Origin: Muribaculaceae bacterium
GTDB taxonomy: Bacteria > Bacteroidota > Bacteroidia > Bacteroidales > Muribaculaceae
Reading direction: 5' to 3'
Assembly: GCA_017462345.1 (NCBI GenBank)
Contig: JAFTRI010000036.1
Location: forward strand, 62,001 to 126,000
Length of the DNA: 64,000 nt
In this document: positions 1 through 64,000 of the stretch, in pieces
Numbering within the stretch: the stretch's first letter is position 1
Layout of the letters: the number at the start of each line of letters is the position of its first letter
Position numbers and translations under genes: made by a program
Notes under the pieces: generated by a model
What the model saw: the letters and a program-made list of their open reading frames with translations, nothing else
The model's database searches: none
What the model was told of the DNA's origin: nothing

Positions 1-361
1 TGCTGTTGTTTATTACATGTGCTATTATAAAACTGAATTTATCGAGTCCCGGAGCAACGGACAGCGAGTCGGCATACTGTGAATCCTGATAGCTGCGTAA
101 TCTGTTCCGTAAGGAAATTACTTCAAGTTCGAGGTTGGCATTCCTTATTTGCAGATCTTCATTTATGTCCCGAAGATGGAAGTAGGAGGTGATATTGTCG
201 GTTGTAGAATAGACGCCTGATGCAATTTTTCCGGCCGATGTCAGGTATATGTGATGCTGGTAGGGGTTGTTATTAAACAACAGCATACAACTTATCACCA
301 CATAGAACAGGAAAACAAACCATGTGCTGAATCTTACCAGAAAGTTAAACAGGTTATGCAC
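1..361 (-). CDS. mreC: Rod shape-determining protein MreC, N-terminal part (cut by window edge)
   Basis: Only about the first 120 residues are in the window; the gene continues past base 1. The reading begins at a GTG (361) and gives VHNLFNFLVRFSTW, then a hydrophobic segment (about residues 10-30), followed by NNNPYQ and a stretch rich in heptad-like leucines. This is the usual MreC layout of a short cytoplasmic tail, one membrane anchor and a coiled coil before the periplasmic beta domain. MreC links MreB filaments to the peptidoglycan elongation machinery. It lies 83 bp downstream of mreB in the same direction, the standard order. A TTG further upstream could also be the start, but the GTG matches where family members begin. 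Confidence 0.85.
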   Translation of the reverse strand, partial: MHNLFNFLVRFSTWFVFLFYVVISCMLLFNNNPYQHHIYLTSAGKIASGVYSTTDNITSYFHLRDINEDLQIRNANLELEVISLRNRLRSYQDSQYADSLSVAPGLDKFSFIIAHVINNS

Positions 362-444
362 GACTATTAAAGCAAATATAGAAGACAATATCTATCCCCT
401 GGCGGGATATGATATTATCTTCTTGTTTTGTAATACCGGATATT

Positions 445-1464
445 CTATCGGATGAGGAATGAGAAGTTGTCGATGTTCTTGAGTGCGACTCCTGTTCCTT
501 TTGCTACTGCCAAAAGCGGGTCTTCGGCAATGTGGAACTGTATCCCGATCTTGTTGGTGAGACGTTTGTCCAATCCGCGAAGCAATGCTCCTCCACCGGC
601 AAGCCAAATGCCGTTACGCACGATGTCGGCGTATAGTTCCGGCGGAGTCTGTTCGAGTGCTCCTAATACGGCTGCTTCAATTTTAGAGATTGATTTTTCA
701 ATACAATGGGATATTTCCTGATATGATACAGGAACTTCCATGGGAAGTGCTGTCATCTGGTTTGGTCCATGTACAATATAGTCTTCCGGCGGGTTGTCCA
801 ACTCGGTCAGAGCGGAACCTACATTCATCTTGATGAGTTCAGCTGTACGTTCGCCGACCCTCACGTTGTGGGCCCGACGCATGTGTCCTTGTATGTCGTC
901 GGTAAGGTCGTCTCCTGCAATCTGGATGCTCTTGTTGCTTACGATTCCTCCGAGTGATATAACTGCAATTTCAGTGGTCCCGCCACCGATGTCAACAATC
1001 ATGTTTCCTTCGGGAGCTTCCACGTCAAGTCCAATACCGAGCGCAGCTGCCATTGGTTCATATATCATGTAGCAATCACGTCCGCCGGCATGTTCCGACG
1101 AGTCACGGACTGCACGGATTTCCACTTCGGTAGAACCGGATGGTATTCCGACAACCATTCTTAGGGAAGGTGAGAACCAGTTGCTTTTTTTGCTGGCCTT
1201 CTTTACCAAGCCACGAATCATAAGTTCAGCGGCATTAAAGTCGGCAATCACGCCTTTGCGCAATGGCCTTACCGTGCGTATCCCTTCATGTTCTTTTCCT
1301 TGCATCTGCTGTGCCTCTTTCCCGACAGCGATGAGCTTGCCTGTCCGGACATCGAGCGCAACTATTGACGGTTCATCAATCACAATCTTGTCATTGTGTA
1401 TGATGATAGTGTTGGCTGTCCCTAAATCTATTGCGATTTCTTTTGTTAAAGAAAATAGTCTCAT
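445..1464 (-). CDS. mreB: Rod shape-determining protein MreB
   Basis: Actin-like ATPase that forms membrane-associated filaments and directs lateral cell-wall synthesis. At 339 residues it has the usual family length. The N-terminal phosphate loop IDLGTANT (about 12-20), the second phosphate motif DIGGGTTEIAVI (about 158-170) and the adenosine motif GGGALLRGL (about 288-297) are all readable. It lies 17 bp after purH and 83 bp before mreC on the same strand, so the three are probably cotranscribed. The ATG start gives MRLFSLTKEIAIDLG, typical of the family. Confidence 0.97.
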   Translation of the reverse strand: MRLFSLTKEIAIDLGTANTIIIHNDKIVIDEPSIVALDVRTGKLIAVGKEAQQMQGKEHEGIRTVRPLRKGVIADFNAAELMIRGLVKKASKKSNWFSPSLRMVVGIPSGSTEVEIRAVRDSSEHAGGRDCYMIYEPMAAALGIGLDVEAPEGNMIVDIGGGTTEIAVISLGGIVSNKSIQIAGDDLTDDIQGHMRRAHNVRVGERTAELIKMNVGSALTELDNPPEDYIVHGPNQMTALPMEVPVSYQEISHCIEKSISKIEAAVLGALEQTPPELYADIVRNGIWLAGGGALLRGLDKRLTNKIGIQFHIAEDPLLAVAKGTGVALKNIDNFSFLIR

Positions 1465-1481
1465 GATTCCGTTGCTGATTT

Positions 1482-3008
1482 TTAATGTTTGAAGTGGCGT
1501 ATGCCGGTTGTAACCATCGCTATTCCATGTTCATTGCAGAATTGTACAGACTCGTTGTCGCGTACTGATCCTCCTGGTTGTATTACGGCATTTACTCCTG
1601 CCTGGTGAGCGATTTCCACGCAATCGGGGAACGGGAAGAAAGCATCGGAGGCCATTACAGCACCGTTCAGGTCGAATCCGAATGACTGAGCCTTTGCGAT
1701 CGCCTGTTTCAGTGCATCGACGCGAGATGTCTGTCCGATTCCGCTTGCATATAGCTGCCGTCCTTTTGCTAGGACAATAGCGTTGCTTTTACTGTGCTTC
1801 ACGATTTTATTGGCAAAAAGCAGATCGTCTATCTGAGCCTGGTCAACAGCTTTTTCCGTAACTTGTGTAAGGTCTTCGGTGGTTTCTGTTTTCAGGTCAC
1901 GATCCTGAACAAGTGCTCCGTTAAGGATTGAACGGAACTGCTTGCGGGTGGTGTTTGCACTGTGTTGAACGAGAATTATACGGTTTTTCTTCTGTTTCAG
2001 GATTTCCAATGCGCTGTCTTCGTATTCCGGCGCAATTATTACCTCGAAGAATATCTTGTTGATCTCCTCAGCGGCATCGGCATCTATTTTCCCGTTAGTG
2101 ATAAGTACTCCACCGAATGCCGACACGGGATCTCCGGCAAGTGCATCTTTCCACGCCTGGACAATAGTGTCCCTTGTCGCGAGACCACAGGCATTGTTGT
2201 GTTTGAGTATTGCGAATGTGGGGTCAGAAAATTCTGCAATCAGAGATACTGCCGCATCGATGTCAAGCAGATTGTTATAGGATATTTCCTTGCCGTGAAG
2301 TTGTGTGAACATTTTGCTGAAATCTCCAAAGAACGTGCCTTTCTGATGCGGATTTTCCCCATACCGCATTACCTTTACACCGTCAATGGCGATGCGCAAT
2401 GCCGACGGGTCTCCTTCATTGTTGAAATAGCTGAATATGGAACTGTCGTAGGATGAAGATACCGAGAATGCTTCCTTGGCAAACCAACGGCGTTCATCAA
2501 CCGATGAACTTGCCCCGTTTCTCTTCAGCATATCGGAAAGGGGAGCATACTGGTCCTTGGATGCAACGATTATAACGTCCTTGTAGTTCTTTGCCGCAGC
2601 ACGTATCAGTGATATTCCGCCGATGTCTATTTTTTCAATGATTTCGTCGTCGGATGCTCCTGATGCAACCGTATCGACAAACGGGTACAAGTCAACGATC
2701 ACGAGGTCTATCGACGGGATTTCGTACTGTGCGATTTGCGCCTTGTCCGATTCGTTATCGCGGCGATTGAGTATCCCTCCGAATACTTTGGGATGAAGAG
2801 TCTTTACCCTACCTCCGAGAATAGACGGATAGCCAGTAAGATCCTCTACCGCATCGCAGGGATAACCGAGGCTTTCAATAAACGATTTGGTGCCTCCGGT
2901 TGACAGGAACTTAACGCCGTCCTTATGTAGTAACGCAAGAATCTCATCCAGCCCGTCCTTATGGTACACCGAGATGAGAGCAGTTTCAATTTTCTTGATG
3001 TCTGACAT
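1482..3008 (-). CDS. purH: Bifunctional AICAR formyltransferase / IMP cyclohydrolase
   Basis: Catalyses the last two steps of de novo purine synthesis: 10-formyl-THF-dependent formylation of AICAR, then ring closure to IMP, in the cytosol. The 508 residues match the family length. The N-terminal MGS-like cyclohydrolase domain (about 1-190) carries GGRVKTLHPKVFGGIL. The C-terminal transformylase domain has AILKHNNACGLA (Lys-His near 265) and the NNLLDIDAA motif. It is the first gene of the minus-strand purH-mreB-mreC unit and starts next to a TAnnTTTG-type promoter at 3040-3047. Pairing of purH with mreBC is common in Bacteroidales. Confidence 0.97.
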   Translation of the reverse strand: MSDIKKIETALISVYHKDGLDEILALLHKDGVKFLSTGGTKSFIESLGYPCDAVEDLTGYPSILGGRVKTLHPKVFGGILNRRDNESDKAQIAQYEIPSIDLVIVDLYPFVDTVASGASDDEIIEKIDIGGISLIRAAAKNYKDVIIVASKDQYAPLSDMLKRNGASSSVDERRWFAKEAFSVSSSYDSSIFSYFNNEGDPSALRIAIDGVKVMRYGENPHQKGTFFGDFSKMFTQLHGKEISYNNLLDIDAAVSLIAEFSDPTFAILKHNNACGLATRDTIVQAWKDALAGDPVSAFGGVLITNGKIDADAAEEINKIFFEVIIAPEYEDSALEILKQKKNRIILVQHSANTTRKQFRSILNGALVQDRDLKTETTEDLTQVTEKAVDQAQIDDLLFANKIVKHSKSNAIVLAKGRQLYASGIGQTSRVDALKQAIAKAQSFGFDLNGAVMASDAFFPFPDCVEIAHQAGVNAVIQPGGSVRDNESVQFCNEHGIAMVTTGIRHFKH

Positions 3009-3039
3009 GTCTTTTGGATTATGTTTTTGTTCAATGGTG

Positions 3040-3076
3040 CAAAATTACGAAAAATAAATATCACTAACTATAGCAA
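3040..3076 (-). promoter_or_regulatory. Putative promoter of purH-mreB-mreC
   Basis: On the minus strand TAATTTTG (3047-3040) fits the Bacteroidales -7 consensus TAnnTTTG. A TTG at 3076-3074 lies upstream at 26 nt, longer than the usual 19-21, so the -33 assignment is weak. The site is about 32 bp before the purH ATG. Confidence 0.5.
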
Positions 3077-3216
3077 GGCATATTTTAATTGCATAAAACA
3101 TCTGAAATCCCGCTTGGATTCCGGTAATGCCAATGGGCGGAGAATGAGATTTCTCTGCCGAAGTGTGAAATGGTGTGAAAGTGTGGATGAAAATCTAAAA
3201 AATGGGTGTCATGTTC

Positions 3217-3247
3217 TTGCTTTTGGCTTATTGTTGTGCTATCTTTG
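3217..3247 (+). promoter_or_regulatory. Putative promoter of the nrnA-DUF4827-glmM operon
   Basis: TTG at 3217-3219, a 20-nt spacer, then TATCTTTG at 3240-3247. This matches the Bacteroidales primary-sigma pattern, 19 bp before the ATG at 3267. The 258-bp gap between purH and this gene is therefore a divergent promoter region; nothing else is evident in it. Confidence 0.6.
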
Positions 3248-3266
3248 CAAACTATAAAATCAGGAT

Positions 3267-4313
3267 ATGATTTCTCGTGTTGTCAAAGAAACGGACATAA
3301 AGGATTTGCGTCGTTATCTGGAGCGGAGCAAGAATATTGTCATCACCTGTCATGTTTCCCCGGACGGGGATGCTATCGGCTCGTCGTTGGCATTCATGCA
3401 CGTGCTTACATCTATCGGCAAGACGGTTAATGTCATTACGCCTGATTTGCCTCCCCGCAACCTGTCGTTTTTGCCGGGCGCAAGGAGCATATTGCCATTT
3501 ACCCGATATGCAGAAACCGGAACAGGGTTGTTCAATAAGGCAGATCTGATAATCTGTCTTGATTTCAATGATATCAAGCGTGTCGACAAAATGGCTGACA
3601 CCTTGTCGGCATCCCCTGCGCCGAAAGTATTGATCGACCATCATCTGAACCCCGGCGATTTTGCGGATCTGACGATTTCTCATCCCGAAATGTCTTCAAC
3701 ATGCATCCTGCTGTTCAGGATATTGTGCCGGCTGGAGCTGTATGGTAAAATCAACCGGAAAGCAGCAGAATGCATATATACCGGAATGATGACAGATACC
3801 GGGAATTTCACTTATAATTCGAATGATCCGGACTTGTATGTAGTCATATCGGAACTCATAAAGAAAGGAATTAACAAGGACAGGCTGTATCAGTCGATAT
3901 GTAACACTTATTCGGCTAACCGGATAAGGTTGAACGGTTATGCTGTCTATCAAAAGATGCAATTGTTCCCTGAGCATCAGGCCGCGATGATTACGTTGAC
4001 CAAGGATGATCTGAAAGAGTTTGATTACGAAAAAGGTGATACAGAAAGTCTGGTAAATGTGCCTCTAAGTATACCGGATATAACATATTCGATTTTTTTC
4101 AGGGATGACGGTGATTATATCAAGGTCTCTGCCCGTAGTAAAGGGGAGTTTGCAGTCAATAGGATATGTGAGAAATACTTTAATGGTGGCGGTCATAAAA
4201 ACGCAGCGGGGGGTGAGTTTTCCGGAACACTTGAAGAAGCGGTATCGTTATTCCTGTCGATATTGGATGAAAATGACAATTATTTGCCAGGCAAACAAAT
4301 AAAGGACAAATGA
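3267..4313 (+). CDS. DHH-family phosphoesterase (NrnA-like oligoribonuclease / pAp phosphatase)
   Basis: Manganese-dependent phosphoesterase expected to degrade 2-5 nt RNA fragments or cyclic-dinucleotide breakdown products, and possibly to dephosphorylate pAp. Motifs: SPDGDAIGSS (about 29-38), LDFND (about 95), the DHH triad in LIDHHLNP (about 121), TGMMTDTGNFTY (about 172) and the DHHA1 glycine signature GGGHKNAAGG (about 308). At 348 residues it is the normal length. Its stop overlaps the start of the following lipoprotein by 4 bases (ATGA), which implies translational coupling. Substrate preference cannot be told from sequence. Confidence 0.9.
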   Translation: MISRVVKETDIKDLRRYLERSKNIVITCHVSPDGDAIGSSLAFMHVLTSIGKTVNVITPDLPPRNLSFLPGARSILPFTRYAETGTGLFNKADLIICLDFNDIKRVDKMADTLSASPAPKVLIDHHLNPGDFADLTISHPEMSSTCILLFRILCRLELYGKINRKAAECIYTGMMTDTGNFTYNSNDPDLYVVISELIKKGINKDRLYQSICNTYSANRIRLNGYAVYQKMQLFPEHQAAMITLTKDDLKEFDYEKGDTESLVNVPLSIPDITYSIFFRDDGDYIKVSARSKGEFAVNRICEKYFNGGGHKNAAGGEFSGTLEEAVSLFLSILDENDNYLPGKQIKDK

Positions 4314-4924
4314 AGAAAAAGTATAATATGAAATGGTTGACGATGATGTGTGTGGTTATGATAACGACATTGTCATCGTGTGACGACAATAAAAGTTATG
4401 CCGAACTCCTTGATGAAGAAACCGAGGCGGTTAACTGGTTTCTTGCTTCTCAAAGAGTTGTGGCTTCAATTCCTGCCGATTCGGTGTTTGAAGTAGGAGA
4501 GTATGCCCCTTTCTATAAAATGGATGAGGAAGGAAATGTCTATATGCAGGTACTTAATGTGGGCAACCTTGACGAGAAGGCCCAAGAAGACCAACAGATA
4601 TATTTCCGTTTCATGAGGTATAACCTTACCTATTGGTACTCGACAGGCTATTCGTTGTCAGAAAATCCATATTCGTGGAAGACCGACTGGGATGGGGAGG
4701 GGAATGCCAATGATATGGAGTATAATGCAATGAGTTTCCGTTTTGGGAACTACACATTGTCGTCATCATCGCAATACGGTTCAGGGATACAATTGCCATT
4801 GTATTATTTGGGTATCGACTGTGAGGTGAATATAGTCATAAAGTCACAGTATGGCATACAGAGTGAAATAAGCAACGTTATCCCATTTCTGTACAATATC
4901 AGATATTACAAGAAGAATACTTAA
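4310..4924 (+). CDS. DUF4827-type lipoprotein
   Basis: A 204-residue protein with a positively charged start, a hydrophobic core and the lipobox LSSC (Cys about 24), so it should be a lipidated envelope protein. The mature part begins with DDNKSYAELLDEET and matches my recollection of the Bacteroidales-restricted DUF4827 family, which has no assigned function. A segment rich in Tyr/Trp and Ser follows, with predicted strands. It overlaps the upstream phosphoesterase by 4 bases and ends 25 bp before glmM, so the three form an operon. The context does not reveal a role. Confidence 0.8.
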   Translation: MKKKYNMKWLTMMCVVMITTLSSCDDNKSYAELLDEETEAVNWFLASQRVVASIPADSVFEVGEYAPFYKMDEEGNVYMQVLNVGNLDEKAQEDQQIYFRFMRYNLTYWYSTGYSLSENPYSWKTDWDGEGNANDMEYNAMSFRFGNYTLSSSSQYGSGIQLPLYYLGIDCEVNIVIKSQYGIQSEISNVIPFLYNIRYYKKNT

Positions 4925-4949
4925 CAAAATACTCTAAAATAATAGTTTC

Positions 4950-6335
4950 ATGTCACTGATTAAATCTATTTCGGGAATCCGCGGTACGATAGGCGGTGTG
5001 CCGGGAGAGGGTCTGAGTCCCCTTGATGTGGTTAAATTTACGGCAGCGTACGCTACTTTTATCAAGTCAACAACGACAAGAACCAACAAAACAATTGTCG
5101 TGGGAAGAGATGCAAGAATCTCCGGAGAAATGGTTGACTCGCTTGTTGTGGGCACACTAACAGGAATGGGATTCAATGTGCTTAATCTTGGACTGGCAAC
5201 AACACCGACAACCGAGATTGCCGTGGCAGAAGAAAAAGCATGTGGGGGTATCATCATTACGGCATCCCATAACCCCAAACAGTGGAACGCATTGAAACTA
5301 TTGAATGAGAACGGCGAGTTCCTGAATGATGTGCAGGGGAAAGAAGTCCTTAAAATTGCGGAGTCATGTGACTTTAATTTTGCACCAGTTGATGAATTGG
5401 GACATGAGTACGTCAACAATATGTATAGCCGTAAGCATATCAACAGCGTACTTGCGCTTGACCTTGTCGATGTGGAGGCAATAAAAAAGGCTGGTTTTAC
5501 AGTTGCGGTCGATGCGGTCAATTCGGTGGGAGGAATCGTTATTCCCCAGCTGTTAAGGGATCTCGGCGTGAAGAATGTGATTGAACTAAATTGTGACCCG
5601 ACCGGTAATTTCGCACATACTCCGGAACCTCTTCCCGAGAATCTCACGCAGATATCCGATTTGATGAAAACCGGAGTCGCAGATGTGGGTTTTGTCGTAG
5701 ATCCTGATGTTGACCGCCTTGCAATCGTCATGGAAAACGGAGAGATGTTTGTTGAGGAATATACATTGGTTTCCATTGCCGATTATGTACTTTCGAACAC
5801 ACCCGGTGCTACAGTCTCAAATCTGAGTTCGTCACGTGCGCTGCGTGACGTGACAGAGCGTCATGGATGCAGTTACTCGGCTTCGGCTGTGGGAGAAGTC
5901 AATGTGGTAACATTGATGAAAGAGACCGGAGCAGTAATAGGCGGTGAAGGAAACGGTGGCGTGATTTATCCTGCGGCACATTATGGGCGCGATGCCCTTG
6001 TGGGTGTTGGTCTATTCCTCTCTCTTCTTGCAAAAAGCGGCAAGAAAGTGTCGGAACTAAAGAAAACATATCCGTCATACGCTATCGCAAAGAGTAAGAT
6101 AGAACTGACTCCATCAATTAATGTGGATGCGATACTTGAAGCAGTCAAAGAGAAATTCAGCCACGAAAGGATTACCGATATCGACGGTGTAAAAATAGAT
6201 TTCCCGAACAGTTGGGTTCATCTGCGCAAGTCCAATACCGAGCCGATCATACGTATTTATTCGGAGGCTGCAACGATGAGTGAAGCCGAAGGACTTGCCC
6301 AGGAGATAAAGGATGTTATCAAGTCAATGGTATAA
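4950..6335 (+). CDS. glmM: Phosphoglucosamine mutase (alpha-D-phosphohexomutase)
   Basis: Interconverts glucosamine-6-P and glucosamine-1-P on the way to UDP-GlcNAc. The 461 residues show the four phosphohexomutase landmarks: catalytic serine loop TASHNPKQWNALK (about 103-115), metal loop DPDVDRLA (about 250), sugar-binding GEGNGG (about 333) and phosphate loop RKSNTEPIIRIY (near the C terminus). The N terminus SLIKSISGIRGTIGG is the form seen in Bacteroidetes GlmM. It is the last gene of the operon from 3267. A phosphomannomutase/phosphoglucomutase activity is the alternative; motif sequence alone does not fully separate them. Confidence 0.85.
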   Translation: MSLIKSISGIRGTIGGVPGEGLSPLDVVKFTAAYATFIKSTTTRTNKTIVVGRDARISGEMVDSLVVGTLTGMGFNVLNLGLATTPTTEIAVAEEKACGGIIITASHNPKQWNALKLLNENGEFLNDVQGKEVLKIAESCDFNFAPVDELGHEYVNNMYSRKHINSVLALDLVDVEAIKKAGFTVAVDAVNSVGGIVIPQLLRDLGVKNVIELNCDPTGNFAHTPEPLPENLTQISDLMKTGVADVGFVVDPDVDRLAIVMENGEMFVEEYTLVSIADYVLSNTPGATVSNLSSSRALRDVTERHGCSYSASAVGEVNVVTLMKETGAVIGGEGNGGVIYPAAHYGRDALVGVGLFLSLLAKSGKKVSELKKTYPSYAIAKSKIELTPSINVDAILEAVKEKFSHERITDIDGVKIDFPNSWVHLRKSNTEPIIRIYSEAATMSEAEGLAQEIKDVIKSMV

Positions 6336-6356
6336 CATTTAATCCAATAAACCATC

Positions 6357-6390
6357 AAGGGGTCATGTCAAAATGTGGATGTGACCTCTT
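6357..6390 (+). terminator. Weak terminator-like hairpin after glmM
   Basis: AAGGGGTCA at 6357-6365 pairs with TGACCTCTT at 6382-6390, with one G-U pair. The arms are followed by GTGTGTTTTA, a poor U-tract. It lies 22 bp after the glmM stop. Confidence 0.4.
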
Positions 6391-6446
6391 GTGTGTTTTA
6401 TATCGAAGAAACAACTGAAAATTCGGTTAAAATGTGGAGTGTATAG

Positions 6447-6476
6447 TTGTCGGTATACAATTTTTATGTAATTTTG
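6447..6476 (+). promoter_or_regulatory. Putative promoter of the secreted multidomain protein gene
   Basis: TTG at 6447-6449, a 19-nt spacer and TAATTTTG at 6469-6476 form a good Bacteroidales promoter, about 49 bp upstream of the ATG at 6525. Confidence 0.6.
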
Positions 6477-6524
6477 CAAAATCTAATTTATGAGAACGAA
6501 AATCAATCTAAACCAATATTATTT

Positions 6525-9500
6525 ATGACAAAATTCACAAAAAGGGTGAGAATATTGTTCCTTTTGCTATGTGCTGTGACAGGAACAATGTTTGCGGCAG
6601 ACCCTGTCGCATTTGAAATCTATGAAGATTTTGATGATGCCAGTCATTTCACAACAAGCACAACTGTTCCCGACGGCTGGAAATCAGAAGGGAATTATGC
6701 ATTTGCGAGAGGAACTGGAGCAGATTACGGAATAGTGACCAAGTCGGGAGAATATGCGTTCAGCACAATACAGTCGTATGCATACGGAAGGGACGAGATG
6801 TTCTATACCCCGATGTTGAAACTTGCAGGCGGAAAGCCGTGTACATTGTATTTCAGCTTATATGCTCCCGGTGGAACTCCTGCAGCAAGAAATAACGGGT
6901 TCATAATCAAAGCCGGTACTGCTCAAAGTACCGATGCCCAAACTATTGAGGTGGGTACCGTTACAAATGGAATATATTCGTCATGGACCGATTTCGCATT
7001 TACATTCAAGCCGGAAACCGACGGGGAATATTGTTTCAGTTTCAAATTAGAATGTCCATTAGCATCAGCCGGAGTCGTATCAATAGATGATGTGACAATA
7101 GAGGGGTATTCACCAGCAGAAACAGTTCCAGCCGAAGTAATTATAGACCCGATATACGCACAAATCCCCACCGCATTCATCGGAGAAACATATACTACAA
7201 CAGTTAATGTTAAAGCTGCCAATCTTGTTGAAGATATTGCGATACAGAATATTTCAACAACCGAGATAACAACAGCAGTAGATTCAATCCCGATGGCAGA
7301 GGCCATGTCGGAAACCGGTTATGACCTTGTTGTAACTGTCGCTCCTACAACTGCCGATAATTATGGCGGTACATTTGAACTCGCCACGGAAAACCTCGCA
7401 GAACCGGTGTTGTTCCAGATGTTCTGGACCGCAGTGCCGACAGAGGAGATTGCTACATTGCAGGCTGTAAAAGATGCTGATGTAAATGCCGGAATGCAAT
7501 ATAAATATACCGGTGAGGCTATTGTCACATTTGTGGATACGGAAAACCGTCTTGTGTATATGCAAGATGAAACAGCCGGTGTACGGGTAAAGGTCGATGA
7601 GACGGCAAACATTAAAACCGGCGACAAGGTATCGGCTCAATATATCTGTCTGCAACAGGATGAAGACGGGCTGACAGTCCTTGCGCTGACTGAGACACTC
7701 AATGTCGTTTCAAATGATAACACCGTAGAAGCACAACAGGTGTCGCTGAAAGCATTGGCAGCTGCCCCCGCCGATTATGTGAATGAACTTGTGAGAGTGA
7801 GGGAAGTCACCGTTACGGATAATGCATCAACCTCATTCACAACAGAGACAGTGGCTATAACTGACGGAACAGCGGGATTGTTAGCTCCTGTTGCCGGAAC
7901 TGATGTGGTCGGCGGAACAAAACCTGTAAGCCTGTTTAATCTGACCGGTATTGCAACGACCGACACTGCCGCGGTGGTATCTCCGCGTTCACTCTCGGAT
8001 ATCGAAGAGATAGTACTTGAACCTAATCCGGAGAATTACAGCTCGGCAATGGATCTGCCATATTTCAATACATTTGACAATTACGATAATGATTATGACG
8101 GAACCAATGTAGTTCCCGCCAACTGGAAGTCAGTGGGAAGTTCTCCATTCTTTACTGCTGCAATCAATGGGCTTGATGCTGTGACAGGAAGCTATTATAT
8201 CGTAGCTGATGAGTCGGAAGACAATAATAGGGATGACCGTCTCTATACTCCATTGTTCCGATTCAAGGCCGGTACAGAATATACGATTTCCTATTATCTT
8301 TATATGCCGGGCAATTCGGGTGGTGGAGTGTTGCGTGCAACAGACCTCAGAGTAACCGTAGGGTCGGAACAGGATGTTGACTTCCAGCCCATCACTGTAC
8401 AGCACATCGAAGGGCAGTCAATTGCGTCATTCACAAAGCAAGAGTTCAAATTCACTCCGGAGTACAGTGGTGCATACTGTTTTGCATTCTCACTCAATAC
8501 AGCTGTGAACTATTCAGGACAGGTTGCAATAGAGGATTTCAATATCACAGCTCCCGGTCTTGTCGCAAAACCGACAGCCAATTTCGGTATTGGAGGAATA
8601 TTCGAGCTTCTTTACAGCAATATGCTGACATATCCGGATATGCCTATCGTGTTGAACAACCTTTCTATAAACGCTGATGAGTGTGAATGGACTGTTACAT
8701 GTCCAGATGCATCGACGCTGACATCAACAGAAGAAAATCCCGAGTTCATGTTCAATCAGAACGGGACATACACAATCTCATTGTCAGTTTCCAATTCAAG
8801 CGGTTCACGCTCAACAAGCAAAAGTGTAGCGGTACAGTATGTCGATGGAGAGTATGACGGCTCCATGACGACATGGAATCCGAATCATGACGGACTGATG
8901 GAACGCGGTCTGTTACCATCATTTGCCGCTGACGGAAACGAATACTATGACTATGACTTCGTGACAGGTTTTAACCGTTATTACAAAAAAATGGCAGAGC
9001 GGTTTGAAATGCCGGAAAATGTGACGGTGGAAATATCTTCATTCAATATATGGTTGGCTCATTACAGAAATCGCGCGTACACATCGGGCTATGATAGTGA
9101 AAAACCTTTCAGTATCGTATTCTACGGTGAAACAGACGGGAAACTTGACGAGAACAAAGTATTTGCACGATTGGATTCAAGACTTGTGGATATATTCGGC
9201 AATACCGGTATCGGTGGCTCGGCAGGAGAACCACGTGACGTGAACTTTGTCGAAAAACTCGGCGCTCCTGTGAGAACCAAGGGGACATTCTATCTGGCGT
9301 TTGAATTTGACAAGGATATGACAATCATTCCTGATGATCCCAATGTGGGACGTTCATATTTCGGAATGAATACAGTAGAGCATTCGACCGGAGTTGCGAC
9401 ACTCTATGCAAAGCCTGATTCAGTTCCTGCAAATTCTACTGTTACAGCTGACGGTAACTGGTATCGTATCGATGAGATAGACCCGACCAAGAAAGCGTTA

Positions 9501-9779
9501 GGCAACTATTTTATACTATGGGCGAAAACCAATCCAAAACTTGACAGTGTTGCGCTCAACTCTCTTGGCGATATTGTATTTGCAGTAAATGCAGAAGGCG
9601 ATAACCTATTGGTAAGCGGTACTGTAAGGGGTGAAAATATATCAGTCTATAATATCAACGGACAGCTTGTAGCTTCAGCTACCGGTCAAGACAGCAGTAC
9701 ATCGATTGACATTTCAAACTTGCCAAACGGTATCTACGTGGTGAAAGCCGTTGCAGGTACAGCAAAGTTTGTTAAATAA
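6525..9779 (+). CDS. Large secreted protein with choice-of-anchor-like, PKD-like and C-terminal sorting domains
   Basis: About 1084 residues from ATG 6525, the start that places the signal peptide (MTKFTKRVRILFLLLCAV, then FAADP) at the N terminus; an in-frame start at 6447 would lie within the promoter. Two similar jelly-roll-like modules begin with EIYEDFDDASHF (about 17) and LPYFNTFDNYDNDYDG (about 510), both with PxxWKS and YTPxxxxxxG signatures. Between them is an OB-like region (about 310-480). A PKD-like domain (about 690-770) precedes an unassigned region. The last 70 residues (NGQLVAS...LPNGIYVVKAV) look like a type A sorting tail of type IX secretion cargo. Function is unknown; surface display or release is inferred. 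A terminator hairpin follows. Confidence 0.85.
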   Translation: MTKFTKRVRILFLLLCAVTGTMFAADPVAFEIYEDFDDASHFTTSTTVPDGWKSEGNYAFARGTGADYGIVTKSGEYAFSTIQSYAYGRDEMFYTPMLKLAGGKPCTLYFSLYAPGGTPAARNNGFIIKAGTAQSTDAQTIEVGTVTNGIYSSWTDFAFTFKPETDGEYCFSFKLECPLASAGVVSIDDVTIEGYSPAETVPAEVIIDPIYAQIPTAFIGETYTTTVNVKAANLVEDIAIQNISTTEITTAVDSIPMAEAMSETGYDLVVTVAPTTADNYGGTFELATENLAEPVLFQMFWTAVPTEEIATLQAVKDADVNAGMQYKYTGEAIVTFVDTENRLVYMQDETAGVRVKVDETANIKTGDKVSAQYICLQQDEDGLTVLALTETLNVVSNDNTVEAQQVSLKALAAAPADYVNELVRVREVTVTDNASTSFTTETVAITDGTAGLLAPVAGTDVVGGTKPVSLFNLTGIATTDTAAVVSPRSLSDIEEIVLEPNPENYSSAMDLPYFNTFDNYDNDYDGTNVVPANWKSVGSSPFFTAAINGLDAVTGSYYIVADESEDNNRDDRLYTPLFRFKAGTEYTISYYLYMPGNSGGGVLRATDLRVTVGSEQDVDFQPITVQHIEGQSIASFTKQEFKFTPEYSGAYCFAFSLNTAVNYSGQVAIEDFNITAPGLVAKPTANFGIGGIFELLYSNMLTYPDMPIVLNNLSINADECEWTVTCPDASTLTSTEENPEFMFNQNGTYTISLSVSNSSGSRSTSKSVAVQYVDGEYDGSMTTWNPNHDGLMERGLLPSFAADGNEYYDYDFVTGFNRYYKKMAERFEMPENVTVEISSFNIWLAHYRNRAYTSGYDSEKPFSIVFYGETDGKLDENKVFARLDSRLVDIFGNTGIGGSAGEPRDVNFVEKLGAPVRTKGTFYLAFEFDKDMTIIPDDPNVGRSYFGMNTVEHSTGVATLYAKPDSVPANSTVTADGNWYRIDEIDPTKKALGNYFILWAKTNPKLDSVALNSLGDIVFAVNAEGDNLLVSGTVRGENISVYNINGQLVASATGQDSSTSIDISNLPNGIYVVKAVAGTAKFVK

Positions 9780-9801
9780 GACCATATTTAATACTTAAAC
9801 C

Positions 9802-9853
9802 AAAGGCTCATCATGAAATATCGGCTAAGGCTGCTTTTCGGATGAGCCTTTTT
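9802..9853 (+). terminator. Rho-independent terminator
   Basis: AAAGGCTCATC (9802-9812) pairs with GATGAGCCTTT (9841-9851), followed by TT. It sits 22 bp after the stop of the secreted protein gene. Confidence 0.75.
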
Positions 9854-9944
9854 ATAATTTAAGAAGCTGTTTTGATTATGTTGAATTAATTTTTGTGGCT
9901 TCGTAATTAGCCGGTTTTGGGTATTTAATGGCTTCTTTTGGTTA

Positions 9945-10016
9945 ACTTTTAGACAAATAGCTTGCTATTTCCTGTACAATTAATGTGAAAATCCATTCCA
10001 AAACTACTTTTAGACA
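9945..10016. repeat. 11-bp direct repeat upstream of the M6 protease gene
   Basis: ACTTTTAGACA occurs at 9945-9955 and again at 10006-10016, 61 bp apart, in the 269-bp space before the protease gene. The second copy sits within TACTTTTA, close to the -7 consensus. They could be operator half-sites or chance; no other copies were noticed nearby. Confidence 0.4.
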
Positions 10017-10048
10017 GTATCGAATAAACATTAAACAAACTTCCAAAT

Positions 10049-12871
10049 ATGAAAGTATCAATAAAATCATTATTGTTATTAGCCGGAATCATAATGAACG
10101 GAAGCGTGACGCATGCTGTCCCTGCGTATCCCGGAACAATAACCGTGTCACAACCTGACGGTACAGAAATAAAAATAAAGTTGAGTGGCGATGAGAGATT
10201 GAATTGGGCATCGACAACCGATGGGTACACGCTGTTGCGTAACAGTGAAAATTATTGGACGTTTGCCGAAAAAGATGCTAACGGCAATCTTGCCCCATCG
10301 GAAATCATCTACCGTAACAGTTCAAGTGACGCATCGCGCAAAGGTATTGAAAAAGGTCTGTGTTTCACCGATGAACAAAAATTTGAAGCCAAACAACGTT
10401 CACTGAACATGTCGGGCACAACTTCGTCGGACTTGCAAGTTGAGGGGACGTTCCCTTCGAAAGGGAAAAACAAACTGTTGTTGCTGATGTTGAACTATAG
10501 CGATACCGAGCCGGTTTATACTCAGGAGCAATTCAGTAACCTGATGAATCAGGAGGGATATTCATCAATAGGGAGTTTCCGCGACTTCTATCTTGAAAAC
10601 TCCTACGGTCAGCTTGACATAGCTACGACAGTGACCCAATGGGTTACGTTGCCATACACCAAAAGCTACTATGGATCGGACCGTGCCATAGAAATGATCC
10701 AACATGGATTGAATATATTGGACAGCGAGTTGGATTTGAGTGAATTTGATAATGACGGGGACGGAGTCCTCGACGGCCTTGCTGTGATACATCAAGGAGC
10801 CGGGCAGGAGTATACCGGAGGCGCGGATGATATATGGTCACACTCGAGTGTCATATACGGGATGTCATTTGACGGCATTCAGGTGCGTCGGTACACGATT
10901 GAACCGGAGCTGCTCGGAACGACGGGCAAGATGTCTACAATAGGTGTTATATGTCATGAATTCGGACATAATCTTGGCGCACCTGACTTTTATGATACCG
11001 ATTATAGCAGCAGTGGCGGCGATTATCCAGGAACCGGATTGTGGGATCTTATGGGTTCCGGTGCATGGAATGGAACTTCAGGAGACCGTCCTGCCGGAAT
11101 AAACATGTGGCAGAAGATACAGCTCGGCTGGGTCGAGCCGACATTGTTGGATAAACCCCAGAGTGTAGTTTCAATGCCTTCGGCTCACAGTAATGCGGTT
11201 GCCTATCGCTTTGACACTACTGTCCCCGGTGAATATTTTATAATGGAGAACCGACAGCAGGACGGTGTGTTTGATCAGGCTTTGCCCGGGCATGGACTGA
11301 TCGTGTATCATGTCAACGAGGCAATGATACGCTCTTCGGTTGCCGACAATACGCTAAATGTAACCTACCCGCAGGCGATGTATCCGTTGTGTGCATCAGC
11401 CGGGAGTGACCCGTCGTCATCCATATCTTCATACGGAGACTTGAACAGTGCATCAGCTCCGTTTCCCGGAACATCTAACGTAACAACGCTGAATGACGCA
11501 TCACTTCCTTCGATACGCTCCATGAGCGGAAGATATTCATATAAAGCACTTACCAATATCACTGAGAGCGAGGAGGGCAATATCAGTTTTGATTTCACTG
11601 CAGAGGAGACACCTTTGTCTCCAATCAACCTGACAGCCACAGCCGAGAGGGGTATTGTCACCCTTAAATGGGATATGCCTGAAGAGGCCGCAAACAGCGT
11701 GATGTATTATAACATCTACCGAAATGAGGAGAGTATTGCTTTCACACAGATGAACAGCTATACTGACAAAGGGCTTACCGACGAATCGGTGATTACGTAT
11801 TATGTCGATGCTGCATACGTAAACGGTCTTGTATCACCGTATGCCTCGGTGTCAATACGGATACCGTCCAGTATTGTGACAGAGATAGTGCCGACTGTTG
11901 GTGATGATAATGTCGAGTTGAAATGGAATCTCGATACACGATTAACAAGAATGACTGATGTCAGTGCAACGCATAATGTTAATGACTATAATGTGTCATC
12001 TCTTGATTATGTACACCGGTTCCGTGCCGATGACCTGAAAGCGTACACCGGCTATACGATCAGGAAAATCGCTTTCCTCCCTTATCAACCACAGAAAGAT
12101 GTAACGTTCACTCTGCGTGTGTGGGAGGCAGATGCAGACGGGTCAAACGCCAAAGTGGTATCGGAACGCGTAGTGAAAGAATATGGAACTGCGATATGGA
12201 ATACTGTCCTGCTGACCAAATCAGTGACAATTACCGGAGAGAAAGAATTATGGGTAGGCATAAACTGTAAATCAAATACGGGAAATATCCAATTGTTGTC
12301 AGATGTAGGCCCTGCAGTAAGCGGATACGGTAACTGGATAAAGATAGAAGGGGAGGACTGGAAGGCGGATAGTACAGCACCCGGAAACTTCTTCCTTTAT
12401 ACCCCGCTTACCGAGCCTGAGGCGGGAGAGCCTTCTGCGCTCGATGACTGTGGAGAGATAGAGGATGTCTCGCTTGACTTGTCGTACCCGATGGGATTTG
12501 CCATATATCGTGACGATGTGTTGATGGGATGGTCGAACAGCCGGACATTCATTGATGACGAGCCTCTTACCGGTACACATACATATTCTATCACAAGTCT
12601 GTTCAAAGGACGTAACGAATCAGTCGCCAAATCGGTGGATGTAGTGTTCGGCAGCGGAGGAGTCGATGTCGTGGATTCAGTTGACCTCGGGATACGTGTG
12701 GATGGCAACCTGTTATCCATCCCGGGATATGAGGGCAGGCTTCATGTCTCGGATATAAGCGGCCGGGTGATACGCAACGGTTTCTACATGGATTGTGAAA
12801 CAATAGAACTGCATTCGGGGATATATATCGTCGCCATCAGCGGTAAAACGTTTAAAGTCGCTGTAAGATAG
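10049..12871 (+). CDS. M6-family (immune inhibitor A-like) secreted metalloprotease
   Basis: A 940-residue zinc endopeptidase expected at the cell surface or outside. Signal peptide about 1-24, then the propeptide-like VPAYPGTITVSQPDG segment typical of M6 proteins. The metal site is HEFGHNLGAPD (about 302-312), followed by the LWDLMGSGAW Met-turn-type segment (about 331). A fibronectin type III-like module (about 526-615) and a beta-sandwich resembling cleaved-adhesin/CBM domains (about 640-760) follow. The final 60 residues (LHVSDISGRVI...GIYIVAISGKTFKVAVR) form a sorting tail for type IX secretion. Substrate is not predictable; degradation of host or dietary protein is the usual idea. Terminator at 12892. 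Confidence 0.92.
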   Translation: MKVSIKSLLLLAGIIMNGSVTHAVPAYPGTITVSQPDGTEIKIKLSGDERLNWASTTDGYTLLRNSENYWTFAEKDANGNLAPSEIIYRNSSSDASRKGIEKGLCFTDEQKFEAKQRSLNMSGTTSSDLQVEGTFPSKGKNKLLLLMLNYSDTEPVYTQEQFSNLMNQEGYSSIGSFRDFYLENSYGQLDIATTVTQWVTLPYTKSYYGSDRAIEMIQHGLNILDSELDLSEFDNDGDGVLDGLAVIHQGAGQEYTGGADDIWSHSSVIYGMSFDGIQVRRYTIEPELLGTTGKMSTIGVICHEFGHNLGAPDFYDTDYSSSGGDYPGTGLWDLMGSGAWNGTSGDRPAGINMWQKIQLGWVEPTLLDKPQSVVSMPSAHSNAVAYRFDTTVPGEYFIMENRQQDGVFDQALPGHGLIVYHVNEAMIRSSVADNTLNVTYPQAMYPLCASAGSDPSSSISSYGDLNSASAPFPGTSNVTTLNDASLPSIRSMSGRYSYKALTNITESEEGNISFDFTAEETPLSPINLTATAERGIVTLKWDMPEEAANSVMYYNIYRNEESIAFTQMNSYTDKGLTDESVITYYVDAAYVNGLVSPYASVSIRIPSSIVTEIVPTVGDDNVELKWNLDTRLTRMTDVSATHNVNDYNVSSLDYVHRFRADDLKAYTGYTIRKIAFLPYQPQKDVTFTLRVWEADADGSNAKVVSERVVKEYGTAIWNTVLLTKSVTITGEKELWVGINCKSNTGNIQLLSDVGPAVSGYGNWIKIEGEDWKADSTAPGNFFLYTPLTEPEAGEPSALDDCGEIEDVSLDLSYPMGFAIYRDDVLMGWSNSRTFIDDEPLTGTHTYSITSLFKGRNESVAKSVDVVFGSGGVDVVDSVDLGIRVDGNLLSIPGYEGRLHVSDISGRVIRNGFYMDCETIELHSGIYIVAISGKTFKVAVR

Positions 12872-12891
12872 CATATAGTTCAATTATCCTT

Positions 12892-12932
12892 AAAGGTCAT
12901 CCGGCAGTCGTTATATGTCGGATGACCTTTTT
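12892..12932 (+). terminator. Rho-independent terminator
   Basis: AAAGGTCATCCG (12892-12903) pairs perfectly with CGGATGACCTTT (12919-12930), with two further T. It lies 20 bp after the M6 protease stop. Confidence 0.8.
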
Positions 12933-13018
12933 GATTCTGACCGGAGGCAAGATAAGGGTGTAAACCTCTTTCAGTTTCCCATGAAATTATGTAACTTTAC
13001 AATCATAAAACTTAAAGT

Positions 13019-15466
13019 ATGAAAAAACGTGTAATTTCATTGCTAATATCGACGAATTTATTGTGTGTGGGGGGATTGGCTGCAGCAGACGATAATCCGA
13101 TATGGTTGGAGCGTGACTCTGCAACTGCTGTCAAGACAAGGATACAAAGCGATTTCCCTCTGTCGGTGTCGGAGGCGACAGAATTGGTGAAAAAACAATA
13201 TGCGGGGTTGAAAGATAGAGATATACAAAAGTATATCAAGAAGCGTTATCTTGAAACAATGACTATTGACGGGAAACAAAAAGTACATCGTAAGGCGGTG
13301 CGTAATCTTGGACTGTTGTGCCCGGATATAAGAGGAGAATGGCATGGACGCGGAGCAAACGCTACTGTAACGGAGGTCGCTATCGTTGATTCCATTGTGA
13401 CGCAATCCAGAGGGATAGGGGAAGCAACTGATGTGCGGAACATAAAGTATCGTTTTTCTATCGATGTGCCGCGTCATGAGTTCCTCGAAGGAGACACGCT
13501 GCGTGTGTGGATGCCTGTGCCGTTAGAGTCAGAACGCCAACACGGGGTTAAAATATTGTCATCAGTTCCCTCGAAGTATATATTGTCGAAAGGTTCACAA
13601 TCGGAACATAATACGATATATTTTGAAATGCCTATAGGGACGGATTCGGATTCGATATTACATTTCGAATACGTCGGTGAATATAGTGTATCGTCACAGT
13701 ATTATTCCCCTGAATATATAATGAAGAATATAATGCCTTATAATAAGGAATCGGAATTATATAAAAAATATACGTCGGAGGAGTTGCCTCATATAATCAG
13801 TTGCGGACTTGCACAGGATATTGTCGGTAAAGAAACATGTCCTTTCCGCCAGTCGGAGTTGGTGTATGACTATATTGTAAAGAATTATCCTTGGGCAGGT
13901 GCCCGGGAATACAGTACTATTCCTTGTATTCCGCAGTATGTACTCGATGAAAAGCATGGGGATTGCGGGCAGGTTGCCCTGCTTTATATCTCGCTTATGC
14001 GTACACTTGGAGTCCCTGCACGATGGGAGAGCGGCTGGATGTTACATCCTGGAGAGAAGAATCTACATGATTGGGCAGAGGTGTACTTCGAAGGTGTCGG
14101 TTGGGTTCCGGTAGATGTCTCATTCGGCCGCTACTGCAATTCCGACTCTCAGCCGGTGCGTAATTTCTATTCTACGGGAATGGACAGCTACAGATTTGCC
14201 ACCAATAAAGGGATCGGTTCACCGCTATATCCACAAAAAAAATATCTTAGAAGCGAAACTGTTGATTTTCAGGTGGGAGAAGTGGAATGCTCAAAGGGAA
14301 ATATATTTTACCCGGGCTGGACTAAAAAACTTGAGATTCTATCAATGAGTCCGGTTGAATCGAAATGTGCTGCTGCCAATAAAGTAATTGCCGATGTGAA
14401 AAAGCTGTATGCTCCGGATAAGCGGCAGATTGTATATGAGGTATCTTCGAAGTCAACAGCCGGACAGGTGACTGTAAAAGGAAAGGTTTCGGAGAAACCG
14501 GTAAAGGATAAACTGTTCAAGGCTCTCCATGATGCTAATGTTGAAGCCGTTGACAGTGTCGTTGTGTTGCCGTCGGACAGATGGGCGCAGGTGAGAATAT
14601 CGGTAGCCTGTTTCAGGGTGACTCCGGGACATTCGGCAGAGATGGCCACACAAGGTATAATGGGTATGCCGGTGCGCCTGTTAGAGAAACATGGGGACTG
14701 GTGGAGAGCACAGACTCCTGACGGGTATATTGCATACGTTATAGATAACTCGCTTGTAGAAAAGAGCGATGAGCAAATGGATAAGTGGAGGGATGCGGAA
14801 AGGGTGGTTGTAACATCGTTATGGCAAACCCATGTCTTTAATACTCCTGATGCAGGAGTGCGTAATATCGTGTCAGATGTTGTAAACGGTGTTATTCTTG
14901 AAGGGCATTATTCAAAAGAGGGCGAGTTCATGAAGGTATTGTTGCCTGACGGACGTGAAGGGTACGTCAGAACCGCTGATGTCACTCCAATTGCAGAATG
15001 GGCTTCACGGCCATTCAATGCCGAAAAGATTCTCGATGTTGCCTATTCAATGGAAGGCACTCCATACCTATGGGGAGGTACTTCGATAAAGACACTCGAT
15101 TGCTCGGGGCTTGCAAAAGTAAGCTACTATGCAAACGGAATCATACTTATGCGTGATGCGTCACAACAGGCGACCACCGGAAAATTAATCAAAGCAGAGA
15201 ATTGGCGTAAATGCAAGGCCGGAGATCTGCTATTTTTCGGCAATGCCAAAACGCGTAGGGTTACACATGTAGGAATATATGACCATGACGGTAACTATAT
15301 CCATTCATCCGGTCGAGTAAAACGTAACAGTGTAGATCCAGAAAGTCCGATGTATCTATCCACAGCATTCCTGCATGCATCAAGGATAGATGGCTGTGAG
15401 GGTACTCGCGGGATAACTAAAGTGATAGATCATAGTTGGTATTTTGATAAACATAAATATAAATAA
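13019..15466 (+). CDS. Periplasmic transglutaminase-like / SH3b / NlpC-P60 protein
   Basis: An 815-residue exported protein (signal peptide about 1-24) with two cysteine-protease-type folds. A transglutaminase-like domain has catalytic Cys in GDCGQVALLYISLMR (about 313), His in HDWAEVYF (about 350) and Asp in PVDVSFG (about 366). Two SH3b-like segments occupy about 530-660. A C-terminal NlpC/P60 domain has Cys in LDCSGLAKVSYY (about 694), His in VTHVGIYDHD (about 748) and a following polar residue near YIHSSGR. NlpC/P60 enzymes usually cut the gamma-D-Glu-diaminoacid bond of peptidoglycan peptides. The dipeptide epimerase 10 bp downstream would act on the released L-Ala-D-Glu, so a murein-turnover role is inferred. 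Whether the transglutaminase half is catalytic is unknown. Confidence 0.88.
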   Translation: MKKRVISLLISTNLLCVGGLAAADDNPIWLERDSATAVKTRIQSDFPLSVSEATELVKKQYAGLKDRDIQKYIKKRYLETMTIDGKQKVHRKAVRNLGLLCPDIRGEWHGRGANATVTEVAIVDSIVTQSRGIGEATDVRNIKYRFSIDVPRHEFLEGDTLRVWMPVPLESERQHGVKILSSVPSKYILSKGSQSEHNTIYFEMPIGTDSDSILHFEYVGEYSVSSQYYSPEYIMKNIMPYNKESELYKKYTSEELPHIISCGLAQDIVGKETCPFRQSELVYDYIVKNYPWAGAREYSTIPCIPQYVLDEKHGDCGQVALLYISLMRTLGVPARWESGWMLHPGEKNLHDWAEVYFEGVGWVPVDVSFGRYCNSDSQPVRNFYSTGMDSYRFATNKGIGSPLYPQKKYLRSETVDFQVGEVECSKGNIFYPGWTKKLEILSMSPVESKCAAANKVIADVKKLYAPDKRQIVYEVSSKSTAGQVTVKGKVSEKPVKDKLFKALHDANVEAVDSVVVLPSDRWAQVRISVACFRVTPGHSAEMATQGIMGMPVRLLEKHGDWWRAQTPDGYIAYVIDNSLVEKSDEQMDKWRDAERVVVTSLWQTHVFNTPDAGVRNIVSDVVNGVILEGHYSKEGEFMKVLLPDGREGYVRTADVTPIAEWASRPFNAEKILDVAYSMEGTPYLWGGTSIKTLDCSGLAKVSYYANGIILMRDASQQATTGKLIKAENWRKCKAGDLLFFGNAKTRRVTHVGIYDHDGNYIHSSGRVKRNSVDPESPMYLSTAFLHASRIDGCEGTRGITKVIDHSWYFDKHKYK

Positions 15467-15476
15467 ATATATAATC

Positions 15477-16604
15477 ATGAATCGAAGAAATTTCCTTCGG
15501 AACGCGGCTCTTGGGGCTGTGGCAATGGCTTCTCCGATTTCTATTTCGGCATTTGGCGAGGCTACAAAAAAAACAGGACGCTCAGGGCGTCTGAATCTTT
15601 CATTCTCTCCGTACGAGTTGAAGTTGAGACATTCGTTCAATCTGGCCAAGTATAGCAGGACAACGACCCCGGATGTGCAAGTCCAGATAGAATATGATGG
15701 AATTATCGGCTATGGAGAGGCTTCAATGCCTCCATATCTCGGCGAGAGTGTGGCAAGTGTCACGTCGTTTCTGTCGAAACTTGATTTGTCACAATTCTCA
15801 GATCCATTCTGTATCGAGGAAATTCATGAATATATGGACAGAATAGCACCTGATAACCGTGCGGCAAAAGCATCGGTGGATATTGCGTTGCATGACTTGT
15901 TGGGAAAGATAATGGGACAACCATGGTATAAAATATGGGGGCTGAATCCTGATAAGGCTCCGGATACTTCGTTCACAATAGGCATTGACACGGCTGACGT
16001 TGTACGGAAAAAAGTCGATGAAGCAGCTCCTTATAATGTCCTGAAGGTTAAAATGGGGCTTGATAATGACAAGGAACTCGTGGAGATAATACGCAGTAAG
16101 ACAGACCGCCCGATATGTGTCGATGCCAATCAGGGGTGGAATGACAAGGAAAAGGCGTTGGAGATGTGCTATTGGCTTGCTGAGCGAAATTGTCTTTTTG
16201 TCGAACAGCCAATGCCTAAGGAAATGTTTGATGAAACAGCGTGGTTGCGTGAACGCAGTCCATTACCTATTATAGCCGATGAGTTCCTGCAACGTCTGCC
16301 TGATGTGAAACGTGCAATGGGAGCATACGACGGTATAAATATCAAATTAATGAAGAGTACCGGCATGCATGAGGCTTATAAAATGGCTGTTCTTGCCCGG
16401 GCTTTGGGCATGAAGGTCATGCTCGGATGTATGACTGAGACTTCTTGTGCCGTGACTGCTGCAGCACAATTGTCCCCGATGGTTGACTGGGCGGATCTTG
16501 ACGGTAACCTGCTGATTGCAAATGACAGATTTGACGGTATAAAAATAGTCAATGGCAAGGTTACAATACCCGAACGTCCCGGAATCGGGGTCGTATTGCT
16601 GTAG
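15477..16604 (+). CDS. L-Ala-D/L-Glu (dipeptide) epimerase, enolase superfamily, with Tat-like leader
   Basis: About 375 residues of the mandelate-racemase/muconate-lactonizing fold. The catalytic acid/base Lys is in LKVKMG (about 182-187), the metal ligands Asp/Glu/Asp in CVDANQGW (about 213), VEQPM (about 242) and ADEFL (about 267), and the second Lys in NIKLMKSTG (about 288). The ATG at 15477 gives MNRRNFLRNAALG, which contains RRxFL followed by a hydrophobic run, as in a Tat signal; an earlier in-frame ATG lacks family similarity. E. coli YcjG, by contrast, is cytosolic. It lies 10 bp after the NlpC/P60 gene and would epimerise L-Ala-D-Glu from murein. The specific dipeptide is inferred from context. 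Confidence 0.85.
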   Translation: MNRRNFLRNAALGAVAMASPISISAFGEATKKTGRSGRLNLSFSPYELKLRHSFNLAKYSRTTTPDVQVQIEYDGIIGYGEASMPPYLGESVASVTSFLSKLDLSQFSDPFCIEEIHEYMDRIAPDNRAAKASVDIALHDLLGKIMGQPWYKIWGLNPDKAPDTSFTIGIDTADVVRKKVDEAAPYNVLKVKMGLDNDKELVEIIRSKTDRPICVDANQGWNDKEKALEMCYWLAERNCLFVEQPMPKEMFDETAWLRERSPLPIIADEFLQRLPDVKRAMGAYDGINIKLMKSTGMHEAYKMAVLARALGMKVMLGCMTETSCAVTAAAQLSPMVDWADLDGNLLIANDRFDGIKIVNGKVTIPERPGIGVVLL

Positions 16605-16628
16605 AATGGCAATATTGTCGTGTCTAAA

Positions 16629-16660
16629 TTTGTCCGGATGAAAGAATTTTTGTACATTTG
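16629..16660 (+). promoter_or_regulatory. Promoter of rpmH
   Basis: TTTG (16629-16632), a 20-nt spacer and TACATTTG (16653-16660) form an exact Bacteroidales promoter, 42 bp before the L34 start codon. Confidence 0.75.
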
Positions 16661-16702
16661 CACTCCGAATTGTGAATAAAATAAACGAAAAAATATATTA
16701 AG

Positions 16703-16858
16703 ATGAAAAGAACATTCCAACCTTCGAACAGAAAGAGAGTAAACAAACACGGTTTCCGTGAAAGAATGGCTACTGCTAACGGTCGTAAAGTATTGGCACG
16801 TCGTCGCGCAAAAGGCCGTGCACGTTTGACTGTATCTGACTCAATCGGCGGTAAGTAA
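16703..16858 (+). CDS. rpmH: 50S ribosomal protein L34
   Basis: A 51-residue, strongly basic protein beginning [19 protein letters not shown] and containing the universal [18 protein letters not shown] core. It is a small component of the large ribosomal subunit near the 23S rRNA 5' domain. The gene has its own strong promoter 42 bp upstream and is followed by a perfect hairpin. The usual neighbours (dnaA, rnpA) are absent here. Confidence 0.97.
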
Positions 16859-16894
16859 AAATATTCCACGGAGTTATTGTGGAGAAAGAGAGTG

Positions 16895-16924
16895 GTGGCA
16901 TATCCGGATTTCCGGATATGCCAC
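16895..16924 (+). terminator. Hairpin after rpmH
   Basis: A 14-bp perfect inverted repeat (GTGGCATATCCGGA and its complement, 16895-16908 / 16911-16924) 37 bp after the rpmH stop. The U-run is displaced by about 12 nt, so it may act as a 3'-end stabiliser or termination site. Confidence 0.6.
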
Positions 16925-16958
16925 TGTTGTGTAATAGGTTTTTGTAATTTTACTAAAA

Positions 16959-16988
16959 ATCCTCCACGGAATTTTTTCCATGGAGGAT
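16959..16988 (-). terminator. Terminator of the exopolysaccharide operon
   Basis: On the minus strand ATCCTCCA (16988-16981) pairs with TGGAGGAT (16966-16959). The inner arms GGAA/TTCC are separated by one mismatch, and TTTT follows directly. It lies 27 bp past the stop of the last minus-strand operon gene. Confidence 0.75.
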
Positions 16989-17015
16989 GACCGAAATGGA
17001 TGGTTTCAATGTTTG

Positions 17016-17975
17016 TCAGTGTCTGAGGCTTCTTGCAGAGCGTTTTGCCACAAAGTATATTGCACTTAGTAGCATTGTCACGATTATAACATAAGTCCAC
17101 TGGAATTCCTCAGGGATAAGGAAATATATTATGTTGATGAATAATTGCGCCGATGCGTATCCTGTTGATATGACATAGTGGGGAATACGCCACTGATTGG
17201 CAAACACCTGATAAAGATGATGACGATGCGGCAACAGGATATTCTCACCCATGAACAATCGCTGAAAAATTGTATATACCGTGTCTACACCATACACGAG
17301 AAGAAATACAATGCTGGTGGCATTATTCCTGATCCATATCAATTCGATTATCAAATAAAGGATAAAGAATCCCATTACAATTGAACCGATATCGCCGGCA
17401 AAACATACTGCTTTTTTACGATAGTTGAAAAAGGCAAATATGCCTACCGCGATAATAAGTGCTCCAATAAAATCCAATGGAACTCCAGGGGTGTTATAGA
17501 AGCAATAATATAGTGTTCCAAGTGTAACAAGTGAGTACCCTGCGGTGATGCCGTTTATCCCATCCATGAAATTATAGGCATTAATGAGCCCGACTCCGCA
17601 CACAAGTACAATTATGAATATGTCAAGATAACCCCATTGAAGTATATAGGAAAATGCTACAGAAACAATAATTGACTGTATAATCAGGCGTATTCCGGGA
17701 GAGAGGTTGCGGATGTCATCGGCAAAACTTACGACAGCAAGAATACCAGCCCCAATGAGCATACTGCCAAACGTTGCGGGTAGGGGACTTGAGTTGTAAA
17801 TATAGAATATTATCGCCGCTATGATGAAGATGATGCCGCCACCGGTGAGGCAATAACGCCTATGGGATGAACGTGGTGTCACTTTGTCCCCAATGCGATA
17901 GTAACGTGCTATACGGAAATAACCGAGCTCGCATATCAGCAATAATACAAAAGTTATGATGTAGAACAGTATCAT
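17016..17975 (-). CDS. WecA/MraY-type undecaprenyl-phosphate glycosyl-1-phosphate transferase
   Basis: An integral membrane enzyme of 319 residues with about ten hydrophobic segments. It should transfer a sugar-1-phosphate (commonly GlcNAc-1-P) from a UDP-sugar to undecaprenyl phosphate on the cytosolic face, starting a glycan repeat unit. The family motifs NAYNFMDGINGI (about 128-140) and the GDIGS segment (about 195, a DxxS-type acidic site) are visible, and a His-rich loop (LPHRHHLYQ, about 247) fits the HxHHxxxx signature. It is the final gene of the operon, 20 bp after fcl. A PglC-type transferase in the same operon could also start synthesis, so which one does is open. Confidence 0.85.
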   Translation of the reverse strand: MILFYIITFVLLLICELGYFRIARYYRIGDKVTPRSSHRRYCLTGGGIIFIIAAIIFYIYNSSPLPATFGSMLIGAGILAVVSFADDIRNLSPGIRLIIQSIIVSVAFSYILQWGYLDIFIIVLVCGVGLINAYNFMDGINGITAGYSLVTLGTLYYCFYNTPGVPLDFIGALIIAVGIFAFFNYRKKAVCFAGDIGSIVMGFFILYLIIELIWIRNNATSIVFLLVYGVDTVYTIFQRLFMGENILLPHRHHLYQVFANQWRIPHYVISTGYASAQLFINIIYFLIPEEFQWTYVIIVTMLLSAIYFVAKRSARSLRH

Positions 17976-17995
17976 GAAATAAATATGTGATATGT

Positions 17996-19069
17996 TTATT
18001 GACGGTTAAGATACCATTCATACAGCCGGTGTATGCCGTCTTCAATTTCGACAGAATGTTTCCACCCGAGTGAATGCAGTCGAGATACATCACATAGTTT
18101 TCGCATGGTTCCATCGGGTTTGGTCGCATCCCATTGTATTGTCCCGTTGTAGCCGATTTCCTCTTTTATGAGGGATGCAAGGGCCGATATGGTCAATTCT
18201 TTTCCTGTACCGATGTTAATATGGTAGTTACGTACTTCGAAATCATCTCCTTTCAAGTCCGAGAATGAAATGTTTTCAAGTATATGTACGGAGGCATCAG
18301 CCATGTCTTCACTCCATAAAAATTCGCGCAGAGGTGTACCGGTGCCCCATAAAACAAGCCGGTCGTTAAAGATACCATAGTTTGACAATACATCGGTAAT
18401 CTCTTTAATCGGAGCATTCCCATTGACACCGTTCACAGGCATCGTGTCCAGGTCGCTACGTAAGGCATCAATGTCGTTATTCATCAGCAGTCTTGCCAAA
18501 TGCATTTTACGTATCATGGCCGGTAGCACATGACTTCTCTCCAGATGGAAATTATCACGTGGACCGTAGAGATTGGTCGGCATGACGGCAATATAGTCGG
18601 TGCCGTATTGCAGATTGAAACTTTCACACATTTTGAGCCCGGCAATCTTAGCTATGGCGTATGGCTCGTTGGTGTATTCAAGAGGGGATGTCAGTAGGGC
18701 ATTTTCAGGAATAGGTTGCGGGGCTTCCCGTGGGTATATGCATGTACTGCCGAGAAACAATAGTTTTTTTACTCCATGGCGAAAACTCTCACCTATCACA
18801 TTTTGCTGAATCTGTAGATTCCGGTAAATAAAATCGGCGCGATATATATTGTTGGCCATTATGCCTCCCACATGGGCGGCGGCCAAGACAACGTATTCAG
18901 GGAGTTCGTTATCAAAGAATTGTTTTACGGCAACAGCGTCCAACAGATCAAGCTCTGAGTGGGTCCGTCCTACGAGATTGGTGTAACCCCGTTTTTCAAG
19001 ATTATACCAAATTGCCGAACCTACGAGCCCACGATGTCCGGCTACGTATATTTTAGAATGTTTCTCCAT
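17996..19069 (-). CDS. fcl: GDP-L-fucose synthase
   Basis: NADPH-dependent epimerase/reductase that converts GDP-4-keto-6-deoxymannose to GDP-L-fucose. The 357-residue short-chain dehydrogenase fold has the nucleotide loop GHRGLVGSA (about 11-19), the LGSTCIYPREAPQP segment (about 105) and the catalytic Tyr-x3-Lys in YAIAKIAG (about 137-141). A roughly 25-residue loop (DIDALRSDLDTMPVNG) lengthens it compared with E. coli WcaG, a form common in Bacteroidales. Its start codon shares one base with the stop of gmd (TAATG), so the pair is translationally coupled and supplies fucose to the glycan. Confidence 0.95.
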   Translation of the reverse strand: MEKHSKIYVAGHRGLVGSAIWYNLEKRGYTNLVGRTHSELDLLDAVAVKQFFDNELPEYVVLAAAHVGGIMANNIYRADFIYRNLQIQQNVIGESFRHGVKKLLFLGSTCIYPREAPQPIPENALLTSPLEYTNEPYAIAKIAGLKMCESFNLQYGTDYIAVMPTNLYGPRDNFHLERSHVLPAMIRKMHLARLLMNNDIDALRSDLDTMPVNGVNGNAPIKEITDVLSNYGIFNDRLVLWGTGTPLREFLWSEDMADASVHILENISFSDLKGDDFEVRNYHINIGTGKELTISALASLIKEEIGYNGTIQWDATKPDGTMRKLCDVSRLHSLGWKHSVEIEDGIHRLYEWYLNRQ

Positions 19070-20145
19070 TATGATCTATGTTTTTTCACAAGTTCAAGGT
19101 CGGAATCTACCATGAGGTTTACCAGTTGGGTAAACGATGTCTTACGTGGATTCCATCCTAATTTTTCTCGTGCTTTTGTCGGGTTTCCGAGCAATTGCTC
19201 TACTTCTGCCGGACGGAAAAACTTCGGGTCGACTTCAACAAGTATTTTACCTGTCGCTACATCGATTCCTTTTTCTTCGATGCCGTCACCTTCCCAACGT
19301 AGAGTTATTCCTGCACGTGCGAAAGCAAGGGTTGTGAATTCTCTTACAGTATGATATTCTCCTGTTGCGATAACGAAATCTTCAGGTTCAGGTTGCTGCA
19401 TTATCAGCCACATACATTCGACATAGTCCCGAGCGTATCCCCAGTCACGTAATGCGTTGAGATTCCCAAGATATAGCTTGTCCTGAAGTCCGTTAACAAT
19501 ACGTGCTACGGCAAGAGTTATTTTACGTGTAACAAATGTCTCCCCGCGCCGTTCACTCTCATGGTTGAACAATATCCCGTTAACGGCATACATCCCGTAG
19601 CTTTCACGGTAGTTCTTTGTAATCCAAAAGCCATAAAGTTTGGCACAACCGTACGGGCTGCGAGGGTAGAATGGGGTGGTCTCGCTTTGGGGGACTTCCT
19701 GCACTTTACCATATAACTCGGATGTGCTTGCCTGATAGATGCGTGTTCGCTTTTCCATACCGAGAATCCTTACGGCTTCAAGCAGGCGCAATGTGCCTAT
19801 CGCGTCGGTCTCAGCCGTATATTCGGGAACATCAAATGAGGCTTTTACATGACTCTGTGCTGCCAGATTATATATTTCGGTAGGCCGGACTTCCTGAATT
19901 ATGCGGATAAGTGAACTCGAGTCGGTCATGTCACCGTAATGAAGGTTGATAAGCCGCTTGCGTTTCATGTCCCTTACCCATTCGTCGAGATACAAATGCT
20001 CGATGCGTCCGGTGTTGAATGAAGAACTGCGACGTAATATTCCGTGCACTTCATAGTCTTTTCCTAAAAGGAATTCGGCGAGGAAGGAGCCGTCTTGCCC
20101 GGTTATTCCTGTAATTAGCGCAATGCGTTGATTATCTTGTGTCAT
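19069..20145 (-). CDS. gmd: GDP-mannose 4,6-dehydratase
   Basis: Converts GDP-D-mannose to GDP-4-keto-6-deoxy-D-mannose, the first committed step to GDP-fucose. The 358 residues include the NAD(P) loop [12 protein letters not shown] (about 13-24), the [14 protein letters not shown] region that binds cofactor (about 37-50), a catalytic Ser/Glu in STSELYGK (about 130) and [10 protein letters not shown] with the Tyr-x3-Lys dyad (about 158-167). It lies 5 bp after the HAD gene and overlaps fcl by one base. Confidence 0.96.
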
Positions 20146-20150
20146 ATAAA

Positions 20151-20822
20151 TTATATTTGTAAGAGTATTTCCGAGAGATTGTTTATTTTATGTTGTGGAT
20201 GGTATAAGTCAGGGAGGTTGATGTCTTGTCTATGAACATTTCTGCCAGTATTGTCCATTAGACAAAATGTTTTCCATCCCATCCTGTTCGGCCAATAAAA
20301 ATCCTTTGCCGGATTGTCTCCGATATAACAAAACCCGGTATTGTCCGTGTATTGATTCATAAGCAAAGTGAATGCCTGTGGATGAGTTTTGTCAAATCCG
20401 ATTGCATCAGATATAAATATGCGCTCTTCCGGAACGAAACGAGTCAGCCTAAGAGCATGAATCTTGTTTGTTTGGGTGTTGATTCGTCCATCCGTAATTA
20501 TTGCCATATCGGTATGCTTTAGTTGTAGTGCCTCGAGTAATGTTGTCGTATCAGTAGATAGCGAAATATCGGGGATGTGTGTACGGTATGTTTCAATACA
20601 CCATGCTACCGTCTCGTCATGATCCGTAACATATTGAGATAAATAATCTATTATCGAGTCAAACGCATTATCGGAATGAAACATTTTATCCAGGCAGTCA
20701 TGATAATTGAGCCGGCGGTATTTATTACTTAACTGTCTGGCAATACAGCGGTAAGATGATTCAAGAAAATCAACTTCCTTAAATAGGGTGTCGTCCAGAT
20801 CGAATGCGACTACGGTTTTCAT
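20151..20822 (-). CDS. HAD-superfamily hydrolase
   Basis: A 223-residue phosphatase-like protein with all four HAD motifs: DLDDTLFKE (about 7-15), the Thr/Ser of motif II in IITDGRIN (about 110), a Lys at the [10 protein letters not shown] site (about 138) and the acidic GDNPAKDF (about 173). The cap insertion between motifs I and II places it in the subfamily I type. It sits between a sugar aminotransferase and gmd, spaced 5-6 bp on each side, so a sugar-phosphate substrate in glycan precursor synthesis is likely but not identifiable. Confidence 0.85.
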
Positions 20823-20828
20823 GCTCGT

Positions 20829-21956
20829 TTATAATGCCCGATGGAGCGCCTCTGTCACACGCTTGATTTCGTCATCGGTCAGGCTTGAGCTGCTCGGTAG
20901 ACATAATCCTTTGGCAAACAGTTCTTCACAAACTGTACCACCATAATAAGGCGCATTCTTGTATACCGGTTGCATGTGCATAGGACGCCATAATAATCGG
21001 GTTTCAATGTTTTCGGCTTCAAGTGAAAGGCGAACATCATCAGGAGTTTTACCTGTCGATGGCTCAATCAGTATTGTAGAAAGCCAGAAATTGGAGTCAT
21101 AATCATCAGATGGATTATGCTGGACTGTTACCCCTTCGATATCAGATAGCGCTTTGGTATATGTATCATGTATTTCCCGACGGCGAGAGACATGATCGGA
21201 TAGGACGTCCATTTGTCCGCAGCCTATACCTGCGCAGACATTGCTCAGCCTATAATTGAAGCCGATTACCTCATGGTAGTAATAAGGTCGATTTTCGCGA
21301 GCCTGTGTAGCATAAAACTTTACACGTTTGGCTGAGTTTTCGTCCGAGCATATCAATGCACCACCACCTGAGGTTGTAATAATCTTGTTTCCGTTGAAAC
21401 TAAGTGCTCCAAAGTGCCCTATTGTCCCACATTTTTTACCCTTGTACTCTGACCCCAACGCCTCGGCTGCATCTTCAAGAACCGGAATCCCATATTTTCC
21501 GGCGATTTCAAGAATTTCATCCATTTTGGCCGGCATTCCGTACAGATGAACCGGGATAATGGCTTTGGGATATTTTCCAGTGATACGATAACGGTCAATA
21601 ATTGCTTCCTCAAGAGCAATTGGGGACATGTTCCATGTATCGGGTTCGCTATCGACAAATACGGGATGTGCTCCCTGGTAACGAACCGGATTTGCACTTG
21701 CCGAAAAAGTGAATGACTGGCATATCACTTCATCTCCTTCGCTAACCCCGAGCATTACAAGCCCAAGATGCAGCGCTGCTGTCCCTGCACTTAATGCGAC
21801 AACTCTACCATGATTCAAGTATGATTCAAGACGGTGTTCAAATTCATCTACGTTGGGACCGAGTGGTACAATCCAATTGGATTTGAATGCTTCATCGACC
21901 CATCTTTTTTCGCTCCCACCCATGTGAGCCAGCGATAATAATATTCGATCTCTCAT
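20829..21956 (-). CDS. DegT/DnrJ/EryC1/StrS-family sugar aminotransferase
   Basis: PLP-dependent enzyme of 375 residues that should transaminate a 4-keto (or 3-keto) nucleotide sugar to an amino sugar. Markers: the phosphate-binding SAGTAALHLGL (about 58-68), FVDSEPDTWNM, the aspartate pocket EDAAEALGS (about 158) and the Schiff-base Lys in SFNGNKIITTSGGGA (about 190). The N terminus with NWIVPLGPNVDEFE resembles PglE-like aminotransferases, and the next gene upstream is a PglC-like transferase. No matching UDP-sugar 4,6-dehydratase lies in the window, so the keto substrate must come from elsewhere. Confidence 0.88.
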   Translation of the reverse strand: MRDRILLSLAHMGGSEKRWVDEAFKSNWIVPLGPNVDEFEHRLESYLNHGRVVALSAGTAALHLGLVMLGVSEGDEVICQSFTFSASANPVRYQGAHPVFVDSEPDTWNMSPIALEEAIIDRYRITGKYPKAIIPVHLYGMPAKMDEILEIAGKYGIPVLEDAAEALGSEYKGKKCGTIGHFGALSFNGNKIITTSGGGALICSDENSAKRVKFYATQARENRPYYYHEVIGFNYRLSNVCAGIGCGQMDVLSDHVSRRREIHDTYTKALSDIEGVTVQHNPSDDYDSNFWLSTILIEPSTGKTPDDVRLSLEAENIETRLLWRPMHMQPVYKNAPYYGGTVCEELFAKGLCLPSSSSLTDDEIKRVTEALHRAL

Positions 21957-21988
21957 GTATTGAATTAGTTTGTAAAATCATCAATGAT

Positions 21989-22564
21989 CTAACGAAATAT
22001 TGTCTGAAATATTAGTTTTATATCATAGAAAAATGTATGATGTCGGTAGTATTCCAAATTAATTTTAACTTTATCCGGGAATATTACATTGTCATTATAT
22101 TCTTGTGGATTATTTACTTTAGCTAGTATTTCCTCTTCATTGGCGTATTTTAACGATGCCGGACCAGTTATCCCCGGTCTTAATTTAAGAATCAAACGAT
22201 CTTCGCCGGTGAGTTTGTCGGCATAACCCGGTACATCAGGGCGTGGACCTACAAAGCTCATATCACCTATCAATACGTTCCAAAGTTCAGGTAGCTCATC
22301 GAGTTTATATTTTCGCAGTATCGCTCCAAATGGGGTGATGCGACTTTCTCCCGCAACAGAAACAGATGAACCGGAATGGTTTATTGTCATTGTTCGAAAT
22401 TTAAACATGCGGAATAGTTTCGCATTGATTCCGACTCTATACTGAGTAAAAAATACCGGTCCAGGCATTTTTATTTTTATTAATATAGCTATTATTAGCA
22501 TAATAGGCCATATGAACAATAGTCCAATAAATGCAATAACACGATCAAATAAGAATTTAATCAT
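21989..22564 (-). CDS. PglC/WcaJ-type phosphoglycosyltransferase (sugar transferase)
   Basis: A monotopic membrane enzyme of 191 residues that moves a phospho-sugar from a UDP-sugar to undecaprenyl phosphate. An N-terminal re-entrant hydrophobic helix (about 5-30, with the Pro break near IWPIM) is followed by GPVFFTQYRVG, FKFRTM, the Asp-Glu catalytic dyad in KYKLDELPELWNVL (about 100-113), DMSFVGPRPDVP and LRPGITG. The short length matches PglC rather than the larger WbaP type. It starts 5 bp after the ATP-grasp gene. With the aminotransferase next door, a bacillosamine-like primer sugar is a reasonable guess. Confidence 0.92.
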   Translation of the reverse strand: MIKFLFDRVIAFIGLLFIWPIMLIIAILIKIKMPGPVFFTQYRVGINAKLFRMFKFRTMTINHSGSSVSVAGESRITPFGAILRKYKLDELPELWNVLIGDMSFVGPRPDVPGYADKLTGEDRLILKLRPGITGPASLKYANEEEILAKVNNPQEYNDNVIFPDKVKINLEYYRHHTFFYDIKLIFQTIFR

Positions 22565-22569
22565 AACTA

Positions 22570-23691
22570 TTATGGGTTCAACTTTTTGTTTTTGAGTAAT
22601 TTGTTAATATAGTAACTCATTTCACCAATAATTGCCTTTTTGTCATCTTGGCGAAAATCATCAAAAGCGTCGTAGCCTTTGAAAGAAAGTATCTGTCGTA
22701 ATTTTTGCCATGTCAAGGATAATGAAACGATAGAACTGACAAGTGTAATAATATCACCTAAAATCCATTTTGTTTTTGTCCCGTATTTGATATTTATTTC
22801 AGTATCGTATTTCCCTTGTGTAGCCAAACAATAGTGAATATAAGGAATGTCGAAGCCTGCAGCAATAGGTGTTGCAAGCCCTCCGGTATAACGTGCGTTT
22901 ACCTCGATGAATGCATATTCGTTTGTCTTTTCATTATATCGAAAATCAATTCCACAAACACCGTGATAATCGACAGAATCAAGCAGTTGTTTGGCAAATT
23001 CAGTTAATAGCGGAATATCAACTATAACGCGTTGCGTTGTGGTACCACCGCCATTTGTTTTTGTCAGTAAAGCTTTATAGACAGTAGCATGAAAAAATCC
23101 CGGGTATCTTATGCAGTCTACGCATATATCATATCCTGGAATAAATTCCTCAATCAAGATTTCTTCAGGATTATATTTGTCCAATATTATTTGAGCTTGA
23201 GACTCTGTTTTTGCAATATAGACCCCTTTTGCCGAATTACCTATTTTTGTTTTTATTATAAGCGGATAAGTGCAATTTTTTAAGTCGGAATATAGCTTTG
23301 GAGTCGGGACTTCGGCTTTATAAGCCATTAATGTTGCCTGATATTTATCTGATAAAGATTGTAGAAGTTTATAATCAGCAATTGGAATGATCAGTTCTTT
23401 AGGGAAACGGTTACGGTGTTTGGCTATTACCAATGATTCATCGTGTGTAGGTATAAGGACTTTGGGCTTGTATTCATAAATCCTTTCAATAAGACAGGAA
23501 ATAAAATTTTCCTCCTCAGTAAATGGGTCGGGATAGGTAAAATTGGCAGTAGCAAATTTGGACATACTGCAAATATTCCTATCTGATGTGTCCCCTACAA
23601 TAACCGACAATCCATGATTTGTCAAACATCGTAAAATGTTATATCCGACTCTATTCCAACAGTATGTTACTATTACATCACAATGTCTCAT
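22570..23691 (-). CDS. ATP-grasp enzyme of the glycan operon (first copy)
   Basis: A 373-residue protein with an N-terminal Rossmann-like domain (VIVTYCWNRVGYNILRCL) and an ATP-grasp core. The latter includes the nucleotide Lys of PLIIKTKIGNSAKG (about 140-153), EEFIPGYDICVDC (about 185) and the metal-binding FIEVNARYTGGL (about 258). Such enzymes activate a carboxylate as acyl phosphate and join it to an amine or thiol. In polysaccharide loci they are suspected of attaching amino acids or other acids to sugars. Its ATG is embedded in the TGA stop of the decayed acetyltransferase upstream (ATGA overlap), showing former coupling. Product unknown. Confidence 0.8.
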   Translation of the reverse strand: MRHCDVIVTYCWNRVGYNILRCLTNHGLSVIVGDTSDRNICSMSKFATANFTYPDPFTEEENFISCLIERIYEYKPKVLIPTHDESLVIAKHRNRFPKELIIPIADYKLLQSLSDKYQATLMAYKAEVPTPKLYSDLKNCTYPLIIKTKIGNSAKGVYIAKTESQAQIILDKYNPEEILIEEFIPGYDICVDCIRYPGFFHATVYKALLTKTNGGGTTTQRVIVDIPLLTEFAKQLLDSVDYHGVCGIDFRYNEKTNEYAFIEVNARYTGGLATPIAAGFDIPYIHYCLATQGKYDTEINIKYGTKTKWILGDIITLVSSIVSLSLTWQKLRQILSFKGYDAFDDFRQDDKKAIIGEMSYYINKLLKNKKLNP

Positions 23692-24331
23692 TTTGTGATA
23701 ATAAAATTATATGAATAATGTTTTACTCCTCCCATCTTGTATTTATATTCTTCTTCTCCTTGAGATAAGTCAAGGGTATGTATCTTGTTATTTGAAATCA
23801 AAAACTTAATTGTTTCATTTATCAGTAATATTCCGGGACTATATGATTTATACTTGTCGTTTATTGCTAAACGAGGTATATATCATAATCAGTTCCGAAA
23901 TGAATTGCAACATTCTGTATCTGTGTCAACGTGTTTTTATCAGCAAGTTCGATTATTCGAGAATCTGCTTTAACCTTATATAGGCTTAACGATTTGATTT
24001 CAGACATAAGCATTTCCCATGCTTTGTCAAGAGGATAGGTTGTATCATATAGAAAATCGGAGTAATTGTAACCATTATATCTGCCGAATAATTCTGTTGT
24101 ACCGTTTGTGTAATGAAGTATTGGGGCTATCATTATTGGAATGTTGTTTTTTCTGATAACATAATAGCGGATTTTGCAACGATCAATAATTCTGTAATAA
24201 TAGCTAAGTTTTACGGTTCGCTTAAAATAATCGTATTCGAGAAAGGGAGGGATTGAACGGTTCTGATTATAAAGATATTTCCAATCCTCCTTTATGCTAT
24301 CCAATTTTGAGTATTTACTTAGTGAAAGCAT
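23688..24331 (-). pseudogene. Decayed GNAT-type acetyltransferase (internal deletion)
   Basis: Two pieces of one acetyltransferase are seen in different frames. The first, 154 codons from ATG 24331, has family-like segments WKYLYNQNRSIPPFLEYDYF and LFGRYNGYNYSDFLYD and stops at TAG 23867. The second, readable from about 23882 to TGA 23688, gives IPRLAINDKYKSYSPG and then LDLSQGEEEYKYKMGG, which is the conserved C-terminal acetyl-CoA/substrate part of the same CelD/BcsL-like family. Intact relatives are about 330 residues, so roughly 110-130 residues of the middle are missing and the frame is lost. The TGA overlaps the ATG of the ATP-grasp gene, and 6 bp separate it from the upstream GT2 gene. 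Loss of the acyl decoration is inferred. Confidence 0.8.
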
Positions 24332-24337
24332 TCGTGT

Positions 24338-25141
24338 CTATTTGTTTTTATGCAGATATGAGTATAACCAATTGGGCAGTAATCCTAAAATGATAGGTCT
24401 TAATGCATATATTTGTGTATAAAACGGGAGTCTTAGCATGCGATAGCCAATATGTCTGACGTATGCTTCATTAAGGCGATTTCTGAACGTGCGGCGTTTG
24501 AACGCATTACGGTCATCACGCATTTTATATAATGGTTCATCCAGATTGTGCCCACGATAACCGATTGCATACATCTTAAACCACAGGTGGTAGTCCTCTA
24601 CACGCAGTAGTCGCTTATTTTCAGTGTAGCCATTGACTGCAATATATGCTTCCCGTCTAACCATACATGGGGCATGACAAAATGGAGTGCCGTGAATAAA
24701 GTCACTAATCTCCGGATATGGAATATTGTTCTTCCCGACTTTAAAATCTCCGTTTTCATCAAAATATATCATGGGACAACTTACGATTGCAATATCGGGA
24801 TTCCTGTCAAGAAACTCTATCTCTTTCTGAAACCGGTCAGGAAGAGAGATGTCATCACCATCCATGCGTGCGATGTATTCGGTATCAGCCTTCATCAGAC
24901 ACCTGTTTAAGGTATAGTTGAGTCCTTTGTTGCATTCATTTTTCAGTAATGTGATACTGGAGAATCGCTCAGAATATTTTTTAGCAATATTATAAGTGTT
25001 GTCGGTAGACCCGTCGTCACATAATATGATCCTGAATCTTTTATAGCTTTGGTTTAACAGTGAGTCAATTGCTTCGGCAATGGTAGATTCACAGTTATAC
25101 ATTCCCATGATAACGGATATACGTAAATTTTGCGATCTCAT
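24338..25141 (-). CDS. Family 2 glycosyltransferase
   Basis: A 267-residue GT-A fold enzyme. The N-terminal SVIMGMYNCESTIAEAIDSLL, the DDGSTD nucleotide-binding motif (about 41-46), the DxD-type metal site RMDGDDISLPDRF (about 92) and the acceptor-side VEDYHLW motif (about 180) are all present. It would add one sugar of the repeat unit on the inner face of the membrane. The spacing is 7 bp from the polymerase gene and 6 bp from the pseudogene. Donor and linkage are unknown. Confidence 0.9.
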   Translation of the reverse strand: MRSQNLRISVIMGMYNCESTIAEAIDSLLNQSYKRFRIILCDDGSTDNTYNIAKKYSERFSSITLLKNECNKGLNYTLNRCLMKADTEYIARMDGDDISLPDRFQKEIEFLDRNPDIAIVSCPMIYFDENGDFKVGKNNIPYPEISDFIHGTPFCHAPCMVRREAYIAVNGYTENKRLLRVEDYHLWFKMYAIGYRGHNLDEPLYKMRDDRNAFKRRTFRNRLNEAYVRHIGYRMLRLPFYTQIYALRPIILGLLPNWLYSYLHKNK

Positions 25142-25148
25142 GATGTCG

Positions 25149-26231
25149 TTACATTATGTATGTGAATGTGATACATGCAATCAGTATCAGCCCGGTTACA
25201 AGCCCTTGATGCTTGAAAATATTAAATTTAGCAAGAGGATATGCAAGTAGAATCGGATACATAAACCATGATAGATAGGCAAAGCGATTACTGTAGGCTA
25301 CGGTATTGATCAAAATCCAGAAGGCGTTGGCAAAAATATATGTGTGAAGCAGAAACATATAAGTTTTGTCTGTTATACCCTTTTTTACAATTGCATACCA
25401 TCCAAGCAGTATGGGTGCGGCACTATAGAGGATAAAATCCCATCTAAAACCTGATGTGGAAAATTTGTCTGTTGATGTTTCCATATTCAGGTAATGTGCC
25501 ATACGGTCATCATCGCTTAACCAAATAAATAACTCCTTAAAATAATCCTGGAATAAGAGACTGAAAATTATACATGACAGCCAAATGCTTAGGTTTGTAT
25601 TTGTGTTTTTCAAAAACAAAGCAGCGGATGCGGCTACAATAACAACTCCGACAGTCTTGTGTGTTGCCATACCGAGGAGTAGCAGGCTATAACCTAAAAT
25701 TGTCTGTATTTTATTCTTGCAAAAAAAAGACAGGCCTACTAATACAATACTTGTACTCATGCCATTACGTATGCCGTTTGTTGCATATCCCCAAAAACTG
25801 AATGCCGTAAAACAAAATATCAGAATCAGGAAATAATGCCGGGGAAGCCACCTCAAAGAAGCTATTGCCATCCCAATTACATAAAATACCGCAATCACAA
25901 GAAGCCATCCTGATGCATTGGTTAATTCAAGGCAGATATATTCTACTGCAAGGAAAAAAGGATCTTCCGCAAATCCTTTAATGCTGACCCATTCGCCTCT
26001 CTGAACAAGATTGAATATCTGTGTATAAAGATAGGTGTCTTCATAGCACCATATAGGTCTTGTGCCAATGTAAAGTGTTACAAATATTACAAATATAAAT
26101 GATAAAACATTATTGTTTGTCCCTCGTAATAATTTGTTATTGGATAATGTCATTATATATAATGAATATAATAACCCGATTATACTTATGACGTTAAGCC
26201 ATATTTGTGTTGAGAAGATGCTTGAAAACAT
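25149..26231 (-). CDS. EpsG-family Wzy-type polysaccharide polymerase
   Basis: A 360-residue polytopic membrane protein with roughly 10-12 hydrophobic helices and the layout of EpsG/Wzy polymerases: a loop with RPIWCYEDTYLYTQIFN (about 58-74), RNGMSTSIVLVGLSFF (about 155) and ATHKTVGVV (about 188), residues seen near the active site in this family. It should polymerise undecaprenyl-linked repeat units on the outer face of the inner membrane. It is the only polymerase candidate in the operon. Sequence is poorly conserved in the class, so the call rests on topology, motifs and position. Confidence 0.8.
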   Translation of the reverse strand: MFSSIFSTQIWLNVISIIGLLYSLYIMTLSNNKLLRGTNNNVLSFIFVIFVTLYIGTRPIWCYEDTYLYTQIFNLVQRGEWVSIKGFAEDPFFLAVEYICLELTNASGWLLVIAVFYVIGMAIASLRWLPRHYFLILIFCFTAFSFWGYATNGIRNGMSTSIVLVGLSFFCKNKIQTILGYSLLLLGMATHKTVGVVIVAASAALFLKNTNTNLSIWLSCIIFSLLFQDYFKELFIWLSDDDRMAHYLNMETSTDKFSTSGFRWDFILYSAAPILLGWYAIVKKGITDKTYMFLLHTYIFANAFWILINTVAYSNRFAYLSWFMYPILLAYPLAKFNIFKHQGLVTGLILIACITFTYIM

Positions 26232-26237
26232 TTTGAT

Positions 26238-27311
26238 TTAGTTTATCAGATGTATCCAATTATGCATGATGACATCAATTGAATATCGAGATGCTGAGAT
26301 CTTAGCGTTATGTGAATACCTTAATAGTTTCGATTTGTCAGATAGAAGTGATGATATGGCCTGTGCTATAGCTTCAGAGTCATTTGTAGGAACGATAATA
26401 CCGTTTTCTTCGTGCTTGATTATATCCATGGGCCCCTCACATGAGGTTGCAATACATGGAGTTCCGCATTCCATTGCCTCAATCAATACCATTCCGAATC
26501 CTTCCACTCGGGATGGCAGTATGCACACTGCACTTTCCACATATTTCTCCTTGATGTAATGTTGTGGTGGATGAAGGAATACCGTATTTTGCATCTTATT
26601 GTCATAAATCAAATTTTCCATCATGGAAAAATTGTCTTTCGGTGCCCCATAGATATGCAATGTGAATTTCGGAAATCTGTCATGGATTTTAGCCCAAGCC
26701 TTAATCAGTAGATCATGGCCTTTTACACGTGACATTGATCCTACTGAAATTATTTTTTCCCGGGAATCGACCGATGGAACTTCTTTGCAAGAAAATGGCA
26801 GCGGATTAGGGATCACAGTCAATCCATTAGCATACTTCCAGTCTTTGCGGTTACTTTCGGTCAAGACGACAAAGCGATTGAAATATCTTGAGCCGAAGTC
26901 CATCATCCTGTTTATAATGAAGGCTTTTAATCCTGAGCCATTTATTGCTTTTGTTGTGTGACGTTCATATATGAATTTTGCAGGATATTTGAATATCAAC
27001 GGTATATATAGCCCTTTCAAACCGTCATCGGCAACAAAAATTACATCAGGGGCAATTTTGTGGATAAATTTTTTTATACCGTAAAAATACTGTCGGGAAA
27101 AGCGGAATATATTACCTGTCGCCTCAACATTATGAAGAATAACTTTGCCACTTAACTCATAGTATGGATTCTGATGTTTTTCATTAAGAATTATGATATG
27201 CACATTATGTCCAAGTGTGTCTGCAAAATAAGATGCTTTGAGACAAACAACACGTTCGAGCCCTCCGCTTCCGGATAATCCGTTTGTTATGTATAATAAT
27301 GTCTTAACCAT
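26238..27311 (-). CDS. Family 4 glycosyltransferase
   Basis: A 357-residue GT-B enzyme. The N-terminal domain begins LLYITNGLSGSGGLERVV with the acceptor-side glycine loop. The C-terminal domain has ISVGSMSRVKGHDLLIKAW (about 188) and the donor-binding EGFGMVLIEAMECGTPCIAT (E-x7-E motif, about 268-287). It is spaced 6 bp from the polymerase gene and 2 bp from the next GT4. It probably adds a sugar to the repeat unit; donor not determinable. Confidence 0.92.
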   Translation of the reverse strand: MVKTLLYITNGLSGSGGLERVVCLKASYFADTLGHNVHIIILNEKHQNPYYELSGKVILHNVEATGNIFRFSRQYFYGIKKFIHKIAPDVIFVADDGLKGLYIPLIFKYPAKFIYERHTTKAINGSGLKAFIINRMMDFGSRYFNRFVVLTESNRKDWKYANGLTVIPNPLPFSCKEVPSVDSREKIISVGSMSRVKGHDLLIKAWAKIHDRFPKFTLHIYGAPKDNFSMMENLIYDNKMQNTVFLHPPQHYIKEKYVESAVCILPSRVEGFGMVLIEAMECGTPCIATSCEGPMDIIKHEENGIIVPTNDSEAIAQAISSLLSDKSKLLRYSHNAKISASRYSIDVIMHNWIHLIN

Positions 27312-27313
27312 TA

Positions 27314-28513
27314 TTATAGCCTAATAAGATCATAAACTTTCGTAATCTCGTTTTCATTCCCAAAATCGTGAGAAGCAAGATATGCCGACAGGGTATCTCT
27401 CATGGATTTGTCGGTAGCCATCCTGTAGATTGCATCAGCAATTGACGTGTTATCCATATTACATATAATACCATCTATTCCATCTTTTACTTGTGAGGAT
27501 GCTGTAGGATAATTTGTAACAATGACAGGACGTTGTAGGATCTGGGCTTCTCTTACGGTCACCGATTTTCCTTCATAGCGCGACGGTTGTGCATATATGT
27601 CGCAATTGGCAATATACGGATATGGATTATCCTTTTTCCCAAGCAGGATTACACAGTCGTCGGTATTTGTTGTGTGAATATTCCTGTCGATGAGGCTGCG
27701 GTCTCCATATCCGATTATATACCATTTGAATTTAAGGCCTTTATCCCGTAGTATCTTTGCTATAAATGGAATATTGTCATAATTTTTTGCATCGCAAAAA
27801 CGTCCGACTGAACAAATTATGATATAGTCACTGTCATATTCTTCCGGAATATCCAATAGAGATTGTTCCTTTACAAATGCAGGTGATATGATGTTTTCAA
27901 TCTCAATAATCTTATTTCTTAAAGATGGGAATGTTTTTAGGAATGCCGATGTGACATCGGGTGAAATAGAGATTATATTATTAAATGATTCCCATATAGG
28001 CAACTCGGTGATGGCGTTTACAGAAACTGTTGAATAATCCGTGTGAATCCAGGCCACTTTTTTAGATGCATTGACTTTGTTGCGTACAATATGGTGAGGA
28101 GTCAAAAAACTTATGGCAAGATCATATTTCCCGAATTTTTTTAATGACGGGAGTAGGGGAGTCGTATATTTTGCTACATAATAAAATATCGATGCGTCTA
28201 CCGGAGACAATGAATTATGCCGCATCCGATAAATGCGGTGCATTATACGTGCGAAAATCCGGGCAAAGACTATGTCGATATTCCCTTCTCTCAGAACACT
28301 TGTAATCGGCCGTTCAATGGATGAGTAACGTTTATCCTCAGGCAATAAGTTTATATATGCAGGGATGAGTGACATAAATTCCCCGGTGTGTTGGTTTATA
28401 AATAAATCAACATCAACCTGTTCAGGGTCAATCGCGTTGAGTAGTCCGAGTAATGCCCGCTCGGCTCCTCCGATTTCCATATAATGCATGTTTATAAAAA
28501 CACGTGGTTTCAT
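27314..28513 (-). CDS. Family 4 glycosyltransferase
   Basis: A 399-residue GT-B enzyme. The N-terminal domain starts FINMHYMEIGGAERALLGLL; the C-terminal donor site includes ICSVGRFCDAKNYDNIPF (about 235) and the shortened E-x7-E region PSRYEGKSVTVREAQILQRP (about 315). The GxxRAL-type loop and the YEGKSVT motif resemble GalNAc/Glc-type transferases of capsular loci. Its start overlaps the preceding ATP-grasp gene by 4 bases. Confidence 0.9.
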   Translation of the reverse strand: MKPRVFINMHYMEIGGAERALLGLLNAIDPEQVDVDLFINQHTGEFMSLIPAYINLLPEDKRYSSIERPITSVLREGNIDIVFARIFARIMHRIYRMRHNSLSPVDASIFYYVAKYTTPLLPSLKKFGKYDLAISFLTPHHIVRNKVNASKKVAWIHTDYSTVSVNAITELPIWESFNNIISISPDVTSAFLKTFPSLRNKIIEIENIISPAFVKEQSLLDIPEEYDSDYIIICSVGRFCDAKNYDNIPFIAKILRDKGLKFKWYIIGYGDRSLIDRNIHTTNTDDCVILLGKKDNPYPYIANCDIYAQPSRYEGKSVTVREAQILQRPVIVTNYPTASSQVKDGIDGIICNMDNTSIADAIYRMATDKSMRDTLSAYLASHDFGNENEITKVYDLIRL

Positions 28514-29523
28514 CTTTGTTGATGGAGTATAACGGGGTCGAGATTTTTTGTAACGGTAACACCTTCGTTTAAGGAAAGCAATGTCATATCTGTAGATTTA
28601 CCATTCAACCAATCAGCCAGTTGCTGAAGAAAGCGCAGTCCTGACAAATGCAGTATCGGATATGTTCCGCTTATCCGGCAGTTAAGTTCAATGACATATA
28701 TATCTTCTTCAGATTTTATGCAATCAACCGATAGTATACCTATATGTCGTCCTTGAGCCGAAATTGATTCGGCTATATCCGTAAAAGGTAATGGTGAGAC
28801 GGTAATTCCGATGTCGGTTTCTCCACTACGCATGGCGATTTTCCGGATTGCAAAAGTATTGATGTAGTTACCCTTGAGGTCATTTATGATATTCAGTGGA
28901 TATTCGATTCCGGAAATATACTGCTGGTAGATTAATGGCGATTCAGGAGTGAGATTAGATTCATATTTCAGGCTTGAACTAAAAATATCCCGATATGATA
29001 ATTTTTCAAGAACATCAGTTTCATTAATGTCATTTGCAACATATGCTCCGATTGTTCCTGTGCCCCAACGAGGCTTAATTATTATAGGAAAAGAACATTC
29101 TCCACATGACAAGCCTTGTTCCAACTGTGCACGGTTGAGGTATGTTGCCGGTGTTTTAATCCCTGCATCAATGAAGAATTTATATGTCAGCCACTTGTCA
29201 TTACATATCCGCACAAATTTTTCATCACTGATTATTACACGAATATTATGTGCTTCGAATTCGGACTTGTGTTGTGCTAAAACTAACAGATCCGCATCAA
29301 ACAGTGATAACAGCGCGTTGATGTTATTTTTTAAACAAAAGTCCAGAATTGCCGGAATATATGAGTCAGAATATATCAATGGAGAAATCAGGTAGTCATC
29401 GGCATGCTGAAGAGCAATGCTGTACGTCGAGTTGGATGCATAAACCTTATCAATACCATTGACTTTTTTGAAATAATCAATTATATATGCCCGTCTTCCG
29501 GCTGATGTGATAAGAATATTCAT
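28510..29523 (-). CDS. ATP-grasp enzyme of the glycan operon (second copy)
   Basis: A 337-residue protein with an N-terminal nucleotide-fold start NILITSAGRRAYIIDYF and an ATP-grasp core: FPIIIKPRWGTGTIGAYVA (Lys about 148), YQQYISGIEYPLNII (about 200) and the metal site VIELNCRISGTYP (about 270). It resembles carbamoyl-phosphate-synthase-like ATP-grasp proteins in polysaccharide loci. It differs clearly from the copy at 22570, so two different ligations may occur. Overlaps of 4 bases on both sides tie it to the acetyltransferase and GT4 genes. Confidence 0.8.
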   Translation of the reverse strand: MNILITSAGRRAYIIDYFKKVNGIDKVYASNSTYSIALQHADDYLISPLIYSDSYIPAILDFCLKNNINALLSLFDADLLVLAQHKSEFEAHNIRVIISDEKFVRICNDKWLTYKFFIDAGIKTPATYLNRAQLEQGLSCGECSFPIIIKPRWGTGTIGAYVANDINETDVLEKLSYRDIFSSSLKYESNLTPESPLIYQQYISGIEYPLNIINDLKGNYINTFAIRKIAMRSGETDIGITVSPLPFTDIAESISAQGRHIGILSVDCIKSEEDIYVIELNCRISGTYPILHLSGLRFLQQLADWLNGKSTDMTLLSLNEGVTVTKNLDPVILHQQR

Positions 29524-30062
29524 GATTGGAAAAGGTCAAGTAGTCTGCGGGAACGCTCCTTTATTTTCCGGGCAGGAATCCCGGCATATATACTCCATGA
29601 GTCGGATATCCCTTTCATCAGACTCATTGCTCCCAAGACTGCCCCTTCGCTTAGTTGTGAGGACGGAAACATAATAGAACCTGCACCAAGCTGGCTGTAA
29701 CGGCAGACATGGACTTCTCCCCCTGTAACGTGTGTCATTTCAGGAGAATGAATAGGTCCGATGAGATAATCACCACTGAAGTCATCCATTGCAGAGAATA
29801 TTGTGGAACGGGGAGACATTCCGGTATAATCTTCCAAGATAATACCATGGCTGCCATATAGTGCGGAATATGCCGAGATATGAATATTGGAACCGATTGC
29901 TATTTTTCCTGACAGAATGCAAAAATCATCAATTCTGACATTATTCCCAATGGTAATGTCTCCAGGAGAGTATATGCTGCATTTTCGGCTTATAAGCACA
30001 TCTTTGCCATAAGATTTAATACCTAAGCCGGAAAGTTCCTCCTGTGTATAGAATGATGTCAT
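29520..30062 (-). CDS. Hexapeptide-repeat acyltransferase
   Basis: A 180-residue left-handed beta-helix protein with imperfect hexapeptide turns from about residue 30 to 150 (ISRKCSIYSPGDITIGNNVRI, SGKIAIGSNIHIS). A loop HVTGGEVHV (about 111) and the catalytic His region near GSHGIILED (about 70) fit galactoside/maltose O-acetyltransferases. It would use acetyl-CoA to O- or N-acetylate a sugar in the repeat unit. Overlap of 4 bases with the next gene and 9 bp to the flippase gene. Confidence 0.88.
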   Translation of the reverse strand: MTSFYTQEELSGLGIKSYGKDVLISRKCSIYSPGDITIGNNVRIDDFCILSGKIAIGSNIHISAYSALYGSHGIILEDYTGMSPRSTIFSAMDDFSGDYLIGPIHSPEMTHVTGGEVHVCRYSQLGAGSIMFPSSQLSEGAVLGAMSLMKGISDSWSIYAGIPARKIKERSRRLLDLFQS

Positions 30063-30071
30063 GATTAATAT

Positions 30072-31511
30072 TTAAAAATACATCTTTATGATATTGCGTA
30101 GTTCTGTCATTTCCGTAAACCGGAATACTGCGGCACCACCTATATATATAATGAGTCCGGTTGCGATTCCGGCAGTTATTCCGACAATACCATCTCCGCT
30201 CAAATAAACAGTGACGGCAGTTAACGCGTACATTACTATTGACAATAGCAGTACCGGTAACAGGTCATAAAATTGTTCCGAACGTTTTATCGGTGATATC
30301 CTGCTTGTGTATAATGAATTTACAAACAGGGCTATGACTGATGTGAAAATCCGTCCCATGCAAATGGCAATTATTCCGAAATACATGGTTGCGGCAAGAG
30401 TTATTATTATGATGATTTTTCTGAAAATTTCAAGTCGAAGATATAAATCGCTTCTACCTTTTACTTGTAACAAATTCAAATTCAAGGCGTGTACCGGATA
30501 CCACATCAGGGATAGGGACAGTAACTGAAGCATTGGAGCCATTCCTGCCCATTTATCGGTCAGCAATAAGTTGACAAGCGGATCGGCAACAGCACACATC
30601 CCCAGGCATAGAGGGAATATTATAAATGCCGACAGTCTCATAATTCGCCTGTAGCCGTTTTTTAGTGTCGTATCATCATCTTTGACTCGGCAGAGCACCG
30701 GATAGGATATAGTAGAAAAGGCATCTGAAGGAACTTGGGATGTCATATTTACAAATGTCTCGGCTCGATTATATAGACCTAAAACCGAAGGTGCAAATAA
30801 TTTGCCGATAACGGCTGAATACAATTGCCGAAAGGTTGTGTCGATGAGATTGGATGTCATAAGTTTCGACCCGAATGTGAAAAACTCACGCAGACTACTG
30901 TTTGAGAATTTCAGTACAGGGCGCCATTTTGACACACACCAAATCATTACCGTATTGCATGCGGAATATGAAAGCGACTGGACAATCAGTGACCAGATCT
31001 TGAAATCAAGTACTGCCAAAATAACTCCAATCACACCGGAAACAGATGTAGACAGGATATTTAATAGGGTAGTAGTCTTAAAATCAAGATTAACTGCATA
31101 TAATGCCTTTTGAACTTCACTTAACGCACCGATAATCAATCCGACAGACAATACCCGTAATGCAGATGTAAGTTCTTCGATTTCATAAAATCCGGCTATA
31201 ACAGGAGCAATGAAGTAGAATGCAATGTACAGTATAATTGAAAGGACAATGTTATAGTAGAAGACAGTTGAACAATCTACGTCTGTCCGGTTATCTTTGC
31301 GAATCAAGGCTGTGCTGAGATTACTGCTTACCAGAGTTTGTGCGACAGTAATGAAAATGGAAATTATGGCGATTATCCCATATTGGTCGGGCATTATATG
31401 TCGTGCAAGTATGACCGTTACGGCCAATTGTATAATATTGCATACAACGCCGTTTGAGATTTGCCATACGGCAGCGGATACTGTCTGGCGTTTCAGGTTA
31501 TCAGTTGTCAT
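30072..31511 (-). CDS. Wzx-type polysaccharide flippase (MOP superfamily)
   Basis: A 479-residue protein with about 12-14 transmembrane helices, beginning RQTVSAAVWQISNGVVCNIIQL and containing ARHIMPDQYGIIAI (about 36-50) and IRKDNRTDVDCSTVFYYN (about 68), hallmarks of the WzxC-like branch. It should flip the lipid-linked repeat unit across the inner membrane for the EpsG-type polymerase. It overlaps the upstream GT2 gene by 4 bases. Confidence 0.93.
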   Translation of the reverse strand: MTTDNLKRQTVSAAVWQISNGVVCNIIQLAVTVILARHIMPDQYGIIAIISIFITVAQTLVSSNLSTALIRKDNRTDVDCSTVFYYNIVLSIILYIAFYFIAPVIAGFYEIEELTSALRVLSVGLIIGALSEVQKALYAVNLDFKTTTLLNILSTSVSGVIGVILAVLDFKIWSLIVQSLSYSACNTVMIWCVSKWRPVLKFSNSSLREFFTFGSKLMTSNLIDTTFRQLYSAVIGKLFAPSVLGLYNRAETFVNMTSQVPSDAFSTISYPVLCRVKDDDTTLKNGYRRIMRLSAFIIFPLCLGMCAVADPLVNLLLTDKWAGMAPMLQLLSLSLMWYPVHALNLNLLQVKGRSDLYLRLEIFRKIIIIITLAATMYFGIIAICMGRIFTSVIALFVNSLYTSRISPIKRSEQFYDLLPVLLLSIVMYALTAVTVYLSGDGIVGITAGIATGLIIYIGGAAVFRFTEMTELRNIIKMYF

Positions 31512-32458
31512 ATTATACGTTTGACAATCTTTTTCAACTTGCGCGAAACTGAATTCTTGTTGTTACGGTAAAGGACTTCAGCAGAAATACCGGGATAGAT
31601 ATTCCCCCAGAATGATTTCCCTAATTCATCTTTAAGGTATTCAAGTATTACTTTTTCTGTGTAATGTCCGCTGTCGATCATTTGCCTGATGTAATAGTTG
31701 AGAAACAGATACAACTCTTTATCAAGTTCCTGAGCAAAACAAGAATATCCATTTTGGGTTATCCAGTCATGTTTTAACTTATAGACGTTGATATAGTCAT
31801 ATAAGGCTTCTTTGCGAAATCCATTGACGCTTTCTCCTCCCCACCTGTAGTTGTATATTGCTCCGGATGCAATTTCTATTTTGGGATTCCTGTGCATTAT
31901 GGGAAGGTTTAGTAATCTGTCCTCGCCCCAAAATCTGCCGTATCCGGCAAATGGATTATCATTTAGCAGGTCCTTTCTATATAACTTCCCCCATATTTGT
32001 ACCGGAAACAGGCGATCATTATAGAGGCATGCATTGAATGCTTGCGACTTGTCGTAATCGGAACGGAAATTTACAGGAATTTTCAGGGGAGTAAGCCTCC
32101 ATACAATTTTCATCTGTACAATATCTGCATCGTATTTGCATTGTGTTGTACATAATTCAGTCAATGAATTATGGCTTAACCAGTCATCTGCATCGAGAAA
32201 CAGTATAAAATCACCATTTGCTGCATTGACACCAGTGTATCGCGATTTTACGAGCCCTTGATTGGTCATATTGACTATAAGTTTTATATCCTTGACGTAC
32301 TGCTTACATATTTCCAGTGTATTGTCACGGCTGCAGTCATCAACAACAATAATTTCCTTATTGCTGTAGGTCTGCCGAATAATCGAACTTATAGCCTGCG
32401 AAATATATTCACCTTTGTTATAGGAGGTAATTATTACAGATATTAAAGGTGCCGACAT
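31508..32458 (-). CDS. Family 2 glycosyltransferase
   Basis: A 316-residue GT-A enzyme with SVIITSYNKGEYISQAISS, the DDCSRDNT nucleotide motif (about 40) and the FLDADDWLS metal-binding motif (about 91). The extra C-terminal 80 residues include a basic end (RKLKKIVKRII), which may contact the membrane. It lies 3 bp after ugd and overlaps wzx by 4 bases. It is probably one of the four sugar-adding enzymes of the operon. Confidence 0.9.
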   Translation of the reverse strand: MSAPLISVIITSYNKGEYISQAISSIIRQTYSNKEIIVVDDCSRDNTLEICKQYVKDIKLIVNMTNQGLVKSRYTGVNAANGDFILFLDADDWLSHNSLTELCTTQCKYDADIVQMKIVWRLTPLKIPVNFRSDYDKSQAFNACLYNDRLFPVQIWGKLYRKDLLNDNPFAGYGRFWGEDRLLNLPIMHRNPKIEIASGAIYNYRWGGESVNGFRKEALYDYINVYKLKHDWITQNGYSCFAQELDKELYLFLNYYIRQMIDSGHYTEKVILEYLKDELGKSFWGNIYPGISAEVLYRNNKNSVSRKLKKIVKRII

Positions 32459-32461
32459 TAC

Positions 32462-33772
32462 TTATTTGCCTATACAGTGATATACGAACCCGTTCTCTGA
32501 CAGTTCTGCCGGATCATAAATATTGCGGCCATCAATTATGATATTCCCTTTCATGGCTTTTTTTATTACCTGCCACGAAGGAAGCCTGAATTGTTTCCAT
32601 TCGGTCAGTAAGACAAGGGCATCTGCATCAAGAACCGCGTCATACATGTTATCGGCATATCTGATGGTGTCACCGATACGCCACTTGGCTTCCTGCATTG
32701 CAGCAGGATCATATACCGATACTTCGGCTGATGCTTTTAATAGCTTGTCAATCACGACTAATGAGGGGGCTTCCCGCATATCATCAGTTTCGGGTTTGAA
32801 TGCAAGTCCCCATATCGCGATTTTTTTCCCGCGAAGTTCTCCAAGGGCTTGTCCCAATTTTTTAAATACAACTGATTTTTGTAACTCGTTAACCTCCTCG
32901 ACCGCTTCGATTATACGCATGCGGTAACCGTGTTCTTTTCCGGTGTGTATCAGCGCTTTTATATCTTTTGGGAAACAGGACCCGCCATAGCCACAACCGG
33001 CATATAGGAATTTGTTCCCGATTCGTACATCCGCTCCTATGCCTTTTCTGACCATATTGACATCAGCGCCAACCAATTCACATAAATTGGCGATGTCATT
33101 CATGAACGAAATTCTTGTTGCCAACATTGAATTGGCTGCGTATTTTGTCATCTCTGCTGATGCAATATCCATGAATATTACACGAAAATTATTTAACAGG
33201 AACGGACGATAAAGACGTTCCATCACTTTTCGGGCACGTTCACTTTCAATTCCTATAACCACACGATCGGGAGACATAAAGTCTTTTATTGCGGCACCCT
33301 CCTTGAGAAATTCCGGATTTGATGCAACGTCAAACGGAACGTCAATACCCCGTTTTTTTAATTCCTGTTGTATTTCGGATTTTATTTTTGCAGATGTTCC
33401 TACCGGAACTGTACTTTTGGTTACCAATATAGCGTAATGGTTTATATGCCGACCAAAAGTACGGGCAACCTCAAGTACATATTTCAGGTCGGCACTGCCA
33501 TCTTCGTCAGGAGGAGTTCCCACTGCACTGAAAACGACATCCACGTCATCGATACATGATGCCAAATCGGATGTGAAATGCAACCGGCCGGCTTTCACGT
33601 TTCGTGATACCAGATCGTCTAGCCCGGGTTCATATATAGGTATTATTCCGGCTTTAAGCCGCTCGATTTTTTCGATGTCAATATCGATGCACGTTACATC
33701 AATTCCGACTTCGGCAAAACATGAACCTGAAACAAGTCCCACATATCCGGTACCGACTATAGCTATATTCAT
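32462..33772 (-). CDS. ugd: UDP-glucose 6-dehydrogenase
   Basis: Oxidises UDP-glucose to UDP-glucuronate with two NAD+. From ATG 33772 the protein is 436 residues and begins MNIAIVGTGYVGLVSG, the NAD loop; an in-frame start 60 bases further up would add a tail with no family match and overlap the acyltransferase. The catalytic Cys is in GYGGSCFPKDI (about 261), with a Lys in STVPVGTSAK and GLAFKPETDDMREAPS in the C-terminal UDP-binding domain. It supplies an acidic sugar, so the exported glycan is probably charged. It is 4 bp downstream of the acyltransferase gene. Confidence 0.95.
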   Translation of the reverse strand: MNIAIVGTGYVGLVSGSCFAEVGIDVTCIDIDIEKIERLKAGIIPIYEPGLDDLVSRNVKAGRLHFTSDLASCIDDVDVVFSAVGTPPDEDGSADLKYVLEVARTFGRHINHYAILVTKSTVPVGTSAKIKSEIQQELKKRGIDVPFDVASNPEFLKEGAAIKDFMSPDRVVIGIESERARKVMERLYRPFLLNNFRVIFMDIASAEMTKYAANSMLATRISFMNDIANLCELVGADVNMVRKGIGADVRIGNKFLYAGCGYGGSCFPKDIKALIHTGKEHGYRMRIIEAVEEVNELQKSVVFKKLGQALGELRGKKIAIWGLAFKPETDDMREAPSLVVIDKLLKASAEVSVYDPAAMQEAKWRIGDTIRYADNMYDAVLDADALVLLTEWKQFRLPSWQVIKKAMKGNIIIDGRNIYDPAELSENGFVYHCIGK

Positions 33773-33776
33773 ATGT

Positions 33777-34829
33777 TTAAAGTTTTCCTGTAAGCAAAAG
33801 TGATAAGAGGCGGCTTTTGCCGATAATTGCATTGACTCCTGTCACGGCAGTTATTATGACGACAGCGGGTATTGCTGATACAATGAGTGCCGGCACAAAC
33901 CCTAATCCCATATCAATAAGTGGTTGGCGAAGCCATCCCAATGGGAATAAGAAAAAGTAATGTAATAGGTATATTGTCAAACTTTCTTTTCCCCACAAAG
34001 TAAATGTGTTTACTATGATTCCGGACTTATTGTCATGTCCCATGTAATTCTTGACAAAGACTGTAGCAACGATGGCAAGAGAGATATGTAATATGACACC
34101 GGCAATATATGTAAACTCTCCGTTAATCCAAGGAAATTCCCAATAATAGCATAAATAGTACAATGTTACGCCTATTGCAATAAGAGCGGAGGTATATATA
34201 CCGGATTTGTTGATATTCCGATAAAAGGAATCGACATATTTTTTTGCCAACACTCCGGCCATGAATATCGGGAAGAACGAAAATACTAAGCGGAAACTCA
34301 AAAGAGAACTGATATTATCGGGAAAAACATATCGTAACAGTATCCATAACATAGCCCATGTTGCTGTTATAATCAGTATATTCCCTTTTATTGTATGGGA
34401 CAGGCGCAATACCGGAATAATTGCCGTGTAGACAAGGATTATCTCAAACAGGCATAAGGTAAACCAATATCCATTTTTCCACTCGTTAAAATATAGTCCC
34501 GTCAACGTCGAGTCAATGGGGCTTTGCAGACTGCTATGAGGGAAATATATTATCCATAGCGAACTGACTGCGACAAATGGCACTATGAGTTGCATGAAAC
34601 GTTTCGCCAGTTGTGGAAAGTCGTGCGGTACACCTTTAGTGGTGCATTTAAATGAAAAATAACCGCTGATAAAGAAAAACAATGGCATGTGCGTCCGTTC
34701 GATAATCTTAAACAACAATGTATTGTCGATGTCCCGTATGCACATGGTAAGCACATGTCCCATAACGACAAGCAGTATTGCAAATCCTTTCAGCACGTCG
34801 AAATACTGTAGCCGGTTACTGTTGTTCAT
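33777..34829 (-). CDS. Membrane acyltransferase (acyltransferase family 3)
   Basis: About 350 residues with ten hydrophobic helices. The N-terminal RLQYFDVLKGFAILLVVMGH carries the family's catalytic-type His; RTHMPLFFFISGYF follows at about 60. Such proteins O-acetylate sugars using cytosolic acetyl-CoA and a membrane-passing acyl relay. The ATG at 34829 lies inside the end of the UpxY-like gene (14-base overlap); a TTG 15 bases upstream is the alternative start. As the second gene in the operon it probably decorates the exopolysaccharide or its lipid carrier. Confidence 0.88.
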   Translation of the reverse strand: MNNSNRLQYFDVLKGFAILLVVMGHVLTMCIRDIDNTLLFKIIERTHMPLFFFISGYFSFKCTTKGVPHDFPQLAKRFMQLIVPFVAVSSLWIIYFPHSSLQSPIDSTLTGLYFNEWKNGYWFTLCLFEIILVYTAIIPVLRLSHTIKGNILIITATWAMLWILLRYVFPDNISSLLSFRLVFSFFPIFMAGVLAKKYVDSFYRNINKSGIYTSALIAIGVTLYYLCYYWEFPWINGEFTYIAGVILHISLAIVATVFVKNYMGHDNKSGIIVNTFTLWGKESLTIYLLHYFFLFPLGWLRQPLIDMGLGFVPALIVSAIPAVVIITAVTGVNAIIGKSRLLSLLLTGKL

Positions 34830-35358
34830 CGTATATCTTTTCAATTAGGGACGGGTGTATGAATGCTGTTGCAACTGCGGCTACGCCTTTTATGTTGACT
34901 ACTACGCGCCGGTCTCCTTTTATTCTGAGAAAATAACCTTCGGCACCTTCAAAAATACCGCCTGTGACCCTCACTTTATCGCCTTTGGAAATATTGGCCG
35001 GACAGGAGTCCAGATACATCAATTGCTCATCTCTTGTGCCGGCAACGGCAATGAAACTTTTCATTTGACGTTCAGGAATTGTCAAGGGAGTGTTTGTCTC
35101 CTTATCCATGATGTATCTGATCGGCAAGTCAGTGGTCTGCTTGAATTCTTTCATGCCCTCAGTAGTCATATACACGAATATCAGGTTATGTATTGCCGGA
35201 ACCAGTTCCTTTATGCGTCTTTCTCCTCTCATAACCACGCGGTATTTCATCGGCAGGAAATTTTCGATATGCTTGGCGTCAAGCCGTTGCTTTACCTTTA
35301 TTTCCCTATTGTAGGTTACTCTTATTGCATACCATCTATAATTTCCGGAATTGCCCAT
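34816..35358 (-). CDS. UpxY-type NusG-family transcription antiterminator
   Basis: A 180-residue NusG paralogue. From ATG 35358, preceded by GAGG, it reads MGNSGNYRWYAIRVTYNRE, the NGN domain start; the in-frame extension upstream shows no family features. The NGN domain continues with HNLIFVYMTTEG, and a KOW-like motif is seen in KGDKVRVTGGIFEGAEGYF (about 125-143). UpxY proteins of Bacteroidales bind elongating polymerase at the 5' leader of their own capsule operon and suppress premature termination. It is the first gene of the 18-kb operon. No UpxZ-type trans inhibitor gene follows, unlike many Bacteroides capsule loci. Confidence 0.9.
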   Translation of the reverse strand: MGNSGNYRWYAIRVTYNREIKVKQRLDAKHIENFLPMKYRVVMRGERRIKELVPAIHNLIFVYMTTEGMKEFKQTTDLPIRYIMDKETNTPLTIPERQMKSFIAVAGTRDEQLMYLDSCPANISKGDKVRVTGGIFEGAEGYFLRIKGDRRVVVNIKGVAAVATAFIHPSLIEKIYDEQQ

Positions 35359-35388
35359 GTTGCCTCGATGAAGATAATACTTAGGGAC

Positions 35389-35411
35389 ACCATAATGTAT
35401 AATATTATGGT
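35389..35411 (-). promoter_or_regulatory. Leader hairpin upstream of the UpxY-like gene
   Basis: ACCATAAT and ATTATGGT form a perfect 8-bp stem around a 7-nt loop, between the likely promoter (35503) and the start codon (35358). A pause, termination or UpxY loading element in the leader is plausible. It could also be a protein-binding palindrome in DNA. Confidence 0.45.
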
Positions 35412-35502
35412 ACACAGCAGAATAACTCTTGCTCCTCCATCCGGATGAAGCGTGGATTTCATTTGCACAGGCTAATGTGGTATTAATCCTATGATGTACA
35501 TG

Positions 35503-35510
35503 CAAAATTA
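35503..35510 (-). promoter_or_regulatory. Putative -7 element of the exopolysaccharide operon
   Basis: TAATTTTG on the minus strand fits TAnnTTTG and would give a leader of about 140 nt before the UpxY-like gene. No clear -33 TTTG is seen at the right distance, and no inverted repeats flank the site, so there is no sign of promoter inversion. Confidence 0.4.
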
Positions 35511-35632
35511 GTGAATTTTATTAATTTATCAGTATATCATCAGGTTATTTTATCGGAAATAAATAATCGCCGGCAATTATACTTAAATATGGATTTTCTC
35601 GTTTTAATATAGTGTAATTGTATCTAATAATA

Positions 35633-38053
35633 ATGAAGATTAATCTGTACATATTGTCAACATTGTTTCTGTTGATCGCAGTTATTCCCGGTTATGCTCA
35701 GGTCAGAATACATGGGAAAGTCATAGATACTGAAAACAAACCGCTTGAATTTGTCACTATAGGTATAGAGGGTACTGCGCTTGGAGTCATGACAAATCTT
35801 GACGGTGACTATTCGTTGTCTACAGCCAAGCGTGATACTATCCATGTGGTGTTCAAGTGTATCGGCTATCAGGATGAACGGCGTACGCTGGTCGATGCCT
35901 CCGGCGACGTGACATTGAATATGCGTATGCAGCAGAAGACAAAAGCTCTTCAGGAGGTAGAGGTTACCGAGTTCAAGAAACAGACCGGTTCGATGCAGAA
36001 ACTTGATCATGATGCCTACAGGCTATCCCCCGATGTGTCGGGAGGAAGTGTGGAGTCTTTGCTGATGACAATGGCCGGAGTGAATTCCTCAAATGAAATG
36101 TCATCGCAATACTCCGTCAGAGGTGGCAGTTATGATGAAAACAGTGTATATATCAACGGGATTGAAGTATATCGTCCTCAGCTCATCAGTTCTGGACAAC
36201 AGGAAGGTCTGAGTATAATCAATCCTGATATGGTCGGGGAAGTCGGCTTTTCTACCGGTGGTTTCTCTGCTGAATATGGCGATAAAATGTCATCGGTACT
36301 TGATATTACCTATCGGGAACCGCAGGCGTTTGAAGGCTCACTGTCATTAAGCCTCATGGGTGGTAGCCTTGCCGTAGGACAAAGTTCCAAGAATTTTTCC
36401 CAACTCCATGGCGTCAGGTACAAGAGGAACGCATCCCTGTTGAGTTCGATGGAGACGAAAGGTGAGTATGACCCTAATTATTTTGATTATCAGACATATC
36501 TCACATATAAGTTGAATAAGAGATGGAAAGTTTCTTTTTTGGGAAATATTGCTGTAAATAATTATAAATTCAAGCCGGTAAATCGTGAGACCAATTTTGG
36601 CACATCCAATGACGCCAAGCAATTCAAGGTATATTTTGACGGACAGGAAAAGGATAAATTCGAGACTTATTTCGGCGCGTTATCTTTGGGCTATAAGGCA
36701 TCACGCAGTACCGATTTCACATTGTTGGCATCAGGTTATCTGACAAATGAACTTGTCGCATACGATATATCAGGAGAATACTGGCTTGATCAGGCAGGGA
36801 CTACCGGTGGCGGTAATGCCGACAATGCAATCGGCGGGGAACTTGGCGTGGGACGGTATCATGAGCATGCAAGAAACCGTTTGAAAGCATCGGTTTTCTC
36901 TTTGGCATTGAAAGGCAATACTTCAATGAATAAGCATAACATCTCTTATGGGATGTCTTTTAACCATGAGAATATACATGACAGGACACGTGAATGGGAA
37001 TTGAGGGATTCGGCAGGTTATTCCCTGCCATCGACAGGCGATGCCGTGAATGTGATATATAATCTGTCATCCCGTCAGGATTTTTCAACGAACCGGATCG
37101 CTTTTTTCCTACAAGATACCTATAGGCTTTATACGTCGGCGGGACTGTTTTCTCTTAACGGTGGAGTGAGGTTTTCGTATTGGGATTTCAATAAGGAATT
37201 TCTGGTTAGCCCGCGTGTAAATGTGGGATTTGTTCCGGAAGCAAATTCTCATTTTGCATTCCGCTTTGCAACCGGTCTTTACTATCAGTCACCATTTTAT
37301 AAGGAATACCGGCAACCGATGGAAGATGTCGACGATAATACGGTGATACGTCTTAATAATGATATTAAATCCCAGCGTAGTTTTCATCTGATTCTTGGCA
37401 GCGATTATACGTTCCGTGCTATGGATAGACCGTTTAAATTCTCTGCGGAGTTATATTACAAGAATCTGTCAAATCTCATTCCATACGAAATTGATAATCT
37501 GAAAATCGTATATACGGGAATAAACGAGTCGAGCGGTTATACTGCGGGATTGGACATGAAGCTTTTCGGCCAGTTCGTCCCGGGAACCGATTCATGGATC
37601 AGTTTCTCATTTATGAAAACACAGGAGACGCTTAATGGGGTAAAAGTTCCGCGTCCGACAGATCAACGATACAGTTTCGGATTATATTTTACCGACTATT
37701 TCCCTAAATTCCCTAAATTGAAATTCAGTCTGCGAGGCATATTCTCTGACGGCTTACCTGTCACACCGCCGAGAAGCAGTCGTGATAAGGGATACTTCCG
37801 TACACCGGAATACAAACGATTGGACATAGGGTTGTCCTACGCGTTGTTATCTCCATTGAAGGAAGGGGAGAGCCGTACCGGCATTCTTCGTTATCTCAAG
37901 AGTGTATGGGTCGGTGTAGATGTGTTCAATCTGCTTGACATATCCAATGTAAGCAGCTATTACTGGGTTACCGATGTCAATGAGATACAGTATGCAGTCC
38001 CCAATTATCTGACGCGTCGCCAGTTTAATGTCAGGCTTACGGTAGATTTCTAA
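35633..38053 (+). CDS. TonB-dependent outer-membrane receptor with carboxypeptidase-like N-terminal domain
   Basis: A TonB-linked barrel of about 806 residues from ATG 35633 (a TTG 15 bases earlier is less likely). Signal peptide about 1-22 (ending GYAQ), then a CarboxypepD-like regulatory beta domain (IHGKVIDTENKPLEFVTIGIEG, about 25-105). The plug domain follows (GVNSSNEMSSQYSVRGGSYDENSVYINGIEVYRP, split over about 162-195), then a 22-strand-type barrel ending with the C-terminal aromatic residue (VDF). No SusD partner follows, so it is not a classic glycan SusC/D pair. Substrate could be a metal complex, cofactor or peptide. It has a promoter-length divergent gap from the glycan operon. 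Confidence 0.9.
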   Translation: MKINLYILSTLFLLIAVIPGYAQVRIHGKVIDTENKPLEFVTIGIEGTALGVMTNLDGDYSLSTAKRDTIHVVFKCIGYQDERRTLVDASGDVTLNMRMQQKTKALQEVEVTEFKKQTGSMQKLDHDAYRLSPDVSGGSVESLLMTMAGVNSSNEMSSQYSVRGGSYDENSVYINGIEVYRPQLISSGQQEGLSIINPDMVGEVGFSTGGFSAEYGDKMSSVLDITYREPQAFEGSLSLSLMGGSLAVGQSSKNFSQLHGVRYKRNASLLSSMETKGEYDPNYFDYQTYLTYKLNKRWKVSFLGNIAVNNYKFKPVNRETNFGTSNDAKQFKVYFDGQEKDKFETYFGALSLGYKASRSTDFTLLASGYLTNELVAYDISGEYWLDQAGTTGGGNADNAIGGELGVGRYHEHARNRLKASVFSLALKGNTSMNKHNISYGMSFNHENIHDRTREWELRDSAGYSLPSTGDAVNVIYNLSSRQDFSTNRIAFFLQDTYRLYTSAGLFSLNGGVRFSYWDFNKEFLVSPRVNVGFVPEANSHFAFRFATGLYYQSPFYKEYRQPMEDVDDNTVIRLNNDIKSQRSFHLILGSDYTFRAMDRPFKFSAELYYKNLSNLIPYEIDNLKIVYTGINESSGYTAGLDMKLFGQFVPGTDSWISFSFMKTQETLNGVKVPRPTDQRYSFGLYFTDYFPKFPKLKFSLRGIFSDGLPVTPPRSSRDKGYFRTPEYKRLDIGLSYALLSPLKEGESRTGILRYLKSVWVGVDVFNLLDISNVSSYYWVTDVNEIQYAVPNYLTRRQFNVRLTVDF

Positions 38054-38138
38054 TATGAGCCATGAGTTTTTGAGGCTACTATGTGGAGTGATGTTGTTTA
38101 ACATAGGGAAAATGTATTGCGATATTTGTACGGGCGGG

Positions 38139-38636
38139 AAAACGAAATGTGCAATGGGGTAATGGTGTGTTGAGTGGGTGAATGTGTTTGTTTTCAGTTA
38201 GTTAGGTGCGGTTTGATTGACGAGGCAGAATAAAACGAAATGTGCAAAATGCTTTAATTGGCTTTAATCGGGATTTAATTATCGGGGCAAAGCGTTTAAG
38301 GTGTTTAATATTGAGGTTTAACCGGTCTTTAATCGGGTTCAATTCAGGTGGCTAAAAGGTCGTTTTTTGTGCGTAAAACACTGTAAATGGGAAGGTGTGG
38401 CATCACAGTTAAAATACTGTAAATCGGCTTAAAACGGGCGTGTTCAGTAGTTTTATGGCTCCCTGAAAAGTCTATGACAAAAGGAAGTTTTCAAAAACCA
38501 TTAAATGGGTGTTTAATAGCCGGTGATGGGGTGTTAAATGGGAGTGCCACATGCAGACGGATCGTGGCGATAAATGGCGTTGAAAAACCTCCTAAATTTT
38601 GCACATTTCGTTTTGAAAAATTGTACATTTCGTTTT
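38139..38636. repeat. Four-copy nested inverted repeat (AAAACGAAATGTGCAA)
   Basis: Copy 1 at 38139-38154 and copy 2 at 38232-38249 run forward. Copy 3 at 38597-38614 and copy 4 at 38621-38636 are reversed. Copies 2 and 3 are an exact 18-bp inverted pair (AAAACGAAATGTGCAAAA). Copies 1 and 4 match at 15 of 16 bases. The arrangement is nested around a 350-bp core. It could be paired operator sites, ends of a decayed non-autonomous element, or a recombination target. Confidence 0.75.
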
Positions 38637-38740
38637 CGCGATTATATTTATAAGGCGATATAAGTATGAAATATCAATTAGCTGATTTTTTGTTGGTAAA
38701 GTTTTTTAGTCGTATAGAGGTGTAAAACTGAAATTTTTGT

Positions 38741-38748
38741 TAATTTTG
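38741..38748 (+). promoter_or_regulatory. Putative -7 element for the cysteine-rich secreted protein
   Basis: TAATTTTG matches TAnnTTTG; transcription would begin near 38755, directly before the hairpin at 38757-38799. No good -33 element is visible. Confidence 0.45.
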
Positions 38749-38756
38749 TGGTATCA

Positions 38757-38799
38757 CAAGCTTGTCGGCGGAATGTCTAATGGGTTCCGCGTCCGCTTG
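38757..38799 (+). promoter_or_regulatory. 5' leader hairpin of the cysteine-rich protein gene
   Basis: Two stacked stems: CAAGC (38757-38761) with GCTTG (38795-38799), and GCGGAA (38768-38773) with TTCCGC (38785-38790). Situated at the predicted transcript 5' end, it may protect the mRNA or regulate translation of the gene at 38835. Confidence 0.5.
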
Positions 38800-38834
38800 A
38801 TGAGTAGTGAAATCACGGAACCAGATTTTTTATA

Positions 38835-39446
38835 ATGAAAAGATTAATTTCAAATTTAGTTTTAGCTCTTGTTTCTGTTCTCATGGCTTTGCCCTCAATG
38901 GCACAAAATCAAATCGTAAATTCCTATCGTGAACGCACGCCAATAGGGTTCAAAGAGGTGAACGTTTATGCCCATGGCGGACGCATCGAGGCCTACTATA
39001 AACCTTGTGGAATGTGTGGTGGCTCGGGCCGTTGCGGAATATGCATGGGACAAGGTGGTATCGTCAGCGCCGGATATGGAACATATATCCCTTGTGCCTC
39101 ATGTGGTCAAACCGGACGTTGTATGCTTTGTGCGCAAACAGGTGGTTACGTCCTTTACGATTCTCATCTATATGATGCAAATGGACGACGCATTTATGTA
39201 AGTACAGGAAGTTCTTCCTACGATAGCGGTTCTTCATCTCGTTCGTCTCGCAGCCGTAACAACCACAATAGTGGCACCTGTTCTTCTTGTGGTGGAACCG
39301 GTGTGAGCCCAACTCCAAATTCAGGCGGGTCTCGCTCTTCATGGGTAGCTCATTACAATTCTTCGGGTGAAGATTGCCCCTATTGCAACCGCTATGACAG
39401 CCATTTCCACGACCGCTGTGCAAGCTGCAACGTTCCTCGCTATTAA
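38835..39446 (+). CDS. Secreted cysteine-rich protein with DnaJ-like CxxCxG repeats
   Basis: A 203-residue protein with a clear signal peptide (about 1-23, ending SMAQ). The mature part has paired knuckles CGMCGGSGRCGICMGQGG (about 58-75), CASCGQTGRCMLCAQTGG (about 92-109), CSSCGGTG (about 148) and CPYCNRYD...CASCN near the end. These resemble the zinc-binding CxxCxGxG repeats of DnaJ, but no J domain is present. A Ser/Arg/Asn-rich linker lies at about 125-147. I do not recognise the family. Export suggests either periplasmic metal binding or disulfide pairing; neither is shown. A perfect terminator follows. Confidence 0.75.
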   Translation: MKRLISNLVLALVSVLMALPSMAQNQIVNSYRERTPIGFKEVNVYAHGGRIEAYYKPCGMCGGSGRCGICMGQGGIVSAGYGTYIPCASCGQTGRCMLCAQTGGYVLYDSHLYDANGRRIYVSTGSSSYDSGSSSRSSRSRNNHNSGTCSSCGGTGVSPTPNSGGSRSSWVAHYNSSGEDCPYCNRYDSHFHDRCASCNVPRY

Positions 39447-39460
39447 TAAGATAAAATCAT

Positions 39461-39488
39461 AAATAACAGCCTCGCGGGGCTGTTATTT
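39461..39488 (+). terminator. Hairpin terminator after the cysteine-rich protein gene
   Basis: AAATAACAGCC (39461-39471) pairs perfectly over 11 bp with GGCTGTTATTT (39478-39488), 14 bp past the stop. Confidence 0.75.
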
Positions 39489-39676
39489 ATGGGTGCTGTT
39501 TCTGAATTAGATGGACGTAGATTGTGATGATTGTCCGACCGTTAAAATGATATCTTGGAACTATTGTTTTTGAAAGGAATAATACTACTGATTAACGTAA
39601 AACGTCTAATGAATAGATTGGAAAACACTTTGACCTCGTTGGTTTACTCCCCAATATTTGTAATCCGAAAATTTTA

Positions 39677-40360
39677 ATGATGAAGAAAATGATTTTATTG
39701 GCAGTGGCAGTATTGTCGCTTATGTCACTGTCGGCACAAACTAAAGATGATTGGGCGCAGCTGGGACGTTACACTTATGAAAATGCCCGCATTGAAAAAG
39801 CCCCTGATGCAGTATTTATGGGGAATTCCGTTATCGATTGTTGGGCAGATACCGTTCCGCAGTTTTTTGTTGAGAACAATTACGCGGGCCGTGGCATATC
39901 GGGGCAGGTGTCATCGCAGATGCTGGTTCGTTTCCGCCAAGACGTAATAGGCTTGAAACCTAAAGCAGTTGTGATACTTTGCGGTATAAATGACATTGCA
40001 GAAAATGACGGATACATGCCTAATGAGGGCATAATGAACAATATAAAATCGATGTGCGAATTGGCTGAAGTGCATAATATCACTCCGGTTTTATGCTCTA
40101 TTTTGCCATGCGATCATTTTCATTGGCTGAAGAATCAGAATATTTACCCTGCAGGGAGAGTCTTGCAGATGAATGAGCTTATCAGTGCGTATGCCCGGGA
40201 GAAGGGGTATGAGTATGTTGATTTTCATACTCCAATGACAAACCGCAAGGGTGGTATGCGCGCTGAATATACTTATGATTCTGGACACCCCAACAGTACA
40301 GGTTATGCGGTAATGATGCCGCTCGTAAAATTAGCGATAGAGAAATCCCTGAAAAAATGA
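39677..40360 (+). CDS. Exported SGNH/GDSL-type hydrolase
   Basis: A 227-residue esterase-like protein with signal peptide (about 1-21, ending LSAQ). The SGNH blocks are present: nucleophile Ser in FMGNSVIDCW (about 50), Gly in GRGISGQ (about 73), Asn in CGINDIAEN (about 103) and the Asp-x2-His pair in DSGHPNSTGY (about 202-205). Relatives act as acetylesterases or lysophospholipase/arylesterases; deacetylation of glycans is a common role in Bacteroidales. It stands alone between two terminators. Confidence 0.9.
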   Translation: MMKKMILLAVAVLSLMSLSAQTKDDWAQLGRYTYENARIEKAPDAVFMGNSVIDCWADTVPQFFVENNYAGRGISGQVSSQMLVRFRQDVIGLKPKAVVILCGINDIAENDGYMPNEGIMNNIKSMCELAEVHNITPVLCSILPCDHFHWLKNQNIYPAGRVLQMNELISAYAREKGYEYVDFHTPMTNRKGGMRAEYTYDSGHPNSTGYAVMMPLVKLAIEKSLKK

Positions 40361-40370
40361 CTCTAAGAAT

Positions 40371-40400
40371 AAAAACCGGGATTGTAAAATCCCGGTTTTT
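40371..40400. terminator. Bidirectional terminator between the SGNH hydrolase gene and prs
   Basis: AAAAACCGGGAT (40371-40382) and ATCCCGGTTTTT (40389-40400) make a 12-bp perfect stem, with A- and T-runs on either side that serve both convergent genes. Confidence 0.85.
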
Positions 40401-40418
40401 ATTCTGGAGTAATTTGAT

Positions 40419-41363
40419 TTACTTAATGAGGTATTGGGATGAGATTGATTCGTTTTCATGAATGCGACGTATAGTGTCGGCAAACAAGTGGGCAACGCTC
40501 AATACATGAGCTTTCTTGCAGTCCTTCTTGAACGGGATACTGTTAGTGAATATCATTTCAGTCATGCCGCAATTGTCGATGCGTTCCGAGGCGGGATCAC
40601 TCATTATTGCGTGAGAGCATAGCGCACGTACCGATTTGGCACCGAAATCCAACATGAGATCGGCGGCCTTTGTTATTGTTCCGGCTGTATCGACCATGTC
40701 GTCTACAAGAATAACGTTCTTGTCCTTGACATCCCCGATAACAGTCATGTTGGCTACAACATTTGCCTTTGCTCGCTGCTTGTGGCACAGTACCAACGGC
40801 ACATCAAAATATTTTGCATAGTTATTTGCCCGTTTTGCCCCACCCACGTCGGGAGAGGCTATCACCATCTCTTCAAGCTTGAGTGACTGGATGTACGGAA
40901 TGAATACCGATGATGAGTATAGGTGGTCGACAGGTATATTGAAGAATCCCTGAATCTGGTCGGCGTGAAGATCCATTGTGATTACACGGTCAACTCCGGC
41001 GGCGCTGAGAAGGTCAGCCACGAGCTTTGCGGCAATTGACACGCGCGGTTTATCTTTGCGATCCTGACGTGCCCATCCAAAGTAGGGCATAACTGCGATG
41101 ATGGATTTTGCCGATGCACGCTTTGCCGCGTCAATCATAAGCAAAAGCTCCATGAGGTTGTCGCTGTTGGGGAATGTCGACTGCACGAGATAGACCTCAC
41201 AGCCACGGATCGATTCCTCAAAGCATACTTCAAATTCTCCGTCGGCAAAATACTGGATATTCATTTTGCCAAGCTCGACACCGAGTTCTTTACAGATTTC
41301 CTCTGCCATATACCGTGATTTGGTTCCGGCAAAGACCTTGAATGGGGGTAGAATTGTACTCAT
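40419..41363 (-). CDS. prs: Ribose-phosphate pyrophosphokinase
   Basis: Makes PRPP from ribose-5-phosphate and ATP for purine, pyrimidine, NAD, His and Trp synthesis. From ATG 41363 it is 314 residues, the standard length; a GTG 27 bases upstream is possible but unlikely. Motifs: ATP flexible loop YFGWARQDRK (about 93), MDLHADQIQGFF (about 130), and the PRPP loop VDDMVDTAGTITKA (about 219-232). It is 34 bp downstream of the GH13 gene and may be partly cotranscribed with it. Confidence 0.97.
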   Translation of the reverse strand: MSTILPPFKVFAGTKSRYMAEEICKELGVELGKMNIQYFADGEFEVCFEESIRGCEVYLVQSTFPNSDNLMELLLMIDAAKRASAKSIIAVMPYFGWARQDRKDKPRVSIAAKLVADLLSAAGVDRVITMDLHADQIQGFFNIPVDHLYSSSVFIPYIQSLKLEEMVIASPDVGGAKRANNYAKYFDVPLVLCHKQRAKANVVANMTVIGDVKDKNVILVDDMVDTAGTITKAADLMLDFGAKSVRALCSHAIMSDPASERIDNCGMTEMIFTNSIPFKKDCKKAHVLSVAHLFADTIRRIHENESISSQYLIK

Positions 41364-41397
41364 AATACTAAGCGTGGTATATTTTGACACAAAAATA

Positions 41398-43140
41398 CTA
41401 TTTTTTAGCCTTATTTATGGCTTTTGATGCTGTTTTTTTGTTTTTAGCCGTAACTCTGTTGCCGCTTATTTTCCATACAACGGCATCGTAAGCCCCTATG
41501 TATGTTTCAAATGGCTTGTCTGAAGAAAATGTTTTTTCCATACGGTCATTTGTAAGCAACTCGGTGGCATTGCAACTGCCTTCCTGAATACCCAGCACAT
41601 CAAACGCATGTCGCGGGATGTTTATCTTCAGGTCTGATGAGTTGGCAGCAAAATTAACTGCAATCAGCAGTGTCTCATCTCCGTGATTGCGCAGGAATGC
41701 GTACTGGCGGTGAGGATTGAGTGACGGGTTGTTGTAATTGACGTACATCAGGTCGAAGAATCCTCCCGATGACACGGCTTTTTCGTTATTGCAGATGTTC
41801 AGTATTGTCCTGTATTTGTCCCGTAGCCATATTTCACGACCGGAAAGGTTGCTTTCGTCGCATTTGCCGCCGTTTATCCATCGCCGCACTGTCGGGATGC
41901 TCCAATAATCGAATATCGTTGTCCGTCCGTCGTTCCCGCTGTATCCTTCGGCGTCGGAAGCCTGTTCACCGAGTTCCTGACCGGCATAGATCATCATCGG
42001 ACCGGTATTGATCATTGAACTGACAACCAAAGAGGGGATAACCAGGCCCGGATCTCCGGCATATTGCCGTGAACCGAAACGTTGCTCGTCATGGTTTTCA
42101 AGGAAGTTGAGCATATTCCCGCCTATGCCCTCGACTGTCTGCCAGCAATTGGTTATGCGTGCGGCAGAGAAGTTGGAACATTGTATTCCCCGTAGGGTAT
42201 CATACAGGTTCACCTTGTCATACAGATAGTCAAATCCTCCCACCGAGATGAAATCGCGATACAGGTTCACGTCATATATCTCTGCGATAAAAACTATATG
42301 CGGGTAATGTTCCTTGACACCGGGGATTGCCCATTTCCAGAACTCCAATGGTACCATGTGTACCATGTCACATCGGAATCCGTCGACCCCCTTGGCTGCC
42401 CAGTAGCGCAGTATGTGAAGCATCTTGAACCATGTGTCGGGTATAGGGTCGAAATGGCGTGTCCCGTCACCATAGTCGATGCCATAGTTGAGCTTTACAG
42501 TATCGTACCAGTCATATTTTCCCGGAAACGCCGTAAAACAGTCATTTCCCGATGCCTTGGCCGGAAACTCGTTATATGCATCATGACCAGTGCCGAGATC
42601 GATATCAGGGGCAAACAGCTGTCGTGGAATATAATAGAAATTGTTTGCCGGGCTGAAAAATTTTGTGTTGTCGTCATCCTGCCCGAGATCCTTTATGCCG
42701 GCAGGCTTGACGTCGGAGTGGTATTGGCGGGCAACATGATTGGGGACAAAGTCGATTATGACTTTCATCCTGGCATCATGAGTGCGGGACACGAGTCCTT
42801 CAAATTCCTCGATGCGGCGGTTGGCATCCGTCGCGATATCGGGGTCTACGTCATAGTAGTCGCGTATGGCGTATGGCGAACCTGCATTGCCTTTTACAAT
42901 ATGGTGGTTGTCATTCGCGATACCGTATTTTGTGTAGTCGGCATTGTGGGCATGCTCGATGATTCCGGTGTACCACACATGTGTCACACCGAGTTCCCGT
43001 ATCGCGCCTAATACGGCAGGGGTTATATCATTCATTTTACCCGAACCGTTTTGGCTGATCGTCCCTCCGGGAATACAGTTGGCGTTTGGGTTGGCAAACA
43101 ATCGGGGTAATAATTGGTAGATTATCGGTTTCTGATCCAT
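41398..43140 (-). CDS. GH13-family alpha-amylase-like glycosidase (probably cytosolic)
   Basis: About 580 residues from ATG 43140 (MDQKPIIYQLLPRLF); there is no signal peptide. GH13 regions: DFVPNH (about 130), the nucleophile Asp in DGFRCDMVH (about 255-261), the acid/base Glu in IAEIYD (about 286) and the transition-state Asp in ENHDEQR (about 349). A C-terminal beta domain follows and ends with a Lys-rich tail (about the last 15 residues). It should act on alpha-glucans or maltodextrins in the cytosol. A good promoter (43161-43191) lies directly upstream. Confidence 0.9.
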   Translation of the reverse strand: MDQKPIIYQLLPRLFANPNANCIPGGTISQNGSGKMNDITPAVLGAIRELGVTHVWYTGIIEHAHNADYTKYGIANDNHHIVKGNAGSPYAIRDYYDVDPDIATDANRRIEEFEGLVSRTHDARMKVIIDFVPNHVARQYHSDVKPAGIKDLGQDDDNTKFFSPANNFYYIPRQLFAPDIDLGTGHDAYNEFPAKASGNDCFTAFPGKYDWYDTVKLNYGIDYGDGTRHFDPIPDTWFKMLHILRYWAAKGVDGFRCDMVHMVPLEFWKWAIPGVKEHYPHIVFIAEIYDVNLYRDFISVGGFDYLYDKVNLYDTLRGIQCSNFSAARITNCWQTVEGIGGNMLNFLENHDEQRFGSRQYAGDPGLVIPSLVVSSMINTGPMMIYAGQELGEQASDAEGYSGNDGRTTIFDYWSIPTVRRWINGGKCDESNLSGREIWLRDKYRTILNICNNEKAVSSGGFFDLMYVNYNNPSLNPHRQYAFLRNHGDETLLIAVNFAANSSDLKINIPRHAFDVLGIQEGSCNATELLTNDRMEKTFSSDKPFETYIGAYDAVVWKISGNRVTAKNKKTASKAINKAKK

Positions 43141-43160
43141 CGGATAATTCTTTTTATTTA

Positions 43161-43191
43161 CAAAAGTAGTCCATTTTACCCATACATGCAA
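43161..43191 (-). promoter_or_regulatory. Promoter of the GH13 gene
   Basis: On the minus strand TTG (43191-43189), a 20-nt spacer, TACTTTTG (43168-43161), then 20 bp to the ATG. The -33 end abuts the terminator arm of the upstream LRR gene. Confidence 0.6.
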
Positions 43192-43229
43192 CAAGCCCGC
43201 ATCTTGTCGATCACAGGATACGGGCTTGT
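43191..43229 (-). terminator. Hairpin after the LRR protein gene
   Basis: ACAAGCCCG (43229-43221, minus) pairs over 9 bp with CGGGCTTGT (43199-43191). There is no long U-run after it. It begins about 18 bp past the stop codon. Confidence 0.55.
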
Positions 43230-43247
43230 CATATTGTTGATGTCTTG

Positions 43248-46040
43248 TTATGCTACTGCCACTTTGACAGCTGTTCCGGCAACTTTCACAATGTAAATTC
43301 CCGGCACGGAGACAGGAATCGTGGTGTCAGTACCCCGATAGATGAGCTGCCCTCCTGCGGTGTAGATCTCAACCGTGACATTGTCATTCTCCATCCCATG
43401 CACGACAACATTGCCATTATTTACAGTAACCGATATACTTTTGTTATCGGCTTCTATGCCTTCAATTCCGTCTACTCCTACTTTTACAAGACACGAAGCG
43501 GTTGAGTCGGAACCGTCTAATGCTCTTGCAGTGATTGTCGCAGTCCCTTCTGCCATTCCAACGATAATAATTGAGCCCTCTGTACTTTCCTTAAGATATG
43601 CTATCTCCGGATTACTTGTTGACCATTCAACCGGCACGTCGTTCGGTTCAACGGTGTAGCTTAGTGTCATTATATCATTGACAGGGAGAGAAACTTCAGT
43701 ATATGGCAGCCTGATTCTTGCTCCTTTCACAATCACCGTACATGTAGCCATCACATCCGAGCCATCTAATGCCTTAACTGTAATAGTAGCTGTTCCGGGT
43801 TTAAGGGCTGTAATTTTGCCTGTTTGATCAACAATTACAATGTCAGTGTTGCTGCTTTCCCAACTTAAATCGGTTAATGTCGTGTTATTTGGAACAATTG
43901 TCGCTGAAAGCATTACGTTTTCACCTCTATCCATCTTAATTTCCGTATCACTCATGTTAATCTGTGTCGCTACTGATTCTATCTTTTTTATATTCGCAAA
44001 CTTACCCCACACATCGTGAATAAAATATTTTGAAAAACTTTCTTTTGGTACATACAATGTTGCATTTGAATAACTTTTAGTGTGAAATACTTCACTGCTT
44101 TCACATGCAGGAGGCGTTAAATTTAATGATATAACCTTTTTCAAATTGTGAAAATCACTGCCAGAGTTGAACGCATGTGCCCCTATCGTATCAACAGAGT
44201 TGCCAACAACTACAGATTTTAGATAATAATCGCCGTAAAAAGCGTATTGGTTTATTTGTGTTACCGAATTAGGAATAACTACAGAAGCCAGCCCTCTAAA
44301 ATGGCTAAAAGCATATTTTTTTATTTCAGTAATGCCATTAGGAATAATAATATCTGTTGTCTTTATCCCATTGATTTTCAAATTAACAGTGTAACCTAAA
44401 GGTCCTGTGCCGAAAAAGTCAATTTTACAAAAAGCCGATAAATCAGAAATGTCAGCATCTTCTAAATGAGAATATTCGAAAGCTTTTGAGCCTACTGATT
44501 GTACCGAATTTCCTAACTTCAGATATTTCCTGTCGCTACAACTAAAAGCTCCTGCCCTTATCCATTTCACTGAATTACCAATTATCACCGAATCCGAACC
44601 ACAACCATCAAATGCGTATTCTCCAATCTCAATTACAGAATTTGGTATATATATCGAATTAAGACTATCGCAGTGACAAAAGGCCCTCATACCGATTTCC
44701 TGTACGGAATTACCGATAGACACTGCTTCAAGTCTGTTACAGTCAAGAAACAAACTGTCAGGAATTGTCTTTACATTTTCCCCAAAATTCACAGTCTTTA
44801 GTGCTGAACATTTATGAAATGGCGAATAATTATAAAGACCATCTGATATTTGGCAATTTATGGCATTAAAAGTAACAGTTTTTAAATTTGTACAATTCAT
44901 AAATGCCATACCCCCTATGTAATTTACTGATTCAGGGATAGTTATGGTAGATAATGAAGAACAATCGCGAAAACAACATTCCTGAATAATTTGCACGCCC
45001 TTTTCAATGGTTACTGCTTTTAACAATTCGCAGCCTTCAAAAGCACTGTTTCCTATTGAATCCACTGATTCAGGAATAGCCACAGAACGCAAATTTTTAC
45101 AGCCCTCAAATGCGTATGACCCTATTTTTTTTAGGGTATTTGGCAAGGTTATTGATGAAAAATTTTCACAATAAAAAAACGCCGAGCTCCCGATGTCCTC
45201 CACCGAGTTTCCCATCTCCACGGATGTTAATCCTCTACAATCCCAAAATGCGAATCTGCCTATTGTTGTCACTGAATTAGGGATTGTAATTGATTTTAAT
45301 CTGGTACAGCTGGAAAATGCATGTTCGGGAATAACCCTCACTTTATCGCCAAAAACAACGGTGTATAGCAGATTGCAACCACCGAATACATGCTCCATAT
45401 TGCTACAATTTATGGCATTAAATATCACTTGCCTCAAAACCGTACAGCCGGCAAACGCATATTCACCGATTGAAGTTACCGACTCTGGGATGGTCACTGA
45501 CGGCAAAGCACTGCAATGATAGAACGCAGATTCCGCAATCGTGGTTACTGAATTGGGGATGGTTACGGATCTCAAAGCACTGCATTGATAGAACGCACCG
45601 CGCCCAATTCTGGTTACCGAGTTGCCAATTGTCACCTCAGCCAAGCTGGGACAACGTGCGAATGCATAGTTACCAATCGTGGTTACCGAGTTAGGAATAG
45701 CTATAGAGGTCAAGCTACAGTCACCGAACGCCTCGGAGTCAATTGTAGTTACCGTGTTGGGAATTGTGACGTTATACAAATTTTCGCATTTTGAGAATGC
45801 ATATTGTCCAATACATATCACAGAATATGTAGTACCATTATAAGTAACCCTTTCTGGAATGATTACAGATCCCGAATAAGATGCTTGCCTTTCACCTATA
45901 AAGGTATAGTAGGTAACCGTAGCGGTTCGATCTGTGTTGTTAAAATTATAAAAAATACCGTCAACTTTGGCATCGTATGCCCAAACATTCAATCCAATCG
46001 ACAGCGCCGCTATCGCAATTAATGTTCTTAAGTAATTCAT
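43248..46040 (-). CDS. BspA-like leucine-rich-repeat surface protein with Ig-like domains and sorting tail
   Basis: A 930-residue exported protein from ATG 46040 (MNYLRTLIAIAALSIGL, cleavage near VWAYD). About 25 LRR_5-type repeats, each near 23 residues with the pattern SVTIPNSVTTIGxxAFxxC, fill residues about 55-640. Two bacterial Ig-like (Big_2) domains follow (about 690-770 and 775-850), with SWESSNTDIVIVDQTGKIT. The C-terminal 60 residues (GGQLIYRG...VPGIYIVKVAGTAVKVAVA) form a type A sorting tail. BspA-type repeats mediate adhesion in oral relatives; a binding role here is inferred. A structured leader lies upstream (46094-46242). Confidence 0.92.
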   Translation of the reverse strand: MNYLRTLIAIAALSIGLNVWAYDAKVDGIFYNFNNTDRTATVTYYTFIGERQASYSGSVIIPERVTYNGTTYSVICIGQYAFSKCENLYNVTIPNTVTTIDSEAFGDCSLTSIAIPNSVTTIGNYAFARCPSLAEVTIGNSVTRIGRGAFYQCSALRSVTIPNSVTTIAESAFYHCSALPSVTIPESVTSIGEYAFAGCTVLRQVIFNAINCSNMEHVFGGCNLLYTVVFGDKVRVIPEHAFSSCTRLKSITIPNSVTTIGRFAFWDCRGLTSVEMGNSVEDIGSSAFFYCENFSSITLPNTLKKIGSYAFEGCKNLRSVAIPESVDSIGNSAFEGCELLKAVTIEKGVQIIQECCFRDCSSLSTITIPESVNYIGGMAFMNCTNLKTVTFNAINCQISDGLYNYSPFHKCSALKTVNFGENVKTIPDSLFLDCNRLEAVSIGNSVQEIGMRAFCHCDSLNSIYIPNSVIEIGEYAFDGCGSDSVIIGNSVKWIRAGAFSCSDRKYLKLGNSVQSVGSKAFEYSHLEDADISDLSAFCKIDFFGTGPLGYTVNLKINGIKTTDIIIPNGITEIKKYAFSHFRGLASVVIPNSVTQINQYAFYGDYYLKSVVVGNSVDTIGAHAFNSGSDFHNLKKVISLNLTPPACESSEVFHTKSYSNATLYVPKESFSKYFIHDVWGKFANIKKIESVATQINMSDTEIKMDRGENVMLSATIVPNNTTLTDLSWESSNTDIVIVDQTGKITALKPGTATITVKALDGSDVMATCTVIVKGARIRLPYTEVSLPVNDIMTLSYTVEPNDVPVEWSTSNPEIAYLKESTEGSIIIVGMAEGTATITARALDGSDSTASCLVKVGVDGIEGIEADNKSISVTVNNGNVVVHGMENDNVTVEIYTAGGQLIYRGTDTTIPVSVPGIYIVKVAGTAVKVAVA

Positions 46041-46093
46041 TTTTCTGTTTTTGTGTTTCCCAATCCCCGAAGAAACGGTTAGCAATAGGACAT

Positions 46094-46242
46094 AAAAAAG
46101 GTGTGGAGATTGTATCTCTGTCTTATCCTAATTCCAGGTCTTGGCGTACCTCAGCAGTGGATAAGACGACAGCCCCACACCGATTGAGCATATACATGAT
46201 GCCCTCACGGGCACGGGTATAGCTACCGATGTAGGTGTCATC
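46094..46242 (-). ncRNA. Candidate structured leader RNA upstream of the LRR gene
   Basis: On the minus strand, five stems occur in a row. They are GATG/CATC (46242-46239 with 46231-46228), GGTA/TACC (46227-46224 as TACC complement, with 46219-46216) and TGCCC-GTGA-GGGCA with a GNRA tetraloop (46213-46200). A long nested hairpin follows: outer GGTGTGG/CCACACC (46181-46175 with 46106-46100), inner GTCTTATCC/GGATAAGAC (46167-46159 with 46128-46120), and AGGT/ACCT within. Six U follow the outer stem at once (46099-46094), as in an intrinsic terminator. It ends 53 bp before the LRR start codon. I cannot match it to a named RNA family. Confidence 0.5.
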
Positions 46243-46434
46243 GTCATCTTGTCTTCTCTGCTGTTCAAACCGCCAAGTTTGGAATTAGAAGATAAAATTT
46301 CAATAACACCTTTTATAAAGTATGTAACGGAAACAGAGGACTATCGCTATAGTTGTGACTCTGAATCCGATGCAAATTTAATAAAAATGTGTTATCGGCA
46401 GGGGCTACATTTCCCAAATATGGGAGATAATTTG
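46243..46434. other. Non-coding remainder of the LRR-valS divergent space
   Basis: AT-rich DNA without a gene, apart from CAAATTTA at 46373-46380, which reads TAAATTTG on the minus strand and could be the -7 element of the LRR gene transcript. That would give a leader of about 330 nt including the structured element. Confidence 0.4.
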
Positions 46435-46442
46435 TAATTTTG
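46435..46442 (+). promoter_or_regulatory. Putative -7 element of valS
   Basis: TAATTTTG fits TAnnTTTG and is 28 bp before the valS ATG. A -33 element is not clear. Confidence 0.5.
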
Positions 46443-46470
46443 TATTATCATTTTATAATTTTCACTACTC

Positions 46471-49092
46471 ATGAATGAATTAGCGACAAAATATAGCCCG
46501 TCCGATGTCGAAGAGAAATGGTATGGCTATTGGATGGAACACGATCTGTTCAAGTCAGTTCCCGATTCCCGTGAACCGTACACTATCGTTATCCCTCCGC
46601 CTAATGTTACAGGTGTCCTGCACATGGGGCACATGCTCAATAACACTATCCAGGATATTCTCATACGCCGTGCGCGCATGGAGGGGAAGAACGCCCTTTG
46701 GGTGCCGGGAACCGACCATGCCTCGATTGCTACCGAGGCTAAGGTGGTAGCAAAGCTTGCCGCTGAGGGGATCAGGAAAACTGACCTTACACGTGACGAG
46801 TTCCTGAAACATGCCTGGGCATGGACCGAGAAGCATGGCGGCATTATCCTTGAACAGCTGAAGAAGCTTGGGGCATCGTGTGACTGGAGCCGCACGGCAT
46901 TCACCATGGACGAGCTTCGCAGCAAGAGCGTGATCAAGGTGTTTGTCGACTTGTACAACAAAGGGTTGATTTACCGTGGGGTGCGCATGGTCAATTGGGA
47001 TCCTGCGGCTCTCACTGCCTTATCGGATGAAGAGGTAATATATAGGGAGGAACACAGTAAGCTCTACCACTTGCGCTACTATGTTGAGGGTGAGGACCGG
47101 TATATAGTCGTGGCGACAACACGCCCCGAGACCATTCTCGGTGATACTGCCGTGTGTGTGAATCCCAACGATGAGCGTTATGGCTGGCTGAGAGGCAAGA
47201 GAGTGATTGTGCCGTTGGTGGGACGTGCCGTACCCATCATCATGGATGAATATGTGGAAATGGATTTCGGTACGGGTTGCCTCAAGGTGACTCCGGCTCA
47301 CGATGTCAATGACTACATGCTTGGAGAGAAATACAACCTGCCGACAATCGACATTTTCAATGACAACGGCACAATAAGCGAAGCCGGTGGAATGTATGTC
47401 GGGAAAGACCGTTTCGATGTGCGTGTGGAAATTGTTAAGGATCTTGATGCCGCAGGTCTTGTAGAGAAAATAGAGGATTACGATAATAAGGTTGGCTATT
47501 CCGAGCGCACCAAGGTTGTCATTGAGCCCAAGCTGTCGATGCAGTGGTTCTTGAAAATGGATGAAATTATCAAGCCGGCTCTTGATGCGGTAATGGATGA
47601 TGACATAAAGTTCTATCCTCCTAAGTTCAAGAACACCTACCGTCATTGGATGACCAATATCAAGGACTGGTGTATAAGCCGCCAGTTGTGGTGGGGACAC
47701 CGCATCCCTGCATACTTCCTTCCGGAAGGCGGGTTTGTCGTGGCTGAGACTGTTGAGGAAGCTCTTGAGCTGGCAAAGGCAAAAACCGGCAATGACGGCT
47801 TGACCGTCGGGGATTTGCGCCATGATGAAGACTGTCTCGACACATGGTTCAGTTCATGGCTGTGGCCCGTATCTCTTTTCAACGGCATTCTTGATCCTGA
47901 CAATGAGGAGATAAAATATTATTATCCGACAAGTGACCTTGTAACAGGTCCTGACATCATTTTCTTCTGGGTTGCCCGAATGATTATTGCGGGATATGAA
48001 TATATCGGCAAGAAACCTTTCGGCTCGGTGTATTTTACCGGAATTGTACGCGACAAGTTGGGACGCAAGATGTCCAAGTCGCTTGGAAATTCGCCTGATC
48101 CGCTTGACCTTATTGCCACATACGGTGCCGATGGAGTGCGCATGGGTATGATGCTTGCTGCCCCGGCAGGCAATGACATCCTGTATGATGACAAGCTTTG
48201 TGAGCAGGGACGTAATTTCTGTAATAAGATATGGAATGCGTTCCGTCTGGTGAAAGGGTGGAATGTTGCGGATGTCGAGCAGCCAGAATATGCACTGAAA
48301 GCTACGGCATGGTTTGATGCGAAACTGAATGAAACTCTTGCCGAAGTTAAGGACTTGTTCTCCAAATTCCGTCTCTCTGAAGCGTTGATGGCTGTATACC
48401 GCCTGTTCTGGGACGAGTTCTCGTCATGGTATCTCGAGATGATAAAGCCTGCATACGGTCAGCCTATTGACAGGAAAACGTATGACGAGACGTTGGGATA
48501 CTTTGACGTATTGCTACGTCTGCTGCATCCTTTTATGCCTTTTATCACCGAGGAGCTTTGGCAGCATCTGCAGGAACGCAAGGATGGGGAATCAATCATG
48601 TATGCCGTGATTCCGGATGCCGGGACGGTTGATCCCGCGGTACTTTCAGCAATGGAATACGCCAAGGAAATCGTGGTCGGCGTGCGTGGAGTGCGTGCGA
48701 CCAAGAATATAGCTCCAAAAGAGATGCTCACATTGAACGTTATCGGCGGATTGACATCGGATAACCGGTCGGTCATTGCCAAACTTGCCAATTTGTCCGA
48801 AATAAAGTCTGTGACTGAAAAAGACCCTTCAGCAGCAGGGTTTATGGTAGGAACTACTGAGTTCAATGTGCCGTTGACTGATAATATTGACATTGAAGCC
48901 GAGCTGGCAAAACTCAATAAGGATCTCGAATACTATAAGGGTTTCAAAAACTCTGTACTGAAGAAATTGGGTAATGAACGGTTTGTCAGCAACGCTCCGG
49001 CGGCAGTTGTCGACGGTGAACGCCGAAAGCTCGCCGATGCCGAGACTAAAATAAAGAATCTCGAAGAAAGTATTGCAGCCCTATCCAAATAA
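46471..49092 (+). CDS. valS: Valine--tRNA ligase
   Basis: Class I aminoacyl-tRNA synthetase of 873 residues. The HIGH equivalent is HMGHMLNN (about 50-57) and the KMSKS loop is [16 protein letters not shown] (about 531-546). The CP1 editing domain ([17 protein letters not shown], about 215-232) and a C-terminal coiled-coil arm (about 810-873) are present. It is cytosolic and essential. It starts [18 protein letters not shown], and a strong terminator follows. Confidence 0.98.
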
Positions 49093-49117
49093 GGATAAGG
49101 TTGACCCACAATTAATT

Positions 49118-49154
49118 AAAAGCCGTGACTTGGATAATCTCAGTCACGGCTTTT
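49118..49154 (+). terminator. Rho-independent terminator of valS
   Basis: AAAAGCCGTGACT (49118-49130) pairs perfectly with AGTCACGGCTTTT (49142-49154), 13 bp, with flanking A/T runs that may serve the converging minus-strand gene as well. Confidence 0.85.
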
Positions 49155-49179
49155 AATTTTACGGCTGGCATAATGTCCT

Positions 49180-50010
49180 CTAACGGAAATATCTTTTCTC
49201 AAGTGACTTATAAACAGGAGTGCCTTTTATCGAATCAATCCATTTATTCAGGCTGTCGCATAATTCCTTGTCCCTGCTGTTGACAACCCAAGGCTGGAAC
49301 TGCGTGAATGAAATAGATGTGCTGATATCCACTGACGGATATTCACGCGCAAGCAGTTCCGCTACACGTTCATTAATCACTGCTTGTTTTATCTCACCTG
49401 TGGCAACCATCAGAAACAATTGCTCCGAGGCGTAAATCGGCTCTTCAACAGTGTATATCGTGTCTCCGATTTCTCTTGCAAGATTGGCTATGCGTCCGGC
49501 GAATGGCGAGCCTGCTACAACCCATACGGTATCTCCGGCAAGCTCAAGCGGAGTATTTATCCGGCATTTTCCGCTGATACTGTCTTTTAGCTGTACCAAT
49601 ACCTGACGGTCAAGGTAAATAGGCTCGGTAAAAAGAAAGCTGTCTTGATATTCTGTTGTCTTGGGAATGTCGGACACTACGATGTCATAACGTCCCTCTT
49701 TCAGTTCGGCTAATGATTTGGACAATGTTACGACAGGATAAAATTTCAACCTGACATTGTTCTTTCGGGCAATGAGACGCAGCATGTCATAGTTGAATCC
49801 GCCTAAGGTGTCGTTATATGTGTACAGTGAAAGCGGGGAATATTCAATGGCGACATGTATTGTGTCGGTGCCAGTATGTTGTTGAACCGGAGTATTGCCT
49901 GTGCGGTGTCCGTTGTCGCAGTTCTTCAGCATGAACATCAGGACCAATGTCGCGACCAACACTAATACATAAATGAACATCCGTCCGTTATATGCTTTTA
50001 ATTCTCTCAT
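49180..50010 (-). CDS. Membrane-anchored family 3 substrate-binding protein
   Basis: A 276-residue protein with a short basic N terminus, one hydrophobic anchor (FIYVLVLVATLVLMFML, about 12-28) and a solute-binding fold of the SBP_bac_3 type. The fold shows IEYSPLSLYTYNDTLGGFNYDMLRLIA split over about 55-82, then GRYDIVVSDIP (about 108) and GEIKQAVINERVAELL (about 205). No ABC permease or ATPase is nearby, and there is no lytic transglycosylase domain as in MltF. It starts 2 bp after the porin gene, so a porin-linked binding or sensing role is likely. Ligand unknown. Confidence 0.8.
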   Translation of the reverse strand: MRELKAYNGRMFIYVLVLVATLVLMFMLKNCDNGHRTGNTPVQQHTGTDTIHVAIEYSPLSLYTYNDTLGGFNYDMLRLIARKNNVRLKFYPVVTLSKSLAELKEGRYDIVVSDIPKTTEYQDSFLFTEPIYLDRQVLVQLKDSISGKCRINTPLELAGDTVWVVAGSPFAGRIANLAREIGDTIYTVEEPIYASEQLFLMVATGEIKQAVINERVAELLAREYPSVDISTSISFTQFQPWVVNSRDKELCDSLNKWIDSIKGTPVYKSLEKRYFR

Positions 50011-50012
50011 GG

Positions 50013-51974
50013 CTAATTGGAAAAATCAACCGATAATCCCATCTGGAACCGGCGAGGGTTTAAAGGATAGTGTGGCATCGAGAAATAGTTGTCTCCTGTC
50101 AATCCTTGATTGACATGCGAGAACATGATATAGAATCGGGTCTTGCCGAGTTTCATGTTGATGTATGCATTCATGAACGGATAGTTACCGACTTCCATTT
50201 CATTCTGATTATAGAAACATGAGAGAGCCGGCTGATAGCTGACACCTTTGTACTTCGTGTAATAGTCACAGTCAACGCCCAACTGTACATCAAGGACTCC
50301 TGCGACTTTAAACAGTATATAGAGATTGGAATAGATAGAGAAGTCCGGTATAGGGATTACAGATTCATCCGATGATTTCTGATAAGTCAGCTTATTGTTC
50401 CAGTGTAGAATTCCTAATTTAAAATTCTGATTCAATGATGCGTTAAATACCTGCACGCTTCCGCCATGCTGGGTGGGAAGAGACTCGTCATTGAAGTACA
50501 CATAGTTCTGTAGATTCTCAGCTCCAATGTTTACGAATGTATTGGTGTGCGGAATATCTATTTTTCCGCCAATGCGGAAACGTCTTATCTTCCCAAAGTC
50601 GTTGTCCCAGATAAAATGGTTGGAGACGAAATGTTTCATCAGGTAAGGCGCTTCCTCATTTTTGAAATGTCCGTATCCGGTAATGGTGACGCTGTCTCCA
50701 AACAGACGGAAACGGGTCGACAGATTTCCGCGGACATTCACATCTCCTGCCGCTGTTCCTGCAACGCCAAACTGTGCCGTCGCCTCATATCTTAAAAGTG
50801 TTCCACGCTGTTTAGTGAGTTGTGCGCCGACCCAAAACCGGTTCTCGGTAGCATTTGCCGGTACTTTTGAGACAGGGTAGGGGGTGAGGCTTTCAGGCAG
50901 GGGCGATACACGGTCGATGGTGTCAGTTGCCTGAGTGTATTTTCTCACTTCATGTGTCGCGTATGCGGCGAGTCCGGCTTTGGCATACTTATGGAATCCC
51001 TCAAGCAGTGATACGCCAATAGTATTGGATAGAGACCAATAGCTTGTCCAATCATTGGTCTGGGATGCGTTAAGGTAGGTGTTTTTCCAGAACTGTTCGG
51101 CTTCACCCGGGGCATCATTGCGGAAATTGTGTTCGGCACCTTTGTAGTTCAACGTCCAGATAAAACTTGATACGGGAATATATGTCCGCTTGACAGTCGT
51201 GTCATTCACCTGCTCCTCTTGGTAATAACCTACTTTGTACCGGTTGTTAATGAACAGTTCTTTGCCTTTGTTCCGTGTGTGAGCCGCTGATAAATAAGTG
51301 GGAATAGTCTTTGTGTCTACCGATGTCGACCCTCCTTGTATTTCTGCCGGGTCGGTTATGTAGCGGTCATCGGTAATCCCTCCGTTTTCCTTGTTCAGTA
51401 AATTATACTGATTGAAATAAGCCTGCATTTCATATCTGTCGCCCATGTATGAACCGGAAAATCCCCATATAAGCCCTTTGGCTGCCTGATAATTATAACT
51501 TCCTTTGGAGTAAATATAGTCAACCAATGCCCCTATCTGTGTCCGGGAATTGGCATTACCCGAAAACGTCGCCTTAAGTCGTTCCTGTGAATTTTCTTTC
51601 CCGCCTCCTGTATTGTATGACAATAATGTCATCGGGGCAGGGGTGTTGTAGAACTTCATGGTTGCAATCGAAGGTATCCATGCATCAATCGCATCACGGA
51701 AGAAAAAATCACTTCGTTCAGGACGCTCAAAAAACAACATCGTTTCGCCCTCTGCGCCAAGATTACCTGTAGTTGCGTATGCCGGAGTGACTTCCGAGGG
51801 GACAGACTGCTGGTAATAGTTATACAGTGTGGTGTCGATTGTAGAAGACTCATGCAACCCCAATGGCGGAATCACCCTCCATGCGTATGGGGTCAGCACC
51901 TTGACCGAATCTCGGGCAAATGACGGCAAGACGCCGCATACCAATATATTTATAACAATAAGTATCCTCTTCAT
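50013..51974 (-). CDS. Putative outer-membrane porin (Bacteroidetes type)
   Basis: A 653-residue beta-barrel candidate: signal peptide about 1-20 (ending SFARD), then RVIPPLGLHESSTIDTTLYNYY and FFRDAIDAWIP, features I associate with the uncharacterised putative porin family of Bacteroidales. Many alternating hydrophobic strands follow to a C-terminal aromatic (SVDFSN). It should form an outer-membrane channel. A TATCTTTG -7 element lies just upstream (51991-51984), and the gene is cotranscribed with the binding protein 2 bp downstream. The specific solute is not known. Confidence 0.8.
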   Translation of the reverse strand: MKRILIVINILVCGVLPSFARDSVKVLTPYAWRVIPPLGLHESSTIDTTLYNYYQQSVPSEVTPAYATTGNLGAEGETMLFFERPERSDFFFRDAIDAWIPSIATMKFYNTPAPMTLLSYNTGGGKENSQERLKATFSGNANSRTQIGALVDYIYSKGSYNYQAAKGLIWGFSGSYMGDRYEMQAYFNQYNLLNKENGGITDDRYITDPAEIQGGSTSVDTKTIPTYLSAAHTRNKGKELFINNRYKVGYYQEEQVNDTTVKRTYIPVSSFIWTLNYKGAEHNFRNDAPGEAEQFWKNTYLNASQTNDWTSYWSLSNTIGVSLLEGFHKYAKAGLAAYATHEVRKYTQATDTIDRVSPLPESLTPYPVSKVPANATENRFWVGAQLTKQRGTLLRYEATAQFGVAGTAAGDVNVRGNLSTRFRLFGDSVTITGYGHFKNEEAPYLMKHFVSNHFIWDNDFGKIRRFRIGGKIDIPHTNTFVNIGAENLQNYVYFNDESLPTQHGGSVQVFNASLNQNFKLGILHWNNKLTYQKSSDESVIPIPDFSIYSNLYILFKVAGVLDVQLGVDCDYYTKYKGVSYQPALSCFYNQNEMEVGNYPFMNAYINMKLGKTRFYIMFSHVNQGLTGDNYFSMPHYPLNPRRFQMGLSVDFSN

Positions 51975-51983
51975 AATGGATTA

Positions 51984-51991
51984 CAAAGATA
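51984..51991 (-). promoter_or_regulatory. Putative -7 element of the porin operon
   Basis: TATCTTTG on the minus strand fits TAnnTTTG, 9 bp before the porin ATG. The very short leader and lack of a clear -33 lower confidence. Confidence 0.35.
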
Positions 51992-52039
51992 CGAAATCAT
52001 TTTAATCCATATTTGGCAGAACGGCTCTTTTTGAAATTA

Positions 52040-52762
52040 TTACGAGATGTGCAATATAATGACGGTAACGTTATCCTCGCCTCCGGCATTTATTGCAGCG
52101 TTTACGAGTTGACGAGCCCCGCCTCCAGAAGTTATGATTTTTTCGATCATACTGTCATCAATCATATCATACAAACCGTCGGAACAAATAATGTATTTAT
52201 CCCCTGGGACAAGGTATGTAGGGACGATGTCGATAAACGCGTTGTCAATTCCTAAGGCATTATATATCAGATTGGAAGGGATGGAATCATCTCCTGTCCT
52301 GTTTCGTTCGGAATGATCGGTTGTAAGTTGTTTGAAATGTTCATATCTTATACGGTATACTCTGCTATCGCCTATATTCAGCAGGAATGCTTTATTCTCA
52401 TATATAAATATTCCCGAGAATGTACATCCCATTCGAGTCCCGTCGACATTGTCAATAATTTCCCTATTTATATCTTTTACCCATTGTTTAACATGGAGTA
52501 TTACTTCGTTCTCGTCAAGTCCCTCAGACAGCGTGGATAAAAAACTGCTGAAAGACCTGGTTGCCATCTCTGATGCTATTTCTCCATTATCAAAGCCTCC
52601 CATGCCATCGGAGACGATAGCCGTAAAACGTATACCATCAGGCATGTCAAATGAAAAACTTACAGCACTGTCACGAACAAATTCGTTAAATACCAACGCC
52701 ATGTCTTCATTATTCCGGCGAATTTTCCCCGTTTCACTGATTGCCTCGTATCTGATAGTCAT
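52040..52762 (-). CDS. PP2C-type protein serine/threonine phosphatase
   Basis: A 240-residue metal-dependent phosphatase of the Stp/PppA kind. Metal-binding motifs: VSDGMGGFDNGE (about 53-64), GDSRVYRIR (about 137), CSDGLYDMIDD (about 193) and the final GGEDNVTV (about 228-235). No membrane segment, so it acts in the cytosol. It is the last gene of the six-gene signalling unit and would remove phosphates placed by the membrane kinase at 56711. It lies 3 bp downstream of the FHA gene. All catalytic aspartates are intact. Confidence 0.95.
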   Translation of the reverse strand: MTIRYEAISETGKIRRNNEDMALVFNEFVRDSAVSFSFDMPDGIRFTAIVSDGMGGFDNGEIASEMATRSFSSFLSTLSEGLDENEVILHVKQWVKDINREIIDNVDGTRMGCTFSGIFIYENKAFLLNIGDSRVYRIRYEHFKQLTTDHSERNRTGDDSIPSNLIYNALGIDNAFIDIVPTYLVPGDKYIICSDGLYDMIDDSMIEKIITSGGGARQLVNAAINAGGEDNVTVIILHIS

Positions 52763-52765
52763 GAT

Positions 52766-53323
52766 TTATTCTACTATGAAGTCGTATGTATTTGCAATTT
52801 TTATCGTATCACCGATCTTGAAGCTTAATGTAGGTTGACATTTTATGTTATTTACCTTTGTCCCGTTACGCGAGTTCAGATCGGTAATAGTCCAATTTGC
52901 ACCGGTATTATGCAATTGGGCATGTGTGCCGGATATATATATCAGACCGCTTAATTCTGTAACATAATCACCGTTGGTTCTGCCTATAATCGCATTGTCT
53001 GACAGGTACAGTACAATATTTTCACTTCGGCATTTAAGTGCACTTGGAGATACTGTTGTGATTGTTGACGGATCTTGAGAAACACATGCGGAAGAGGTGT
53101 CAGGTTTAAAAATTGCTTCAACCTGACTTCGATCAGTGCTATGCTGAGAATTATCATGTAGAGACTGTGCCGGGATCAGTTTTTTCCCACACAGCCCGCA
53201 ATGTTTACCTTCACCTTTTCCAAACACATGACATGACGGGCAGATGTAAATTTGTCCGCCACATTGATCGCAATAGAAACTGTCGGGATCTATTATCATT
53301 TTGCAATATGGACATTCAGTCAT
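52766..53323 (-). CDS. Zinc-ribbon / FHA-domain protein
   Basis: A 185-residue cytosolic adapter. The N terminus has three CxxC-type pairs (CPYCKMIID, CDQCGGQIYICPSC, CGLCGKKL, about residues 4-45), enough for one and a half to two zinc ribbons. A polar linker (about 50-95) leads to an FHA domain (about 97-185) with AIIGRTNGD, the SGTHAQL Ser-x2-His site and DLNSRNGTKVN, the residues that read phospho-threonine. It sits between the phosphatase (3 bp) and the AAA+ gene (13 bp). It probably recruits partners phosphorylated by the operon's kinase. Confidence 0.92.
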   Translation of the reverse strand: MTECPYCKMIIDPDSFYCDQCGGQIYICPSCHVFGKGEGKHCGLCGKKLIPAQSLHDNSQHSTDRSQVEAIFKPDTSSACVSQDPSTITTVSPSALKCRSENIVLYLSDNAIIGRTNGDYVTELSGLIYISGTHAQLHNTGANWTITDLNSRNGTKVNNIKCQPTLSFKIGDTIKIANTYDFIVE

Positions 53324-53336
53324 AAACGGTGCTTAT

Positions 53337-56300
53337 TTATTGGGTTATTATCATATCGTCCCTGCGAAGAATATATAGTTCGTCCTTGTCAAATCCGGGA
53401 GCATCAATTTCTTTTCTTAATCGTCGTCCTTGATTTAATTTTACTCTGTCAAAGTAATTTCTGGCTTCTCGTGCATTTGCAAAGTTTGCACTTTTATTAT
53501 AAACCAGAATTGAAAAGTAACGGTTCATTTCTTCTTCTGCATCATGAGTCAGCCTGAGACCATTCTGTTTCACGATATTCTTGAATATTTGTGAAAGTTC
53601 CGGAGCCGTATAGTCCTCGAACATGATTGTACGTGTATAGCGTGATTCCAGTCCGGAATTTGTATTTATCCATTGTTTCATCTCTCTTGGGTATCCGGCT
53701 GCGATACTTACCATTTTTCCTTTGTAATCAAGTAATTTAGTGAGCAATACCGGCATCGCGTCTTTTCCGAATCCGTTAGCTCCGTCATTTAGTCCATACG
53801 CTTCATCAATAAAGAAAATGCCTCCTACCGCCCGATTAATCATCTGTTCTGTTTTCTTGGCAGTCTGTCCGACGTAACCGGCTATCAGATCCTTTGTTGT
53901 TACTTCAAGTACTTTATTTGACGGTAGCAATCCCAGCGTGTAGAATATATTCCCCATTATACGTGCTACGGTGGTCTTTCCTGTTCCCGGATTTCCAAGG
54001 AAAAGATAATGATCCAGACTTATATTGGCTTTTTCTCCACTTGCCTCAGCTCTACGCCGTTCAATTTCTATGGTATCGGCAAGTTCTCGTACTGCAGTTT
54101 TAACAGAAGACAGTCCCACCAATTGATCCAATTCCCTCATACATTCCGTAATGTCAATCTTCTTTGGCGGGTCGTATGGTATGTCACATTCTCGTATCGT
54201 ATTTAGTTCTTCATCCGATGCATTCTCATCCAATCGCATTGCTTGCCGTTCGATTGTGTCATTGAAGAGCTTTATGACGGTTCTTGCATTTCCGAATGTC
54301 TTATTTTTGGCTGTGACCATTTCCTCGATTTTCTTGTATAACAGTTCATCGGCCGCAGCTGTAAGGTGATAGTTGTTTTTTTTGACATGTTGCTTGAATA
54401 TCTCGGCAAGCTGGTCGACTGTATAGTCATCTATGTGTATGCGATGGGTGAACCGGCTTGAAAGTCCCGGATTGGCATTTTCGATAAACTCCTCTATCTC
54501 GGTTTTATAACCGGCAATAACGGTAATGAACTTGCCACCGTCATTAACCATTCTGGTCATAAGTGCCTCTATTGCCTCAGTTCCGGCTTTGTCTTTGTCA
54601 CCCGAGCCGTTGATTGGAACAAGATTATATGCTTCATCGATAAATAGGATTCCGCCCATTGCCTCATTTACGGCCTTGTCCATGTTCACTCCACCAGAGT
54701 TGGCATAACTGTCCAATAATGTTTTGCGTTCACGTTCCACTACATGGCCTTTCGGTAGCACCTGCATTGCTTTGAATAGTTCTCCCAACCGTTTTGCGAT
54801 CATGGTTTTTCCTGTACCGGGATTACCGGTGATTGCAATGTGAATATTGTCCAGGGTAGCTTTACCGGAACCGTTAAGACTCCGGCGTTTCTTTATTTTA
54901 ATGCTTTTGGTTATTGCCTTTAGGGTTTCTTTAACCGATTCCATACCCACAATATCATCCAGTTTCGCCAGTATCTCATCGGTGGTCAGTTCCTTATTTT
55001 CCTCTCCTTCGATATCTTTCAGGGAGATCAGTTTCTCGTTGCTTGGATTGTATGTGCCGTTTTCTCTTGATTTGGCGTTACGGTCCGATACCGAGTCTAT
55101 TGTGCGCTTAAACTTGTTACGTACCTCTCGTGCGTTACCGAAAGTTGCTGTGCGGCTCAGGTACATTTTTTCGAAAATATTGTCTATTTGAGCCTTTGCC
55201 TCATCCGATAAGGTGTACCCGTTTTCGCTAACCATACCTCTGAATATTTCAGCCAGTTCCGGTCCGGTAAAATCCCTGAAATTGACAGTTCGGTTAAATC
55301 GTGACTGCAGACCTGAATTTACCTGCATGAATTCGTTCATTTCCTTTGTGTATCCTGCAAGGATTACAGTAATTTCACCTCTGCGGTTTTCTGCCAATTG
55401 GAGCAACGTATCAACGGCTTCTTTCCCAACGCTGTCATTCTCAGAGGCCATGAGTGAATAAGCCTCATCGATGAACAGGACACCACCCATAGCTTCATCA
55501 AACCGTGACGCAACAAGTTTGGGCGTGTCGCCAACATATTGTGAGATGAGATCTTTTCTTGAGACTTCCACAAGTTGACCTATGGGGAGCACGCCGAGTG
55601 CATTAAGTGCATTGGCAAACAGCCGGGCCATTGTAGTTTTGCCTGTACCGGGGTTACCGAGGAATTGGAAATGATCCTCTATTTTGATTTGAGCATCTGT
55701 GCCTTTTATCTCACGCTCGGCAGTAATCTTGTTGCCTATTGAACGAAGTACTTTTTTTATGTCTTCAGTCCCCGTATATTTGTCAAATTCTGCCATTACC
55801 TCATCAAATGACTTTGGAATGAATTCCTTGCCATTAACGAGATTAGCACCGATAGAATTGTCGGTTATATTATTAGATATTGCCGATAGGCTTATGTCAT
55901 TGGCTCGCTTGGCGGCATTATGCCCCATTACAGCCAGCGCATCATCCGGGTTGCGCTTGTCATTGACGAATATCCTGCGCAGCTTTTGCTCCGCTTCATC
56001 GGTCAGAATCCATTGTTTGTCACGCAAGATGTTTTTTGTTATTGCAACAAGACCATCTATACTTATTTCCGATGTCTCTAAAAAATAATTTATTGCCGAG
56101 GCTGAGTTCGGATTGCTGTTGAAATAGTTTTTAAGCCGTTTTTGCCCCGTAAAAATCACTATCGGTTTGGTCTGATCCGATTTCCATCCTCGCATCGGTT
56201 GGAGTATATAGTCGATTTGCGCAACATCGGCAGCCTCTCCTTCCGGCACAAGTTTGTGCGCTTCTTCAATGATCAGCACTCCATTGCCTATTTTTTTGAT

Positions 56301-56699
56301 ATTGTCATCCAGAGTTTTGACCCAATTGGAGTAATCCACTGGATTAACGATGGTTGCAGTAGGTGATTCTGTTATACCCGCATTGAAGAATTCTTGAGCG
56401 ATATTCTTGGCAACTGTTGTTTTACCGGTTCCCGAGTCTCCTGTTATCACAAAACTTAATTCCATGCGACCTTTTATCTTCAGTTTCTGATTGCGTTGCG
56501 CCATGGAACAGGCTTTTTGAATTATATCCTGAAGTATTCTCTTTATGTTATCCTTGTCAATAAGAGAGGGGAACAGGACTCCGGAGTTAACACTGCTTCC
56601 TCCGTTGTTGCCGGATAATTGCCTTGCAATCGGTGTTCCGCACCATTTGCAGACCTTGGCAATTTCCCGGTTACTTCTTCCGCATTTTCTACAATCCAT
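53337..56699 (-). CDS. Zinc-ribbon protein with four tandem CbxX-type AAA+ modules
   Basis: A 1120-residue protein. It opens with a zinc ribbon (CRKCGRSN...CKWCGTP, 3-22), followed by four AAA+ modules. Walker A sites are GDSGTGKTT (about 86), GNPGTGKTT (about 346), GNPGTGKTM (about 625) and GNPGTGKTT (about 903). Matching Walker B sites are VLIIEEAH, VLFIDEAYS, ILFIDEAYN and IFFIDEAYG. Modules 2-4 carry the SGLxSRF/Y arginine-finger region and belong to the CbxX/CfqX clade; module 1 is divergent (EE instead of DE). CbxX proteins remodel protein complexes such as Rubisco. Here the partner is unknown, but position between kinase and FHA genes points to a regulated remodeller. Confidence 0.9.
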   Translation of the reverse strand: MDCRKCGRSNREIAKVCKWCGTPIARQLSGNNGGSSVNSGVLFPSLIDKDNIKRILQDIIQKACSMAQRNQKLKIKGRMELSFVITGDSGTGKTTVAKNIAQEFFNAGITESPTATIVNPVDYSNWVKTLDDNIKKIGNGVLIIEEAHKLVPEGEAADVAQIDYILQPMRGWKSDQTKPIVIFTGQKRLKNYFNSNPNSASAINYFLETSEISIDGLVAITKNILRDKQWILTDEAEQKLRRIFVNDKRNPDDALAVMGHNAAKRANDISLSAISNNITDNSIGANLVNGKEFIPKSFDEVMAEFDKYTGTEDIKKVLRSIGNKITAEREIKGTDAQIKIEDHFQFLGNPGTGKTTMARLFANALNALGVLPIGQLVEVSRKDLISQYVGDTPKLVASRFDEAMGGVLFIDEAYSLMASENDSVGKEAVDTLLQLAENRRGEITVILAGYTKEMNEFMQVNSGLQSRFNRTVNFRDFTGPELAEIFRGMVSENGYTLSDEAKAQIDNIFEKMYLSRTATFGNAREVRNKFKRTIDSVSDRNAKSRENGTYNPSNEKLISLKDIEGEENKELTTDEILAKLDDIVGMESVKETLKAITKSIKIKKRRSLNGSGKATLDNIHIAITGNPGTGKTMIAKRLGELFKAMQVLPKGHVVERERKTLLDSYANSGGVNMDKAVNEAMGGILFIDEAYNLVPINGSGDKDKAGTEAIEALMTRMVNDGGKFITVIAGYKTEIEEFIENANPGLSSRFTHRIHIDDYTVDQLAEIFKQHVKKNNYHLTAAADELLYKKIEEMVTAKNKTFGNARTVIKLFNDTIERQAMRLDENASDEELNTIRECDIPYDPPKKIDITECMRELDQLVGLSSVKTAVRELADTIEIERRRAEASGEKANISLDHYLFLGNPGTGKTTVARIMGNIFYTLGLLPSNKVLEVTTKDLIAGYVGQTAKKTEQMINRAVGGIFFIDEAYGLNDGANGFGKDAMPVLLTKLLDYKGKMVSIAAGYPREMKQWINTNSGLESRYTRTIMFEDYTAPELSQIFKNIVKQNGLRLTHDAEEEMNRYFSILVYNKSANFANAREARNYFDRVKLNQGRRLRKEIDAPGFDKDELYILRRDDMIITQ

Positions 56700-56710
56700 T
56701 TCGGCTAATA

Positions 56711-59700
56711 TTACTCTTTTTCAACTGAAAATTCCTGTTTTGTCTTTTTCCCTTTTTTGACGTAGACACCGTTCAGCCCGACAATCTCTCCGTCTTCATT
56801 TTTTATTGGCGTACATAGATACGTGTTCTTGTCATCGGGCGAACCGTCGATTTTAATTCTTGAAAGGCTGAAGGATTCCATGTCATTAACGTTAACAATT
56901 CCGGTAATATCGTACACTGTCGGAGTGTCGTACAGTACTCTCATTTCGCCTATAAGTCTGACATTGTCACGTTTTATATCTGTTTCCTTTAGTGTTATCG
57001 AAATGTTTTGCCCGTCAAACGTTCCGTAGTAACTTCCTGCCAACGACGATACATTGCTCTCTGTCCTTATCTCAGTTTTTTCATGTTCGAGCTCTGTAGC
57101 CTTATTGGTTACCCAATTTACAAATAGCACTGAGAGTACCGTAAGTATGATTGTGAAGATGACATCTCGCCGCAGTCCGCTTATCTGTTTTTTTGCTTCA
57201 TTAGCTCCATCGTCATATACACATGCCGGATAGTTGGAAGGAAGAGATGGCAAAAGCTTGTCAGTCGAATTGAATGCCGCTCCAATCTTTGCAAAAGTTT
57301 CTGCCTCGTTCAAGTCCATATTTGAATACTTGTCTTTTAGGGATTTTTTCCCGATTGTAAAAAACTTCCGTATATATATAAATGCTATCACGGCGATAAT
57401 GGCAATTAAAACCCATGGTACTGCAACACTAATTTTCATTAACAGCCACACTAAGCCGTAGTATATTATACCGAATGCTATAACACCGGCAATCCAGTGG
57501 ACTGTAAACAGCAGATATAATCCCACTATTATACCCGCAATACCGCCCACGAAATTCCCGATACCGCCCATTATGTCTTTGAATATACCCGAATCGGTTG
57601 TCGCTAAGGTATATATTCCGGCACAGCATGCAAGCAGCATCGGGACAAGGCATAGGAGCAAGACGCCCCATTTTACAGTATTGACCTTTTTCCATGCATT
57701 ATTGAATTTGCTCTTTGCCGCTTTTATTGTCGCGGAGATTGCATTGCTCCTCTTTGCATTGGTTGAGTCTGGAACATGCCGGTTCAGATAGTCACAATAA
57801 TCTCGCGTAAGATCCATATAGGAGTTCCGGTTATAGTCGGCGTTCGGATTCTCCTGGAATTGTAGCGCAAGCCAGTCGACCATAAGATCAATCTGCATCT
57901 CATTCAGCCTGTTGCTTTTCAGTTTCGGCTCTTTTTCAAGCTCCGGGATATTGCGTACCGTTACGCCGTTTATGGTCAATGGGATATTCTCATTGGTGAT
58001 ACCGGTTACAATCTTCATCAGGGCAATGCGGTTATTGTATGGTGCGTATTTCATCCTGTTGTCATCGGAGTCGAATTCCGTACAGTACTTTATCCAACTT
58101 ATCTGATTGGAATATACTTTCTTTGATTCAAGATACATCGCCAGTCGCGTATCATCGAAGTTGCGACCCACGATCTGCCCTGAAAGATTGAACGACCGGT
58201 TCGGAATCCCCATTATCTCCTTCGTCAATTCATGCATTACACCGTCACATGTAAACATGTCTGTGGCATCTTTCGGTTTTAGATCATATCCGTAATTGGG
58301 AGCAAAAGCGTATATGATTTTCCATAAACGTGTGCTTGGTGAAATCTCTCTGCCATCTTTTTTTAGGCATTCTCTGAGCATGGCAGAGTTGTATTTCTCC
58401 ATCCACACGAGAAATTCGGTTGTGTATAGAATACTGATATTGCTATCGTTAATCCTGTTGCCTGCTATTAGCTTGAAAAAATCCTGTAAGTCGGATATTG
58501 ACAGCGAATTGCCATTATCCTCCATGATATATGGACGTGACGGGTCAAGAGTGTATCCGATGAATCTCATTGCTGACAAAGGATTCTTTTTCATCAGCTC
58601 CTGCGCGCTCTTCACTCTTTGAGAAAAACCTATCCGCCTCAGATAAACCCAAAGTTCATGTGTCGGCTTGGTCAGTTCTTTACCATAAATTGTTATGTTA
58701 CTGAAAATTTCTTCAGCGAGTTCCTGTTTGGTCTTGACGCTGTTTCCCTTTTTCCCGGTGTAAGCGAGTTCCGGATTTAGAACGAGACAAGCGGCATATA
58801 AACCGGCATCCTGATCTCCAGGATACATCTTTTCGGTGATGTCGTCTATCTCCATGGCATCCTCGGGACGTTCTGCTTCCCGTAACCATTTGGCTACATG
58901 TTCACTATATAGGTAGCGTTTTGCCAATGCTTTATTTGCCCACATTATCTCACCTAATTCTTTGGGGCTGTGAGCTATAAGATTATCTTTGGCGCTGAAT
59001 ATTATTCTGAAGTTTTTGATATTGTCATTCACGGCAAACGGGTCGCGATAGATTACTTCACCTTTTGCCCATCTTTCAATATCTTCGTATGTGGCACGTT
59101 TTGCGGGATTCATTCGGGTGAGTGCCTTGATTAACGATAATGTGTGTTCCGACATCTCATGCAGGGTAGGATAGGGAATGGTTTCCTCCCTCTTGTCCTG
59201 CAAGAGCTTCCTTTCGTTGGCGGTCAACACCCCTTCCCCCATCCACAATGCAAGTAACGTCATACCCATTGCATACCAGTCAGATGATTTTGTAACTGTT
59301 GTAACTTCTCCGGGAATATTGCAGTCATACATTTCAGGAGCGGCATAGATGGGTGTCCGACAGAAGTCAACAACTACATTCCCGTTGCTGTCAAAATGCC
59401 TTCCGATACCGAAATCGGTCAGAACGAATTCTTTTTCTTCCGTACCGGTAAACAGAAAATTGGCTGGTTTTATGTCTCTGTGCAGAATGTTGTTATGGTG
59501 ACAGTAATCGATTGCTGCAGCCATGCGTATTGCAATTTCTTTCAGTCTCTGTTCATCCCCGTTAAGTTTTAGGACAGCGAGCGAACGTCCTTTGCAGTAT
59601 TGCATCAGTTCGTAATCGTACTGTTGTCCGTTTTTGGCATCAGTCCATATCCCATGGGCATAGATGTCGACGAGCAACTTGTTACCTTTCACTTTGTTTA

Positions 59701-60034
59701 GTGTCTGTAGCACCGTGTGATCAGGGTGATGCCCCGGCTTATATAGTTTTAATGCGAAATCTTTTCCTTCGGACGATACATGTATTATTTTTGCTTCTCC
59801 CGACTGTTTGGAGATTATCGAGTCAAAACGGTATGAGATTCCCTCGATAACATATTCTTCATATTCAGGCACATCTGATACTTTTGATTTACTGTTGTGG
59901 TCAGAACCGGTAGATACTGCCGTTCCTGTCTGAGCAGCTATTGCGGTACTGCCGGCTACGGCGGTGTGTTGCTCAGGTACTGCCGTGCCTGTCGGGGCTG
60001 CTATTGCTGTGCTTGATGGCTTGCTTGTATTCAT
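56711..60034 (-). CDS. Membrane Ser/Thr protein kinase with Thr-rich N-terminal tail
   Basis: An 1107-residue multidomain kinase. The first 45 residues are Ala/Thr-rich with two near-identical copies of STAIAAxTGTAV. The kinase domain (about 60-320) has the Lys in FALKLYKP (about 95), HRDIKPANFLF (about 186), LTDFGIGR (about 206) and PIYAAPEM (about 232). The Gly-rich loop (SKQSGEAKI) is degenerate. An alpha-rich region without a recognised domain spans about 330-760. Four hydrophobic segments lie at about 785-890 and one at about 960-980, before a C-terminal beta-rich domain (about 1000-1107) likely outside the cytosol. It is not a PASTA kinase. The Thr-rich tail could hold autophosphorylation sites read by the FHA protein. 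Confidence 0.9.
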   Translation of the reverse strand: MNTSKPSSTAIAAPTGTAVPEQHTAVAGSTAIAAQTGTAVSTGSDHNSKSKVSDVPEYEEYVIEGISYRFDSIISKQSGEAKIIHVSSEGKDFALKLYKPGHHPDHTVLQTLNKVKGNKLLVDIYAHGIWTDAKNGQQYDYELMQYCKGRSLAVLKLNGDEQRLKEIAIRMAAAIDYCHHNNILHRDIKPANFLFTGTEEKEFVLTDFGIGRHFDSNGNVVVDFCRTPIYAAPEMYDCNIPGEVTTVTKSSDWYAMGMTLLALWMGEGVLTANERKLLQDKREETIPYPTLHEMSEHTLSLIKALTRMNPAKRATYEDIERWAKGEVIYRDPFAVNDNIKNFRIIFSAKDNLIAHSPKELGEIMWANKALAKRYLYSEHVAKWLREAERPEDAMEIDDITEKMYPGDQDAGLYAACLVLNPELAYTGKKGNSVKTKQELAEEIFSNITIYGKELTKPTHELWVYLRRIGFSQRVKSAQELMKKNPLSAMRFIGYTLDPSRPYIMEDNGNSLSISDLQDFFKLIAGNRINDSNISILYTTEFLVWMEKYNSAMLRECLKKDGREISPSTRLWKIIYAFAPNYGYDLKPKDATDMFTCDGVMHELTKEIMGIPNRSFNLSGQIVGRNFDDTRLAMYLESKKVYSNQISWIKYCTEFDSDDNRMKYAPYNNRIALMKIVTGITNENIPLTINGVTVRNIPELEKEPKLKSNRLNEMQIDLMVDWLALQFQENPNADYNRNSYMDLTRDYCDYLNRHVPDSTNAKRSNAISATIKAAKSKFNNAWKKVNTVKWGVLLLCLVPMLLACCAGIYTLATTDSGIFKDIMGGIGNFVGGIAGIIVGLYLLFTVHWIAGVIAFGIIYYGLVWLLMKISVAVPWVLIAIIAVIAFIYIRKFFTIGKKSLKDKYSNMDLNEAETFAKIGAAFNSTDKLLPSLPSNYPACVYDDGANEAKKQISGLRRDVIFTIILTVLSVLFVNWVTNKATELEHEKTEIRTESNVSSLAGSYYGTFDGQNISITLKETDIKRDNVRLIGEMRVLYDTPTVYDITGIVNVNDMESFSLSRIKIDGSPDDKNTYLCTPIKNEDGEIVGLNGVYVKKGKKTKQEFSVEKE

Positions 60035-60049
60035 GATTGATTATTTTTC

Positions 60050-61069
60050 TTACACGTATATTGTCGATGATTTGAATGATGTTGTTTCCACTGTGATGCT
60101 TTTGTATACCCATTTCCCTCCGAGTTCGGGTTGTGCGCATTCCGACGGTTGGGAATGCCGGCATCCGCACAGGTTACATATCCATGCAACCGGAGCCTGT
60201 AGCGTCTCCTTGCCGGTTACTGTGAGAGTTACCTTTCTTGCGCAGAAGAAATTGCGTTTCTGTTCGGGTGTTGACTTGGGCTCCGGCATCATGGCATCGA
60301 GTTCCTCCTGCATTTCCTCTGCAAGTCTCCGGTATTCCGTCATTATCGCCTCGTTATTGTCGGTAACGGTGCAGGCCTGAGGTTTCTCGACCTGAGGTTT
60401 TGAAGTATGTTCCTCATGTACCGTGTGGGAAGAAATGTCAGGTACAGCCCCAATTGATGATAGTAGCGACTGGTAGCGGTTGAGCTTTTGACGGGTTGAG
60501 TCGTCGAGCTGCGACGGAGCTGTAAGGATGTCGGTTGACGCCGGAATGTCTGTACCGGTTTCACGTATTTTTTGTTCAAGCTCGGCAAGTCTTTCCGCTA
60601 TCTGCATGGCCCGTTGGAATCGGGGATCGGACTGCGCTCTTTTTATCTCCTCTCGAGCCATTTCGTTCAGCGGTTCATTGCACCGGTGGCAGAAACTGCG
60701 GAAACTCCGTGCTCCACATTTGGGACATGGTATGCCGTCGTGCGGATTTCCGCATTCAGGGCAGAAACGCATTCCTTCAGGTATCTTTCCTCCACAGAAT
60801 GTACACTTGTCTGCCGACAGTGGCCGGCCGCATTCCTTACATAGTGCCAATCCCGGCTCCACTGTCGCGTGGCAATGCCGGCAGCTGCCTGTCCCGAGTC
60901 GTGCTCCACATTCCTCGCAGAACAATATACCGCTTCCTACTCGCGCCCCGCAATTATGACAATGATATTCTGCCGTTGCCTCTGCCGGCTGTTGCTCGGC
61001 TATGGTCTGCACTCTTGACACCTGTTCGGCCTTATATTTGACCTGCTTATTTTGTTGCACTTTTTCCAT
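60050..61069 (-). CDS. Multi-zinc-ribbon protein
   Basis: A 339-residue soluble protein. Eight CxxC knuckles follow each other between about residues 37 and 140 (CHNC, CEEC, CRHC, CKEC, CTFC, CPEC, CPKC, CHRC), making four zinc ribbons of the double-zinc-ribbon kind. A helical middle (about 140-255) with REEIKRAQSDPRFQRAM and ELEQKIRE may coil. The C-terminal 75 residues form a separate cysteine-bearing module (FFCARKVTLTV, WICNLCGCRH), probably beta-rich. I know no function for this combination. It is spaced 15 bp from the kinase gene and 13 bp from the coiled-coil gene, so it is part of the signalling unit. Confidence 0.85.
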   Translation of the reverse strand: MEKVQQNKQVKYKAEQVSRVQTIAEQQPAEATAEYHCHNCGARVGSGILFCEECGARLGTGSCRHCHATVEPGLALCKECGRPLSADKCTFCGGKIPEGMRFCPECGNPHDGIPCPKCGARSFRSFCHRCNEPLNEMAREEIKRAQSDPRFQRAMQIAERLAELEQKIRETGTDIPASTDILTAPSQLDDSTRQKLNRYQSLLSSIGAVPDISSHTVHEEHTSKPQVEKPQACTVTDNNEAIMTEYRRLAEEMQEELDAMMPEPKSTPEQKRNFFCARKVTLTVTGKETLQAPVAWICNLCGCRHSQPSECAQPELGGKWVYKSITVETTSFKSSTIYV

Positions 61070-61082
61070 TATCCGTAATAAT

Positions 61083-62204
61083 CTATTCTTTCCTTTTCAG
61101 AAGTATGACCAGAAAATCCGTTTTGCTCCAGAATCTGTTCTGGTTAATAATTTTGATATATTCTGGTTTTTTCTCATAACTTCCATTAGGATGTTTCGTC
61201 AGTATCTCGTAACGAGACCTGCAGTCGACAGGGATGGGAATTTTGGATATTTTGCCTTTATCGCCTTGGAAAAATCTTGATTTATCAAACATGCCTTCCT
61301 CGTTCAGGTCTACACTGTAATTCCAACTCAATAAACTTTTCACGTGTACGACATTCAATGCCTCTAATTCATTTTTTGTTCCGAGTATATACCAGCATGC
61401 TTGATTCTCACCGAGAAATACACTCGAATTTTCTTGCATATATGTTATGGTATATACTACAGAATTAACATCTTTTGTTAGTGTTTCTATTTTGTCGTCA
61501 AGATTCTTGATACTTTCTGTAAGATCTTTCGGGATTATTAGTATTCTCTCATCATAAACATTAATTTTAGGCTTTGATTTTGACCTATCAGAAACCATTG
61601 TATCTTTTCGTTCAACTTTATAACTTTTTACTTCTTTAGAGTACCGTATAAAATCGTCATTTATTTTAGATTTATCTTCAGCCTCATATTCTTGATCGAT
61701 ATACTCAATAATAATGTTTTTCTTCAATTGGACTAATTCAACATCGATATTTTCTATCTGTGTATTGATTTCAACTAATTGATTATGGTTTTCAATTAGT
61801 TGCCCATGTAAAATGTTAATATTATTATAATTAGTAGTACTTGGATTATTTTTGTATTCTTGGATATGTTTTTTTATATCTTTTTCTATTGACGTGATTT
61901 GATTATTGATATTATTGAAACGCTTATCAAGTTCCAGATACTCATTCAATAGACTTTTTACCTTTAAATTTAATTTCTGCTTTGCTGTAGAAAAAAATTC
62001 TTCAATTTCATTGTCATATTCAGCTTGTTCCCCTGTCGTTAAGCCATTGCTGCCATCATAATATGCATCACCCCATTTTCCTATACCCAACCATCCCAAA
62101 AATAATGAGGGTTGACCGAGAAAATTAGTAACCCATGCAACAACGAGAGCAATTATAATCAACTTTATATAACACCCTCCAATTTTATCCATAAAATCAC
62201 TCAT
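61083..62204 (-). CDS. Membrane-anchored coiled-coil protein, first gene of the signalling unit
   Basis: A 373-residue protein of unknown family. One hydrophobic segment lies near the N terminus (CYIKLIIIALVVAWVTNFLG, about 11-30). A Lys/Glu/Asn-rich heptad region (about 70-200, with QLIENHNQLVEINTQIENID) follows, then a second short coil (about 235-260). A compact C-terminal domain (about 265-373) has QACWYILGTKNELEA and SKTDFLVILLKRKE. The gene is clearly more AT-rich than those after it. As the first of six tightly spaced genes it may be a membrane scaffold or input component; that is inference from position and shape only. Confidence 0.75.
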   Translation of the reverse strand: MSDFMDKIGGCYIKLIIIALVVAWVTNFLGQPSLFLGWLGIGKWGDAYYDGSNGLTTGEQAEYDNEIEEFFSTAKQKLNLKVKSLLNEYLELDKRFNNINNQITSIEKDIKKHIQEYKNNPSTTNYNNINILHGQLIENHNQLVEINTQIENIDVELVQLKKNIIIEYIDQEYEAEDKSKINDDFIRYSKEVKSYKVERKDTMVSDRSKSKPKINVYDERILIIPKDLTESIKNLDDKIETLTKDVNSVVYTITYMQENSSVFLGENQACWYILGTKNELEALNVVHVKSLLSWNYSVDLNEEGMFDKSRFFQGDKGKISKIPIPVDCRSRYEILTKHPNGSYEKKPEYIKIINQNRFWSKTDFLVILLKRKE

Positions 62205-62368
62205 AATTTCAACTATTTGGTTAACATTTCTTATCCGGAAACTCTAAAATACCTATAACCGAAACGGGATTATTTCAGTAAAACACTTCATAGTGGTACA
62301 CTTATAATTTTATAAATCATTATTATATACAATTAGAATTAAATGGTCTAATAAATAATATTTTCATA
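62205..62368. other. AT-rich spacer between the signalling unit and the formyltransferase gene
   Basis: 164 bp, very AT-rich, without a gene. No exact TAnnTTTG promoter for the signalling unit was found on the minus strand, so its promoter is unplaced. Confidence 0.4.
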
Positions 62369-62833
62369 TTATGGAATATATTCATTCATAAATCTCTCCA
62401 ACAGTTTTGACGCAATTGTATCGGCATTATTTCGGGCACTCTTGATAGTATCATTTGGAAAAATTGGATATGACTGCTGATATATTATCTCGCCTCCATC
62501 TACTACATCTGTGATTCTATGCAAGGTAACTCCATTCACCGTCTCGTTATTCTTGAAAATATTATGCCATGGATTTAAACCGCGATATTTTGGAAGCAAC
62601 GACGGATGAATATTAAATGCCCCAATTCGAGTTATTGAGTATGCCTTTTTTGAGATTATAAATGGACACCGATATGCAAACAACAAGTCGGGACTGACAT
62701 CCAAAATATATTGTTCCAATTCTCCATTCGATTTAATACAATTTTGGGTTAAATCCAAAATATGTAGGTTTATTCCACTTCGTAATTTTAGATATTCTAT
62801 GCAGGAATTTGTACCATTTGTTACAAACAACAT
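62369..62833 (-). CDS. Formyltransferase-family protein (short)
   Basis: About 154 residues from ATG 62833 (MLFVTNGTNSC); a GTG at 62857 adds 8 residues and would start 4 bp after the M42 stop, so either is possible. The formyltransferase signature is complete: the Asn/His pair in FNIHPSLLPKYRG (about 91-103) and the Asp loop VTLHRITDVVDGGEII (about 118-133). Full-length Fmt has about 310 residues with a C-terminal tRNA-binding domain that is missing here. It is therefore more like single-domain enzymes that formylate a sugar amine or small amine. Pairing with the aminopeptidase upstream gives no clear pathway. Confidence 0.8.
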   Translation of the reverse strand: MLFVTNGTNSCIEYLKLRSGINLHILDLTQNCIKSNGELEQYILDVSPDLLFAYRCPFIISKKAYSITRIGAFNIHPSLLPKYRGLNPWHNIFKNNETVNGVTLHRITDVVDGGEIIYQQSYPIFPNDTIKSARNNADTIASKLLERFMNEYIP

Positions 62834-62861
62834 CTTTATTTGTTTCTCAGGTTTCACAATC

Positions 62862-63935
62862 TTATAAAGGAATAAAATTATTAATCTTTTTGTCCGCAAT
62901 TTCTTGAATTGTGAACATTATTATATCAATTGCACTCTCGACATCTTTTTTGTGACAGAATTCTATAGGAGAGTGCATATATCTACATGGGATGTTGATG
63001 TTAACCGTTGCGACACCACCACATTGCAATTGTACCGCTGTTGCGTCAGTTCCACCATACACAAATCTGCCTAATGATTTTTGATGTGGTATATTATTTT
63101 TTGATGCGACATCACAAATAATTTTTCGTAGGATAGGGGAGTTGTCTGACTTTATGTGAATTCCAACTCCTTTTCCCAAATGCAATGTACCCATCTGATT
63201 TTCATGTGGCGTAAGAGTATCAGTTGCATAATCGACATCCACAACAAAGCAAGCATCAAGTTTGCATTGAGAGGCAATCACATTCGCTCCTCGCAAACCC
63301 ACTTCCTCCTGTGTTGTACCTATGCAGTGCAAACATACCGAAAGTGCGGACTCCTTGAATTGAATCAAGCATTCATTCAGGATAAAAATGCCTATTCTAT
63401 CATCAATGCAAGTGCCACATATTATATCATCACCCATTTCGCTTATTTGTGGAGATAATACTGCTAAATCTCCTACCTCAACTTTATATGATGCATCTTC
63501 GTAATTATTAGCACCGATATCTAACCATAAGTCTTCTTCGATTAATCCTTTGGGTTGCCCATAGTACGATGTTGGGTCGAAGCCAATCACACCTTGTATG
63601 GTTCCACTTCTTGTAAGTATATTCATATTTTGTCCCAAAAGCAAATATGGACGCAAACCGATACTTCTGAAAAGCAGTAATCCGTTATCGAGAATTTTGG
63701 TGATTTGTATAGCGGTTGTATCCATATGAGCAACCAAACCAATATGAATAATGTCGTCATTATTAATTGATGCATAGACATTACCCATAACATCTGATTT
63801 TACCTCAGCCCCTTTTTGCAACCACTCATTACGTAAATATAAAGCCATATTTCGCTCTTCCATTGAGGGCGATATAATATGTACAAGCTCCGATATGTGC
63901 CTAAAATGTTTATCTATAAAATTCCATTTTCTCAT
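62862..63935 (-). CDS. M42-family metallo-aminopeptidase
   Basis: A 357-residue dinuclear zinc or cobalt peptidase of the TET/glutamyl-aminopeptidase group, expected to form large cytosolic shells that trim peptides. Metal ligands: His-x-Asp in VAHMDTT (about 68-70), Asp in TCIDDRIG (about 177), Glu-Glu in TTQEEVGLRG (about 207-208), Asp in VDVDYATDT (about 230) and His in YMHSPIE (about 323). The start reads MRKWNFIDKHFRHISELVHI. It is followed after a few bases by the formyltransferase-like gene, so the two are probably cotranscribed. An upstream gene may lie beyond the window. Confidence 0.93.
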   Translation of the reverse strand: MRKWNFIDKHFRHISELVHIISPSMEERNMALYLRNEWLQKGAEVKSDVMGNVYASINNDDIIHIGLVAHMDTTAIQITKILDNGLLLFRSIGLRPYLLLGQNMNILTRSGTIQGVIGFDPTSYYGQPKGLIEEDLWLDIGANNYEDASYKVEVGDLAVLSPQISEMGDDIICGTCIDDRIGIFILNECLIQFKESALSVCLHCIGTTQEEVGLRGANVIASQCKLDACFVVDVDYATDTLTPHENQMGTLHLGKGVGIHIKSDNSPILRKIICDVASKNNIPHQKSLGRFVYGGTDATAVQLQCGGVATVNINIPCRYMHSPIEFCHKKDVESAIDIIMFTIQEIADKKINNFIPL

Positions 63936-64000
63936 ACCAACTTGTTAAATTTGATTACTATAATACTTCACGTTATATTTTCGATGGTTTATTTTCTCGA

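Follow-up and report, generated by a model that had tools for sequence, protein, structure and literature searches.

Five adjacent genes in a Muribaculaceae genome (contig JAFTRI010000036.1) are, on the evidence of gene order and sequence, a conserved unit to which a sixth gene, A, is accessory, and we regard it as an even call that the five operate as an inner-membrane phospho-threonine switch, in which the kinase C would write on its own tail, E read, D remodel, and F reset. All six open reading frames lie on the minus strand of the 64,000-nucleotide stretch analyzed here (the window; contig positions 62,001 to 126,000), together spanning window positions 52040 to 62204, and their gene calls were confirmed. 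In A-to-F order, the intergenic gaps are 13, 15, 11, 13, and 3 bp. The original prediction described just such a six-gene, same-strand run, and only its largest gap, given as 16 bp, needs amendment to 15 bp; the domains that it named (kinase, AAA+, zinc ribbon/FHA, and PP2C) are borne out by Pfam matches above the curated cutoffs.

The order B-C-D-E-F on one strand recurs in all 21 complete loci, which are spread over six Bacteroidota families, the window's among them, so the grouping is not due to chance, and the 12 loci cut by contig ends are all consistent with it. E and F of L077 and B and F of L080 were located by tblastn. C and D are present by construction, since loci were found using one or the other (the kinase searches covered Bacteroidota genomes and phage, plasmid, and viral collections, and a separate scan of genome contigs used the AAA protein as query). 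Conservation as a unit in related genomes, on which the original prediction had staked itself, thus extends to B through F (21 of 21 loci) but not to gene A. Pairwise protein distances correlate across the core (r of 0.71 to 0.87) in 18 loci chosen among those with all five ORFs. Some loci are not independent samples, L075 being closely related to L076 and the records behind L031 and L032 being similar. Distribution is patchy, with the unit in 19 of 297 genomes of the window's family, the window's own included, and absent from all 11 congeners of that genome. B beyond its ribbons occurs in 16 of the 297, all within the 19 kinase-positive genomes, and in the other three the contig stops on the B side. 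This five-gene signaling kit appears mobile, and the gene set is undescribed in the open-access literature that we searched.

The kinase (C; 56711..60034, minus strand; 1107 aa) is of the Hanks type: it has a Pfam Pkinase match of 106.5 bits, a kinase fold (the comparison covered residues 53 to 326), and the catalytic Lys96, Asp187, and Asn192 and the DFG Asp207, which are kept in 30 of 30 readable sequences. It is the strongest Hanks kinase of the window's genome (110.3 bits), where the only other kinase match scores 47.8 bits and lies on another contig. From the N terminus, with all parts on the minus strand, a Thr-rich tail of low model confidence and predicted disorder (residues 1 to 52; 59879..60034), bearing TGTAV and STAIA in two copies each, precedes the protein kinase domain (residues 57 to 326; 59057..59866), a mostly helical domain (residues 340 to 757; 57764..59017), membrane helices that number four by hydropathy and five as read from the model (residues 758 to 987; 57074..57763), and a C-terminal beta domain (residues 999 to 1106; 56717..57040). 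Residues 337 to 475 gave no PDB sequence match at an E value of ≤0.1. The modeled beta domain is a possible periplasmic sensor, its side of the membrane being uncertain.

New in this analysis are kinase tails rich in threonine, with a repeated motif that reappears in the FHA protein encoded at the same locus. Threonine makes up 9.8% of the tails against 5.1% of the rest of the protein, with enrichment in 29 of 30 kinases (L032 and the two sequences without an N terminus, L089 and L090, are omitted from this count); serine is also elevated (9.1% versus 5.8%, 23 of 30). Thr-centered contexts are repeated at P < 0.05 in 25 of the 30 tails, the exceptions being L031 (cut by the contig), L040, L061, L104, and L107, and the motif itself varies from lineage to lineage. 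When tails were compared with the linker and C terminus of E, the same-locus value was 2.83 versus 1.94 (standard deviation, 0.15) for other loci (permutation P < 1/20,000; n = 23 of 24 E proteins, with L089 left out as having no tail), and ten clade representatives still yielded a P value of 0.0004. Significance rests on permutation-type tests, because the motif patterns were written by hand after the tails had been seen. Among the other partners, the tails match the N-terminal linker of D (P = 0.012) but neither B (P = 0.28) nor the PP2C tails (P = 0.92; n = 6). The window's own E holds no tail motif by pattern, its best match being weak (3 of 6 flanking positions).

It is very improbable, in our judgment, that the tail has only neutral tandem repeats of coding sequence, devoid of a role, and that the motifs shared with E reflect local composition bias. 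The L086 tail does carry a tandem repeat at the DNA level (24 bp, 7.1 copies), and Gly-, Ala-, and Ser-centered matches are also significant (P = 5e-5, 0.012, and 0.023, respectively), so part of the motif signal may be shared low-complexity composition; however, all three are weaker than the Thr-centered effect, the kinase body (P = 0.26) and FHA core (P = 0.93) controls are negative, as are Pro-centered matches (P = 0.31), significance survives the collapse of clades, and [DE]-[KAS]-T-[IV]-R is kept in L105 to L109 across two families. The repeated Thr tail of the kinase thus resembles a docking strip on which the FHA reader could land.

That reader, E (52766..53323, minus strand; 185 aa), consists of a double zinc ribbon, a linker, and an FHA domain, the only one found in the window's genome (84% complete). 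Its phosphopeptide-site residues are kept (Arg115 and Ser131 in 24 of 24 sequences and Asn153 in 22 of 24), marking E as a predicted binder of phospho-threonine. Pfam also matches a double zinc ribbon in B (60050..61069, minus strand; 339 aa), the putative core scaffold, which has nine CxxC knuckles against the eight first described; by eye, eight belong to the ribbon part and one to a conserved C-terminal W-C-H-C-GGKW motif. With the N-terminal CxxC set of D (C3, C6, C17, and C20, kept in 29 of 29 sequences), three of the six proteins have zinc ribbons, as predicted. Ribbons alone are no mark of the system, because B-like ribbon regions occur in 28 kinase-negative genomes of the family, with matches confined to profile positions 7 to 113. 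A shared code may well exist among these proteins; the demonstrable one, as far as sequence goes, is the Thr motif of the kinase tail and the FHA protein rather than the zinc ribbons to which the original prediction assigned it.

D (53337..56699, minus strand; 1120 aa) follows its N-terminal ribbon with four AAA+ modules that, by domain match, are of the CbxX type, defined by an AAA module with AAA_lid_6: Pfam finds AAA four times along the chain and AAA_lid_6 three times, and module 1 is without the SRF/Y arginine-finger motif. Solved relatives of the modules are CbbX (3zuh and 3syk) and EccA1 (9lur), and D belongs to the same AAA+ family as CbbX, SpoVK, and EccA, from which D-type proteins differ in having three to five modules per chain across loci, together with a zinc ribbon. 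D passes the NCBIfam cutoffs of SpoVK, CbbX, and EccA simultaneously, presumably because its four modules sum up, and we therefore adopted none of these names. The PP2C phosphatase F (52040..52762, minus strand; 240 aa), the putative core eraser, retains Asp52, Asp132, Asp195, and Asp230 in 22 of 22 sequences. Conserved key residues in kinase, FHA domain, and PP2C, along with the membrane helices of the kinase, uphold the writer, reader, and eraser trio of the original prediction.

In the switch that we propose, C would be activated by a signal, perhaps received in its membrane part or through the beta domain at its C terminus. It would then phosphorylate its own N-terminal tail, which is disordered, at the repeated threonines, and in many lineages would do likewise to the copy of the motif that E carries. 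Through its FHA domain, E could occupy several such sites at once and collect at the kinase; B and the AAA+ protein D may be joined to it there by the zinc ribbons that all three proteins have; D would remodel or take apart either its clients or the whole assembly; and F would strip the phosphates and so reset the switch, with the variable accessory genes (A in the window) providing client or sensor parts. The regulated inhibitors OdhI and GarA offer another model for an FHA protein. On that pattern, the unit would be a regulator of envelope stress or surface remodeling that forms no assembly, C phosphorylating D or clients directly, E acting as the regulated inhibitor, and the tail only tuning the kinase. 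E has one or two motif copies in 11 of the 18 loci with readable E, as befits a single regulatory site, and membrane accessory families in several loci have signal-like N termini (by eye), but we find this account unlikely, as it leaves unexplained both the tail repeats, up to eight in L086, and their rewriting lineage by lineage.

The proposed switch might, more tentatively and at less than even probability, represent a new class of hub, in which a membrane kinase phosphorylates its own fast-changing multi-Thr tail and, with a coevolving FHA adaptor, seeds an assembly or condensate at the membrane, a multi-module AAA+ machine and PP2C carry out disassembly, and every lineage alters the phospho-motif jointly in its kinase and its reader as a private code. 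If so, a single compact, portable unit would supply a phospho-threonine assembly with its writer, reader, and eraser as well as its scaffold and remodeller, CbxX-type AAA+ proteins would have a function beyond RuBisCO repair and ESX secretion, and there would be a handle on whether an AAA+ machine dissolves phospho-dependent clusters in bacteria; natural variants with rewritten phospho-motifs would likewise offer a handle on the coevolution of FHA specificity and target.

An inner-membrane Ser/Thr kinase, an FHA reader, and a PP2C eraser encoded together recall the PpkA/PppA/Fha threonine phosphorylation pathway of type VI secretion systems (T6SS), to which the unit adds a CbxX-type AAA+ protein, a zinc-ribbon scaffold, and the Thr array on the kinase tail. 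There, PpkA and Fha are reported to condense at the membrane and to draw in further parts (PMC12607579). We rejected T6SS membership, given that the sheath protein VipB (PF05943) was matched in 0 of 24 operon genomes, although of 14 controls only Escherichia coli matched, such that the profile may miss the Bacteroidetes subtype. Membership in a Ter module was likewise rejected: TerD is absent from 10 of 12 operon genomes, the window's own among them, and in G250 and G304 it is on contigs other than the operon's. The original prediction, which noted neither T6SS structural genes nor Ter-type genes, is supported insofar as these searches detected no such partner. In mycobacterial Rv1747 (with PknF and PstP), an FHA domain and disordered phospho-threonine segments cluster when phosphorylated and disperse with phosphatase (PMC9312465); there, FHA domain and linker are within a transporter, whereas in the unit the kinase carries the array and a small zinc-ribbon protein the FHA domain. 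Like the PpkA-Fha condensates, Rv1747 is a precedent for membrane assembly driven by phospho-threonine and FHA. GAP1-N2 GTPase-centered systems resemble the unit in a kinase with zinc ribbon adjoining PP2C, but they are actinobacterial and include a vWA protein and the GTPase, and the available text names no FHA or CbxX protein (PMC7159879).

The original prediction also called the unit self-contained and regulatory or defense-like; self-containment is supported, in that the genome's only FHA domain found and its strongest Hanks kinase both belong to the unit, and the defense-like character finds little in PADLOC, where C and D matches are domain level, F has one weak match (PDC-M21C, 16.9 bits), and B has two weaker ones. 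A defense role is possible, with no direct support. Specifically, an anti-phage or conflict system, whose kinase senses infection and whose phospho-threonine switch frees D and the accessory genes as effectors that arrest the cell, would suit the patchy distribution, the island-like insertion site, and the spread between genera of the window's family, and its accessory genes rotate between loci, some of their families including SUKH. Elsewhere, SUKH-type families act as immunity proteins. KKP, which shares the kinase, FHA, and PP2C parts, is a precedent for kinase-phosphatase defense, but its kinases number two, of which one is fused to FHA, and it is located in prophages (PMC11341870), whereas the unit has a single kinase, a separate FHA protein, an AAA+ protein, and a scaffold; with one kinase gene per locus and no phage match at 1e-10, KKP membership was rejected. 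So was MADS defense, the MAD6 match being to the kinase domain only (58.8 bits versus a cutoff of 460). We doubt the conflict reading, since no operon protein has a full-length match to defense proteins, ten accessory proteins have no defense match, neighbors in eight scanned loci are mostly ordinary metabolic, transport, and regulatory genes, no nuclease or NADase-like effector was found among the scanned proteins, and no kinase relative was detected in phages (1e-10) or plasmids (1e-20), on which ground carriage by a mobile element was also rejected. In viral contigs, the kinase profile matched at 35 loci (best E value, 5e-14, over residues 141 to 330 only), and there were 102 AAA matches (80 of the 102 listed); plasmid records matching the AAA protein number 56, all below 60% identity and mostly from Streptomyces.

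Gene A (61083..62204, minus strand; 373 aa) had been counted as a member of the unit, a status that it loses, with its sole recognizable relative in locus L078. It encodes one N-terminal transmembrane segment by hydropathy, a long charged part read by eye as coiled coil, and a C-terminal NF052320-type (Cbp1) domain, for which the NCBIfam name, Cbp1 collagen-binding adhesin, was rejected at 55.7 bits against a cutoff of 90. Its GC content is 31.4%, versus 42.5% for the window.

A run of six minus-strand genes, extending from 62204 to 52040 with intergenic gaps of 13, 15, 11, 13, and 3 bp, is contained in a draft genome of 2.09 Mb that is 84% complete and, judging by named relatives, probably belongs to the Muribaculaceae. 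Domain searches assign to them, in order, a single TM segment plus a C-terminal domain that matches NF052320 below threshold (gene A), double zinc ribbons (B, in which we count nine CxxC motifs, not the eight claimed initially), a protein kinase with TM segments (C), four CbxX-type AAA modules (D), a double zinc ribbon with an FHA domain (E), and a PP2C (F). The gene set is real and conserved, varies the kinase-FHA-PP2C theme by including a multi-module AAA+ protein, and is apparently undescribed so far. Elsewhere in the window, at 20001 to 28000, GC falls to 0.37 to 0.39, versus 0.43 window-wide.

Conservation was assessed by tblastn with the five core genes in 33 operon loci (L numbers), gathered first with D and then with kinase profiles. 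B-C-D-E-F are all present, in identical order and strand, in 21 loci, and the remaining 12 are cut by a contig border, their visible part following the same order. Complete loci occur in the window's own family (f1) and in families f22, f28, f59, f135, and f153, and pairwise distances of the five core proteins correlate at 0.71 to 0.87 (18 loci). The spacing of the core is not absolute, as extra genes occupy the C-D interval (L079, L082, L090, and L040), the D-E interval (L081), or the B-C interval (L088, L105, and L106), and in L038 D and E are separated by a 174-aa AAA fragment (12627-13151) similar to D's final AAA module. The non-ribbon part of B was found in 16 of the 297 family genomes, every one of which also has the kinase. 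B-like zinc-ribbon stretches are found within other proteins of 28 kinase-negative family genomes (e.g., G096:C168:5979-6236), many in open frames of 430 to 470 aa.

The N-terminal tails of the kinases differ wholly in sequence between lineages, yet every one is built around Thr, with motifs such as GTGTAIPS (L086), SNTGSQQGNPAWGGSPQK (L034), DKTLKPD (L038), DVHSTGRASGRGGNQEA (L079), PTSVPGAP (L083), and DKT[IV]R (L105 to L109). Thr makes up 9.8% of the tails versus 5.1% of the kinase remainder (enriched in 29 of 30 tails), and Ser 9.1% versus 5.8% (23 of 30). Thr contexts are repeated above shuffle level (p < 0.05) in 25 of the 30, including the window's own (p = 0.008), and not significantly in L031, L040, L061, L104, and L107 (the last at p = 0.052). 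The L086 tail is encoded by a 24-bp tandem repeat of 7.1 copies (11515-11684), at which slippage may generate strain-to-strain length variation.

A Thr-centered tail word reappears in the linker or C-terminus of the same-locus E in 11 of 22 loci, four of which have no readable E: EKTIR (L106), DATVR (L107), DKTVR (L108), EKTVR (L109), GTALP (L086), GGTS[IV]AGG in two copies (L087), GTIIP (L078), STLR (L102), TTVGGR (L079), TTIGGR (L081), and KTIGR (L082). In the window, E carries no clear copy of the kinase-tail motif (best, 3/6 positions). In an unbiased permutation test of tails against E, own loci scored 2.83 and permuted loci 1.94 (sd 0.15; p < 1/20,000; n = 23), and ten clade representatives gave p = 0.0004. 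Controls were negative for the kinase body (p = 0.26), the FHA core (0.93), and Pro-centered words (0.31), with weaker positives for Gly-centered (5e-5), Ala-centered (0.012), and Ser-centered (0.023) words. Tail words also matched the D linker (p = 0.012), with no significant match to B (p = 0.28) or PP2C tails (0.92). The original prediction is borne out in part, the code that emerges being one of threonine and not the zinc-ribbon docking code it suggested.

Phospho-threonine is the ligand read by FHA domains. A one-motif Thr array on the kinase, beside an FHA adaptor with the same motif, suggests that the adaptor is recruited multivalently to the kinase. Given their co-conservation and the fact that CbbX relatives act as remodelers, the zinc ribbons found in B, D, and E would tie the remaining parts into the assembly, and D would take apart the assembly or its clients. 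Precedents for multivalent recruitment are the T6SS PpkA-Fha condensates (PMC12607579) and Rv1747 (PMC9312465).

Kinase profile matches are present in 19 of 297 family genomes, 6 of 393 genomes drawn order-wide, and 7 of 395 drawn phylum-wide (own genome counted in each), and are absent from all 11 other genomes of the window's genus. In the D tree, members of genus g4 form three distinct groups, as do those of g30, and D is nearly identical in genomes G095 (g8) and G250 (g4), which speaks for transfer within the family. In the window, a porin gene adjoins the operon; in 6 of 7 relatives examined, a gene of ~700 aa is located upstream of the porin, at a distance of one or two genes. Because this gene is missing here as far as the end of the contig, 13.5 kb away, and 24 relatives contain no match at 1e-40 to the M42 peptidase gene on the operon's other side, we interpret the operon as an island that inserted here, with its far end beyond view.

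Gene A (61083-62204) lies outside the core, such that the six-gene unit originally proposed holds for five genes. Its sole recognizable relative is immediately upstream of B in L078 (12993-13757), and its GC is 31.4%, with the other genes at 40 to 52%. Both proteins score below the cut-off of 90 for NF052320, a collagen-binding adhesin (55.7 bits for gene A and 71.5 for the relative), a name that the operon context renders doubtful for either. Accessory genes across loci include Sel1 repeats, two TM families, DUF1963, a GNAT-type protein, SUKH-like proteins, two-component regulators, and a helical family whose members end in MNPRVMFD or a close variant; these rotating genes may be clients, sensors, or regulators. 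The helical family, without a Pfam match above cut-off in the two members scanned, adjoins the core in seven loci (L033, at 7993-8790, L038, L074, L076, L077, L082, and L102). SUKH-like genes, with weak Pfam matches, lie in the B-C interval of L105 (4665-5198) and L106 (7289-8083). In L034 (3031-5558; the locus covered by the domain scan) and L078, the core has upstream of it a gene resembling a sensor kinase and one for a LuxR-type response regulator.
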